DNA of 64,000 nt from the NCBI GenBank assembly GCA_003024785.1, contig PUQB01000633.1, positions 1 through 64,000 of the forward strand, in the 5' to 3' direction. This stretch comes from Selaginella tamariscina. Taxonomy: Eukaryota > Streptophyta > Lycopodiopsida > Selaginellales > Selaginellaceae. Positions 1-64,000 of the stretch are shown here, piece by piece. A program made the translations under genes and the position numbers. Below the pieces are notes generated by a model. The model had not been told where the DNA came from and searched no databases. It worked only from the letters and a program-made list of their open reading frames with translations. Each line of letters opens with the position of its first letter. Positions within the stretch are counted from its first letter, which is position 1.

Positions 1-1698
1 GAGCGACTGGTTCGTGAGTCCGGGCACTGGGTGTGTAGCGCTAATGGTGTGCGCCCCTGGGTGGAATTCAAGGACGCTTATGCAGAGTGGCTGAAGTCCA
101 ATCCACCCACAGAGCAGGCAAAGGAGGACCTTGAGGAGGAGCTGGAAATTGCTAGCAATCTCAAACTATTTCTCTGGTGTGCTGCCCAAAAGTTCCTTCA
201 GTCTGAGGAGATTACTTACTGCTTCAGAACCGACACAATCGGCCAGCCGGACCTATTTGTCAAGGACGCCACAGGCAATCGGCCTCTTATCGTTGGGATT
301 GTGGACTTCCATCATGCTGTAGAAGACGTTGTAAGGTCTGGCTGTGTTTCCTTTTTCTTTGCACACTCATTCAAGTGTTACAGGAGGCTTTTCACATACA
401 TGCTGATCACCGGTGCTTCCTTTGGCGTTCTGATGGATGGTGGATCCATCCGGTATGCCAAGATAAGTAAAGGACACACGCTACTTTCCGCTCCACTTTC
501 ATCATGGTGGGCACTCAGTTTTGTGCTTCAGCTCGCAAGAGACGAACCCCAGCTGTCGATTGGAGATTACTCGCTAAGCTTAAGCAAGCTCGCACCCAGG
601 ACTTCCCATGTGGTGGAAAGCTTCAAGTCCATAGCTAAAAAACACAGGTCATATCATTCAGGTGCAATTATTCATGGCATGGAGAATCTCAGCTTTGGAG
701 ACTTGGAGGATGTCTCTTGCAAGTGGCCGAGAGACACTGATTCATCCGTCATCTCCGCCAAGTACAAGCATCAGCCGGTGGTTCTCAAGGTGCGGGACTT
801 GACTACTCCCTGGTTTCTGGACGTGGAGACGAACCTCCGGAAGGTCATCACCGAGGTGGACACGTACAAGACGCTTGACAAACTGCAGGGCGTATGGGTA
901 CCGCGCCTCATCTCGTGGGGTTTCCTGTGTGGGACAATGTTCGCCTACGTGATGATCAGCGACGAAGGTTGTCTTCGTCCTCTCAGTAGCTACTTCACGT
1001 TCAGCGTGCGATGCATGCAAGCAGCACTTGCTCCTGCCCATGAGGCTCTTGCCAAGATTCACGCCAGGGGTCTCATCCACGGGGACTTGTCGCCTCTCAA
1101 GATCCTCCTCAGAAGAGGAAGCAGCAGCAGCAGCAGCAGCCAGTCTTCCTGGGTTAAGATCATTGGCTTCTCCTCTGCCTCCTACGTCGGCCCCAAGGAG
1201 ATCCAAGTTGCTGCAGCAATGGAGATGGCTAAGCTTCAGCAATGTTTCCAGGAGGTGTTGGTGTTAGTTCGGGCGGAGGAGGCCATGGCAGTGAATCGCT
1301 TCCTCCTTGCTTTGCAGAAGAGCTCGTCGATTGTCCACAAGTTCCCCAAGATTCGTGATCTTCTCAACGCGTGCGTGTGTCTATATGTTCCTGATGCAAT
1401 CAATCGTTACATGTGTGCTTCATTTTCAGGTTGGGTGCCAACCTGCAAGGAGATGACGAGTCGTCACCCAAGACGGACGAAGCATCTGATTCGTAAGCTC
1501 ACGTCTCTTCTCCTGCCATGTTCATCTGTTTTGATCCGTGTTTTCAGGTTGTCTCCCTACTTCAAAGAGTACGTGATGGTCGATGTGTTGACAACACTGG
1601 TCGACACCCCGAAGCTCCTTGAAGAGGACCCTCGCTTCGATGGGCTCATGAGGTTCCTGGCAGAAAGGAGGCAACAGAGTAGTTCAGATGGAGTGTAA
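1..1698 (+). CDS. PD-(D/E)XK-like plus protein-kinase-like protein, 5' end outside window
   Basis: The reading frame is open from base 1, so the gene begins upstream; the GTG at 31 is not a credible start. The N-terminal third (about residues 60-150) has a PDLF strand, a VDF strand where a PD-(D/E)XK nuclease would carry E-x-K, and a YMLITGASFGVLMDGG segment, resembling a degenerate nuclease fold. A kinase-like domain follows: a lysine strand (VVLKV), IHGDLSPLKILL in place of the HRD loop, and IGFSS in place of DFG, so it is probably a pseudokinase. A run of AGC codons gives polyserine at 1118-1140. Two introns are likely: 1371-1429 (59 bp) and 1493-1547 (55 bp), both GT...TTTTCAG. Together they remove 114 bases, keep the frame, and replace a Cys-rich stretch with an acidic hydrophilic one. 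The nuclease-kinase pairing recalls Crinkler-type proteins (inference). Function unknown. Confidence 0.6.
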   Translation, partial: ERLVRESGHWVCSANGVRPWVEFKDAYAEWLKSNPPTEQAKEDLEEELEIASNLKLFLWCAAQKFLQSEEITYCFRTDTIGQPDLFVKDATGNRPLIVGIVDFHHAVEDVVRSGCVSFFFAHSFKCYRRLFTYMLITGASFGVLMDGGSIRYAKISKGHTLLSAPLSSWWALSFVLQLARDEPQLSIGDYSLSLSKLAPRTSHVVESFKSIAKKHRSYHSGAIIHGMENLSFGDLEDVSCKWPRDTDSSVISAKYKHQPVVLKVRDLTTPWFLDVETNLRKVITEVDTYKTLDKLQGVWVPRLISWGFLCGTMFAYVMISDEGCLRPLSSYFTFSVRCMQAALAPAHEALAKIHARGLIHGDLSPLKILLRRGSSSSSSSQSSWVKIIGFSSASYVGPKEIQVAAAMEMAKLQQCFQEVLVLVRAEEAMAVNRFLLALQKSSSIVHKFPKIRDLLNACVCLYVPDAINRYMCASFSGWVPTCKEMTSRHPRRTKHLIRKLTSLLLPCSSVLIRVFRLSPYFKEYVMVDVLTTLVDTPKLLEEDPRFDGLMRFLAERRQQSSSDGV

Positions 1699-2773
1699 CT
1701 GTGTTGCATATAGACACAGAATTCATAACATTAGAAAGTCATGAAAAAAAACATGAAAAGCGGAGATATGATCGTGATCGGTTCTATAAGTAGTGCTTCC
1801 CGAAAGGAAAGAACACCATTGACAAGGGTCCGCACATAGTCAACGAGTGTATTTCTGAACCTGTATTTTAGAAAAACATGTTGAACATCCTGCTCCAGTC
1901 TGCTTTTTGTTCAGCAACGTCCAGAAGAGAACTTGTCGTCTCCTTTCATCTCGCACCCACAACCAATTGCATGCAAACACACCGGTTAATTACTAAATAA
2001 TGTATACTTTTATTTTAATGATTTTATTATTTGCTTCCATTTAAAAATAAACAAATAAGAATTTAAATTATTATTTTTTATTTATTTTTCTTACTAAATA
2101 CCCAAGACTCGGGTCGTAACGAAGTGGTCAAACAGAAAACAAGTATATGAATTTGTTTTAGATGTACAAACACACTACGTGTATGTATTATAAGTTAATG
2201 ATAATATTTGATTTTGATGTACGAGTAAAATTACTAGTTTTACACACACATATTGTTTGATCGTCCGCAATAAACATGAAGTAATAGCTAATACATATGT
2301 AATGTATTATTCTAATGCATAATGTGTGTGTGCGTCTCTCGCTTTCTATGTATGTATGCACGTATGTTTGTGTGTCTTTGTATACGTGTGTATGCTTGTT
2401 GTATTGCCAAATATTCTTTAAACTGATGGAATGGGACATTAATGTTCTTTTATTTTTTACAGTATATTACTATTAAAACCTCTGTAATTGATCCTATACA
2501 GGTAATTTTTCTCGCACATCAAATCTAATAAATTTGATTATACATTTGCAAATACCACACACACACACACACACAATATTTTAATATATTGTTATTTATC
2601 CTATACAAGCATGAAATTATATACGTGGTGAGAGGATACGACATCAATTATATGAAAGTGTGAATTTGAATTTAAATAGACTACAGAGTTATGTGTGTGT
2701 CTATCTATCTATCTATCTATATTTTGCGGATTGAAAAACCAACATGTTCCAACGGGTTACTCATTAAAGAATA
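1699..2773. other. AT-rich intergenic stretch with microsatellites
   Basis: No gene is supported. It holds AT-rich DNA, a (CA)n run near 2557-2574 and a (TCTA)n run near 2699-2720. The ORF on the minus strand at 2188-2439 is low-complexity translation of TG/TA repeats. Confidence 0.6.
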
Positions 2774-2814
2774 ACTTTTATTGCGCCTCGGCGAAAAGGA
2801 TCAGGAGGCTTCGT

Positions 2815-2897
2815 GTTATTCTAGTATATTCGCAGATATTCTAGGTATATTCTAGCATATTCTAGAATATTCTCAAGAATATTCTAGAATATATAAG
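2815..2897. repeat. AGAATATTCT-type terminal array, transposase end of copy A
   Basis: Several copies of TATTCTAG and AGAATATTCT lie just inside the GC-rich end. The unit is a palindrome and fits the plant heat-shock-element pattern nGAAnnTTCn. GCCGAC motifs follow at about 2909-2938. Equivalent arrays occur at the other ends of copies A and B. Confidence 0.6.
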
Positions 2898-3035
2898 CTT
2901 TTTTAATATGCCGACTGGCTTAATATTTGCCGACCAACAAATAAATTATTTAAATTTTTAGAAATTTTTTTGAATATACTTTATAAAAAAGTTCAATAAG
3001 TTACTATTCAAACAAATCATTTTGATGTAAACCAT

Positions 3036-6000
3036 TTATCCTTGTAACACTGGTGGGTCATGAACTCTGCTGCAATTCATCAGCAAACGGTGGACCTCCA
3101 TCTCACTGAGCGATCGCCTTTGTAAAAAATATGTGACGTCTGGGTTCAAGCCAAGCACACGACTGTAGACAAAATACATGTGTATACATAGTCTCCAACT
3201 TTTGCTCTTTTGAAAGGTAGAACAACTGCATGTAGGATAAGTATTAATAGTCACCTTTGCAGAGTCATTTCCTGCCGACACAATAAAAACCTCCTTCCGT
3301 CTTCTAACTGTCACTTCAACATTTCTCACACGACCTAAAAACGTCTTAGCCTTGCGGAAATTCTTCTCTTGTTCCTTAAACATTTTTGTTGGAGTTCGGA
3401 CCATGCGTCCTTCGAAAGGTGGAATTGTTGTAGATCCAACTCCACGTGGTGGCGATGGTGTTATGTCCTTCTAACCCTCATCTACTCTTCCTGCCATCCC
3501 CTGTAAACCTTTCAGAACAAAGCCTGCATCCTGTAGTTCTCTGATCTCCTCACTTGTCAGCTTCGTTTCCTTGAGCACAGGCCAAACTGTTGATGGTGTT
3601 GGAACTCTTGTCTGAAGAATTTTGCCATTTGGCCGCGTGAAACACCCTGAATCTTTTGGGTAGAACCACATCATCTGTTGTACATACTCCTCATTCCCCA
3701 AGGCATCACTGTACATTTGTTTTCCATAGAATCCTGGTGCTGACACTCTGCTGGGATAACCGATTGGTTTTCCACACAGAGCAATTCCTTCCTAATTCAT
3801 CCCCAAACACTTAACCTTAGTGGATGCTCTGATTCGTCTAATGGCCCACTTTGTTTGTGCAATCTCTCTCTCCAAAACCTCTTCGAACCTTAACCTCTTT
3901 CTCCTGTTGTTTTGGACCACCCGCTTTGTGTACTCTACATCATGTCTATGTGAACGTCGAGCATCAGACTGTTCTGTTCCTATAACTGTTCTCCTAACAG
4001 TTTGCACTCGAACGTTAGTGGTACTCGTGAACTCCGGGCTGGTCAAGTGTTCCTCGTCTTCCACTAGATTGATAATTGCTGTTGGAGATACACTTTTCCC
4101 CTCAGAGAGTTTGCATTGCACTCGTTTCAACAGAGTTTCCTTCGAAGGACCTGACCCTGTATACCTCCCTTCTATTGCCACTTTCACCTTCGCACTTTGC
4201 ATAATTGCATCGGTGAGGTCTAACATTGTCGCCTTCAGCAGTGGTACTCTTTTAGCCAATCTTGCTCTTCTTGCTCTCGCGTGAATCACTTCAGCATTGT
4301 TTGTAGTTGGAACGCTCGCGAGTCCTTCTTCTGTCATGTCTCCCAGTTCCGCCATGGAGATGTGGTCCTCATGCCTGATCCACCAAGATAGCCATGTCTT
4401 CAAAGCACGAATGTTTGACGCTCGTCCTTCCCAAAAAGACTCAAGAATTGCTAGTTGTTCTTTCTTAGATTGTTCATTTAGTGCTAGGCACGAGCAAGCT
4501 TCATGTGTTCTTCGCGATGTTCTTTTGCGATCCATTTCTTTGTCACCTGACGCAATCTCATCCGACATGAAACCAGCAAAGTTGACATTCTCCAAACCCT
4601 GTTTCTTACAAACCTTTAGCATTGTGTTCAAGAACTTCAGCACTGCAACATTATCTTCGTGGCACATATCTGCATAAGCTATAGTCACCATGGATTTGAC
4701 ACTGTAAGAGAGCATTAGATAACAAAGATTAAAAAGTGATATGAAGAGTTCTTACAATGGGTCATAAAGGTGTATTCCAATTGTCGCCCAGTCTGGTATA
4801 CGGTGCGTGTGGTCCAGAACAACCCATTGATCATGAAGGTCTCCTCCACTTTGACACCTTCTGATGTAGTCAACTCCTGAACTTGGTTCCTCAACTGTCA
4901 TTTTGAAGATCAGAGGCTGCTCCTCAGCACCATGCAGTTCCATCCCTGGAACACGTATGACGTGAATGAAAGGTATTGGCAACTTTGTCTTCAGCTCCAG
5001 AAGACCCTCGTAACCCTCTCTAAAGTGTGTCTCCTTCTGTCTTGATTGTGTAATACAATCCCAAGTCCTAAAGAAAAGGTCACGTCCATGTGTAGAGATC
5101 TAAAGAAAAATACCTTTGATGGTTTGTTACAGGTTCAAGTTTTGAGAGTAAACCAGTGTACGAGACTTCTCCTTCTTCCTTGAAAGTTCTTCAAAGATGA
5201 GCTCACACGTAGTTTGAAACTCAATCACTTGTTGATTGGTTCACGGACTGCTCTTTACCACGTTGCTGACACTAGATCTGGCATGCTGAACGTTTGAAGC
5301 TGACACTGAGGGGCTGACTGGATGCTGATGAACACCTCTGTGAATGAACAACCTTGTAAAAGAAATGTCGTCTAGAAGAATGTAGTACACATAAGCCGGA
5401 CAAGTGTGCACTGTCACGACCTGATACAGAATACAGGATTCCGGATACAGGACATGGGTTGCAGGACTTTCCTACAGGATTCCGGATACAGGATATGGGT
5501 TGCAGGATTTTCCTACAGGATACTCCTACCAGGATTCCGGACACAGGATTCGGTTGCCTACAGGATATGCCACAGGATATGCCTAGAGGATAAGGGACAT
5601 GTGGACTCATCTTAGCCTCTGCATGCATGCAATCACTTTTGCATGCATGCAACCACTTTTGCATGCATGCCTAGATTAGCTCTTGGAGTTGTGAGCATAA
5701 AAGCTCCGACCTAATTGTTGTACAATCAATTACTATCAACACCAGTCTTACTACGATCAATCTTGTCTTGTCTTGTTTCCTGTCCTGTTCCTGTCTCGCT
5801 CCTATTTCCTGTCCTGTTCCTGGATCCTGTCCTGCTCCGGGATCCTGTCTTGTTCCTGTTTTGCTCCCGGATCCTATCCTGTGCTTTCCTGTCTTGCTCC
5901 CAGATCCTATCCTAATCCTGTCCTACTCCTAGATCCGTCCTGTTCCTATTCCTGGTTCCTGTCCTGCTCTCGGTCCTGTTCCTAAGTCAAGCCTTCATGT

Positions 6001-6718
6001 CCTTGGAATCCTGCTCTCTTCCTGTTTCCTGGATCGTGGCTTGACATGCACTAGCAATGGCTCCTCTCCACAATGCTTACATTTCATGCCTATTACTTTG
6101 CCTGTCTCAGTTGTCTTTGCCTTCTCCACAGCACCCTTGAAGTGACATTCATTTGCTTTCTTCTCAAAAGCCAAGTAGGGGCAGGTAGGATTGATGCATT
6201 TGAGATGTCCGACACATGAACTTCAACTGACTCACGCCGGAACATGCCAGTGTGTTGTGCTCGAGTGTGTCCAATGGTAGCAGCCATCCTTGCAATTCAT
6301 CTCTAAGTACTTCTCTATGCTTTCTTTCTTTGGAGGAAGTTCATAAATGACATTTTCATTGTATATTTGCGGTAGTTCAGAGACTCGTTTAACTTCAGAC
6401 GAACCAATGAGATCCTTCCCTATCTTACATTTGGAAGACACACCAGCATGGATTCCTCACGCTCCTTTGTCCGCAACCTGAACAATGGTCCTTTAGCCGG
6501 GCACAATGTGTAAAAGACAAACTGGTTTGATGCAATGCCTTCTGGTAACAACTCCACATCTTCTCCAGAACTCGCAGAAACTGACATCGAACCACATGTA
6601 TATTGAACCAACAAGGAATGTTGAAAGCAGAGTGAAGATCATATTCAAACACAAAAGCATTTCCATCTTCATCGACTGGGAAATCTTTGTTAATGCCTTC
6701 ATAGGTAACTCTGGCCAT
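3036..6718 (-). pseudogene. MULE/FAR1-like transposase relic (copy A)
   Basis: Collinear with the intact copy B transposase. In minus-strand order, the N-terminus (MARVTYEG, 6718 down) and the Cys/His zinc-finger region (about 6440-6060) come first, then the segment around the first catalytic Asp (VVLDHTHRIPDW, near 4800). Next are MSDE (near 4560), a long helical region (4450-3800), a DUF-like Cys segment (3746-3471) and the SWIM finger (CSCSTFQ...LCIHMYF, about 3230-3170). Frameshifts break it into at least seven pieces. About 110 bases after MSDE are lost, removing the C-x-x-H block next to the second catalytic Asp. Part of the zinc-finger region is replaced by an insertion at 5.27-6.05 kb. 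It cannot encode an active transposase. Confidence 0.82.
5272..6050. repeat. Tandem-repeat insertion inside the copy A transposase
   Basis: Transposase homology stops at about 6045 and resumes at about 5270. Between lie three simple arrays: ATACAGGATTCCGG-like units (5430-5590), TTTTGCATGCATGCAA units (5620-5670) and a TCCTGTCC-rich array (5765-6010). A stretch from 5412 (TGTCACGACC, the same terminal bases as the gypsy LTRs at 56310 and 61056) to 5741 (ATCAACA) has LTR-like length and TG...CA ends, but no target duplication is seen, so a solo LTR is only possible. Confidence 0.5.
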
Positions 6719-7189
6719 AACAACGCAAGGAGAAAGCTCAGTGGTTTAGGAAAGCAAAGCAAAAGATTAAACACACTCTTGTTCGCCAAAAAAAATTATA
6801 ATCGTTGATAATAAATGTGAATACACTTTTGTATATAATTAATTCTACGTTACCCAGTTCACAGTGTTCTTAATGTTGTCTTCTCTAGTATCACCAATTT
6901 AATTTAATTACTACCTTTTATGATTTGAAATATCTTCACCTTTATCAATTATTCACATATTTTAATATTAACCCCAAATATTAATGTCACATTTATTTCG
7001 TAGGGTTCATTGTTTTCATTGCGGCTAGAGTTTTTTTGGTAGATAGAGTTTACTGTTTTCATTGCGGCTAGGGTTTTTTCTATCTCAGATCTGATATCTG
7101 AAATCTCCTCCAAGGGACTTGAGAGTAGCGGCGCCATCCATTTCGAGTCGATTCGTGCAGCGCCCAAGTAAATCAATTGAGATTTTTGT

Positions 7190-7975
7190 GCCGATTTAAA
7201 TTGTCGGCACCATCCTGCTCAGTCGGCGGCCACAAGATATGTGTAATTTCTTTATTTTATGATTTACGGCTCAAATAATTTATTTTTCAAAGTTAAAAGG
7301 GTCTTAGAATTTGTGCCGTGTGAGAGAGACGGCACTATCCTGGTTCAATCGGTAGCCATAAGGTATTTTCAATTTGTTTATTTTTTGCTTTGCGGCTCAA
7401 GTATCCGTATCACAATATTTTATTTTTTCAGAGTTAATGGGTCTTCCCATTTGTGTCGGAATCCCAGAGATAAAGGGTCTTCCCATTTGTGCCGACTGAG
7501 AGTGACGACACCTTCTTGCTTAGTCGGCAGCCACAAGGTATTTTCAATTTGTTTATTTTTTGCTTTGCAGCTCAAGTATCCATATCACAATGTTTTTTTT
7601 TTTTTCAGAGTTAATGAGTCTTCCCATTTGTGTCGGAAGCCCAGAGATAAAGGGTCTTCCCATTTGTGCCAACTGAGAGTGACGGCACCATCCTGATTCA
7701 GTTGGCAACCACAAGGTATTTTCAATTTGTTTATTTTTTGCTTTGCAGCTCAAGTATCCATTTCACAGATTTTTTTTTTCAAAGTTAATGGGTCTTCCCA
7801 TTTGTGCCGTCTGAGAGGGACGGCACCATCCTAGCTCAGTCGGCATACTTCTTACATTATCTCTTCAGTGCTGTTTGAGAGGGTCGGCACCAACCTATCT
7901 CAGTCGGCAAGATTTGCTCTTTTACTTTTCTGTGCCGATTGAGAAGGTCAGCACCATCTAGCTTGAGTCGGCAGC
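7190..7975. repeat. Tandem leader units with inverted GTCGGC motifs
   Basis: This array lies between the divergent genes of copy A. The unit is about 180 bp, clearest at 7360-7800. Each unit contains an inverted pair (TGCCGACTGAGAG ... CTCAGTCGGCA) and then a GTATTTTC...TTTTTTCAG segment shaped like a small intron. The layout suggests repeated 5' leader exons upstream of the ParB-methyltransferase gene. Copy B has a different, tighter palindromic array at the same place. Confidence 0.65.
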
Positions 7976-8060
7976 CACAAGGTTAGTCATCTTTGATTTT
8001 TATTTTTTATTTTGTCTCCTAATCAATTGACTTGTGTGTTTGCTTTCCAGAGTTTACAAA

Positions 8061-11000
8061 ATGGTGAGAGCTTCAAAACGTCTACTAGAGACTGCGCCTG
8101 ATGAAGAGCCACGGGAAGAGAAGAGGATATCGAAGCACAAGCAAGGCAAGAGAGGAGAACCATTTAATGTAGCAAAGGAGGATTCTCCAATGACTCAATC
8201 TAAAGTAGTACCAATTGAGCAGAGCAGCCTCCATCAACCATCACAAATTTCTTGGAGAGCTCGTCACAGTTGCCTCCTTCATCCGCTGAGGTTACAGTCC
8301 TGAACAAGCAAGTGCAGATGACAGAGGCAGTTGAAGCTAGCAAGGACGACTTGGAGGAGGCAGTCAGCAAAAAGAGAGGCCGCGGGAAAGCTGATCCAAA
8401 AGGCAAGAAGGTGAAGAGCGATAAGGAGCCGAAGGAGTTATACTTCCTGATGTGCCCATCTGTAAAATGCATTCGGACGAGGTGGTTTGACGAGTGAACC
8501 CAGAGGACTTGGACAAGCTGGTGTCATTGTTGAAGAAGGCTGGTTATCTACGCAACACGGCCTTGTTCATTCTGTCCATCGGAGATCCACTCACTGCTGA
8601 GGAGCTATCGGAGCTGTTGAAGGACACGGTTCAGTACGAGCAGCATCAATTTTTGAGCAAGCTCTTACTCAGCCGGAGTACAAATAGTGGGCTTCGAGGC
8701 TCTCAAACCGGAAGTTTAGCTGCTAGGACGGGAACCATAGGCTACAGGCTTTGCAAAAGCTCTATCGGGAGGATGCAGAGGACAACCAGTGATGTGCTAT
8801 TCGCGATCGAGTTTCATCTCCACGGAGAACCTCGACAATCTTCAACTGGTTTCGATGTTCCAATGATAAACATGTGAGTATTTTCTTTTCTTTTCGTTAA
8901 GGGTCTAGACTTATAGTTTCATTGAACAGATCTTCAGCACATCTATGGAAATAATGCTACCACATATTCTCCTCGCTGTAAAGGTGGTCTGCACTAGTAC
9001 CGAAGGAACTCAGAAAATCCTCGAGTCACTCACGAGGTTGATGTCTTGAGGTGCGGAAGTGGAAGGAGAGTCAATAGGAAAGACGGCTTGGCATCCTCTT
9101 CCAAACCTGATCTGCGCAAAGATCCTTTTCAAGGTAACCTCCAATTTGATTTATAGGAAAGAAGTTTTAACTTATTCTATGTGCAAACGAGATCGACGAT
9201 GATCTCAACAAAGCAGTCACCAGTGCTAAAGGCAATCCACAGCTTGAGCTGAACCTGAAGCAGCTAGTGTACAAGAAGCATGACAAGCGTATGCACAAGT
9301 TCCTCTCATCATAGACCCAGAGTTGGGGGAGGAGTGGTTCCAGAAGGTGATGAACATCTCTCATAAGCATGTCGTTATGGGCATTGAGAAGCTATACGCG
9401 ATGTCAAAGGCAAAGATTTCAAACATGCTGCGACTCCGATACTTGAACAAGCTCACCGTCTCGAATCCAAGGCAGAACAACAGACACTTGGGCTACCAGG
9501 CATGCAGGACAAAGAGTGGATCAAGTGGTTCACCTTGGACTTATATTGGAAGGCTGTGCGCGAGGAAGCCATTCAGATCCTTAAGGGGTTGCGAGAGGAT
9601 GGTGAAGAAGTTGGAACAGATGTCGACTTCATGAGCTGGTTTGACGAGATGCAAACTCGGAGCAAGTGCCTGGTCTTTCAGCCCTTCCATGACTGCATAC
9701 GGTTCACTTATTCGATGGAGCCAAATGAGTTTTGGAGCGTGAGGAGTCTGCATGTCGGATGATATGGAGGTAAGCTTTCATTCCAACATTGCTATTGACT
9801 AACTTTGTGTTACAGGTTCATACTGGCGAAGAAAATGGCACCGTCTCAGATGATGAAGCTGTGGACAGATCATACAACGAGCCTCACATGTGGTCGAAGA
9901 GCAGAGGAGCTCTAACACCGTTCGAACGGGAGCATGTTCCATTCTGGCTCGACTGTCCATCGCAACAGCCACCAGCTTGGGAGAGCTCACTATTCGACGT
10001 GCATGGCAATGATCTTCCAGCGATTGTTTGGGAGCCGGACAAAGTAGAGGCTATCAAGAAGAGCAAGATGAAGAAGACGGTGCGGAAGACAACTACACCT
10101 GCAAAGGGATCGGGAGCGGGACCAAGCTCTTCTACAGCACCTCCGTTGGCAATCGACTTTACAATCAATGAGGTGTAGCCACTTGTACTAGTTTGGACAT
10201 CAAGGATGACCTGATGACCTTCATCCCGACACTGGCTGCATCCCGTGGATCCTACGACCTGGCTGTGTGCGATATGGAGGAGATGAGTAGGTCTTTCTTC
10301 GAGTCGGGTGCTTCCCAGACAGAGGTGTACACCAAGCTCCGACAACAGGTTGACAACTACATACGGCTGAGTCACAAACGGTGTTCTAGGAAGTGGTAGG
10401 TGAATACAGCTTCAACCTCATCATCCTCGACTTGCCCAATGAGCTTGTATATGGAGGTGCTAGCATCAACAAGGACATTGTGTAGCTAGATCCGGTGAAG
10501 TTTGAGGAGGCCTTGCAGTTCAGTGGAATGCACTTGGCAGCGAGTGGTTTCATGGTCGTCTTTGCGAGTTCTCCTTCTGTTTCGACAATGATTCAGGCGG
10601 CGGTAATCAACTTGGAGGTTGCAGGGACTTACAGCGTCTACTGTGCATGAGGTTGGGGATACCGTGACAAAATTAAGGTAAGCTAGCTATTCAAGTTCAA
10701 GTTTAACTTGGTCTATGTTTTAGCCTTTATAATATATTCTTCTAGGATAGTTCAAAATCGGTGATGAGTGCATAGAATTGTCGACAAAGGCATCTAGACC
10801 GTCGGATTTATGCGTATCCTAACCTTTGAATTTCAACTTTCAACGGTAAAGATGTCATCTTCTTCGTTTCTTTCACCACGTGCGTCAGAGACAAGTGATG
10901 AATGGATGTAACATCAGACACATCAATTTAATGAAGTGGGATGTCTCAGGTTCATCAGCACCATCATCACATTGCCGAGCTCTTTCCAAATCCTCCATGG

Positions 11001-11497
11001 TTCCTGAGAATGTTCCACTCTTGGACAAAGATCTGGAGCTTACAGGATAACTTGTTGGTTTCTTGGTGCTGCAAAGTCTGAGAAGAAGTCGAAGAGGCCA
11101 AACCTCTGGCGTTGACGAACACGATCGTCGTCGATACCATGACCGTTTTTAGGAGGCTTGGTAAGGAAGTACTTTACTTTGTTTATCTAATGGAAGTTTG
11201 TGTAGGATGATGATTCAACCGAAGTATTCGACTTATGCAGCTTTTGATCGAGCGTCTAGTAGACCTGGCGACCTAGTCTGGGATATTAGTTTCGGAACCG
11301 GATCATCATTGTTAGCTGCCGTCAAGCTCGGAAGGAATATTATAAGAACCGAGAAGTGTTTCGAACTCTCTAGGTTGGCAACAAACAAGCTCGCAGAGAA
11401 CATTAGACCAAAAGAAATACTACTCAAAACCTCCTGTCCAAGCCTAGCTAGTGGTTCGAGAACTACAGCTTTACTTAAGATGAAGAAGAAACTTTAG
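8061..11497 (+). pseudogene. ParB-like/DNA-methyltransferase-like gene relic (copy A)
   Basis: Homologous along its length to the copy B gene at 29148-32450. It starts at ATG 8061 after a TTTCCAG acceptor. The lysine-rich N-terminus (8061-8480) leads to the ParB-like region. There DGNHRL survives near 8735-8755, but the Trp before it is a TAG stop and a nearby codon is another TAG. The middle domains follow (9190-9760 and 9830-10180). The methyltransferase-like part has LIILDLPN near 10420-10440 where DPPY is expected, and motif I (VWDISFGTGSS) at 11275-11310, placing motif IV before motif I as in beta-type N6/N4 enzymes. Further stops and frameshifts occur, for example TAG at 10484 and TGA near 10648. 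Not functional as read. Confidence 0.75.
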
Positions 11498-11589
11498 CTA
11501 ATGTGTATTGAGTAATAAATTAAGCTAATATAAAAAAGAATAAGGTAGAAATACAACAGTTTTAATAGAATTTTTTTTTCCGATTGAGG

Positions 11590-11660
11590 ATCAGAAAGAA
11601 TATTCTAAAATATTCTAGAATATTCTAGATATTCGAGCCCAGGCCTCTGGGCCCAAGCCT
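11590..11660. repeat. AGAATATTCT-type terminal array, methyltransferase end of copy A
   Basis: AGAATATTCTAAAATATTCT-like units are followed by a GC-rich tip (CCCAGGCCTCTGGGCCCAAG). The same order, palindromic AT units inside and a GC-rich tip outside, is found at 28945-29035 in copy B. Confidence 0.6.
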
Positions 11661-11686
11661 CCAAAATGACGACACTCACTTTTATT

Positions 11687-12753
11687 AACAAGAAGATCAA
11701 ACATCTAAAATCCTTGGCATGTGAACCATGGAAAGCGGAGTTTTACCGTAAGAGTACCATCCTTAAGATAGCCACCATGTAGGATTTTCTTCAGTGAAAT
11801 AAATTGATCGATTCCAGACCATCTGGTAGACTCATCAATCACCTTATGTCAGTAAGCTGCACATGAATTCATATAAATCACGAACAAAGCTTATAAACAA
11901 ATTGCTTACTTTTGATGTAGTGGGCATACTCTTTAAGAATGCTCAATTTAGCATTCAAGTCATGTCCAGAGTTGTATCGGTGACGGCTTTGAGAAACAAA
12001 GACAACTAACCACCGTGGGAAGAGTCTTTACGAGCGTACAGTTTCCTGTAAAGTTGTTAAAAGCTATTACATAACTCCAAGTGTTAAAATAACAAAGTTA
12101 CAGTCGAAGCCTGCAGTCATCCATATTCATACATTGTCCCGCGTGGGCGTGTTCCCATAGTTGATGTGTGGCAGTACGTCACTTCACATGTCACACAGAC
12201 ATAGTTTGTCAATACAAAATTACCCACACGCACGCACATACACACAATTTATGTACCTTGAGTTTGTAAAAAATTTTCAGCTTCAGCTTTGAGAGGGCTG
12301 ACGGGTCTGTTGAAAGCAATCGAGCCACACATTGTATTGCAAAGTCTACACTCATAGGGAGTGTCAACAGCTTTTCCAAGCAAGCTTCAATACAACACTC
12401 TGATCCACGAGAAGAACATCCAGCAGCTCATGTTGGTTCAGGGTTCCGTTCCAAGGTACAGAAATTTTAGAAATTCGATGGTTGCAGTTGCCTCTGCATA
12501 GTAAAAGCTTGTTAAATTTGTGTGTCTTTTTACCAAGGAAGAATACCTGATTCACTGTTTGCTTGGACTTGCAGTCCATTCCACTCGTAAATAGCTGTTT
12601 ATATCATATATTAACACACACACACACACACCCAGATGAAACAACACTCCAGAGTGAGAGCTAGCATCCATACACACACTCTCATACACGCACAGAACTT
12701 TCTTGAAGAAGAGACACACATATGTTCTTTCTCTTCTTACACACACGCACCCT
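11687..12753. other. Gene-free stretch
   Basis: No gene is supported. The minus-strand frame at 12364-12579 has no recognisable domain or start context. CA-rich microsatellites lie near 12230 and 12615. Confidence 0.45.
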
Positions 12754-13002
12754 AACGTTGTGACTAAAATGGGAATGTCTATAATCTTATTTTTTTAATA
12801 ATTAATAATTTTAATTATTTAATTTACATTTTTAATATAAAAATAAATTTTAGAATATATATATTTAAAGAAAGAATATTTCTTAAAATGTATGTTTAAA
12901 TATTAATAATTATTAGGTATTAATTAATAGATATAAGTATTAATTAAAGATTTTTTTTATATTCTCATTTTTATTTATCATTTCCATTTTAATTATAATG
13001 TT
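12754..13002. mobile_element. MITE, element-3 family (copy 1)
   Basis: A 249-bp AT-rich, non-coding unit with inverted ends: AACGTTGTGACTAAAATGGG on the left, and AACATTATAATTAAAATGG on the complement of the right. The interior matches the MITE at 50323-50565. The terminal GTTGTAACTAAAATGGG-type sequence is also the terminal repeat of the 13 kb element 3, so this looks like a non-autonomous derivative of that family. No target duplication is evident. Confidence 0.7.
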
Positions 13003-13956
13003 CATAGTTCTGTGTTAGATTTAGGATAGAAAGTGTTTGACCCAAATCTTTTTATGTAGCTCGATGCTTACTTATTCAAATATATTTAGGATGAATAAAT
13101 CTTAAAGAAACATTCATTTAATGTGTTAACAATATATTTTAATAATTTTGATATTTTGGTAGAGGTGTCATAGGTTTTTAATCCGGAACAATATTTCAAG
13201 GATAATGGTGGTTTCCGAAGCAAGTCGAAAGTATGTATGCACATATATATTTTAAAAAAATATGTGTGTGTACTTGTGATAGACATACGTTAAAGTTAAC
13301 ACAGAGAAGAAAGGGAAATGAAATGAATAACTGGCATTAACACGTGTAAACAAGTTGATAATACTCACACATGGTAAGCTTAAATATAGAACAATAATAA
13401 TTAATCTTTTAATAATTATTTTCAGCATTTTGTTATAAATTAAGAATCTTCTTTGTATACTAAATTTCATTTTGTAATATGCTATCTTTACACTAGGCTA
13501 GAGAAAACTATGGTCACCTTTCCCTCCACCCCAATTAAGGTATTAGATGGTCGTGTTAGCATAGATTTAACATATGGCGGGAAAGTGTTTGAACGATTGT
13601 TATCCAAACAAAATTTATGTGGCTCGATTGTTACTTATTCATCTCAAATATCATATCTATACCTCGATCCATACTTATTCATCCCAACAAATTTCATATT
13701 TTCATATTTGATTTTGCATCTTCCTTCGATAGGTTTTCTTATACTGGATATTGCTGCCCTATCCATTGTACAAAGCTTGCGTTACCATTTCGCTTCTTTG
13801 TAATACTAATCTATCTATTTCTGTGTAATTAGATGCCATGAACGCCATCAATGCGATCATCTTTGCATATGGACATGTAATATAACACACACAGAGACAC
13901 ACATACCCGTACATATGTATATATATGGCTACAACAATAAAGAAAAAGTACTTGGA
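13003..13956. other. AT-rich spacer with a short direct duplication
   Basis: No gene is supported. About 50-60 bp around 13028-13078 (AAAGTGTTTGA ... GCTCGATG ... TTACTTATTCA) recurs in diverged form at 13584-13643. The ORFs at 13453-13832 have no recognisable domain. Confidence 0.4.
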
Positions 13957-13982
13957 TGCACGTTGTAACTAAAGTGGGCAAG
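13957..13982 (+). repeat. Left terminal inverted repeat of element 3
   Basis: TGCACGTTGTAACTAAAGTG and a further GGCAAG match the complement of 27075-27100 at most positions, and match the ends of the two MITEs at 12754 and 50323. Confidence 0.72.
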
Positions 13983-14539
13983 ATACGTGAAAATGGGAAT
14001 ATAAAATAAATTACTAATTAATACTTAAGTTTTAATTATTAATTAATTATTTAATTAATATGTAATTAAGCCTTAATATTAATTAATTAACAAATTAATC
14101 CTTTAATAACTTTACTTAGCAAGGAATATTCCTAAAATATCTTAAAATATTCATATTATTCTTTGTTCTAAAAATAATTCACAACAATTAAAAAATACTA
14201 TCAAACATAATTACAAATGAAATCATTTCCTTATCAACATGTTATTTCTTTATAAATACTTTCTTACTAACCATACAGAGAAATCTCCTCATTTTGTTTA
14301 AATCATCACTCTCCGAATTAATCAAATCATTTTGGTCAATATCTTATGTTGTTGCCACCACCTAACACTCTTACGAATGCAGTTAGGAGTTGCCATCCTT
14401 GTTAATACATAAGATGTAATAAGACAGGTCTGCATAAAGGCTCATCTAAAAATTGACGTTCCTTATTGTAAAGCGCCCGGTTATTCCTTCATTTTATAAA
14501 AATCAAAATCACAGAAAGAAAAGCGTTAGGAAATATTTG

Positions 14540-15135
14540 ATACGGTGGATACTGCTCAAAAATTTTCGAGATTCTTCTTTCTAGGCACGTATCTAAGTAG
14601 TTCACTAGCTCATCCATGGTATGGTATCAGAATATGGATCGAAAGTGATTGGATGAATACAAGCAATGTTTTGGTTGAGCATAGCCTTCTGAGGAGAGTT
14701 GTCTACTACTAAGATATGTGCATTCTTCATTATCCTTAAGCGACTGATCTCCCCATGAGTCCCAATTTTCTTTCATTCTTGAAGAAGTATGGCTTGCTTT
14801 CCTTTCCTATATTGTGAAATTCGAGAGGTTTATAACATATTCGCTGGTCAAAATCCAATCTTTACGAATCACCTCTTCTGCAACACTACAATGTTTCTAA
14901 GCAAATTCAAGCGGTGTCAAGTTATGAATCTGCATGCATGACCAAATCCCACAAGTGCACCCATCTCCTTAAGCTTTTGAAAGAGACGATCAACCCTGGA
15001 CGAAAAATAATATCATATCGAAATTTACCATGACAAGGAATGAAATCTCCTTGTTTGATTTCTTTTTTCTATCCTCGGGCCTTTGTCGATGAAGCAGAAC
15101 ACCATTGACATCCAATATGGCCATGTAACATGGGG
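14540..15135 (-). pseudogene. FCP1/NIF-type HAD phosphatase-like gene fragment
   Basis: Minus strand near 15125-15080 reads MAILDVNGVLLHR, resembling the motif I strand of plant FCP1/NIF-family phosphatase-like proteins. Downstream, near 14800-14720, the frames give NWDSWGDQS. At about 14720-14600 they give ILVVDNSPQKAMLNQNIACIHPITF, like the family's C-terminal segment with its second acidic motif. Frames are interrupted by stops and shifts, so it is a relic. It lies inside element 3, close to its left end, and may be a captured host fragment or an older local gene. Confidence 0.5.
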
Positions 15136-15898
15136 TAGTGTTGCCTCTTGAATGCTTTGCAACTCACTTGTTTGCTCCCTTTCACATTTATTGTTGCACT
15201 ATATCGTTGCCTATCCCTTTATCATTTAATTGTACATCATCCTTATAAGATTCAGATATTGCAGGTGCTGAAGAAATGATTTAGGAACTGAAGCTAATAA
15301 AAATGATGATGAAAAACGAAGTGGCCCCATGGTAACGATGTTTTGAGCTGCATTATTATCCATTTCCTGCATGAACTCTGTCATTCTGACATGTGGCACA
15401 AGAAATTGTCGCCAAACCCCTCTCTTACCTCATGGCAATGCTGAAAATCCATGTTCTCAATTGTTTCATTACATCTGCAAAATGATAATTAGCTGACCTT
15501 ATAATTATCAAGGTATATTATTTACCTTGTTAATGTGTGACCCATGTTTGAACTAAAAGCTTCATTAATCCTTGAGAATTTATTTTCTGTACAAATATAA
15601 ACGAAATATACAAAAATGCCTTATGTTACACTCATTTACAACTATTCGTCACTCTAAGCATTCAATAAAATTTCTTCGCTATTACCTTCTGAGTGAGGCG
15701 AGAAGGTCTAAGCCGCTTGTGAGATGGTTCATGATCTTCCGTATTTTCTGTTGATGTTTCCATATGTGAATGTTCTGTACTCCTCGACATAACTTCCGGT
15801 CCAATTTGATTGAAGTTCGTTCTCCTGAGACTCCGAATTGAACCAGATTCGTCTTCAGAGCTATCGCACTTCTGGAGGGAACTTTCTCAAATACTCCT

Positions 15899-18513
15899 TT
15901 ATGGATTCGTTGGGGTACTCAGTTGAGACCTATCTATCCACTTGTTCAGGTCCTCAACCATGGTCTTATCCTTTTCAACGGCAAACACACATGTATGCCG
16001 AAGGTAATCCTTCAAGACGGACCCCCTAGTGCAGTAGTCAAAAACCCATGCATCACTGTGAGGACCCTGATCAAGTTGACGATGCTCCGTGCCGCTTGAC
16101 TTGTAATGTTTGGATAACGTACATTGCCGAATACGTCTCACCTATCGGTGTATCGGATGGAGGTTCAGGGCCGTTGGTGCAAACAGATGCCTGGCCAGTC
16201 ATTTGGAAGCTTGAAATTGTTTGGCGCATTCCTAACAACCAAGTGAACAACGGTATCAATGCACTTGGGATTAGCATCGTTCATATAAAATCCTGTCCAA
16301 CGATGTCTATTCTTCTTGGCGAAGGCGAAGGCAAAAGTATCGGTGACATGAGCAAGAATCAAGAAATAAATACCTGAAAAAGTAGGTATCAGTGAAGAGC
16401 GCAAGCATGAATTCAATAATAAATACCTTCTATGTATATGCTTGCACGGCTAAGTTTCTCCACCAGATCCTCTAGTGCCCTATCTGTCGAAAGATTTTTT
16501 GACACCCGCCGATCCATCACGAACAATTGAAACGGTTTCCTACAAGCAGTGATGTTACCCCATAAAGTCTCCGAATCTAACAACAAACATCTGTAGGGCT
16601 TGTCGTGATTCGTAGCATCCTCCTTTATAAGGTTCAATTCGGTTCTCTCTGCTGAAGGACTGCCATAAGAGAAGGCGTCATCCCAATGTTCTCCTTTTTG
16701 GCGTTGGCGTGCAATAGATTCTTGCCTAGATCTTCCGATTGGTTCACCCATTCGACAAGCATATCATCGTTCGTCACATGCAAATATTTGCTGACCTCTT
16801 CATATGTTGAAGTCGAGGTCCAACCCAGTTTGTGGCAGTGTATTCCCAACCACTCCTTGAAATGCCTGACCGTCTTCAACTCCATTGCCTTGAGATGAAA
16901 AGGAGAGGTTGGGCTGCTGTTATTAATTTGTAGTTTGCCATCGATCACCAAATCAGCCAAGACTTCCATCTCCTCCATCGTTGTTCCATTTAAAGGCTTC
17001 AACCATGTGAGCTTGAAATCGTTGTCTACATCCTTTGTAGATTGAACAGACTTAGCCTTCGGCGTCTTACTGGGTTTCTTTGCAGACTTTTCTGAGGGCT
17101 CCCCTTCACTTGTCTGCTTCTTCTTCAGTGTTCCTTTTGAAAAGGATTCCATAATCCCCAACCATTTGGCAAAGATCCTATCTTCGGGGCAAGAAATCAA
17201 CATCATCAGAAAGATGTTTCCTTCCCGCCCACCTGGGCAAAATCAACTGCTGCAATTTCTTCAACTCTCTGAGGAAAAAGACAGATTAATATACCGGCGA
17301 GATAAATCCCGCCCAAACAATTTGCTTACCCGGTATTCCGCAGATTGTGTATTCCCTGCAGCTCTTTGTGGTCGCTGAAGAGATTCCCACACGGCTCGCG
17401 TGTGTTTAAACTTCTCCCATATTTTGCTGTTGTAGTGGTTGGTGTCGGCAGCGTCCCATTCCGCCGATAACTTATGGTACTGCTCGATTGTGAGATTCGG
17501 CTTAGCTAAAAACGCCGATCTTTTTGTCAGCTTCTCACGGGTATGCTCGGAAAGTTTTGTTGCCATCGTTCCTTTGTTGTGTTCATCGAGAAGTCGTTGG
17601 GCTGCCGTTATTGTGTGCTGGCCACTAATGATGTAGTACTTGATAGATTTTTATTCTCCGTCTGAATCTTCATGAGTTGTTCTGGTGTTGTGATCCAGAC
17701 TTTGTCAGCGCCCTTTTCTTTCATAGTATGGACACAAAACAGCATTATGTGGAACGGTATAAGAATTGTCGTCCTTCATCTTCTCCATGAGCTCAGCTAC
17801 ACGTTCCTGGTTGAGTGGCCTGTAATTGAAGTTTGGGTTGACGCTGCAATATTTAACCCTACAAGGATAAATCTTTTCATCCAACATCATTTCCTTGTGA
17901 CTTATTGCAGCATGAGATGCCACAGGTGCAGCTGACAAAACGATTGATGATTTTCTTTTGCGATCCGAATCAACATGTGTGATCCCCGACTGCAGCTGTT
18001 CTAGTGTTCTCGGCACACTCTCCAGCTCCCAAAGCTTCCTAAGCAAATTGAACATGATCTGTAGAGAACCTGAGATCGAGCCACCCTCTCAATCTCCCTT
18101 ATGATGTCGCTGTGTTCTTCTTCAATGTGAAGAGGGACGATTGCTCCACTTGTGGATGTTCTATATTGTGAAGCAATCTCTGCTGAAAATACACCTACTT
18201 GATGAGTCTGAAGATTTTAAGTAGACATCTAATTGGATTCCCTCATAGATGGGCTTTCGTTGAGCTGAAGAAGAACTCCACGGTCAATCATTAGTGAACA
18301 CGTGAACATCATTATCCACAAGTCGACAGAGATTATGTTATAACTGGCGACCTCTGGATCCGAGAACGTGACATTGGATGGAACAAGGCATATCTGTCGA
18401 GAATCATCCAATCTGGGTTCGCAGCCTGCTTTCAGGTGCTTGACTAGCGAATCTACTTTCCATTGTTTTGCTTGTCCATGAGATGTGACAGAGGTTAATT
18501 TGACAGCAACCAT
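15899..18513 (-). pseudogene. ParB-like/DNA-methyltransferase-like gene relic, second family (element 3)
   Basis: Read from ATG 18513 downward. After a poorly conserved N-terminus (18513-18229), a ParB-like region begins near 17860 (CSVNPNFNYRPLNQERVAELMEKMK). It continues with KYYIISGQHTITAAQRLL at about 17650-17590, where ParB/sulfiredoxin proteins have a G-x-H-R loop. A lysine/serine-rich linker (17150-17020) precedes a segment with CLLLDSETLWG (about 16600-16560) at the methyltransferase motif IV position. A C-terminal WVFDYCTRGSVLKDYL...VFAVEKD (about 16035-15950) resembles motif I and the acidic loop after it. The domain order equals the copy A/B protein but similarity is low. At least four frame changes are needed. 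The intron at about 17271-17331 contains a copy of the element's palindrome. Confidence 0.62.
17297..17316. repeat. Single GGCGGGATT-type palindrome inside an intron
   Basis: The complement reads GGCGGGATTTATCTCGCCGG within the GT...AG intron of the ParB-methyltransferase-like gene. It is one diverged unit of the palindrome that forms arrays at 19.1-19.3 and 22.9-23.3 kb. Confidence 0.6.
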
Positions 18514-18519
18514 GGTTGC

Positions 18520-19080
18520 TCCAATGCGTTTTTTATCTTAAAATATGGCCAAGTTGATTCCAGAATCCCATGCCCATCTCTTCTCCTGCTCTCGTCTTCA
18601 ATGTCACCTCAATTCCACATCTGTATAAACAGTATTTAATTCTTCAAGCACATATCCGAGTATAACAGATTTTATTTTAATTCTTACCCTGAATTTGACG
18701 ACGACTCCATACTAATCACTGAATCTCCTTATTTGATTAAATCGTCCTTTTGCAAAATAAACTATGAATACAATTTATATAAAAACGCACAAACACTTGT
18801 CTAAACCCGAATATACAAAAATAATACACTGATAAATTCACATACACCTGAGAGAAGTGGACAGGATTAACTGTCCGAAGCTAACATTTGTGATAGTGCA
18901 AAAAATGATAACATTTGGTTTTAGAACCACCACAAATGTGAGCTTTGGACAGTTATACATGGTTTACTGGCTTTTACTCAAAATATTATGATAAGCAAAA
19001 TATTATGATAAGATGATAAAAGTAAACAAAATGAGATATGCAACTTATATATAGTCATAAACATATATATTCACATGGAA
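18520..19080. other. Upstream region of the element 3 ParB-type gene
   Basis: No gene is supported. The sequence is AT-rich, with candidate splice-type junctions near 18540-18690 suggesting untranslated leader exons, and it runs into the palindrome array. Confidence 0.35.
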
Positions 19081-19082
19081 GG

Positions 19083-19312
19083 TGCGGCGGGATTTATCTC
19101 GCCACATCTTTTATGCCTCCTAAAGAGTGGGCGGGATTAATCTCGCCACCTTTCTGGAGGCCCTGAATGGGTGTGCGGGATTAATCCCACCACCTTTCTT
19201 GTTCTCAGAGAGAATTGGGCAGGATTTATTTCTCACACCCCTTCAGGGGCTCCAGAAAGGCGGCGGGATTAATCCCGCCCACCATGTAAGGGATGGTGAA
19301 ATTAATCCACCA
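19083..19312. repeat. Palindrome array 1, GGCGGGATTAATCCCGCC units
   Basis: Six units (about 19084, 19130, 19173, 19218, 19261 and 19293) at roughly 44-bp spacing, some diverged (for example GCGGGATTAATCCCACC). The spacers are partly related (CACCTTTCTGGAGGCCC-like). It lies upstream of the ParB-methyltransferase-like gene. GGCGGGA resembles an E2F half-site, and GGATTAATCC is the palindromic core. Confidence 0.82.
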
Positions 19313-19429
19313 CCCTTCTCAGTTCCCTCCATTGGTATTTTGTAAACCTTTTTCGTCTCAGACAGAGTTAGTAAAGGGGCTTAGCGTGTGTGCGAGAGAT
19401 AAAATTAATAAATAAAAAATTATACAGAT

Positions 19430-19866
19430 AAAAACACACACATATATATGTGTGTATATATATATATATAATATATATATATATGTATGTATGTATGTAT
19501 GTATAGGAGTGTACGTGTGTGTGCAAGAGATAGATAAATAAATAAAATTATACAATACTGGTACACATAATATATGTGTATATATGTACATAGGTATATA
19601 TATGCGTGTATATGTATATCGTGTGTATGCGTGTGAGCGAAACAAATAAAATCATACAGATAAACAAACACACACACACAATATATACACAGGAGTGTGC
19701 GTGTGTGTGGAAAGATAAAACTAATAAATAAATAAAATTATATAGATAAACACACATATATATGTGTGTATATAGATATATAACCCATAGAGAAGAGAGA
19801 GAGTCTGTGAATATATAAGCATATATATAAACTAGTGTTGTATACTATTTGTTAATATGCATTGAT

Positions 19867-19913
<47 letters not shown>

Positions 19914-20660
19914 GTAAAGCAGTGTGCGTGTGTGTGGGAGAGATAGATCAATAAAAAAAATTATATAGATACTGGTACACATAATATATGTGTATATTGT
20001 ATAGGTATATATATATATGTGTATATGTATATCATGTGTATGCATGTGTGAGTGAAACAAATAAAATCATACAGATAAACAAACACACACCCACAACACA
20101 TATATATACACAGGAGTGTGCGTGTGTGTGCGAGAGATAGATCAATAAATAAAATTATACGCACATTCCTATACATATATACATACATACATATACACAC
20201 ACACACAGATCTCACATGTGTGCACAGCCGCCGCCTCTTGAAACCCTAAGAATATACCTAACCCTAAAGGAATTAAATTATATATTAACCCTAATAGAAT
20301 ATTCCTTCTGAGAATATACTTAAATCCTAAAAAGAATAAAATATAGATTCGCCCTAAACGAATATTCTTTCATTATATTATTAGCGCGTGCATGTGCGTG
20401 GGTGTATCACATACACCCAAAAATATAAATCATGCAGGGATTTAACATGTGTGTGTCCATGAGAGTGTTAAAGTTTCATGTGTATCATACATACATACAC
20501 ACATAGTTTTATACACATAGACATACATACATATTAGTACATAATATTAGAGAGACAGAGTACATATTATGGATCATATTGTGTATGTTTGAGAGAAGAG
20601 AGACAGTACATATTAACATGGATCATGCATGGTGTGTATGCATGAGAAAAGAGAGAGTGT
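19430..20660. repeat. Complex TA/TG/GA microsatellite region
   Basis: Long TA, TATG and GTGTGC tracts alternate with AGATAGATCAATAAATAAAAT-like units. A pure (AT)n run lies at about 19871-19899. Similar blocks of about 230 bp recur near 19400, 19520, 19690, 19920 and 20110, so the region has been amplified in segments. ORFs here are translations of the repeats and not genes. Confidence 0.7.
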
Positions 20661-20739
20661 TAAAGTATTAAATTCATACACATTGCATATATATAACATA
20701 TATACATACACATGTGTATACACACAGACATACATACAT

Positions 20740-21320
20740 ATTACATGGGTTTAGGGTTTTGGATTTAGGATGGATCATGCATGGTGTGTATGTATGAGAG
20801 AAGAGAGAGTGTTGAAAAATTATTTTTGTACACATTGCATATATTAGTACACATGTATACTTACACATATTATACATAGATATACATACATAGTATATGA
20901 GAGAAGAGAGACAATACATATTATGGATCATGCATGGTATGTATTTACACAGACATACATACATATTAGTACATAATATTAGAGAGACCGAGTACATATT
21001 ATAGATCATGCATGGTGTGTATGTTTGAGAGAAGAGAGACAGTACATATTAACATAGATCATGCATGGTGTGTATGTATGAGAGAAGAGAGAAAGTACAC
21101 ATATATACATACAGAGTACACATATATACATACACATGTGTATACACACAGACATACATACATATTACATGAGTAAATTCATTGTGTTACATATTAGGGT
21201 TTAGGGTTTAGGGTTTAGGGTGGATCATGCATGGTGTGAAGAGAGAGTGTTGAAAATTATTTTTGTACACACATGTATACACAGGGTTTAGGGTTTAGGG
21301 TTTAGGGTTTGCTCCCAACA
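20740..21320. repeat. Interstitial telomere-type repeats (TTTAGGG)
   Basis: TTTAGGG occurs as short tandem runs at about 21190-21222 and 21284-21319 (three to four units each), with a degenerate copy near 20748. They sit among repeated blocks containing GGATCATGCATGGTGTGTATG. This is the common plant telomere unit, here in an internal position. Confidence 0.75.
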
Positions 21321-21329
21321 AGCTTAATA

Positions 21330-22870
21330 TAAATATTACACATGTAAATTCAATGTGTTACATACACACAGATTGAGTACATATATCATACATGCGTTGA
21401 ACATGATGTTTTTAATAAAGAAGCAACATATTTCTTCAGTTTGGTTTATGTGTGTGTGCATATGTGTTTTTGTAAGTTTTGTAATGCGTGTGTAAATTTA
21501 TGATTGTGTTTATATATGTGTGCAAAACAAACATCGAATAATTAAGAAAATAATATTAATAAACACACTATGAACATATTTTAAATTATACATAATAATA
21601 TATGATTTTATCTAATATATAGCCATATATAGTTTTAATAATATATATTAATTTAATATTGATAAAAAGGTTTAACATTGAAATATTCTTGAAATAATAA
21701 GAAATTAATTGAGAAATCCCATTAATATATACAAATGTAAATTAAGTACTCAAATAATTAACTAAATTAATTATCATAATCATGTTTAATATTGGAATAT
21801 TCTTGGAATAATAAGAAAATAATAAAGAATATCCCATTAATATAAAGAAGATTAATTACTCAAGTAATTAAGGAAATGATATTAATATACACACTATGAA
21901 CATATTTTAAATTATACATAATAATCATCATTTTATCTAATATATAGTCATATATAGTTTTAATATATATATTTAATTATTGATAATAAGGTTTAACACA
22001 GGAATATTCTTGAAATAATAACAAATTAATTGAGAAAATCCCATTAATATATACAAATGTAGAATAATTACTGCAATAATTAAGAACAAGACTAATTTAA
22101 TTATGATAATCAGGTTTAATATTAGAATATTTTCAAATATTAATAAATAATAAAGAATATCCCATTGATACTAGGAAATGAAATAAATACTCGAGTAATT
22201 AAGAAATAATAATAATAAACAGACTATGAATATATTTTAAATGATACATATAATATATCAATTTATTTATTGTATAAGTATATATTTATATATATATATA
22301 ATATAAATATACTTGAATACTAAGAATGTAGAATATAGTCTAAAATTTCGTAATATTAAACAGCTTGAATCACTTGAATAACATTAAATGCAATTTTAAA
22401 ATACTCATTGGAACTGGAGAGTATATATGTCAGAGTGTCGGATATTTGTGTCAACTCATCTTAAATTTTATTTTCTGTTCTTTTTAAAAAATTTGAATTT
22501 CTGACATATGTATTGTCGGTCTGACATGTAAATTTGAAAATGCATTTAATTTCCCACTCAAATTCAGATCTGGTTCTTTCTCCGGCAAGGGTTTCTTCAT
22601 TTCTGTATTTTTCACTCTTTAGATCTTCTTTTTTCTTCATAGTGATCATCTCAGGAGCGAGATTAAATTGGGTGCTATTCTTTATAGGAAAGCACGGCGC
22701 CTTCAGTGCTGTTTACAAGTAAGTATTAAAAAATTTAAAAATACTTATAAAGATTCACTCTCTTACATTCTCTCTTAAAATTACAATTTAGGGGTTTAGG
22801 AATGCATTAGGATTATAATATATTCCGTTAGGGATTTATCCCGTTTAAATATCCTTTTAACTTAATATTC
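21330..22870. other. AT-rich spacer with internally repeated blocks
   Basis: No gene is supported. Blocks of about 300-330 bp (for example TTTAATATTGGAATATTCTT followed by AATAATAAGAAA) recur in diverged form between 21540 and 22200. A short leader-like stretch at 22560-22720 ends in a GTAAGT donor (about 22719). Confidence 0.45.
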
Positions 22871-22876
22871 TAGGTT

Positions 22877-23345
22877 AACCGGCGGCGGGATTAATCCGGC
22901 CATTTCTTTTCGCCTCTTCGAAGAGGTGGCGGGATTAATCCCGCCACCATCTCTCGGGCAATGCTTCTCCGCCACTGAAAAGAGTGGCGGGATTAATCCC
23001 GCCGATAACCTTCTCAACTGATGAAGAGTTACCAGAATTTATTAGAAAGAGTTGTCGGCGGGATTAATCCCGCCAACCATTTTAGGAGGCAGGGAAGGGG
23101 TGGCGGGATTAATCTCGCCACCATTCCCTGTTTTAAATTTGGGGACAGGATTTATCCCGAGATCTCTTTGAAATCATAGTTTTGGAGAGAGTTATGTGCG
23201 GGTTTAATCCCGCACCCATTCCCCGTCGTAAGAATTGTGGGCGGGATTAATCCCGCCGACTCTCTCCGAAGGGGTTGAGTCGGCGGGGATTAATCCGCCG
23301 ACCGTTCCTCGTCGGAGGGATTCGTGGGCGGGATTAATCCGCCCA
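22877..23345. repeat. Palindrome array 2, GGCGGGATTAATCCCGCC units
   Basis: About ten units (near 22881, 22926, 22984, 23055, 23100, 23143, 23197, 23238, 23281 and 23326) at 40-70 bp spacing. Several are perfect 18-bp palindromes, some extended by GT/AC on either side. The array ends about 240 bp before the DUF7869-type gene and is separated from array 1 by about 3.5 kb. Confidence 0.85.
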
Positions 23346-23584
23346 TCAGTTGTATTAATCAAACATGAGATATTATCTCTAAACATAATTATGTATTATT
23401 GCATATGCATATTATTAAGTAACCGTAATTCAGATTTCTTAGAAATATTGCATAAACAGATATCATAAATAATACAATTATTTATGTGCAGGACAATATG
23501 TTTAATACTGGAATAAGTATGTCTTCTTCGGAACAACGAGATAGTTGGCACTGGAACTGTGGAAGTTCGAGATAATAATGCATC

Positions 23585-26500
23585 ATGTCACAATATTGCC
23601 CAAGGATCTTGTGTGTACGTATGGTGAACACCATTTACAAGCATGTTGAGGTTCTGGGAATGGAATTTGAGGAGGGTTCTCCTGTATTGTGGAATTTGGA
23701 TGAAGTCAAGGCTGACACAGAATATGCAGAGTCACAAACAAATAGTAGCACGAGTTTACCAGATGATGGCTTGCCTGCTGTGATGGATGAGGTGATTCTC
23801 TTTCTTCGTGAGATTGAAGTCGGAAGAGGCATCATCACAGCTATAAATCCAATGGAAGCAGTGTCAGAAGAGAAACTAGGGTCCGACTTCGTGGGTGTAG
23901 TTGTGACAGAGGTTTCACCTAATGGCACATTGTATCCTGGATCCTCGTGAGGTGGCGAACATGAATTAAGACGGCAAGATGGTTCAACATATTCTGGGTT
24001 GGATTTCAATAATAACAACCCGGAAGAACAACTCATATTTGAAGAGGTTCCTTGCATTGGTCCTATTGTAAGAAAAAGGCGATTCATGGGTTGTAGATCT
24101 TCCCCTGCAAGTTTCAGCAAGAGGGTAAAGATGGATCCTACATCTTCCGAAAGTGTTACGAGCATTTCCACGATTGACTATTGCAAGAAGAAGTGTTGTC
24201 AGATGGCAGACCGGAATGAAATTACCCAATGTAGACATGTCTTTCATATGCTCACCCAAAAGCAAAGCATGAGTTTGTATATGCTGCACTAACTGGGTGT
24301 ATTGATGGAATGGGCCTCGGACACAGGTTATCAGAGTACATCCATGGTATTTAATAAGGTGGCCATCTGCTTCAAAGCTTGGTACAGTATATACGGGATC
24401 CCAAAGACCACGTTCTACCGTCGGAGGGATGAGTGGCTAGATGGAGCGCGAACCTCAGTTCATGGGAACACTGGCTTGGTCAAAACCCGCTCTCACATCA
24501 TGGCAGCCATAGAGATACTCAAGGCTTTGTGGAAGCAAATGCAGACAGGATGCCTCACAAATGCCGAACCACAAATGCAGGGGTCAGGGAAATCTCAAGG
24601 TTTTACCTTCAATCTACACACAATTGAAACTGTGTGAACATGTGAACAAGTGCCTCAGTTTGATGGGCTCCAAGCAATCTGCACTGGTACCTTCAACAAC
24701 ATATGGAATACTCATTTTAAGGATGTGGAGATTGCAAAACACTCTAGCTTTTTCTAAGTGTGACACTTGTACATCATTGAAGGCTGCAGAGGCTTGTGCA
24801 AAACCTTGGTGGAGATCACTACCATTCAAAGGAAGATGGAGGCCCACATGATTGCACAACAAACTTGTCGGTCTCAGTACTATGCACACCGCATGCTTTC
24901 TGTGTCACGCCCATCAGAGTATCTGTGCTTGATCCATAACAAGATGATCATTCAAAGACCAGCATTCCAAAGCTCTTTGCAACACCAAATGCCTTGGAAA
25001 TGTCATGAAACTTCCGATTTCTTTAACAGGTGTGCTAACACATGGACACGGTTGTGAGTCATATGGACACTTTTCACTTCCACATTGGTCTAGCGACTCC
25101 AATTTCACTATTGGGTCGTTAGCCATGTGTTTCAGAAACCTTGAAGCCCACTCACAGACAAATCCTATCAGTGATCTCAAAGTGAAGAAACAACACCTTC
25201 AACCTTTACATAATGCTCTCATGAACACGTCTGCACTTGAGGCTACTTGGGAATATGAGAGGCATTGTCAGCAACCTGCACAAAAAACAGATGGCCTGTG
25301 AGAGTTCAGGTTCAGTGGAGGGATCTAGCTCAATAGTGTACATGTGTCCTCAACATCAAATAAGCTTCCTCGTCATTTGCTTTTACAGATGGATAATTGT
25401 GCAGGCGAGAACAAAAATAGGTAAATCATTTTACTTAAGGGTTTCTCAAGCTCATACTTACTTTTATTTTCTAGATATGTGCTAGCATACTTGTCAATGC
25501 TTGTTGCCAAAGGTGTTTTGAAACAATCACGCTCAGTTTCCTTATGGTTGGTCACACTCATGAAGATATTGATGCGTTCTTCAGCAAGGTCTCCAACTCT
25601 ACAAAAAGGACAAGTGCACTTACCTTACGCATGATGAATCTTTTTGAAAATTGCATCTCCAAAAAAAGTTGTGCTTTGCTTGTGACTGAGGTGCCAGACT
25701 TCAAAAAATTTCTCAAGGAGTATATAAAAGAAGGGAGTGATTCTTTAGTTGGTCACCTTGTGCCGCTACAATTCTTTTTCTCCATACGAGATGGTATACC
25801 TATTATGCAGTACAAGTTACGGCCATCAGAGCAGGAGTGGTTACCGAAAGAGGGCTTAATGCTCTTCAAAAGTGGAGAGGATGGAAAGCCACTTCTCCCA
25901 GAAGGACAACCAGACCCTATTCCATTAAGTGCCCAGCTCAAGGAACAAGAGGTTATTATTGATGGCATCAAAAAAATATGTGGCATGGGTTCAAAAAATC
26001 GATGCCAAAGAATTCTGATAAGGCAACTGGTTACTCAGAACTATATACATGTGGTCAACTATTGGGAGACTGTTGTTCGAGAGTTGGAAGGGCCTACTGT
26101 CACAAGTACAGAATTGCAACACCCTTTCTGGCCTAAAACAAGGTGGCGAGAGGAGATTGAAATGACATCACTGAGCACAGACGACATAGAAGCCAGTAGT
26201 GATGTGGAAGTGCAACCCCACACTTTGTTGGACAAAGGAACCAAAAACCTAAAGCATACTTTGATTGCTGCAAGGATCTTCAAAAACTAATGATGGTTCT
26301 CATTACTCCAGACATCATATAATCAGCCTATTTGGATGGGGTCAAATTATCGAACACCTGAAGTAATCACAAAAAATAGTATTGTTAAGGTTGCATGGTT
26401 CAAACCACAAAAAAGGCGACACGAGAAGGAGAGCGAAAGATATAATGGATGCCTAGAGAAAACATGGTCTCCCAATCAAAAAGACCCAGCATGTTTTATA

Positions 26501-26596
26501 AATGTTAAATCCATTCGATATGGGTGGATGTCAAGAAGCATTGATAAAGTCACGATTAACAAAACTGCAAGGGAATGTATGTTTTCTGAAGCTTAA
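23585..26596 (+). pseudogene. DUF7869-type, RNase H-like transposase-like gene relic
   Basis: Fragments in order: an acidic N-terminal part (23585-23950) and a Cys/Arg-rich segment (about 24170-24290). Then comes a helix-turn-helix-like region reading IPKTTFYRRRDEWLDG...VHGNTGL (24390-24480), and a Cys pair region reading FSKCDTCTSLKAAEACAK (24750-24800). MDNCAGENKNR (about 25387-25420) ends at an intron of about 60 bp, and the next exon continues to VGHTHEDIDAFFSKVS (25547-25594) and a 230-residue C-terminal domain ending at 26290. The DNCAGENKN and GHTHEDID signatures are those of the DUF7869 family, widespread in transposon-like genes. Stops and frame changes at about 23950, 24290, 24640, 24850 and 25300 make it a pseudogene. 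Its calling as the transposase of element 3 is inferred from position. Confidence 0.66.
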
Positions 26597-27074
26597 AGCA
26601 ATTACAAAATTATAAAAATATCATATATTTAATATTCATAATTATTATAAACTCTTTAATAATAGTACCAAATTGTATACTTAACTATATAAATTTAAAA
26701 AATGATATGGAAGATTGACTATATTATTATAGGATTTTAATATATATATTACTACTACAAATTTTTAATTAATAATGTTATATTTAAATATTAATATTTT
26801 AATAACAACATCAATATTTATATAATGTACCTCTTATGCTCTTCCTTAATTGTTATATTAGGCAATATATTATATAATTTAATACATTCTACTTTTTTAA
26901 TGTTATTAATTTTTGTTCAATGAATGCTATAATTTATTAAAGAGTAGAAATACAAAATAGAATATTCTAAAAATATTCTCTTTTCAAACATATATTCTAA
27001 AGAATATTCCTTTAATATTGAAAATGCTAATTAAATAGCTAAAATTGCTAATTATTAGGAAATGGGACTATAGC

Positions 27075-27100
27075 CATGCCCATTTTAGTTACAACTTGCA
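27075..27100 (-). repeat. Right terminal inverted repeat of element 3
   Basis: The complement reads TGCAAGTTGTAACTAAAATG then GGCATG, matching the left end at 13957. AGAATATTCT-type units lie inside it at about 26960-27010. Confidence 0.72.
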
Positions 27101-27324
27101 TTTATGTTTTGTGATACATATACATACATACATAATATATAATATATATATATACCATTTATCAATATCATATCATATATGAGTTGAACAATTTAGTAAA
27201 TGAAGGGCAATGTTTGTTATCAATGTTTGAAATTTAATATTTAATAAATAAGTTTATAAATACTTTCAAGGGATAGCTTATAAGTTCATTAATATAAATA
27301 GAATTGAATAACCCTTATGAGTGT

Positions 27325-27363
<39 letters not shown>

Positions 27364-27866
27364 ATAACAGGTTTTCAACCAAAAAAATAATAATATAACA
27401 CTCACGCCTATGTTAATTTGATACATACTTATCTAAACGATGTAATTATTAATCTGTAAGAAATAATTTAAAAATATTAAACTTACTTCCATTATACACA
27501 CTAGTTATAAAAAAAATGATGTAATGCTGCATTACAACTTGAATGCACAGATAGTGCATTAAAATAAATGAATATCATAAGTAATTATTTAAACATAACG
27601 GGCCATTCACACTAACCCTTAACTTAGTTAGCTATCTAAGTTGTAAAACTCATTCATACTAGTACTTATTCACTTATTTAAAAAGCTTTAGTGTTTAATT
27701 GATAAATGTTAGGCATTCACACTCAATTCCTTACAAGTAAGTTTAATGTTACATTTTACTTGTCAGTGGCGGCGACAGTGTTTGCAATCTCTATAGTACC
27801 ATGCATTTCTCTCTTGTTGTTGCACACACCATCAAATCTTGTTCCTGCTCTTGTGACATGAACAAG
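27101..27866. other. AT-rich spacer with a (GT)n microsatellite
   Basis: No gene is supported. A (GT)n run is at about 27329-27359 and a (TA)n run near 27137-27155. The remainder is unremarkable AT-rich DNA. Confidence 0.45.
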
Positions 27867-27994
27867 CATAGTTGCAGCCAAACGCATTCGGCTGCATATC
27901 TGAACGTTCACGAACGCGTTCGGAAGATAATCAACTTCCGAATGCGTTTGCAAACATTCGGATATGCAGCCGAACGCGTTTGGCTGCAACTATG
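27867..27994. repeat. Near-perfect 128-bp hairpin
   Basis: The left arm starts CATAGTTGCAGCCAAACGC and the right arm ends GCGTTTGGCTGCAACTATG. The arms, about 58 bp each, pair with a handful of mismatches (for example CATTCGG against CGTTCGG). Inner segments containing CGTTCGGAAG and CTTCCGAATG pair around a short loop near 27925-27935. It could be a foldback MITE or a small-RNA precursor; no flanking duplication is clear. Confidence 0.72.
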
Positions 27995-28858
27995 TGAGCA
28001 AGGGTATGTTCCATCTGACCCTGATTTCCACATGTGCTCCCAATGGTGGCAACCACACACATGACACTCCTTGGGTTTACGGGCCCAGCCTTTCCTCGTC
28101 TTATGTGAAGGTACAGCTCCAAACTTGCATGCCGGCTGGCTAGATTGAGGATCTAGCAGTCAAACTTTGTAATTTAGAGTAGTAAGAATATATTATAGAA
28201 AAAACAAGATTTTGTTGTGTACTACAACTAAACTTACCACTAGAATTGTTATTAAATAACGCTCGGACCTTATAAAGAAATAGACTAACAAGTATAAAAT
28301 GGTTCTCAACAACAATATGTACGCATATAAACAATTGTGACTGTACTGGGTTTTTGTTTAGTGTGCTTCTAGCTCCTGACGCTTTGATTGCTGCTACATA
28401 CTTCTTCTTCCTAATGCTCACCATGTATCTTAAATAAAGAAGAAGCTTACTATTCAGGTTTTACAATTGTGAGTGAGTGTGTACTAAGAGTGTATATATA
28501 TATATGAGCAACACGGACTAAGACAAGTAAAAAACTAGAAAACAGGGGAAGAAAAATAAGGGATTTTACATAGAGAATTCAATAGGAAAATATCTATTCA
28601 AACATGTGGGCTCTACAGATAAAAAAATATGTATGTACGTATGTATGTGTCCAATGTAAAATCATATAGCTGAAGGGAGAGATATTTACATACAAGATTT
28701 ATTTAGGTTATTTAGGTTAATTTAAGAAGTTTTTTATGATTCAGCAATAACATAGAGGAATTTCACAAACATAGAATTATTAAGAGCTTACTTATCGACC
28801 AAGAGCTCTCCAGTGAGTGACTGTAGAAAGGAATTTCAAACCCTCAACCCATAATATC

Positions 28859-28894
<36 letters not shown>

Positions 28895-28924
28895 TAAGAA
28901 GACCACCATGCACAACCACACACA
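27995..28924. other. Gene-free stretch with microsatellites
   Basis: No gene is supported. (TA)n tracts lie near 28492-28505 and 28863-28890. The minus-strand ORF at 28140-28424 has no recognisable domain. Confidence 0.45.
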
Positions 28925-28944
28925 TTGTACGAGTCCCGACAAAA

Positions 28945-29035
28945 AGAGGGCTTCTGGCTTCCGGGCTTGGACCCGGAATATTCTAAAGAATCTACCAGAA
29001 TATTCTTAGAATATTCCTAAATATTCTTAGAATTT
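28945..29035. repeat. Left end of copy B: GC-rich tip and AGAATATTCT array
   Basis: GGGCTTCTGGCTTCCGGGC leads into GGAATATTCTAAAGAATC and several AGAATATTCCTA-like units. The order and spacing match the methyltransferase end of copy A (11590-11660). Confidence 0.6.
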
Positions 29036-29147
29036 AGGATTTTGGCTCAGTCGGCAATTAACAACAAAAAATATTTAAATCATAGCCATGTTTATACTGT
29101 ATTATTAAAGTTTTATTTCAACACCAAAGAGTACAATTCAACACTTG

Positions 29148-32100
29148 TCACTTCTTCTTACGATTGAGCAATGCTGCAATTCGTGAACCACCAGTCCTAC
29201 TTGACGTCGCTATTGCTTGGGTTGGGATTTCCTCTGGCTGGATGTTCTCTTTAATCCTGTTCATAGCAATTCTCCCGAGCTCAGGGTTCTTCTCAGTCCC
29301 AACAATGTTTCTCCCCAGCTCGATAGCTGCAAGCATTGAGGACCCCGTACCACTGCCTATATCCCAGATAAGATCACCTGGCCGGGTGAGTCGTTCTATC
29401 ACGAGCTGCATCAATCGAGTGCTCTTCGGTTGGTAGTCCATCCTGCATGTGAAGATAATGGTAAATACTTAAATTGTTGAAATGAAATGCCTACCATGGT
29501 TCTTGGAACCGCTCAGGATTATCAACAAGAATTGTTGATGACAAACGCAGCGGATTATCGCGCAATCCTCTAGATGCATCTTGGAAGACAAGAAGGAGCA
29601 GGATGCTCTCCTGTTAAAACATCAAAAATCATTAATGAACTTCATGAATAAAGAAAAAAGTACCTTCATCTTGTTGCGGTAGCCCCAACCACGCCCTCTG
29701 TAGATGTAGTACGTTGCAGCAAGTTGAAGGTCCACCACACTTGCAGCTCGGACAACTTGATCCCAGGTGTTTGCTGCAGCAAACACAACCAACCAACCAT
29801 TTGCAGCCATATGCATACCTGCAAACTGGAGTGCTTCATCGAACTTCACTGGATCAAGGTAGAGGTATGGCGTATCACTCGTTGTATTTCCTGGCAAGGT
29901 CCCATTTGGAAGGTCGAAGATCACCAAGTTGAAACCATATTCTCCCGCAATATGCTGGTAGCGAGTCTGGCTGTCAGCTGTATGGTACCTGGCCACCTGT
30001 GTCTGAACTTTTCTATAAGGAACCAGTCTAGCGGCAGGAACCTCCTCTTCCTTCTCATCCGTGAGCACGGCCTGTTGCATCTCCTCGATGTCATCAATCG
30101 CCAAGAAATTATCACCTCGAGTTGTAGCAAGTGAAGGGACGAATGTGACCAAGTCATCCTTGATGTCCATGGTTCCCTGCGATGGTAGCACTTCAGATAA
30201 ATTGAATAAGGCAGCTGGGTCGCGAGTAGTGGAGGTGCCAGCTACTGTATCTGAGTTCTTCTTTGACTGCTGCACAGGCTGACGCCGCTTTGCCTTGGCC
30301 TTTGTCTTCTTAATGAAGTCGACCTCTGCCGGATCCCATGAGATGCATGGGAGATCTTTTGAGTGTTCATTGTAGAGATCCTTCTCCCATGTTGGTGGTT
30401 GCCCAGGTGGATAATCAAGCCAGAACGGTACGTTTACACGTTCGAACTCTGTCAGGCCAGATCTTGTCTTCGACCACATGTGTGGTGCTTCCATGTAATC
30501 TGACCAGAATACCATAGTCTGTGTGTGAGGCACCTTTCTCGCTGCGACATACCTGTAATGAACATATAGTAGTGTCAGAATGTAACATTGTCAAGAAGAT
30601 CATCCTTACCTCCAAATCATCCTTCTTGCTGTCTCTTCGTGTTCGAGGAACTCTTTCAGCTCTATGGAGTAAGTGAACTTCACACACTCATGGAATGGCT
30701 GGAACATCACGTTCTTGCATTTTACCCGCACTTCATCGTACCAAGTCGTGAAATCTGTAACCGGCCTGGTCCACTCGCCATCCTCGATGAGTCCCGTGAG
30801 AATCTGGACTGCCTCCTCTCTGATCGCTCGCCAATACAAATCGATAATAAACCACCTTATCCACTCCTTATCCTGAACACCCGGCAATCCAAGTGTCTCT
30901 TGCTCTCTCTTCATCGAGACGTACCAGTTTATTGAAGTACATGATTCTCGTCTCGTTTGGAATTCTCGCCCTTGAAAGCGCGTACAGCTTTTCCAACCCC
31001 ATCCATCTGCATTGTTTCCATGTGATTTGGGTCACCTTGTCGAACCACTCTTCACCCAATGCAGGATCGATGATGGCTAAGATCTTCATCATGCGCTTGT
31101 CATGCTTAATGTAGACCTGTTGTTGCTCCTGGTATTTGTTGCCTTTGGATGCCCTTGCAGCCTTCTCAAGATCATCCTCAATCTCACTCTGTAATTCACA
31201 GACGTAATCAACTAAGTAATATAAGTGTGAGACGTGGTACCTCAAAAAAAATCTTTGCACAGATCAAATTCGGAAGTGGATGCCAAGCTTGTTGTCCAGT
31301 TGCGCTTTCCTTCCACTTTCTTATGTCATCTCGTTCCTTGTCACTGAGCCTGGCCAAGATCTTCGCTGTGCCCTCCTCACTGGTGCAACATGTCTTCACA
31401 GATAGCAGAAGATGTGGCAGTGTGGTTTGCACTGCCGTTGCGGAGGAACTGCATATTTGAAAATCTCGAAGTTAGTTAATCCTATGATCTAGAGGTCACT
31501 ATGTTTACCTATTAATTTGCTGAAACATTGTCACAAGCTGAAGATTATCCATGACCCCAGCAGCCTGGCATTGCCCACTGATTCTTATCTTCCGTGTCTT
31601 CTATGTACAGCTTCTGAAGCACCTTTAGCCTGTGATTACCATCCCAACAGATGAACTTCTTCATCGAAAGCATTGGTGCCCATTGCCGGAACATGTCAGA
31701 CTGAAGCTCCTCCTCAAAAGCCAAATGCTGAGCATACATCGCTTCATCGCTTCTCAATGCTGCCAGATCTGCATCTGTCATGGGGTCCCCAACTTGAAGG
31801 ATGAACTGAGTGGTGTTGCGCAAATAACCAACTGCCTTCTTGAAACTCCTAGTCAAAGATTCCAGATCCGCTGGATTGACTCTCCGCACCTGTTCATTTC
31901 CCAGAATTCGGCAAATAGGGACATCCGGTGCCTCTCCATATTCTCGGATTGTGATCTTCGCGAGAAGACGCACTGCACTCTCCGAATGCATGCTGGCTGC
32001 AATGTTGTAAACTTCCTCATTATCTGGCACTTCTGCTTTACCCTTCTTCTTCTTCTTAGCAGCCTCTGAATCTCCAGCAGCTTTGCGTCGTCTCTTCTTG

Positions 32101-32450
32101 TTCTTGGGTTCATCCTCTTCGTCACTCGACAAAGTCACTGCGCATGAGGCTTGTGTGCCTTCTGTCTGCTCCTGTGTCTCCTGTGGTAAGACATCATCCT
32201 CAACTTCTTCAACAAAGTCTGATTGTTCTTGTTGGGGTTGAACTACATCCTCTTGCTCTCCTGACCAGTCCTGCTGGCTTGCCTGTTCAACTGGAGCATC
32301 ACTTGAAGGTCCTTGTTCCTGAACCACAGCCAGCTTCCTACTTCCTCTCCCACGACCCCGACGCCCTCTCTGAATTGCAGCTCTAGCTTCTGCTTCTCTC
32401 TCAGTAGGCTCCTTCATCTTCTTTTCTTGTAAACGTTGTGAAGAGCGCAT
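29148..32450 (-). CDS. ParB-like domain / permuted DNA-methyltransferase-like protein (copy B)
   Basis: A six-exon model with consensus splice sites: 32450-31509, 31448-31241, 31188-30610, 30552-29664, 29610-29495 and 29442-29148, about 1,000 residues. The N-terminus has an AT-hook-like RGRGRG stretch (about residues 30-38) and a lysine-rich nuclear-type signal (117-138). A ParB/sulfiredoxin-like region follows (about 178-285) with CWDGNHRL at 268-275. After a novel middle region comes a methyltransferase-like fold: NLVIFDLPNG near residue 790 at the motif IV position (DPPY expected), then LIWDIGSGTGSS near 935 as motif I with an acidic TEKN loop. Motif IV before motif I is the beta-type N6/N4 order. 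Two single-base frame changes (about 31520 and 30930) interrupt it. The altered motif IV makes methylation uncertain. It is divergent from the transposase. Confidence 0.72.
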
Positions 32451-32526
32451 CTACAAAAGCAATAAGGTTTAAAAAAAACTGTAATAAATGTTCAAAGATG
32501 TTTAAAAAAATAAAAAAACATACTAG

Positions 32527-32850
32527 CCCTCACAGTCGGCGTGCCGACTGAGAGAGCAGTTGCTGTAAGTCCCAGTCGGCATGCCGACTGGGCCTGGCAT
32601 CAAAGGGAGTCCCAGTCGGCATGCCGACTGGGACTGGCAACAAAGGGAGGCCCAGTCTGGGACTGGGAACGAAGCAAGGCCCAGTCAAAATGCTAGGTGG
32701 GACTAGAACAGTCAACCCTAGTCAAAATGCTGACTGGGGCTGGAACAGTCAACCCGGTCAAAATGTTGACTGGATCTGGAACAGTCCACCCCAGTCGGCC
32801 TGCCGACTGGGACGGACAACGAAGTCAGTCCGAGTCGGCAGGCCGACTCG
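32527..32850. repeat. AGTCGGCATGCCGACT palindrome array
   Basis: Directly upstream of the ParB-methyltransferase start. Clear palindromes lie near 32532 (AGTCGGCGTGCCGACT), 32574, 32613, 32793 and 32833. Decayed units in between carry GTCAAAATGCTGACTG. Unit spacing is about 40-45 bp, with GGGACTGGCAACAAAGGGAG-like spacers. The same GTCGGC core occurs at both ends of the element. Confidence 0.82.
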
Positions 32851-33341
32851 GATTTCTTGCAACTGTGAAGAGATGTAAAAAGATGAACAGATCATGAAGA
32901 GATCATGAGCAGATCATGAAGAAATCAGAAAATACTCACCCCCTCAATGGAAGCCTATTGTGATTAATCCCTGGAGCCACACTTGCTCCACGCTATGCCC
33001 CCAAATGAGCCCCTGCTCCACGAAAACCTAGCCGCCCTAGCTGCCCTAGCCCTAATTGCAAAACCCTAGCCGCCCTAAATCAATTAAAAACCAACCTAAT
33101 TTCTGTAAACATATTGCATGCATGATCGCCACTTGTACATAGTAAAACTTTTTAATTTACAAAAAACCTACCCAGACGCAGTAAATTAATTTCACTCTTC
33201 TACCCAGACGCACGCAATTAATATTATTTTTAATATTTGTCAATGAAATGATTGCCTCACGACTAACAAACACATTAACCATCGTGTGTAATATGTTCAT
33301 TGTCTTTGAATTTTAACTTTTGTTTGTTCCATTTTTGCTAC
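32851..33341. promoter_or_regulatory. Upstream region of the copy B transposase
   Basis: About 490 bp between the palindrome array and the transposase ATG, with no ORF. It includes tandem GATCATGA(A/G)(C/G)A units (32888-32930) and CCCTAGCCGCC repeats (33025-33080). A promoter is inferred from position only. Confidence 0.4.
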
Positions 33342-36300
33342 ATGGCAAGAATCAGCTACAATGGTGTTGACAAGGACTTCCCTGCAGATGAAGATGGTAT
33401 TGCATTTGTCTTTGAAACAGATCTCAGGTCTGCATTTGACATTCCACCTTGGCAATCTTTTAAAGTGCTGCATTTGATGTCTGTTGTTGGTGGAGATGCT
33501 GCGAATGTTGAGGTAGAACCAGAAGGGGCAAGAGCTAGCAGTTTTGTGTATTACACACTTCTTCCTTCCAAAGGACCACTATTCCGGTTGGAGACAACAG
33601 ATCGGGACAATTCTATGGTAACAATACTTCGCAATAGTCAGAGATGTAGGATTGGGAAGCAACTGGTGGTCTCGTCATCGATTCAGCAAGTTGCTGAGGT
33701 CCCAGAAGATTGCAACGGAAATGTGATTTACGAGTTGCCAGCACACGAAACAATGAAGGACAAGTACAAAGGGATGAATAGGAAGGATGGGTGTGATTAC
33801 TGGACTCAACGCTGCACAACACATTGGAATGTTCCAGCTCGTGTTAGTCGCAGTTCATGTATTGGCCACATGAAATGCGTAAAGGAAACATGTCCGTTCA
33901 TCAGCTTAAGTAAGAAAGCAAATGACTGCCAATTTAAGGGCACCATTGATAAAGTCCAGTTATCTTCAGATGGTAGAGTGCTTGGAATGAAGTGTGTGCA
34001 TTGCAACAATGAGCCCCTTCTAGTGCAGACATGCTCCGTTGTTGCATATTACATAATTCCAGATGATATCACATGCACGAGGCTTTTCATCCATCTTGGA
34101 GAACATCAACATCCACGTAGACCACCCGAATCCATGGTCTCTAAAGACAGAGCTAAGGAGACAATCAACAAAGCAGTCGCTGCAACCCCAAGAACTAATC
34201 AACGTGTCATAGAGTTTCAAGCAGCACGCAATATAATTTTGGAAAAACTGGTAACAGATTCTGGAGATGTATCATACGACAAGGTTCTGTCAGATCTACT
34301 ACCACTCACAAATCACCGCCGGTAAGCAAAAAAATTATTATTTCCTTTTGGAGATGCTTAACCTTTCCACTGTAGAACAAGAGAATGGATATCTCAGGCT
34401 AGAACAAGAGACACTCGTTTCAAAGAAGGTTACGAAGGACTTCTGCAGTTAAAGAAGAAGCTATCAATCCCATTCATACATGTTATCCACATACCCGGAA
34501 TGGACCTCAACGGAGCTGAAGAGCAGCCTTTAATCTTCAAAATGACGGTTGCCGGCCCAGGATCCGGAATAGACTACATTAGAAGGTGTCAATCTGGAGG
34601 TGATCTCGAACAGCAGTGGGTGGTGCTAGACCACACATATCGTATTGATGATTGGTGTACACTGGGAATACATCTCTATGATCCATTGTAAGTATTAACA
34701 TATCTATGTTTTAAAATACTTACTAATATAATGCACTTATGTTTGTGTAGTTTAAGGTCGATGGTGACACTTGCTTATGGTGACATGATCAGGGAGGATA
34801 GTGTGGCGGTGATCAAATTTTTGAACACTATGCTTCAAGTGTGCAGCAAGCAAGGACTTCATAATGTGAACTTTGCGGGGTTCATGTCAGATGAGTCAGG
34901 TGCAATTTGGTTAGCATTGCGTCAAGTTTTCAACAATGGGTCAAAGATGAAAGGAAGAGAAAGGAGTTGTTTGTTCCATTACATGCAGTCAGTGCGTCAA
35001 GTTACAAAGAAGTGGATACTTGAGGAACACAGGGAGGAGCACATGAACCTTGCACGCTCATGGCCTGCAGCACTAACCAACCAAGATAAGTTGGAACGAC
35101 GAGTAATGTTGGAGTCATTTTGGGAAGGCAGGTCCAGTAACGTTAGCGCTTTGCAAACATGGCTGTCATGGTGGGCAAGACATGAAGATCATATTTCCAT
35201 GACAGAGATAATTGACTTGACAGAAGATGGTGTTGCGAATGTGCCTACCACTAACAACTCCGAAGTTGTTCATGCAAGAGCACGAAGAGCAAGGCTGACG
35301 AAGCGTGTTCCTTTGTTGGAGGCAACAATGTTAGATTTAACAGATGCTGTTTTCCAAAGTGCAAAGGTCAAGGCATCATTTGAAGGGAGATATTCAGGCA
35401 CAGGTCCTTCCATGGAAACTCTTCTGAAACGTGCACAGCAGAAACTTTCAGCGGGAAAATCAGTGTCTCCAACAACTTTTGCAAATCTTGTTAGTGATGA
35501 AGAGCATCTTGCAAGTCCAGAGTTTGCCTCTACAACAAATGTTCGTGTTCGAACCGTTCGTCAACCGTCAACTGGGGACCATGGGATTGATGCGCTTCGT
35601 ACACATAGACATGACACACAATATGCAGAACAAGTCATCCCAAATGCACGCAGGAAAAAACTCAAGTTTCAAGATGTCAATGTCACTGAAAGAGAGACGT
35701 TGATGACTCAGTGGGCCATCAGACGCATTGGGGAGGCAAGTCAGGTGAAATGTCTAGGTCTCACTCAGGACGGTAACAGCAAGTGTGGCAGACCCATAGG
35801 ATATCCACATCGTGTACCGGCACCAGGATTTCACGGTAGACGGCAATATACAAATGCATTTGGGAACATTGAGTTCACTCATCAGATGTTATGGTTCTGC
35901 CCACGCGATTCTTGTTGCTTCAGACGACCATATGCAGGGATTCCTCCTGAGAGTATTCCAGAAGTTCCAGAGGTTTGGCCAGTTCAAAAAGGAACAAACT
36001 TGAATGCAAATGAGGTTGAAGCTCTTCTGAAAGCAGGATTCAAGTTGGAGGGATTTGAAGAAATGGTAGACGACAGTAGTAGCCGAATGGATCGAACACC
36101 ATCACCACCAAGAGGAGAGGGAGCACATAGAGTACCAACATACCATGGACGGAGTGTGCGAACACCAACAAGAATGTCCAAGGAACATGAGAAACATTAC
36201 AACCAGGCAAAGATTCTTCAAGGTCGGATCAACAACGTGGAGGTGGTTCAAAGAGGGAAGACTGAGGCCTTCATTGTCTCTGCAGGCATGCAATCTGCTA

Positions 36301-36539
36301 AGGTAACAATTTCTGCTGTTCCGTCATGCACTTGTGCAACTTTTCAGAAAGCCAAGAACTGGAGCCCCTGCCAACACATGTATTTTGTGTACACTCATGT
36401 TCTTGGATTAGACCCAACGATTACTTACTTCTTACAGAGGCGGACCCTTACTCCAGCAGAAGTGCATCGGTTATTGTTGGTTGCAAGCGCAATGTCGAAC
36501 CTACGACTTTTTAAGTTTAGTCGGTATAGTAAAGTCTAG
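33342..36539 (+). CDS. MULE/FAR1-like transposase with WRKY-GCM1-type and SWIM zinc fingers (copy B)
   Basis: A three-exon model: 33342-34321, 34376-34687 and 34751-36539, with introns of 54 and 63 bp that keep the frame. It gives 1,026 residues with no internal stop. The start is ATG 33342 (MARISYNG), as in copy A (MARVTYEG). Residues about 150-260 hold Cys pairs (C173, C179, C184, C218, C221) and an EHQHP motif, like the WRKY-GCM1 zinc-binding class found in MULE transposases. VVLDHTYRIDDW near 412 and FAGFMSDESGA near 479 fit the first two catalytic Asp positions, with C-L-F-H following. I could not fix the third acidic residue. A SWIM finger (CTCATFQ...PCQH) lies at about 957-973. It is expected to bind the element ends and cut in the nucleus. 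It is the only intact mobile-element gene in the window. Confidence 0.85.
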
Positions 36540-36670
36540 TCGGCAAATAATTAGCGTTTTTCACTTGTTGGTCGGCATTTTATAATGAAAGTTAAAGATA
36601 ATCTACTTGGCAGGAATATTCTAGAATATTCCCTTTTATTTGACAGAATATTCCTGATATTCGGGAATAT
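36519..36670. repeat. Right end of copy B: GTCGGC motifs and AGAATATTCT units
   Basis: TAGTCGGTATAG, TAGTCGGCAAATAA and TTGGTCGGCATTTTA lie just after the transposase stop. GGAATATTCTAGAATATTCC and AGAATATTCCTG follow. The counterpart in copy A is 2815-2938 on the opposite strand. Confidence 0.6.
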
Positions 36671-36924
36671 GCGAAACCCGTTGTACGAAGCCCGGTTTTT
36701 GCTAATCCTCAGTATTTGAGTATATAATTTTACTAGTTTATACACACATATATATATAACACCAGTGTGAAATATGTATTGATATATGCGTGTAGGATGA
36801 GTATACGTATATGTTCAGTTTTACACTAAATATTAGCACATATTACATTGAGTTACAAAATAAATAGACTTAAATTTAATACATCAATTTATAACACCAG
36901 TGTTTATACTGTACATACCTTGTA

Positions 36925-39900
36925 TCACAAAACTTCCACAAGTAAGGGATCACCAATAGACATAGCTCGAATCCTCTTCATAAAGTCCGATCCATTGTTT
37001 GTCCTCCAAGGATGCACGAGGTGCCTGTTCTTCCTGTAGAACAACACTGGATCCTTCTTACTGCTTACCACTCCAACGTATCTGAATGCCTCCGGGTCGT
37101 AACCAGATGGTTTCTCCATAGCCATGAAGAACAGAGGTATAGCAACCTCCGGACGAAGATTGAACTTCTTACCAATCTGAACCAGCACCTTGAAGTCCCC
37201 CACGTATCTATGCGGTATGTAGAATGCGTCTGACGTAGACAGTACGAAGCGTGTGTCATCCATGCTCTTCTTGTAGTTCCCCAGCAAACGCGGGGGTAGA
37301 CTCTTGAATGCGGCTTTTATGTTCTTCTTTACGGTGTTTGTAAGGTACCATGCTGACCCTGGTCTCCTGTAGCCAATAACTTGCCAGGCTTGAGTCTTTG
37401 ACTGCAAGTGAATCAATCAATTGATATAGATCGTTTAAATAGTATATTACTCAAGTAGATATAGCCAGAGTGTTTAAAAGTACAAGCATGTATACATGTG
37501 CATCTCTCTCTGTGTGTGTGTAATGAAAGTAGAGTAGATCAAACCTTCTGAAGTATATATATACTAGAATAAAGTGAGCTTAAGGCAACTTCTGTTACAT
37601 ATATGCCTATGTGCTGTGCTCTCGCGCGTGTTTTATAGCATGAAGAAAGAATGTGAACTTCAATCAGGTGAACTTGTATAAAGATACACATGGTTGTACC
37701 TCTCTCTCTCATACAGGGTAAAAATGAATGTTAATGCATTTAGTCATGAACAGTATAAAGCAACTGGTTATAGCCACTAGCATTAGAACACGAAATAGAT
37801 CACATACCTTTTGGAGGCTCCACAATTTATTCCTGTTGGACGTAACAAAGTTCCAGTAGTTAAAAACAGCATCATCTCTCAGATAGAGGTATCCATCTGC
37901 ATGAGGATGCTTCTCAAAAACCTCAGGAAGCGACCTGAAAGCCGCAGTAAGTTATAAATCACGTAGTTAATGACTATATACATGCAACCACGCATACATA
38001 TTAATTAACCATCTTACTGATATGTGAAGTTTGCAGACTGAACCCGAAGATCGGAATTACTTTCTCGAGAGTGGACCTCCACATGCTTGAATAGCCGACT
38101 GTAAAACATACGCCACGCCAAGACTGTCCCATTTGCATTGGGAGAGCACTCGAGAATAAGAACAATATTGCCGAAGTACCTATATAAAGTATAAGAACGA
38201 ACACTTATGTGTGGTTTGCATATAGGATTATTTCTTATAATCCTAAGAAATAACTACAGATGCACTATATATATATATAGAGAGAGAGAGAGAAAACATG
38301 CACACACAACAAACATACAGTATGTGGGTAATTGTTCTATACAGTACCAACGTATATATGTATGTATGTGTTATGTGTATTCATGTAACTTAACCCACAT
38401 ACGTCCTGTAGCTCCATAATGTTACAAACTGATTTTATATATACCAATTGTGATTATAAACAACATACGACGGTGAAACACACACACACACATACATCAT
38501 TATACATGGATAGGCAAATGCGCAGGTATTATATACGCACCTTCTCCACTTGAGCCAGTCACCCATTTCCTTTTCAAGTGCAGAAGATTCGTGAATACCG
38601 AGATAAACCGATGGTAAAGCGTCAGGAAACAAAACTGACATGCTCCGAGTTGTACAAAATTTGGATCAACTCTCCCCAGCTCCAATGCCAATAGCCTCGG
38701 TTGACGATATCCAACCGATTCAAGGTCCTGCAAGCATTTTATCATATTAAACAAGAGTAACAGATATGAAAAGAACATACACATATACACAGTATCGATA
38801 TTATATGGATACTCCCTTTCTCTCTATGTACATACGCATATGACGTGGTCAAAATGTGTGTACCTGTAACCATGCTGCAGTCAAGTCGACATTTTTAGCG
38901 TCCCAGTAATTGTTCTCTGCCATTGCGTGCTGAGATGGAGCACTCTCTGAAAGAGCGTTCGCTTGTCTGACCTCCAAGACACCATAAAGTTGACCAACCG
39001 CTCTATGCTCTTGTGTAAATCCTAGAAAGTCATACACATCGTTACACACCCACACACCCACCACCCACACACAGGTACCTTTTCAGTCTCTAACAAATAG
39101 GATCCAGCTGATCCATACGATGGCAGATGGAGGAAACACGGCCAGCCTCCACTTCCCAGCAGTCTCTGAGCCAGTAGCCCCGTATAATACTGCAGCCCTC
39201 CCGTGATTTTGACGGGCATCATCAGTGAAAAGAAACCCGGACTATGGAACAAAGTGTTCATGGAGCTCACCGGAGCCATTGTACCTTCATAACATGTCGC
39301 AAGTAGTAAATGCACAACATGTAATGTACAATATATATAATAATATGAATATGTCTATAGATGACTACAGATATACGCGCTACCACACACACACACACAC
39401 ACACACCACATATATATATAGAAGAGAGAGAGAGGCATATACATCCTTATGCATTCGTATGCCTCTCTCTCTCTCTCTCTCTCTCCACACACACACACAC
39501 ACACACGTACGTTCACTAAAGGCTATGTACCTTGTGGAAGTGCCACAGGTGGAGCTTGCAAGTCAAATTCAATGTTCAACGGCTCCCTTTCAGATCTCCT
39601 CGTGTAGTAGAACACCGCATCAACATCCGCAAACCCATTCGCTAGGCCTAAAGAATAAATAAAGAATCGGTATCTAAGCATGTACAAATGTTTATGCACA
39701 CACGCACGCACACACACACGCACACGCATATATATATATATATATAATATAATATATATATATAGAGAAGAGAGAGAGAGAGAGAGAGAGAGAAGAGAAG
39801 AGAGAGAGATCTAATACCTTGCTGAATGAAATGTTTGCCGGATGCAATCTCGTTATAAGTAACCTCTAGAGAAGTTTCACCGACCAATTTAACTGGAAAC

Positions 39901-41170
39901 CCTCGAGGCCACATAGATCTCTGTCCGAAGTGTATATACGGATTTACCATCGTCCTGTTCTCCACCATACGTATTGCAAACAGAGTTCCCTACGACTCAA
40001 GGGACCATCCAATTTCCACGTCGAACACCTTCTCCATTTTGCCACCTTATCAAACCACAGATATTGAATATGTAAACCAATATCGTTAAAAATGAGAATT
40101 ATATGTAAATAAAGTATTCATCTATAGTATAAACTAATATGACGACTTTAGCTAAGTTACTCCGTCAAATAAATGGTGATCTTAATTAATGTTGTCATGA
40201 ATTAAATACTAAATGGCAGCCTGTAATTATATGGCATTATATACTTGTAGGACTTGACTTGTAAGTGATAATAACAATATAGTGAATACACATACCTCGT
40301 ACTAAAATATTCTCATCCGCGTCATATATTTTCCGTGCACCGTGCTGTATTGCGAACAAGTAACCGACGTTCTTCCTTGATATGGAGTCTCTTTCGATCA
40401 AGCCATATATCTTGTAACCAAGACCAGCCTGCTTCTCCGCGATAGATAGATAACACCGGGTACTTCCCATTTCTTCGGGTTCGAGAGTTCTCCTAGTGCT
40501 AGCACCTGCCATCCGTCAGCTTCGCTAGCTGAAATGACAGTAGCAACAGAACAAATTACATACACACACATGTATATGTGTGTGTGTGATAATTCCCGAC
40601 ACTCATTTAATTACATGTTAGATTGGGTAACAAACAACTTAAAGAGAACCGGCACACAATATCTTTTGTGTAACAAAGTAGCGCAACACACCACACACAG
40701 AAAGATTACAGACACGTTGTATGTGTATATATACAAATACCTTGAATTTTCTTCTGTGGGAGGCCCTGAAACAGCGACCACGACCATTCTCTGACTTTAA
40801 ACGCAGCGTACATTCCCTTGTCCACATTAGGGCTCACACCATCAAAATCGACATTTGGATACGGGATTTCTTCGCGCTGCCCTGGATGCAGCCTCAATGC
40901 AGGTAAGCATCGCATTCTCCCCCCTATTCCGCACCATAAAGAAGACAAGGGCAGCTTAGGAAGATGAACAGGCAAATGACAATCTTCGGAAGTTCTGTGA
41001 CGAACGAGGAGACCTTTGCAGGGCTCAATCCTGGCACATAGGCCGATCTTCGCATCGTTTTCTTCACTGACCTCGTCTTCTTCCTCCTCTTCTTCAATTC
41101 GATTGAAATGGACGCCATTTCCAGCTCGAGATAGCACAGATTGTCCGGATTGCTTCCACAGAGGCGCCAT
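36925..41170 (-). CDS. STELLO-like Golgi glycosyltransferase (DUF288 family)
   Basis: Ten exons with GT..AG borders: 41170-40741, 40528-40296, 40045-39818, 39647-39531, 39284-39079, 39021-38864, 38727-38541, 38179-38018, 37934-37808 and 37401-36925, about 775 residues, the usual family length. Family hallmarks in order are GWQVLALGE, RKNVGYLFAIQHGARKIYDADE, VVNPYIHFGQ-like MVNPYIHFGQRS, ADVDAVFYYTRR, GYLYLRDDAVFNYWN, DAFYIPHRYVGDF and a C-terminal IGDPLLVEVL. In Arabidopsis STELLO proteins act in Golgi assembly of cellulose synthase. Oddities: an in-frame TAG at 39990-39992, apparent one-base losses near 38931 and 38640, and no membrane segment in the chosen exon 1 frame (a hydrophobic run, IVICLFIFL, lies in another frame near 40960). 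It is either a recent pseudogene or affected by sequence error. Introns carry long microsatellites. Confidence 0.85.
38275..39805. repeat. Microsatellites in introns of the STELLO-like gene
   Basis: TA/GA tract at about 38267-38293, AC tract at 39384-39404, CT and AC tracts at 39463-39507, and TA followed by (GA)n at 39727-39805. All fall in introns of the model above. Confidence 0.7.
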
Positions 41171-41330
41171 GTCGATCCTGCACATACATTTCCCACTTAC
41201 ATGAGCTCAAAATAGGTCGATCTTCCTAACCTCGTCTTCCGCGGCCATTTCCAGCTCGAACCAACACAGATCCGTCCGGAGACGCGCCATTCCGATCCTG
41301 CACATACATTCTGACTTACATGAGCCGACC
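41095..41330. repeat. Direct duplication of the STELLO-like gene's 5' region
   Basis: About 110 bp with CCATTTCCAGCTCGA, CACAGAT, TCCGG, GCGCCAT, CGATCCTGCACATACATT and ACTTACATGAGC occurs at 41110-41202 and again, diverged, at 41248-41322. The duplication includes the start codon area, so the second copy carries CCAT...GATCCTG without an open frame. Confidence 0.6.
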
Positions 41331-41339
41331 TGGCGTCTT

Positions 41340-42150
41340 CACCTACGCCCGCATTCTCTACCTCTCCGAAGAACTGAGAACCCTAATTAGGACTTCCCAC
41401 CAAACAGATGAAAATGAAACCAGGATCCAGACTTAACAAACAGATTTAATAAAAAAAGTATAAACCATGGTATTCTATTCCACATACAGTTCATCTGGTT
41501 AATTTATTTTACTACGCACTATTATGGTTAATTTCAAATAATTGTTTTGCATTATAGATTAAAATATTATCTTCACACATAATTCAGGATTTAAAAAAAT
41601 TAAAGAATTTGCTTAAAAAAAATAATTATAATTTAAATATATATACATAAAATTAGAGTATTTATTATTACATATTAAACTAACCATGTCCGCACCTAAC
41701 ACTTAATTAAACAATGTAACCCATATATAAAAAGGGCAACCCAATAATGAACTTTAATATTTAAAATAAGTCTGAAACTTATAAAAGGAACACTATGTTC
41801 TCTCAATAAACGTTAAACTAATTTATATATAAAATGCAAATTATAAAATCTAATGCGTATCGAAAAAAAAATCTTAATGTGTAATAAAAAGTAAACATTT
41901 AATGGGTAATAAAGAGTGTTAAAACTTAACCAAATGAATCACCAGCACGTTTGGCCCACCAGAGTCCTATATGTGGACTAGACTGGAAAGTGCTCTCGAG
42001 CTGTTCCAATTCCACACACACATTTTTAGCATAACGAACGAGCCAATAGCAATACACCACTTAAAAAAAACTCACCAGACACTTTGCAAGTCTTTCTTAC
42101 AGCACCGTATGCCACGAGTCTCTCCCGACTACGGCCACCTAATGCATCTA
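41340..42150. other. AT-rich intergenic stretch
   Basis: No gene is supported. This is the shared upstream region of the divergent STELLO-like (minus) and ELIP (plus) genes. Confidence 0.5.
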
Positions 42151-42155
42151 CTCCG

Positions 42156-42163
42156 TATAAATA
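42156..42163 (+). promoter_or_regulatory. TATA box of the ELIP gene
   Basis: TATAAATA lies 107 bp upstream of the ATG at 42270, a normal distance for a short 5' leader. Confidence 0.5.
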
Positions 42164-42269
42164 CATTTACTTGAGTATTTGTAAGTATTGTACATAATAG
42201 AAATTCGGAAGCTCGTACATACGAATAACGTTCTCCACATTTTCTAATATTAAATCTCCCTGTGTATCC

Positions 42270-42988
42270 ATGGCAATTGCTAGCAGTATGGCATTAAGCA
42301 CTTCACTATCCTCTCTTGTTCCAGAATCCAAGTTACTTGCGCCCTCCCGTGCCAGCTTCAAGTTCAACAACAGGCTGGTAGTGCGGGCCGCTAATGAGAA
42401 AGGAGACGGTGTTAGCAGTCTGTTGGACGGCACCAAGAAGGAGATCACCAAGGAAAACGTACTGAAAAACCAGGAAGAGAATGAGTCCGAGAAGAAGTCC
42501 GTGTTCGGTGCCGTGCCCTCCTCGGGATCCCTGTATCCGAGACCCGAGATCGAAAGGAGACCAGAGACTGGAGACAGATCGTTCCCAAGCTTGATGGCAT
42601 TTGATGGAGCTGGCCCAGAGACCATCAACGGCCGTTTGGTAAGCCTTACATTTCCTGTTACATAACACATACTCACCATACGTGTGTACACAGGCAATGC
42701 TGGGAATTGTGGGGCGTTTGCCGTGGAGAGAATGACTGGGCAAACAGTGGCAGAGCAGCTATACTCAGAGGGTAGCACGGGCTGTTCAACTTCCTGGCAG
42801 TGGTTCAACTCTTCTGGTACGCTTCTCTCGTGCCAATGTTCAAGGGTGAGAGCCCGGACAGCAGAGCACTCGGTCCCTTCCGTGCAATGGCTGAGAGGTG
42901 GAATGGCAGGACAGCCATGCTTGGATTCCTTGCACTTGTTGTTACAGAGGCTTTCACAAAGGCCCCAGTATTTGGCGGCATGATGTAA
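42270..42988 (+). CDS. Early light-induced protein (ELIP), chloroplast
   Basis: Exon 1 is 42270-42638, the intron 42639-42693 (55 bp, GTAAGC..CACAG), and exon 2 runs to the stop at 42988. The first about 45 residues are Ser/Ala/Leu-rich with few acidic residues, a chloroplast transit peptide. Helix I begins ETINGRL|AMLGIVG; helix II is FLAVVQLFWYASLVPMF; helix III is AERWNGRTAMLGFLALVVTE. The E..NGR.AMLG repeats are the chlorophyll-binding signature of the LHC-like ELIP family, thylakoid photoprotection proteins induced by high light and desiccation. Exon 2 needs two frame changes: after IVG at 42711-42714 (GGGG) and near 42777-42781 (CGGG). Each is consistent with one missing G. It is either damaged or the sequence has homopolymer errors. 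Confidence 0.85.
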
Positions 42989-43479
42989 AGTTTTGTATAA
43001 ATTAATATATACAGTAGAACCTCTCTAATCTAATACAGGATACGTTTATATAATCGCTAGTATTTTTGTTTTCATTGAAAAATGACAATGAATGTCAAGA
43101 TGCGCATCTTTCATTCGGAAATCACTTGATGTAATGTTTCCAGTCTGTTTCATTGGATTAGATATTAAACATATATAAGAGCCGCTGATTCCGCACTGGT
43201 TGTTAGCTCATACATCCCGGTATTATGTTCCCGTGCATTCTCGCTGGCCAATGGCCATATTCTGATAATTGAAGGGCACACATGCAAGAATATTAAAACG
43301 CAACTTTAAATGCAATCCAAGTTTATTAAACGCAATCCAAGTTTGCTGTCTTCTTCACTGAGTACAATAGTATAGGCGCTAACTTACAACCTCGTTTATA
43401 ACTAACAAACATTAATCACACAAATCATTATGGTTGACAGAATTTACAGCCGTTAGTGTCACTGTGTAGATTATCCACG
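42989..43479. other. Intergenic spacer between convergent ELIP and terpene synthase-like genes
   Basis: No gene is supported. A short direct repeat (AACGCAATCCAAGTTT-like) occurs at about 43311 and 43329. Confidence 0.5.
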
Positions 43480-44514
43480 TCAAGCAGAAGGATGTCTGTT
43501 CGTCTCAACTGGTACGTGCCTCTTGATCTCGATTGTACCTTGAAACGGTCTCCCTGTTACCATGGGATTGTCGACACCGTGGTAGCGAGCACTGAGGTAA
43601 TGCCAGTAGAGGTTCCCAGATATGTAATTTGGCAATGCATCGAGGTACTTGAGCAAATTTGCTTTGTTCGACGATGTTCTTGGCTTTGTACGTGAGAATC
43701 TCGTGAAGCCTGATGAACTCCCGCTCTTTCTCTTGAATCATGTCGCAGACTTTGTCCACAGCCTGCTGAAAGTCAGACACCTCAGGGTCAGTGAGAAAAA
43801 CTAGACCTGGGAGAGTGTAGTAGTGCTCGTTCAATAAATCCACTTTTATAGACAGTGTATCGTTCACCATCGCTACGTGCTCCAGCATTGTAAAGAGCGT
43901 CTCTCTGAATTCGGGGGCGACAGAAACTCCTCGTCCAGCTCAATTCGCATGCAGAACTCTCCCAGGATATATATCGGTTCCATGAGGAGATTCTCGCACC
44001 GGTCTCGCAGGTACCTAGCTACCGTAGGAGGGTCCTTGTACTGCTTCCTCCTGACAAGCTCCACGCAGTGATCAGCCCACGCGTAATGGGCTCTCATAAA
44101 TCTTTCCATGACAAACTCGGCATCGTCCTCTTAAGCTCGATCATGACGTCCTGATAAGCTTTGATGGTGCTTATTTGGAGCTCCTCAGGTGCAGACTTTC
44201 CTTGAGCAGCTCGTAGGACGATTCCTTTCCATCTATAGCACGATCAACTGTAGTTATTTCCTCGTCGTCTATGAACCCGGTGGACCATATATATTTACAG
44301 CTTGCAATCATCTCCGGCTCGCCTATACCCTCGGGAACAATGAAGCAGTAAGCAAGTGGTATACGCATTTGAACAAATTTGCTACGGAAGCTGAATCGTG
44401 AACCCGCATTGAGTTCAGAGCCCAAGTATCTGCAACTTTGGACAAGTATGCGAAATCCGGGTGGACCTTTACGGGAAGGGAGCAGGGGATGGGCGGTAGA
44501 GTGTATTGCTTCAC
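43480..44514 (-). pseudogene. Microbial-type terpene synthase-like gene, frameshifted
   Basis: Read downward: LPPIPCSLPVKVHPDFAYL (44495), then KYIWSTGFIDDEEITT (about 44290-44240), which supplies the DDxxD-like acidic motif. MLEHVAMVNDTLSIKVD (about 43887-43840) fits the NSE metal-binding motif (ND..S...D). The C-terminus reads NYISGNLYW then ARYHG (43630-43580), typical of class I terpene cyclases, and the stop is at 43480. About 345 residues without introns is the size of the microbial terpene synthase-like class of non-seed plants. The frame changes about five or six times (44405, 44190, 44112, 43913-43917, 43655-43661); all but the last look like one lost base. No in-frame ATG is evident, since the first usable codon at 44514 is GTG. 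Its product would be a mono- or sesquiterpene if restored (family inference). Confidence 0.75.
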
Positions 44515-44699
44515 ACTGGAAAGAAGCTCTAGTGGCTTTATACGAGGCTTGAAGGTGCTAACAACATCCTTTCTAGCTACATGTTATGAGCTTTCAAGGT
44601 TTGTTTTTAAAAACCTAATTATTCAAGTGATATTCTGGTTCTGTACGCCCTGTTACCTACGTCATTTGAAAGTGTCAAGTTTCAGAGGATGAGTCTTAG

Positions 44700-45386
44700 T
44701 GAAAATGAAGGTTTTAACCAGTTGTTCAGGTCAGCCATGTCTCTATTATTGACAGCGGGTGCTGCAACTTGCTAACGGAGCTTCATCATTTGTCTAAATT
44801 GGGGTACAGTGGATCCCAAACAGTATAGTGTTGCTAACTATTTTACGTTCGTCCTTTCCATGTTCACGTGGTCTTGAATTCTTTTAATTATAATTTTGTA
44901 ACCATTAGTTCTATTATGAAGTTGTTTATTTTCTGTCATTTGACATTTCAATTATGTGCGGCAAGACATCTATATCGTTAAGGTCCATACACCGATTGCT
45001 AGTAATTTGCGGTTAGGCTTCCTTTCCCTTTTGTTGTATATACGTAGATTTCTAGAAGTTTTCTTTCATGTACATAGCTTAGGAAAAGACAGTATCCAGC
45101 CTTCATATTGCATGTCTCATGCCTAATATAAACGCATGTATATGTTAAACAATGTACATATATAAATAAAAAGAAACTATAGCATGCATGACTCTTAACG
45201 TTTATATCACTCCCTCTAGATGCTCCCTGTATTCAATGTGGTAGGGTATAGATTCACTCTACATATGTGGTATATGGCGTACTTTCTGTCGAAGCCGGTG
45301 GCACACATTCCTCCACCTGTCATCTCCTTCACATGCCGCGTCATGCACATTGACTTACATGGGTGATGACTGATCTTCCATGACTC
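44700..45386. other. Gene-free stretch
   Basis: No gene, repeat or RNA is recognised. Confidence 0.45.
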
Positions 45387-45512
45387 ATGATCATCCAAAT
45401 ATGTTCATATACTATACTGATTAATGATTTAGGTTTGGCTATTCTCATGATCATCCATAAGATATGTTCATATACTATACTGATTAATGATTTAGGTTTG
45501 GCTATTCTCATG
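45387..45512. repeat. Two-copy tandem repeat, about 63 bp
   Basis: ATATGTTCATATACTATACT and GATTAATGATTTAGGTTTGG occur twice in succession (starting near 45398 and 45461), the second copy preceded by CATAAG. The ORFs across it are products of the duplication. Confidence 0.75.
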
Positions 45513-45829
45513 ATTAATCTTTGTAAGACCATAGTATTTGTGTTGTCGCACAATCGAGCCGACGGAAAAAACGTACGGACATTCAAGCTCACACGATATG
45601 TGAGATCGATAACAACGTGTCGCAGTGGACGTAGTCATATTCTAAGACCGCTAAAGTTTGAAATGATAAACAAATGCAAACGTTTCCATATCGTAAGTAC
45701 ACTTTATTCAACACTGTAAATGCAATAGTTTTAAACAAAAATCTTTACAAACTGAAAGTGCATAAGACCAACAATCTAAGTGTTCCTTTTAGCAAGAGGC
45801 AGCGTATGTATAGTGTACAGTGTACAGTG

Positions 45830-46293
45830 TATGCCAATGCCTTGAGTTCGATCCTCACCGCATCCTCGAAGCCAAGGGCAGTGTCATCTCATCCTCAGTT
45901 TTCGCTAGTTTGATTTTGTTAGGGATGGCTTCGAGTTAGATCCTAGTAATGGATGGACTCTAGTTATCTTCGTTAAGTGAGTTCAATTCTTGTTGAAGTC
46001 TCAGGCACATCGTTGGTGCCAAGATGGTGCATCTTTGTCCGGGCTATGGCCAGTCTTAAATTTGATCCTCACGCATGCCTTGAACATCCTCAGTGCCGAC
46101 AATGATGCATCATGTCTTATGCTGCAAGTTTGATCCCATTTGATCCTAGATGTTCTTATGCCAGGTAGTTCAATCTTAACTTGTTAGGCAGTAGTTTGAT
46201 CCTAGCTAGTTCTTATGCAGGTAGTTCAATCTTAGCTTGTTAGGCAGTAGTTTAATCCTAGCTAGTTCTTATGCCGGTAGTTCAATCTTAGCT
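45830..46293. repeat. Degenerate GTTTGATCCT repeat array, left part
   Basis: Diverged units containing GAGTTCGATCCT or GTTTGATCCTAG recur, ending in three units of about 54 bp (46155-46293, GTAGTTCAATCTTAGCTTG). A gypsy element is inserted at the end. The array continues at 49890-50080 and flips strand after that. Confidence 0.6.
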
Positions 46294-46501
46294 TGTTAGG
46301 CACCACTACGTACAAACTAGAGACCCTCACAAAACCACCTGACATCCCCCAAGTTGTCCTAGTCTCCACACTCTCTCCAAAAAAAAAGGCTTCCAATATT
46401 AGGGTGCCCTTAATTCTCTTAGATCTAGGTATAGCTCTTTAGGAATATTCTCACTTATACCTTCTAAAGAATATTCTTTGATTTGTTATATGGTCGTAAC
46501 A
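46294..46501 (-). repeat. 3' LTR of the gypsy element
   Basis: 208 bp, about 85-90% similar to 49673-49884 by eye. It contains AAAGAATATTCTTT, which fits the heat-shock-element pattern. Confidence 0.85.
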
Positions 46502-46916
46502 ATCCTCCCCATTAGCAAGTCCTTGTCCTCAAGGGCAGTATAACTTACTCAACTGGTCCTGTATCATTAGCCTTGTACATCCACAAAGAATCTACCCGGG
46601 ATTCATTCCTTGTGAGTACTCTCTTTAACTGGCTAACATGAAACACTAGGTGCACCCTTACTCCTTCCGATATGTCACCTTATCGATACGCTCCAGAATC
46701 TCATAAGGACCTGAAGTACTAGGAGACAACTTATCATTGTCCCTTCCGTAAGGCCACAACAGTGTTCCACCTTACATGTGTGGCAAATACCACTCGGAGA
46801 TATACATAATCTCCCACCTGGAACTCTTGCAAGCTTATGTGCTCATTAACAAACTTGATAGCTCGGCTCTGAGCTGCTTGTAAGTTCTTCTTGCACAAAC
46901 TCTGAATGTTTCTAAG

Positions 46917-49373
46917 TTAACACTCAATCTTTAGCTTCCTCATCCATGTTGCATTGAGCTTTCTTACTTGTAAACCCAGCTCAAAAGCTATCTTGGGATG
47001 CCGTCCAAACATAGCATCGTATAGACTCATTCCAATGCTATTGTGTCCTTGGCAAATGGGTGACAAAGTCCATAGAGATAATGCCTCATCATTGTCTAGA
47101 ATAGGCAATGGTACTAATAGCCCACTGGTTTCTCCTTGGGCACCTTTACTTGCTGACACTTGTCACAAGTCTTGTAGTACTCTATGATATCAGTTTTCAT
47201 ATTCCTCTAGTAGAACCTCCTCTTGATCAACTCATATGTTTTCCTCCCCTCAAAATGACCAACCTTCGGGCGATCATGATGAAAATATAGTACCTAGTTG
47301 ATCAAATGGTCCACACGAGGAAGATACACATGGCCATTGTAATATAAAACTCCATCCTGAAATGAGAATGGTTGCTCTAGTTGTCCTTTGAGCTCATGCA
47401 CCTCGACGTCTTGTGCTTGAGCATGTTGAACTACCTGGCTAAACTCATTGACTGTCCTTGTTAATGCATTACATAAGCGTGTTTGGAATTCTCCAACTAC
47501 TGTGGCTCTCCTAACACGTGACAAAGCATTTGCCACCATGTTAGCCTTCCCCGCACGATGTTTAATAGGAAATTTGCCAAACTCCATGAGCTTAACCATC
47601 CAGTGAGCTTGTCGACAACTCTTTCTGTGTGAACAAATACACCAAAGGCTTGTGATTTGTAAACACCTTGAAACTTGCACCATAAAGATAATGCCTCCAA
47701 ACTCGTAATGCATTAACAATAGCTAATTCTTGCTCATCGTGTTGAGTACCGTTACTCTGCAGGATTCAAAGTACGACTCTCATAAGCAATAGGCCTTCCC
47801 TCTTGCATAAGTACAACTCCAATGGCCACTCCACTTGCATCACATATACCTCATAAGGCTTAGAGGGATATGCAATACATAAAACTAGTGCACGTACCAA
47901 AGCTTGTTTTAAAGCTTGGAAACTACTCTTTTTGAAGCACTTCATGCAAAGGGAACGTCCTTCCTCAGCAACCTAGTTAACAGAGAAGCTTTCTTGGCAT
48001 AATCTTTAGCATACCGCTGGTAATAACCAGCCATGCCCAAGAAACTCGTAACTCTTCTGCATTGCTAAGAACTGGCCATTGCTCCACCACTGCCACCTTC
48101 TATGGATCAGTCTTCACTCCACTTGGTGTCACAATGTGACCCAAATACTCCACTTTGCACTGAGCAAATGCACATTTGCTCTTCTTTGCATAGAGCTTGT
48201 TCTCCCTTAACAATGAAAGAACTCTTCGCAAATGCTGCACATGCTTCTTCATATTCTTACTGTAAATAAGAATATCGTTAGGAAGATCTCCACAAAGTCA
48301 TGCAAGTAGTCACTAAAACACCTCAGTCATCAACCGAGTGAATGTGACTGGATTTGTTAAGCCAAATGGCATAACAGTGAACTCAAATGCCCAAAGCTAG
48401 TGTTGAAAGTAGTTTTGTAAATATCTGCCTCCTTCACAGCAATCTGATGATACCCACTGTGCAAATCTATCTTGGTGAACACTCTGGCTCCACCAAGATG
48501 ATCCATGATAGTATCCACATGTGGCATGGGCATCTTATCCTTCACTATTTGCTTGTTGAGAGCTTTATAGTCTATGCATATCCTCATGGTGCCATCTTTC
48601 TTCCTGACAAGCAATACTGGTGCACCAAATGGAGACTTGCTCAGTTGTATGAAGCCATATTCTAATAGCTCCATCACTTGTCTCTTAACCTCTTGCTCCT
48701 TAGCATGGCTTAGTCGGAATGGCTTACAGTAAATGGCTTTCATACCCTGTTCCAACACAATCTCATGCTCCACACCTCTTGCATGTGGTAAGCCATGAGG
48801 TAGCTCGGAGGGAAGATGTCAGCAAACTCCTCGCACAATAGCTTTGCTCAAGGTGACAGTAAAAGAACTTGTTTGGAGACTCAAGCTTTGTTCCAAACCA
48901 AGTGTCTTTCACTTCACTATACTCAAGCTTCATGTGCTTGGTGCTCCACTAGATCTTAGGATCCACACGCACTAGCTTCGCAAGAAAGAAAGTCTCCACC
49001 AGCTGGGTTTTGTCAACAGCACTGTAGCTCTGTGTGATAGCTGAGCCTTCAATCTTGTATTGAGGCACAGTCTTCACGCAGCTCCACTAGCTAGGTTTTG
49101 CCAACCTACGACTGTAACTCCTCCACACAAGCACTGTAGCTCTATGTGATAACTAAGCTCTCAATCTCATATTGAGGCACAGTCTTCGTGCAACTCCACC
49201 AATTGGGTTTTGCCAACCTCTAACTGTAACTCCACACAAGCACTATAGCTCTGTGTGATAGCTGAGCCCTCAATCTCGTATTGAGGCACAATCTTCATGG
49301 GCAAGTTGCACTCCTCCACTAACTTTGTTGACACAAAGTTATCGCCACTCCTGCTATCCACAAGAACTCGCAC
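46917..49373 (-). pseudogene. Gypsy protease-RT-RNase H-integrase relic
   Basis: Order on the minus strand: protease-like VLVDSRSGDNFVS (49373 down; the DSGA motif is altered), then reverse transcriptase SPFGAPVLLVRKKDGTMRIC and VFTKIDLHSGYHQI (48650-48440). The RNase H end GKANMVANALSRV (47560-47520) and an integrase remnant SLYDAMFGRHPKIAF (47040-46970) follow. Many stops and shifts; gag is not recognisable. Confidence 0.85.
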
Positions 49374-49672
49374 TGGACGCTCACCAAGTCATCCCTCCAC
49401 CACAATAGCACATGTATGTGGCTCCTCTTGTGCCATGCAATTTATATGTTGAGCAAGAACAAATAAAAATTTACCTTGTGGTTTAAAGAAGTCTCCTTTG
49501 TGCTCCTCTCCACACTCCATCTCCTGAAGCTTCTTAGGCGTTTACTTGTCCTTGCCACCAATGAAACCCTTCCTTGGACAATTTGCCTTTCAGTGTCCAA
49601 CATTTCCACATAAGTGGTATTATCCTCTCCTTCCCACTAGGCACTCATCTCGAACCTTGCTCCGATACCAAT

Positions 49673-49884
49673 TATTAGGCACCACTATGTACAAACTAAA
49701 GACCCTCACAAAACCACTCGACCTCCCCCGAGCTGTCTCTAATCTCCACACGTTGCTCTCCAAAAAGCTTCCAATATTAGTGTGCCCTTAATTCTCTCTT
49801 AGATCTAGGTATAGCTCCTTAGGAAATATTCTAGCTTATATCTTTTTGGGGAATATTCTTTGATTCGTTATATGGGTCATAACA
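49673..49884 (-). repeat. 5' LTR of the gypsy element
   Basis: 212 bp partner of the LTR at 46294-46501. It contains GGGAATATTCTTT and GGAAATATTCTAG. Confidence 0.85.
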
Positions 49885-49889
49885 TAACT

Positions 49890-52760
49890 AGTCTTTCAGT
49901 GCATTGTCGGAGGCCACATGAACATGTCCTTGCCATGGTCGGCCTCAAATTTCATCCTTGCGGGGCTTCGAACCTGTCTTCACCATGATTGGCCTCAAAT
50001 TTTATCTTCATCAGGCCTCGAACATCATGAACGTGTCCTTGCCATGGTCAACCTCAAATTTGATCCTAGCTAGTTCAAGGCCCTAGCAAGGATTAAATTC
50101 GAGGCCAACCATGGCAAGGACATGTTCAAATAGGATGGCATTGTCCTTAGCATTTAGGATGCACTTAAGATCCATTGTGTTTGTATATGCAATTCACTTC
50201 ATGGTGACTTTCATACACAATCTCTGTAGCCAATACATGTAAATAGTCTACCTATAGCTTCTTTTTATCAATCCCTCAAGGTCTCTGTCCCCCATTTAAA
50301 TATAGGGTCTAGGTGTAAGATAAACGTTGTAACTAAAACGGGAATGTCTATAATCCCATTTTTTTTTAATAATTAGCAATTTTTATTATTTAATTGGCAT
50401 TTTTTATTTAATATAAAGAAAGAAGTTCTAGAATAATATAGGTTTAAAGAAATAATATTTTTAAAATGTATATTTAAAATATTAATACTTAATATGTAAG
50501 TATTAATTAATTTTATTTTTAATATTTCCATTTTCATGTATCATTCCCATTTTACTTATAATGTTCATTAAGGTTTAACTTGAGATTCATCATGTTTTAA
50601 TAATAACAACATTAAAACTTTTTAAGTATAATATTCATAATAACAACACTAATTTTTGTGCAAAGTTTTTAGGTATAGTGTTAAGAAAGGAAAAATAATT
50701 TTTACTTCAAAAGTGAAAATTTAAATAAAAAATTATATTTCATATAAATTGAGTAAACTTTACTCAGAATTAATAAGTTTTTAAGTATAGCATTCATATA
50801 AGAAAAACAAATTTCACTTCATAAGTGAAAGTTCAATGAAAAAATATATTTCATATAGTATTAATAAACTTTATTTCAAACCCTAATTACATAATTTATA
50901 TTAAGTTTTTTTTTATTAAATGTTAGATTTATCTTCCCAGTGCTAGGATGTCCAAGGCCCTAACTCAAGTCAAACTCGTGGCCTTGAATAGGGGTGCTCT
51001 GTCCACATTGCCAAGGACGGAGCATTTCAAGCTATGATTAAATTTGAGGTTGTCCTTGGTGAGCCTTAAACTTGAGGCTGTCCTTAGTGAAGATAAAGCT
51101 AAGGCTATCCTTGGTAAGGATCAAACTCGAGGCTACCTTACAAGGATCAAATCCTTGGCAAGGATCGAATTCAATCGGATCAAACTCAAGGCCGGATCAA
51201 ACTCAAGGCCGTTGTTGGTGAGGATCGAACTCAAGGTCGCCCTTGGTGAGGATCAAACTCGAGACTACCCATAATAAGGATTGAACTTAAAGTCGAACCC
51301 TAAACAAGGATCAAACTCAAGGCCACTCATCAAACTTGTACCTCAGAAGATGGCACCATCCTATTGGTGCTAAGGAGGACGATGTATAACCTATGCCTGA
51401 CAACCCAACAAGGATCAAACTTGCAACCTCAAACAAGGCATCACAAGTTTGATCCTCATTAGGGCTTCAAAGGCGATCCTTGGCACCAAGAATGGTGCAT
51501 TCTTGTTCGAGACTCTCATTAAGAAATTAAACTCACGACAGTTTCTTGAGGCCTCCCCAAGCAGGGATTGAACTTAAGGCTACCCCTAGCAAAGATCAAA
51601 TTTGTAGCCTTAGACATAGAAATATTTCCCAGTAAGGATCAACTCATAGTTGAGGACAAGAACTCAAAGCCACCTTATCTTTCAACATATGGATGATGGA
51701 TCCTCGGCCAAGGATTTGTAAACCTTTTAAGGAAGGCATGGTCTCAAATGGGATCAAACTCACAACCGAGGACGAGAACTCAAGGTTGCCCCTTTTTATT
51801 ATCTTTCAACATATGGATGATGGATTCTCAGTGTCAGGGATTCATAAACCTTTTAAAGAAAGCAATAATCATCTAACAAATGTTGTCATTGGTATTGAGG
51901 ATGGGGATCAATTTCTAAAAGAGAAAATTCAAATAAATACATTTGCATCCAATATCCTTAATGCCAAGGATGATCGAGTGGTTTTATTAAGATAATAAAG
52001 GGTTTCACATGTGTGTATCCATCATAACCTCTTATGTTTTTCTTACAAGATGAATATCTTGGTGTGCAATTTGATTTATTGTTCAAAATATTATCACCGT
52101 TGTTATTTAGATGTGTGATGAATGTTTCTATGTCATGTACATGTCCTCGGCAGAGAATTGCATTGTGTATAGATTTCACACACCACCCCAAGCGAGGATC
52201 AAACTTGTGCCTCAGATGAGATGGCACCATCCTCGTACAATGTATCCCGGTGCATGAGGGCCAATGAGGATCTTTGAACAAGGCATTGTGAGTTCAATCC
52301 TCGTTAGGGTCTCAAAGGGCCAAGGATGGTGCATCCTTGTTCGAGACTCTCATTAAGGGTCAAACTCACAACAGCCATGGATAAGGTCCTAACAAGGATA
52401 TAACTTGAGACCGCCCAAGTGGGGATTGAACTTAAGCTTTACCCTAGCAAAGATCAAATTTGTGGACACAAGGATGCTTCCCTTCTAAGACCCCAACAAA
52501 GATTAAACTCACAACCAAGGACATGAACTCAAGGTTGTCCCTTTTTATTATCTCTCAACATATGGATGATGGATCCTTGGTGCCAAGGATTCATAAACTT
52601 TTCAAGGAAGGCAAGGTCTCAAACGGGATTAAACTCACAGAAATGGGAACTCAAGACTGCCTTTTTTTATTGTATTTCAACATATGGATGATTAATCCTC
52701 AGTGCCAAGGATTCATAAACCTTTTAAAGAAGGTAGCATTCATCTAACAAATTTTTGCAT
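49890..52760. repeat. Degenerate GATCAAACTC repeat array, with strand flip near 50080
   Basis: Units such as TTGGTGAGGATCAAACTCGA recur every 30-60 bp at 50941-51310 and more loosely to 52760. Longer blocks of about 780 bp are repeated (for example 51680-52020 and 52550-52900, sharing CAACATATGGATGATGGATC). Before about 50080 the motif runs on the other strand (GTTTGATCC), and around the flip CATGTCCTTGCCATGGT faces ACCATGGCAAGGACATG. GTTCGATCC resembles an RNA polymerase III B box, but no tRNA or SINE is recognisable. Confidence 0.6.
50323..50565. mobile_element. MITE, element-3 family (copy 2)
   Basis: A 243-bp unit with ends AACGTTGTAACTAAAACGGG and, on the complement, AACATTATAAGTAAAATGGG. 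The interior aligns with the MITE at 12754-13002 (shared GAATGTCTATAATC). Inserted in the degenerate repeat array. Confidence 0.72.
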
Positions 52761-54586
52761 CCCCTGTTCTCAGTATTGAGGATGAGGGATCAGTTTATAA
52801 AAGAAAAAATTCAACTAAATACATTTGTATTCATCATTTTTGGTGCCAAGGATGGTTGACCAATTTCATTAATATAATAAAGAGCGTCAGGGTGCATCCA
52901 TCATAACCTCTTATGTTTTTCTTACAAGACAAATATCTTGGTGTACAATTGATTTATTGTCCGAAAATATTCAAGGTTATGTTCTATTTACAAAATGAAT
53001 AATCTTGGTGTGCAATTGATTTATTATCTAAAATATTCGAAGTTATGTTCTGCTTACAAGATGAATATCTCCGTGTGGAGTTTGATTTTTATGTAAAAAT
53101 CACAAGTCTTGTCAATAAATTCAAACTGTAAACAATTATACATATGCATGTAGGAACACATTAATGTGGTTACACGGATGCGTACTTTAGTGTGCACATT
53201 AGACACACTCTTTTAATACCAATGGAATTGTGATAATCATGGTTAGAAGTGTGTGTTATATAGTATTCAACATGTCAAAAAATGTTATGCTTACAAAAAA
53301 GAGGATATTCTCTTGTGAATATGGTTAAGCTCTTGGTTATTCATGTACTTGTACCCTAAACCCTAAACCCGTGCTCTTGTGAAAATTTACCTCTTCGTCG
53401 GTCTATTGATATATATTGCATAATATAATATAGAATAACTTTTATATTTAAAAATATTACACACGTTGTCCGTGTAAGAAACTATACACTTATATATTCA
53501 TATTAAAAATTCAAATGATAATTATAAATGTACACAAATATATTATATCACTAGTATTTAAGTTTGGTCACTTTAACATATTATATTACTAATGCATTTT
53601 AACTTTCTTTTTAAATTAACTTTAAGTTTGAAACAAATTTAAAGAAGCTCTTTAAAAGCTCTGTACTTCACATGTGATTTGAATAATATAGATATAATAT
53701 ATTATTAAATATTATAACATAATACTAGTATTAATTTTATATTTAAAAATATTATACATATACATGCAATAAAAACCTATGTACATGTGCACATACATAT
53801 GTGTATATAGTCATATGGTCAGTGTGTGTATCTTAGGATATCAAATTATTATTAATATATATTTTGGTCTTATTATTTTAAACAAGAGCACACTCATATA
53901 TATTTGTAAATGTGTTCTTGCGAAAATTTATCTTTTCCGTGGGTCTCTTATTTATATATATATTATATATTACTAATACATTGGTAGTATAGAATATCTT
54001 TTACATTTAAAAAATATTATACACGTCCAAAGTCTTAAAAACAAACTCCAAGCATGGACATACTTAAGAAATTACACAATGATAGTAAAGTTACAATCTA
54101 AAAGAAATATGAGTCTTATTCTAATGGAACCAAGTTGAAGAAATGGCAGATAGCTTATGATAAAATGAAATAACTTGGTGACCAAAAGGAAGCAGAATGT
54201 GAACAGCGTGCACATGCTTGGGAAATGAAAATGTTGAGGTAAATTTGATTTCAAGTCAATTAGATTGCATGTGTTCTATGTCTATGGTTAAAACATGAAT
54301 GTGGATCATTATATTGTAAAATGTATAACAATAAAAATTTTGTTTTGTGGCATATGGCAAAACAAGATGCAAGAAACAAGCAAAAAAAGAGCAAAGAGGA
54401 AAGCTGAAGAACAACATGGAAGATGTCATCCACATCAAGGGCAAGGATGAAGAGGCATTCTAAACTAAGTTTTAAAACTTCAGAGTCTTACATTCTTGAT
54501 TAGCCTTTGAACTTAGAATAAGAAAAGGAACTAAGGAGCAAGTTCCGACTGGAGAGTGGGCTGCGGCCGTGAAAGAACATGAGCGT
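52761..54586. other. AT-rich stretch without genes
   Basis: No gene is supported. A short CCCTAAACCCTAAACCC telomere-type motif is at about 53354-53370. Otherwise AT-rich, with short repeats around CTCTTGTGAA(A/T)AT. Confidence 0.45.
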
Positions 54587-54711
54587 TGTTAAGAATATTC
54601 GCCTTACATGACATGAGATGTCCCCACTGGTGGTGTCCTTTAGACTTATTCATGTATAATAACTTTGTACATAGAAGAGAAATGTTTTAAGTAATAAATA
54701 TTTTCTCAACA

Positions 54712-54722
54712 TGGTATCAGAG
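54712..54722 (+). other. Primer-binding site of the copia element
   Basis: TGGTATCAGAG directly follows the 5' LTR and complements the 3' end of initiator-Met tRNA, the usual copia primer. Confidence 0.85.
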
Positions 54723-54753
54723 TGGTAATTTCTTGGGCAGTAATTTATTGGGT

Positions 54754-56309
54754 ATGGCTTCTAAATGAGATGCTCTTTGATGGGAAGGACTTCCACGGAT
54801 GGAAAGTCACAAATGGAATTCTTTTTTTTGTGGGGGATCGTTTGGAATCAATAAAGGCGGCAGCACAGAACCTGGATGCGGTCAAGGAGTGGATCAAGTT
54901 GGACACTCGTGCACTCGACATTCTTGGAAGCGCTATGGGAAAAATCTATTGATGTCATCTTGATACTAGTAAAACCTCAGAACAGAATTGGGAAGCCTTG
55001 AAGCTAGTTCTTAGTAAGACAACCAAGACAAACTTAATCAAGATGAAGACAAAGTTTAGTGGCATGCTCAAAGGCAAGGACAAAAGATTCAAGATTTTGC
55101 AAGTCGGCTTAAGAGCATTGTCAAGCAAATTGAGGCTCTCCATACACAAACAAAGGTTGAAGACAGTGACATTATAGTAGTGTTCTTGAAGGGCATTTTT
55201 GATGTATTCAAGCTCGCTGCGTGTGGTCATGTTGCCACAAAGACATTTGATGAAGTCGTCAATGAGATGCTTGCCTTGGAGACCTTATTGGGAACGACCC
55301 AGATTGGATCCAACTCCTAATTTGGCCATGTTTGCTGCCAAGAACAAGGCATCTGTCTGGGACAGACTTGGCCACGCCAAGACAGAACCACCAAGGGTAG
55401 CAATAGCATTGGTCAACCATATAAGAAAAAGATCAAGAAGCAGAAGAACAATGGACTTTGCAAAACTTGCAAGAAACCAAGACATTTCGCTTGTGACTAT
55501 CTAGACAAAGTTGCCAAGCGAGCCAAGGAAATTCAAAAAGGAAAGCAGGTTGCTAATTTTGCACGAGCTGAGGATGATGCTATAAGCAATGGTAGTCTCT
55601 TCATGGCTTCCAGCATTGACTTCAAGGCTCACGCTACTAGGGATTATGAGTTTGGTCTTCCATATCAAAAAGAAGTTGTGTGGTTGGACAATGGAGCTAA
55701 CCAACACATGACACGTATTCGAGAATTTTTCAGCCAGTTAGAGCCACTTCCAGACGACAAGAGAATTTTCTTGGGTGACGACTACTCACACAATGTATTT
55801 GGAGTCGAAACCATCAAAGTTCGTCTTGCCTCTGGACATGTTGTGGTTGTCAATGGGGTATATTTTTGTTCCTGGTGTCAAGAAGACTCTCTTCTCTGTT
55901 GGCAAGGTTGCAGACCGCAATATGAGTCTTATCTTCAACAAATCACAGTGCTTAATCATGAGCAAGTGGAAGACGATATGCTGGCTTGTATAGACTTAAT
56001 GCAGTGGTGGAGTACCCAGAACAGCCTCGACAACAGCTAATGTTTGCAGGTCCCCAGTCTCCAGTGGATCTCCAGACATGGCATCGTCGACTGAGACACA
56101 CAAACCTTCAGGATATTAAAAGACTTGCAAGCAAACAAATGGTTGATGGGGCTTCACATTATCTCACAGTCGCTGAAGTTTTGTGAATCGTGTGTGCTAG
56201 CAAAGCAACACAGATTCCCATTTAAGTCTAGTGCTGCCACGAGAGCTACGGAAATCTTAAAACTGGTCCACTTTGATGTTTGCACGATGCCCGTGCAATT
56301 CAGAACGAT
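54754..56309 (+). pseudogene. Copia gag-protease-integrase relic
   Basis: Gag (UBN2-type) fragments: FDGKDFHGWKV (54775) and FLKGIFDVFKLAACG (55180-55225). A Cys-rich zinc-knuckle remnant lies at about 55450-55500. The protease has WLDNGANQHMT (55681-55715), with Asn for Ser in the DSGA motif. The pre-integrase zinc domain has TWHRRLRHTN and CESCVLAKQHR (56075-56215). The integrase start LVHFDVC is cut at 56309 by the gypsy insertion. Stops and shifts throughout. Confidence 0.82.
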
Positions 56310-56638
56310 TGTCACGACCTTGTGCAAAGGGCGAAACCTTTGAACTAAAAGGAGGAGATTGTATTCAAAAGAGAAATGAATACAAAATAAAACACAAGGT
56401 CGAAGACTGGTGTTGAATGATTTTAAAAAACCTGGAACTGAAACCCTGTTATATATTTCAGGTCCTGAGGATTGTGTGGTCCACAACTGGTCTGGAATGT
56501 GTGGTCCACAACTGGTCTGGAACATGCGTATGAATATATGCCTTGCTGTTAATGGTGTAATTCAGCATCCAATCATATAGCGGAAAGGTCTTGGGCTCAA
56601 GTCCTGTGAAAGGCAAAAAATAACTCATGATCCTTACA
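56310..56638 (-). repeat. Gypsy LTR (left, 3')
   Basis: Shares GTCCTGAGGATTGTGTGGTC, CATGCGTATGAATATATGC and GTGTAATTCAGCAT with 61056-61408, and the terminal AAAGGTCTTGGGCTCAAGTC ... GATCCTTACA with 63615-63676. Confidence 0.8.
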
Positions 56639-57650
56639 CTATTCCCTCTTCATGACGAGTATTGGATCAGGTTTTGCAGGATATCGATGATGGAATTCAG
56701 CAATAAGATCATGAGGATGAACAAGATGAGCAACAGTCCAATCGTCACTGGACCAGGTTTTGCAGATGAGAAAATGAAACACCGGAGGAAGATTGACCCA
56801 ATCATCTTACAGATGAGAAATGAAACACCGGAGATATTGTTCCAGAGTCTGAATCATGCGCTCCATTTGGCCATCTGTTTCAGGATGATGTGCAGTAGAC
56901 AGCTTCCCGATGAAAAATGAAACACCGAAGATATTGTTCTAGAGTCTGATGTGCAATAGACAGCTTCCTGATGAGAAATGAAACACCGGAGATATTGTTC
57001 TAGAGTCTGAATCATGCACTCTCGATGAAAAATGAAACACTAAAGATATTGTTCTAGAGTCTGATGTGCAATAGACAGCTTCCCGATGAGAAATGAAACA
57101 CCGGAGATATTGTTCTAGAGTCTGAATCATGCACTCTCGATGAAAAATGAAACACTGAAGATATTGTTCTAGAGTCTGATGTGCAATAGACAGCTTCCCA
57201 ATGAGAAATGAAACACCGGAGATATTGTTCTAGAGTCTGAATCATGCACTTTGTTTGACCATCTGTTTCAGGATGATGTGCAGTAGATAGCTTTCCGGTG
57301 ATACGTAGCCGATATAGAAATCTCGGCCAGAATGCCGAAATGAACTGGGGACCTCGATCAATGACAAGTTTATCAAAAAGACCATGAAGATGGAACACCT
57401 CCCGGTACACCAGATCTGCAGCATCAGGACCCGAACATGTCTTATTACAAGGAACAAAGTGCGCCATCTTAGATAACCGATCAACAATGACTAGGATAGC
57501 ATCAAACCCTCTAGAAGGCAGTAAATCAATGAGGAAATCTATGGTGATGGAGAACCATGGCTGCTGAGCAATAGGAAGAGGTTGTAGTAGTCCAATCGGT
57601 CAATGACAAGGAAGCTTTGTACTCTGGCACGTGTCACAGGATCGCACAAA
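56639..57650 (-). pseudogene. Gypsy integrase with internal tandem repeats
   Basis: The zinc-finger part KFVRSCDTCQSTKLPC (about 57650-57600) and the core [32 protein letters not shown] (57467-57250) are recognisable. The following segment is amplified as a 115-bp tandem repeat (AGAGTCTGATGTGCAATAG units at 56941, 57056 and 57171). Confidence 0.78.
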
Positions 57651-58815
57651 TTTTTCAGTACGGTTAGTCTTGGAGAAGCTTCGAAAGCACCACCTATTTA
57701 CCAAGTTAGAGAAGTGCTCTTTCAGTCAGCAGTCTGTCGAGTTCCTAGGGTACATCATTTTAGTTGAAGGTGTTCACATGAATCTTACAAAAGTCCGGAC
57801 TATATTGGAGTGGGAGAGACCATCAAATGTTCGTGACATTCGATGTTTCCTCGGGTTTGCGAACTTCTATCGACGTTTCGTTCGGGATTTCTCCAATATT
57901 GCATTACCATTGACGAAGTTGACTGGCAAGGATGTTCCATTTGTTTAGTCCTTTAAGGCTAAGGAGGCATTCGAGTTCCTAAAGAAGGCGTTCACCTCGG
58001 CACCTGTTCTTATTCATCCTGACCATGCGAAGCCATATTTTGTGGAAGCTGATGCCTCTGACTTCGCTATTGGTGGAGTGTTGTCCTAAGAAGGTCCAGA
58101 TCATCTTCTCCATCCCATTGCTTTTCATTCCCGCAAGTTCATTGCACCTAAGATCAACTACGATGTCTACAATAAGGAGCTGTTAGCAATCGTCGATGCC
58201 TTTGAGGAGTGGCATAGATTCCTTGAAGGTTCCCTACATGTGGTTAAGGTGTATTGTAATCACAAGAACCTCCAGTATTGGGCAACAACACAAGTTCTCA
58301 ATTAGCGTCAGGTGCGCTTTGTCTCGGTTTCGATACGTGATTATTCATTATCCCGGTCGTCTAAATGACAAAGCAAATGCTTTATCTCGTCGCAGTTACC
58401 TAGCTCCAGTACCATGTGAAATCTCATTTAATCAACAAGAACAAGTCATCTTGAGCTCCGACCAGTTGTTGGTGAACACGCTTTCTCGTTCTTTTACTCC
58501 ATTTGACACTTCGTTTTTAGATCTAATCCGAGAAAGTCTTCCTCAAGACGAGTTTGCTCGTGATGTCCTTGCACATGTTCAACGAGTTCAGCCATTGTCT
58601 TCAGGGTCACAACTACGAGATTATGCTGCTTTCTATCTTCATAATGGGTTGCTGTACCACCATATCCAAATCTATGTTCCGGACGGAGAACTGAGGTTAT
58701 GAGCTGTCTAACATTGCCATGACAACACAGCTGCGGGACATTTTGGCATTAGGAATACGATCGAGCTGGTACAACGTGTGTTCTAGTGGCCTCGGCTTCG
58801 CATGTATGACATGCC
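57651..58815 (+). pseudogene. Inverted block of gypsy RT C-terminus and RNase H
   Basis: On the plus strand, VRLVLEKLRKHHLFTKLEKC..FLGYI..FLGFANFYRRFV (57660-57900), [10 protein letters not shown] (58050) and GRLNDKANALSRRS (58352-58395) are followed by HDNTAAGHFGIR and WPRLRMY (58718-58808). The neighbouring minus-strand parts end and begin exactly where these would join, so this block was inverted in place inside pol. Confidence 0.8.
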
Positions 58816-60944
58816 ATTCGTGTTCTTCTCGGGTCTTGAAAAATATCAGTGGCACATGATGACAAACAAATCCAAGAAGTCCCGAAAATATCGTTAGCCA
58901 TGTGCTGGAAACAGCAGGTGCATTTGTCAGGCCAACGGCATTACTACGTATCAAATGTCCGTAGCGTGTACGGAATGTTTTCCACTCGTCCCCTTCTCGA
59001 ATTCGGATGAGATTGTACGCTCCTCTTAAATCGATCTTTGTGAAGTACCGGCACCAGAAAGACGTTAGCATGTCGGAGACGAGCGGGAGAGGATACTTGT
59101 TTGGAATGGTGACCTTATTCAGATCTCGGTAGTCCACCACGAGCCGGAGACTTCCATCCTTCTTGGAAACAAAGAATACTGGAGCACCAGCCGGTGATCG
59201 CGAATGACGGAATAAATCCGGTGACAAGATTCTCCTCAATGTATTTTCAATGTCTCCAACTCTGTTGGTGAGAGACCGTAAATGGGACCGGAGGACGGCT
59301 GCTTACCCTCAACGAGATCGATAGGACAGTCGTACTCACGGTGCGGTGGCAAGGCAAAGCTTTCTTTTTGTCGAAGACGTCTGCAAATCAGATACTGCTT
59401 TGGTAAGGCAGAGGAAGGAACAGAAACATCCTTAGCAGAGCAGGGATAGACTTTGATCGCGAAACACGGATGTGGGTCATGTCGGCTATCTTTCTTGAAC
59501 TGCTTCAAGGTGATATGAGACTTGAAGTGGAGGAGGAACTGGAACAGGATCGGAATCAAAAGTGTGGCTGGAGTTGAAACAGCTGGGAAACTGTTCATGA
59601 AACGTTCTCTCCAACCAGGATCCACCAACTCGATCCATGGCAAACCAAGGATAATCGTAGAGTCTGGAATAGAAACAACACTGAAGGAGATGTTGCACAC
59701 AGCACGCAAGCAACGACCTCAACGAACTCCGTGTCATTTATTACCTCCAGATTTGATATCTCGTCCATCAACGACCCGTACAGAACCAGGAGTCTTCAAA
59801 GGATGTAGACGGATCCCGTGCTTGACAGCAAAATTCTTGTCGATGAAATTTGCGTTCGCTCCGCTATCACCAAAGCTTTACCAAGAACTCCACCTCTGGC
59901 GTCTTCAGCTGCACCGAACATGGAACGGCTTGCACACCTTCGTGGATGGAATGGATCCAAGATGAGGAAGGGAAGATGTTATGAGTGAAGAGCCTTGAGG
60001 AACATGAGTTGTTCCACAGGCAATCTAGCCGGACGGCTCCTATTTGGGCTGGATCTTCTCGTTTCCCGGCAGCATAGCAAGGGCCACTTCACGAGCTTGT
60101 TTTGGACGTCGATGACAATTCTCCAACTTGTGGTACGGGTCCCCACAGTACAAACAAAGCTTGTACTGAATCCGCTTCTGGCGTTCGGTTGGCAAAAGCT
60201 TGCCTCAACGTGATCACCCTAATTCCATTGGGGATGGTTTCTATTGGAGGAAGATGATGGATCAGCAGATGAAGAAACAGGGACTGGAGAAATGGAAGAA
60301 GACGGCACCGAGAAGAAAGAAGGATGCCAATGTTCTTGTTTCCGCTCGATCAATCAATTGTCACAACGGATTGCCAACTCTATCATGCTGGTGAGGGTTT
60401 TCAAAACAGCAAAATTCAGCAACATGTCTTTGATCTCGTCCTACAACCCTGATCGGAAAACCTCCTTGAGAGCACGATCTCCCCAGGTGACATCACAAGC
60501 AAGGAGTTGAAACTTCGACGCATACTCTGCTATCGACATACCCCCTTGGTGAAGATGGCAGAGTTTGGTGATGGCAGCACTCTCACGATCCACGTCACTG
60601 AACATCGTGTGAACCGTTCCACAAACTCCTCAAAATTCCCAAGGATCGGATCATTATTCTTTAGCAAGGTTGAGAAGCACGAAAGAGCAAAACCGGAAAG
60701 CAGCGACCTGATCAATCGACCTTAATAGGTTCTGTGCTGTAGCGCCTTGGTTACATCATGATCCGCAGACGAACTTGATTAAGAAAATCTCAGAACTTTG
60801 ATCAGGTACCATCGAACTTTTCGGGCATGTTGATCTTCGGCTCTGGAGAATTCGCACGTTATTGGAGCTGATTATTCTCCAGGTATAGTTGTTCGATCTG
60901 TTGCTGGAGGCAGCAACTTGCTCATGAAGAGCATGCTCAGACAT
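58816..60944 (-). pseudogene. Gypsy gag-protease-RT N-terminal part
   Basis: From right to left: gag fragments (60944-60240), a zinc knuckle CLYCGDPYHKLENC (about 60165-60120), the post-protease segment IILGLPWIE (59660), and RT with FVSKKDGSLRLVVDYRDLNK and FTKIDLRGAYNLIRI (59170-58990). The end FFKTREEHEWHV (58860-58820) stops at the inversion breakpoint. Confidence 0.78.
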
Positions 60945-61055
60945 GATGAGTCGAAGAAGAATCGAAGAAAGAAAAAAAGAAAGAAGAAAGAAAAAGAAAA
61001 TGGGATCGATGACAAGCGGGGCAGAAGCTTATCACTACTTGAGAATCATTCAAAC

Positions 61056-61408
61056 TGTCACGACCTTGTGCAAAGGGTTCATTTCTCTCTTGAACACAAT
61101 CTCCTTCTTTCAACTCAAAGGTTCTGCCCTTGTTCTAAAGGTTTCACAATTTATGGCTGACAAACAAGAGATGGCTGAATTGAAGATGATGTAAGACTCA
61201 CCAAACGTTAGACCAAAATGAAACACAAGGCCGAAAACTGATGTTGAACGATTATGAGAAACCTAGAACTGGAACCCTGTTTATATATCTGAGGTCCTGA
61301 GGATTGTGTGGTCCACAACTAGTCTGAAATGTGTGGTCTACAACTGGTCTAAAACATGCGTATGAATATATGCTTTGATGTTGATAGTGTAATTCAGCAT
61401 TTAGGATT
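61056..61408 (-). repeat. Gypsy LTR (right, 5'), first part
   Basis: Begins TGTCACGACCTTGTGCAAAG as the left LTR does. It holds an extra about 100 bp (61090-61190) absent from the left LTR and is interrupted at TATATGGACA. It resumes at 63582. Confidence 0.78.
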
Positions 61409-63581
61409 ATATGGACAATTGCCTTGGTGCTTAGCGCCTTGGCAATGGGGAGGTGGAATGTTTGTTGCTTGCATGGAGTGGCCTTTATGGCGCCTTCGAT
61501 TCGATTCGAAAGAGTTTTTGATGTTTTTAAGCCTGCAAGGGTTTAAGGTTTGGAATGCTTCAATCGCGCGAAATCACTCAGATCTGAGGAAATGAGCTAC
61601 TAAGGGACAATCTCTAAAGATTACTCCGGACTTTTGGAGCTTCAATTTCGTGTTTTGTTATGGATTTCGGCTGTGTGTGAGTTTTAAGGTTTGATGCATG
61701 TGCGCCTTGATTTCTCAGGTTTTTGATGAAATTGAGGAGATGGTAGTGAAGATGTGGTCTCTTATATCTCTCCTCAAGTTTTTGGAGCAGAGATTTAGAG
61801 TTTTGAAGGGTATGTGTGCAATTTTAGGGTTCACTCTAGGGTTTGATGCACATGTACCTTCATTGCTCGGTTTTTTTGTGAAATTGAGGAAATAGATAGT
61901 GAGGTGTGAGCTCTTATGCCTCTCCTTAAGTTTTGGCAAAAATTTGGAGTCTCGGATGGCATGTGTGCAATTCTAGGTTTTGCTGCATTTGTTCAAAAGG
62001 GGTAAAACCATGTGGCAACTTTGATGAAGTCATGTGAGTAGATGTTGTTGCTATGGGTCTGGAGCATGGTCTTACCATGCATAACAAGCTTAGATTGTCA
62101 TGTATGAGCTGCGAAATCAAATTGGCTAATGTCTTGTTTAAAAGCGATATTGCTGACTCCCTTGTTGCCATGGTAACCGGAGTTTGGGCAAGTCATCAAC
62201 TGTAATGGTATATATGATGATGCAGATTTCAACATGGTCTCGTCAGCCATAGCTATCTGTGAGTATTACCATGGTTCAGTGGTGGTCTTTTTGGCTAGAC
62301 ATGGCGATTTGGTGGCGTTTGCTCTTGTTCTAGTCTTGCATGTGGGGCAATGGTAATTGTTTGTTGAAGAAGCTTCATGGTTAGTTGATGTGTATGTGGA
62401 TGTTTGTGTAGTGCAAATATGTTCCTTGTGATGGTGGTTGTTTCTAGTGGCAATGAATGGGTGACATTTGTGGCGACTTCGTGGTAACATCATGTGCATT
62501 TGATTGGCTCGTTGCTTGGGTTAGGCATCGCCTACGGGCATGTGCTAAAAGGTCAGGGGACTAAAGACCCCGAGTGACATGTTACTAGTTGGGTGTTTGA
62601 GTGGTTTGCCTCGAAGAAGTGATGCATTTTGTTGGTTCAGGCACTTGCGTATGTGTATGTTGATGGTTGTGTTCCTTGCGACGTTGGTTGTTCCTTGTGG
62701 CACTTGCGGTGAATGGGCAAAGCTGTGTGGCAAATTCGTATGCACTTGATTGGCTCACTGCTTGGGTTAGGCGCCTACGGGCCTGTGCTGAATGGTCAGA
62801 GACTGAAGACCCTAAATACGTGTTGTTGGTTGGGTGTTTAGAAGGAGTTATACACTTTGCTGGTTCAGACATTTGCGTTTCGTGCTTCATTGCCTTTTGC
62901 TGTTTGCAGTAGTGACATCTTTTTTAGTCGACTTCCCGGGATTTGAGCTACTAGTGGAAGTGCGGCCCCATGTTTGAGGTGGTAAGGGCCACCATTTATG
63001 GCTGTCAGCGTGTGCGTTGAGCCTAGCACACCCCGAGCGTGAGGCTCCCATGCTTGGAAACGAGTATGGTTATTCTGGTATTGTGTTATTCCTCTTTAAT
63101 GGGCATTTGCTATACAATTTGCGGAGGATTGCTCTAAGGTTTAATGGGTATCTTCTAAGAGGGCAACTGCAACGAGGTCCTTGTTTACGAAGAGGTTTGG
63201 TGTGTTTGCAATAAGTGGTCATTCTGATGCGTGTTGGGAATATCCTTGGGCATTTGATTTCTGATCTTGGTGGATGTGTATGTGGTATGCTATAGTGTAC
63301 TTTGGGCATCTACTAAAGATTGGTTTGGCCTCGTTTGTTTGTGTTTGCTTTTTGCTTTGGTGTGTGCTTGTGAGCTGTGGTATGGAGATTGAAGCTCGAG
63401 AAAGTATCCGGGCGAGAGACTAGACTCATAAAGGTTTGAATCGATCACTTTGTTCTTTGGACACTTAGCGATGCTTGGGTTTTAGGGGGATGGGAATAAG
63501 AGTAGGTTTATATGAAATCCCTTGGGATGTTTTGATATATACTTGTATTTAGCCCCATGAATAAACTTTTAACATTCCTTC
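61409..63581. mobile_element. Unclassified 2.2 kb insertion in the gypsy LTR
   Basis: LTR homology breaks after ATATGGACA (61400-61408) and resumes with the same nine bases at 63582-63590, so this is probably an insertion with a 9-bp target duplication. The plus strand is G/T-rich, with no coding sequence recognised and no clear inverted ends. A unit of about 270 bp (GTTCCTTGTG..GTGGTTGTT, TTGATTGGCTC, GCTTGGGTTAGGC, CCTACGGGC) is present twice, at about 62385-62600 and 62655-62850. Confidence 0.5.
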
Positions 63582-63676
63582 ATATGGACAAGTTGGCTAA
63601 TACATATGTGTGTTAATAGAAAGGTCTCGGGTTCAAGTCTTGTAAAAGGTAAAAATAATTTATGATCCTTATAACA
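63582..63676 (-). repeat. Gypsy LTR (right, 5'), second part
   Basis: AAAGGTCTCGGGTTCAAGTC ... GATCCTTATAACA matches the end of the left LTR at 56585-56638. The GGTTCAAGTC looks like a polymerase III B box but belongs to the LTR. Confidence 0.72.
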
Positions 63677-64000
63677 ATAAGCGTTACTTTTGTGGACGAA
63701 ATCACGCATGATTGCTGTCAAATTTCTTGCTAGAAAGCATTACTTTGTCACTTTTGTGGACGATTACTCACGCATGATTGCTGTCAAATTTCTTGCTAGA
63801 AAGCATTACTTTGTCACTTTTGTGGACGATTACTCACGCATGATTGCTATCAAATTTCTTGTTAGAAAGCATTACTTTGTCACTTTTGCTGTCAAATTTC
63901 TTGTTAGAAAGCATTACTTTGTCACTTTTGTGGACGATTACTCACGCATGATTGCTATCAAATTTCTTGCTAGAAAGCATTACTTTGTCACTTTTGTGGA
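63677..64000 (+). repeat. In-frame 66-bp tandem repeat of copia integrase
   Basis: Each unit encodes HYFVTFVDDYSRMIAVKFL plus ARK, the copia integrase core around its DDYSR motif. Units start at about 63682 (shortened), 63739, 63805, 63871 (lacking 24 bp), 63913 and 63979, and run off the window. All spacings are multiples of three, so the frame is kept. Confidence 0.85.

Follow-up and report, generated by a model that had tools for sequence, protein, structure and literature searches.

The window, by which we mean the whole 64-kb stretch of Selaginella tamariscina DNA analyzed here, contains two transposable elements of similar layout, in each of which a transposase gene diverges from a gene for a ParB-like/methyltransferase-like protein (hereafter the second gene and the second protein). 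The first of them, a member of family 1, occupies positions 28931..36710 (no strand assigned), begins with GAGTCCCGAC, and finishes with GCTAATCCTC. The element drawn at 28933..36680 in the initial annotation is real, and its extent was refined by mapping the ends of copies with a query free to run beyond both ends. The left end fell at exactly 28931 in 15 of 29 loci outside the window, at most 2 bp off in 19, and at most 12 bp off in 24; two of the remaining five stop 17-25 bp inside, and the other three are cut off by the locus, interrupted by an insertion, or truncated (one each). Right ends lie at 36709-36711 in all ten family-1 loci fetched. Among nine testable family-1 copies, 9-bp target duplications are exact in five, agree at 8 of 9 letters in two, and are absent from two, including the window copy at 28931-36710. 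The duplications of 9 bp, found in family 1, in the second element of the window, and in the further locus L071, lie within the 8-11 bp typical of MULEs and make the element MULE-like in this respect. With a length of 7.8-8.3 kb in families 1 and 2, it is most likely an autonomous DNA transposon that carries two genes. No third gene occurs among the open reading frames of at least 150 codons inside 28931-36710, and no ParA-like partner was seen.

The transposase gene (33342..36539, plus strand) consists of three exons (33342-34321, 34376-34687, and 34751-36539), whose splicing yields 1,026 codons without a stop. Near the C-terminus of the protein there is a SWIM-like motif CxCx(11)CxH, the place and spacing of which fit a SWIM zinc finger; the SWIM profile itself scored E 0.027 and 14.5 bits, below its cut-off of 19.6. 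The MULE DDE domain PF10551 had no match in the whole transposase up to E 1 or in exon 3 up to E 10, and comparison by hhalign and blastp with the host genome's own PF10551 elements, made with shallow profiles, was not significant. No relative of the transposase was found among 5.8 billion proteins at thresholds of E 0.001 to 0.01, in a search whose word filter limits its sensitivity. The protein had been described as a MULE/FAR1-like transposase; the 9-bp duplications agree with this, whereas MULE membership is not established by profile, PF10551 being without a match.

The second gene lies on the minus strand at 29148..32450 and has six exons (32450-31509, 31448-31241, 31188-30610, 30552-29664, 29610-29495, and 29442-29148) with GT/AG introns of 52-60 nt. 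In the window copy the frame is broken in exons 1 and 3 by two small deletions, neither of which is shared by any other copy in an alignment of 30 rows (the window and 29 loci). In three rows the frame stays open across the six exons as far as the stop, over a covered part of about 878 codons that begins after roughly residue 137 (23 of the 30 rows start within exon 1); the other 27 carry indels or stops or miss an end, and assembly errors may explain some of these. We rejected an eight-exon model that would keep the window copy open, because additional bases are present in both stretches concerned in each of the 29 other family-1 copies, and the three fully open copies, as well as the family-2 element L071, read both stretches as coding. 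The six-exon model is right, because the open rows read through all six exons and 29 copies lack the deletions. The intact transposase and the divergent six-exon gene described initially are therefore confirmed as to the 1,026 open codons and the exon number, and the word "intact" holds for the transposase only. The 972-residue translation of the eight-exon model, in which two short coding stretches are missing, served as the query in the Pfam scan and other searches reported below, and the methyltransferase matches are unaffected by this shortfall. Neither the whole second protein nor its main exon found a relative among 5.8 billion proteins (E 0.001 to 0.01, with the same limit on sensitivity from the word filter).

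The C-terminal half of the second protein matches PF01555 with E 3.8e-9 and 37.3 bits against a curated cut-off of 26.7. Methyltransferases of the PHROG collection match the protein down to E 3.6e-12, and plasmid-borne enzymes align in tblastn over both halves with E down to 7e-8. Alignment with seven plasmid-borne or viral enzymes revealed a permuted order, motif IV (FDLPNGT, 29898..29918, minus strand) standing ahead of the SAM-binding motif region DIGSGTGSS, which is located in the last exon together with the PF01555 match (29148..29442, minus strand). By these comparisons, the C-terminal part is a permuted N6/N4 amino-methyltransferase domain, in agreement with the methyltransferase-like fold proposed initially. 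Of six segments compared between the two families, the one around the SAM motif shows the highest conservation (73% identical). In motif IV the usual aromatic residue is replaced by Asn: the motif reads DLPN in all 30 family-1 rows and in both family-2 sequences read, so that the closing aromatic residue characteristic of beta-class N6/N4 amino-methyltransferases is absent from all of them, whereas the seven aligned bacterial or viral relatives have DPPY, DLPY, DIPY, or DPAY. An enzyme deprived of this residue is expected to be severely impaired in methylating bases. Since motif IV reads DLPN where the relatives have an aromatic residue, catalysis appears doubtful, and methylation as the function of the protein is weakened. 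Active self-methylation, with the protein placing N6-methyladenine or N4-methylcytosine on its own element and so marking self or blocking host silencing, would agree with the PF01555 match, with the order of motif IV before the SAM motif, and with the plasmid-borne enzymes aligned over both halves, and PMC12477816 suggests such a role in algal transposons. In view of a substitution that is present in every sequence read from both families and that none of the seven relatives shows, we regard it as unlikely.

The N-terminal half is ParB-like by its motif. The region in question (31563..32009, minus strand) contains the loop CWDGNHRL, whose DGNHRL part carries the glycine-histidine-arginine signature; the loop is invariant between the two families and, compared by eye, presumably corresponds to the ParB/Srx loop. 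No ParBc profile was found in the second protein up to E 10 in Pfam, PHROGs, and NCBIfam. A PDB profile search with the ParB-like region and a phage tblastn search with the ParB-like part each gave a chance match only (E 0.95 and E 7, respectively), and hhalign of the second protein against SopB, as single sequences, gave a probability of 2%. An AlphaFold model of the region, made with three window rows, had a mean pLDDT of 43.9 and was unusable. The ParB-like loop noticed at the outset is thus borne out as a conserved motif, while a ParB fold is not established, and the label "ParB-like" is based on this motif together with the parallel reported for algae.

Genome-wide counts were made in the host assembly of 300,702,823 bases (1,391 contigs) with two probes, a 30-mer at the transposase start and a 30-mer at the loop of the second gene, allowing up to three mismatches. 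There are 214 transposase-start sites and 210 second-gene sites, counts that are inflated by haplotype copies (in each of two pairs of loci, both members have the same insertion site), and none for the reversed controls. Pairing was counted on the first 100 matches listed per probe, all of them exact, so that partners with mismatches could be missed: 92 of the transposase starts have a second-gene site in divergent orientation 1,650-2,945 bp away (1,714 bp in the window copy), eight are without a listed partner, one of them lying past the end of the second-gene list, and eight second-gene sites are without a listed transposase partner. Together with the shared ends and the target duplications, this supports the two genes as one mobile unit. 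The initial annotation had regarded the pair as a unit and not chance, and had named transposase copies lacking the second gene as the observation that would tell against it; the second gene stands at 92 of the 100 listed starts. Two loci fetched as diverged copies were rejected as such, having proved to be ordinary family-1 copies with frameshifts.

The second element of the window (2783..11677, no strand assigned) is decayed and is flanked by an exact 9-bp direct repeat, ACTTTTATT, at 2774-2782 and 11678-11686. Its transposase gene occupies approximately 3070..6718 on the minus strand, with a 635-bp insertion at 5412-6046, and its ParB-like/methyltransferase-like gene 8061..11497 on the plus strand, an extent judged by eye. 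Both genes are homologous to those of family 1 and are divergent as there. This sequence had been taken for a decayed second copy of the first element; the gene content and layout are as claimed, whereas the comparisons identify copy 2 as a member of a separate, abundant second family. In particular, a 67-residue fragment of copy 2, for which 150 of 988 candidates were scored, gives at least 150 matches that are 85-99% identical, three of them with a stop inside, and the main blocks of copy 2 are about 80-94% identical in DNA to the locus L071. The latter is an 8,275-bp family-2 element with its own exact 9-bp duplication and the layout of family 1; exon 1 of its second gene is open, exon 3 has a single frame change, and its transposase is fragmented. 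Copy 2 and L071 are the two family-2 elements in which the gene pair was observed.

Over 860 codons compared between the two families, the second protein has an amino-acid identity of 57%. The differences in its gene fall at the three codon positions as 289/218/537, and pN is 0.28 against a saturated pS of 0.84 (pN/pS about 0.33), in a tblastn-based comparison that favors similar stretches and so biases pN low. Against the decayed copy 2, pN/pS is 0.36-0.44 for the second gene and 0.31-0.38 for the transposase, which is 58.7% identical. Since pN is well below pS both between the families and against copy 2, the second gene is, on codon comparison, under strong purifying selection within the element and no passenger. 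Gene capture is known for plant MULEs, and the second gene is defective in most copies (27 of 30 rows not open, some perhaps through assembly errors), as would suit a captured gene without function for the element. Such a gene would hardly be kept in two families at pN/pS of about 0.33 (0.36-0.44 against decayed copy 2) and accompany 92 of the 100 transposase starts listed for family 1; with gene, position, and strong selection common to two diverged families, the passenger reading is largely refuted and highly improbable. Selection and pairing support the view, already put forward in the initial annotation, that the second protein serves the element; of the roles named there, methylation is weakened by DLPN.

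In both families a short half-site, AGTCGGCA, recurs close to each end of the element and, arrayed in tandem, in the region that separates the two genes. It occurs 15 times in the 64-kb window against 0.91 expected, a number reached in none of 100 shuffles, and all 15 sites fall inside the two elements; as the half-site was picked after a search for shared words, this enrichment test is not independent, and the genome-wide palindrome count given below is the better check. In the family-1 element the array lies between the genes at 32530..32860 (no strand assigned). The subterminal half-site of the left end (29049..29056, plus strand) is present in 27 of 30 loci including the window, the other three (L015, L020, and L035) being loci that do not include this stretch or have it in truncated form; the one of the right end (36538..36545, plus strand) occurs once in each of ten right ends fetched. 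Within family-1 arrays two half-sites are joined to a 16-bp palindrome, AGTCGGCATGCCGACT, the repeat unit being about 40 bp long, and the window copy retains two perfect palindromes, starting at 32574 and 32614. Genome-wide there are 1,142 AGTCGGCATGCCGACT sites and none for the reversed control; the 50 of them that are listed all fall within eight elements, in the interval from one gene start to the other, at 3-10 per element (possibly a lower bound for the last element) and with a spacing of 38-40 bp save for one gap of 75. In family 2, AGTCGGCA is arranged as inverted pairs with a spacing of 33 bp, the repeat unit measuring 137 bp, and one half-site lies near each end; the central tandem array of copy 2 (7296..7974, no strand assigned) is composed of 177-bp and 64-bp units and likewise contains AGTCGGCA half-sites. 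No AGTCGGCA half-site occurs in eight 3.3-kb stretches that surround a different MULE family in the host genome.

Some plant transposases bind subterminal repeats, and the transposase could likewise bind the half-sites here, as subterminal repeats and as promoter operators for autoregulation, the second protein being a MuDRB-like accessory and not the reader. The presence of sites close to each end and also in the promoter is consistent with this. Against it, a transposase that binds the ends would not need palindrome arrays as long as those of the control region, and the array layout varies between the families while the half-site stays constant. Binding by the transposase is a serious rival, the observations being compatible with either protein as the reader, and we consider it possible, on the improbable side.

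We prefer, with a probability of about 0.5, to regard the second protein as a sequence-specific self-recognition factor of an autonomous two-gene transposon, its ParB-like half binding the AGTCGGCA sites. The two-gene unit, its mobility, the selection on it, and the site arrays are observed; the identity of the binding protein and the effect of binding are inferred. The N-terminal half would bind the element's own AGTCGGCA, in the array of the shared divergent control region and at the site near each end, on the model of ParB at sopC/parS or of VANC at VANDAL repeats. The bound protein would mark the element, with consequences for its expression, anti-silencing, or the pairing of its ends (synapsis). 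Because the motif IV aromatic residue is lost, the methyltransferase domain, kept by selection, would probably be a DNA- or SAM-binding or regulatory module, or a slow or altered enzyme. Several observations count against self-recognition by the second protein: in the window copy the second gene is broken and a target duplication is absent, 8 of the 100 transposase starts listed lack a listed partner, 27 of 30 rows have second-gene defects, the transposase or a host factor could bind the sites, and ParB is unrecognised by profiles.

For ParB-methyltransferase proteins of algal transposons, PMC12477816 cites Iyer 2011 and Petroll 2025. In the pertinent passages of PMC12477816, the Ectocarpus element Sola1-1_Ec32 carries a ParB/methyltransferase accessory protein opposite its transposase, and comparable proteins are mentioned for transposons of red and green algae. 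The element studied here has in common with Sola1-1_Ec32, as described there, one protein of about 1,000-1,100 residues with ParB-like and N4C/N6A methyltransferase-type parts, encoded on the strand opposite the transposase. Of the features that mark the algal accessory proteins, the opposite-strand layout and the methyltransferase are present here and ParB is represented by its motif, in a comparison by description only. Sola1-1_Ec32 is, by the same account, a 21.5-kb Sola1 element of a brown alga, whereas the present elements are 7.8-8.3 kb long, make 9-bp duplications, and reside in a lycophyte in hundreds of copies; they also differ in their candidate half-site array and DLPN motif IV. The initial statement that no plant transposon of this kind had been described does not hold for brown, red, and green algae in the light of PMC12477816; for land plants it agrees with our literature search, in which the matches listed include no report of a ParB-methyltransferase protein in a land-plant or MULE-like transposon. 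ParB-methyltransferase proteins in transposons are thus already known from algae, and what is new is the array of AGTCGGCA and AGTCGGCATGCCGACT as a candidate target; no target sequence is named for the algal proteins in those passages of PMC12477816. With hundreds of copies in two families, the spikemoss elements offer a short candidate target, evidence of selection, and natural array variants, and the role of ParB-methyltransferase accessory proteins is thereby open to direct binding and methylome assays.

With MuDR and other MULEs the element shares, on the published descriptions, 9-bp duplications, a SWIM-like transposase motif, and a second ORF (PMC6446971). It differs in that PF10551 has no match here, and mudrB encodes a protein of unknown function according to that survey of MULE diversity, whose main text contains no mention of a methyltransferase or ParB in a term search.

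The tandem-repeat tool used for the window finds in F plasmid sopC a 43-bp unit in 10.7 copies with a 16-bp palindrome. Similarly, the family-1 elements have a 16-bp palindrome and tandem units of about 40 bp (43 bp in sopC, mostly 38-40 bp here) adjoining a ParB-type gene. In contrast to the SopB/sopC system, the hhalign probability to SopB is 2%, no ParA-like partner was seen, and a chromosomal element needs no plasmid partition. We tentatively consider, as a bolder and rather doubtful proposal, a land-plant transposon with parS-like self-recognition, in which a ParB-like clamp would load on the palindrome arrays and end sites and carry a catalytically silenced, SAM-sensing methyltransferase domain, keeping copies open or pairing their ends. 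If this were true, a eukaryotic selfish element would operate on plasmid-partition logic, independently of VANC.

The Arabidopsis VANDAL/VANC system, as far as its published descriptions in PMC5735166 and PMC10398659 extend, likewise combines a transposon-encoded second protein with a short motif in fast-changing noncoding tandem repeats, the motif being shared across subfamilies. The VANC21 motif is YAGTATTAY, compared with AGTCGGCA here, and VANC proteins carry DUF1985/DUF287, neither of which is among the Pfam matches of the spikemoss protein up to E 1. Anti-silencing is demonstrated for VANC, whereas in the spikemoss element it is a proposal only; should the latter serve in anti-silencing or self-marking, a second invention, independent of VANC, would be represented by it. 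According to PMC5735166, the VANC targets of Arabidopsis are tandem repeats that change rapidly and lie in introns as well as in upstream sequence. The half-site array may be situated in an intron within the 5' leader of the second gene, because a GTGAGT donor precedes the array and TTTTGTAG abuts the ATG.

The family-1 copy at 28931-36710 has no target duplication at its flanks, perhaps as a result of recombination between copies. In the decayed family-2 element of the window, the transposase gene is interrupted at 5412-6046 by a 635-bp insertion (TGTCACG...TTGACA) flanked by TGCAC, which looks like a solo LTR. The second gene of L071, a family-2 element elsewhere in the genome, contains one frame change in its third exon (at about 6425-6450), near the position where both window elements likewise have frame trouble.

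One insertion site is common to loci L027 and L034, and another to L016 and L025, which indicates haplotype duplicates in the assembly; the copy counts are therefore too high. Loci L001-L008 represent a separate MULE family whose members are almost uniform, match PF10551 strongly and contain long open frames; the sequence stretches examined around them lack the half-site.

Elsewhere in the window, an open reading frame with a DUF7869 domain (25544-26290; profile match, E = 1.7e-13) perhaps belongs to another element, and interrupted open frames on both strands at 58196-59709 read, by eye, like fragments of a gypsy-type retrotransposon. Two minisatellite arrays are located at 56803-57251 and 63646-64000, with units of approximately 115 and 66 bp, respectively.
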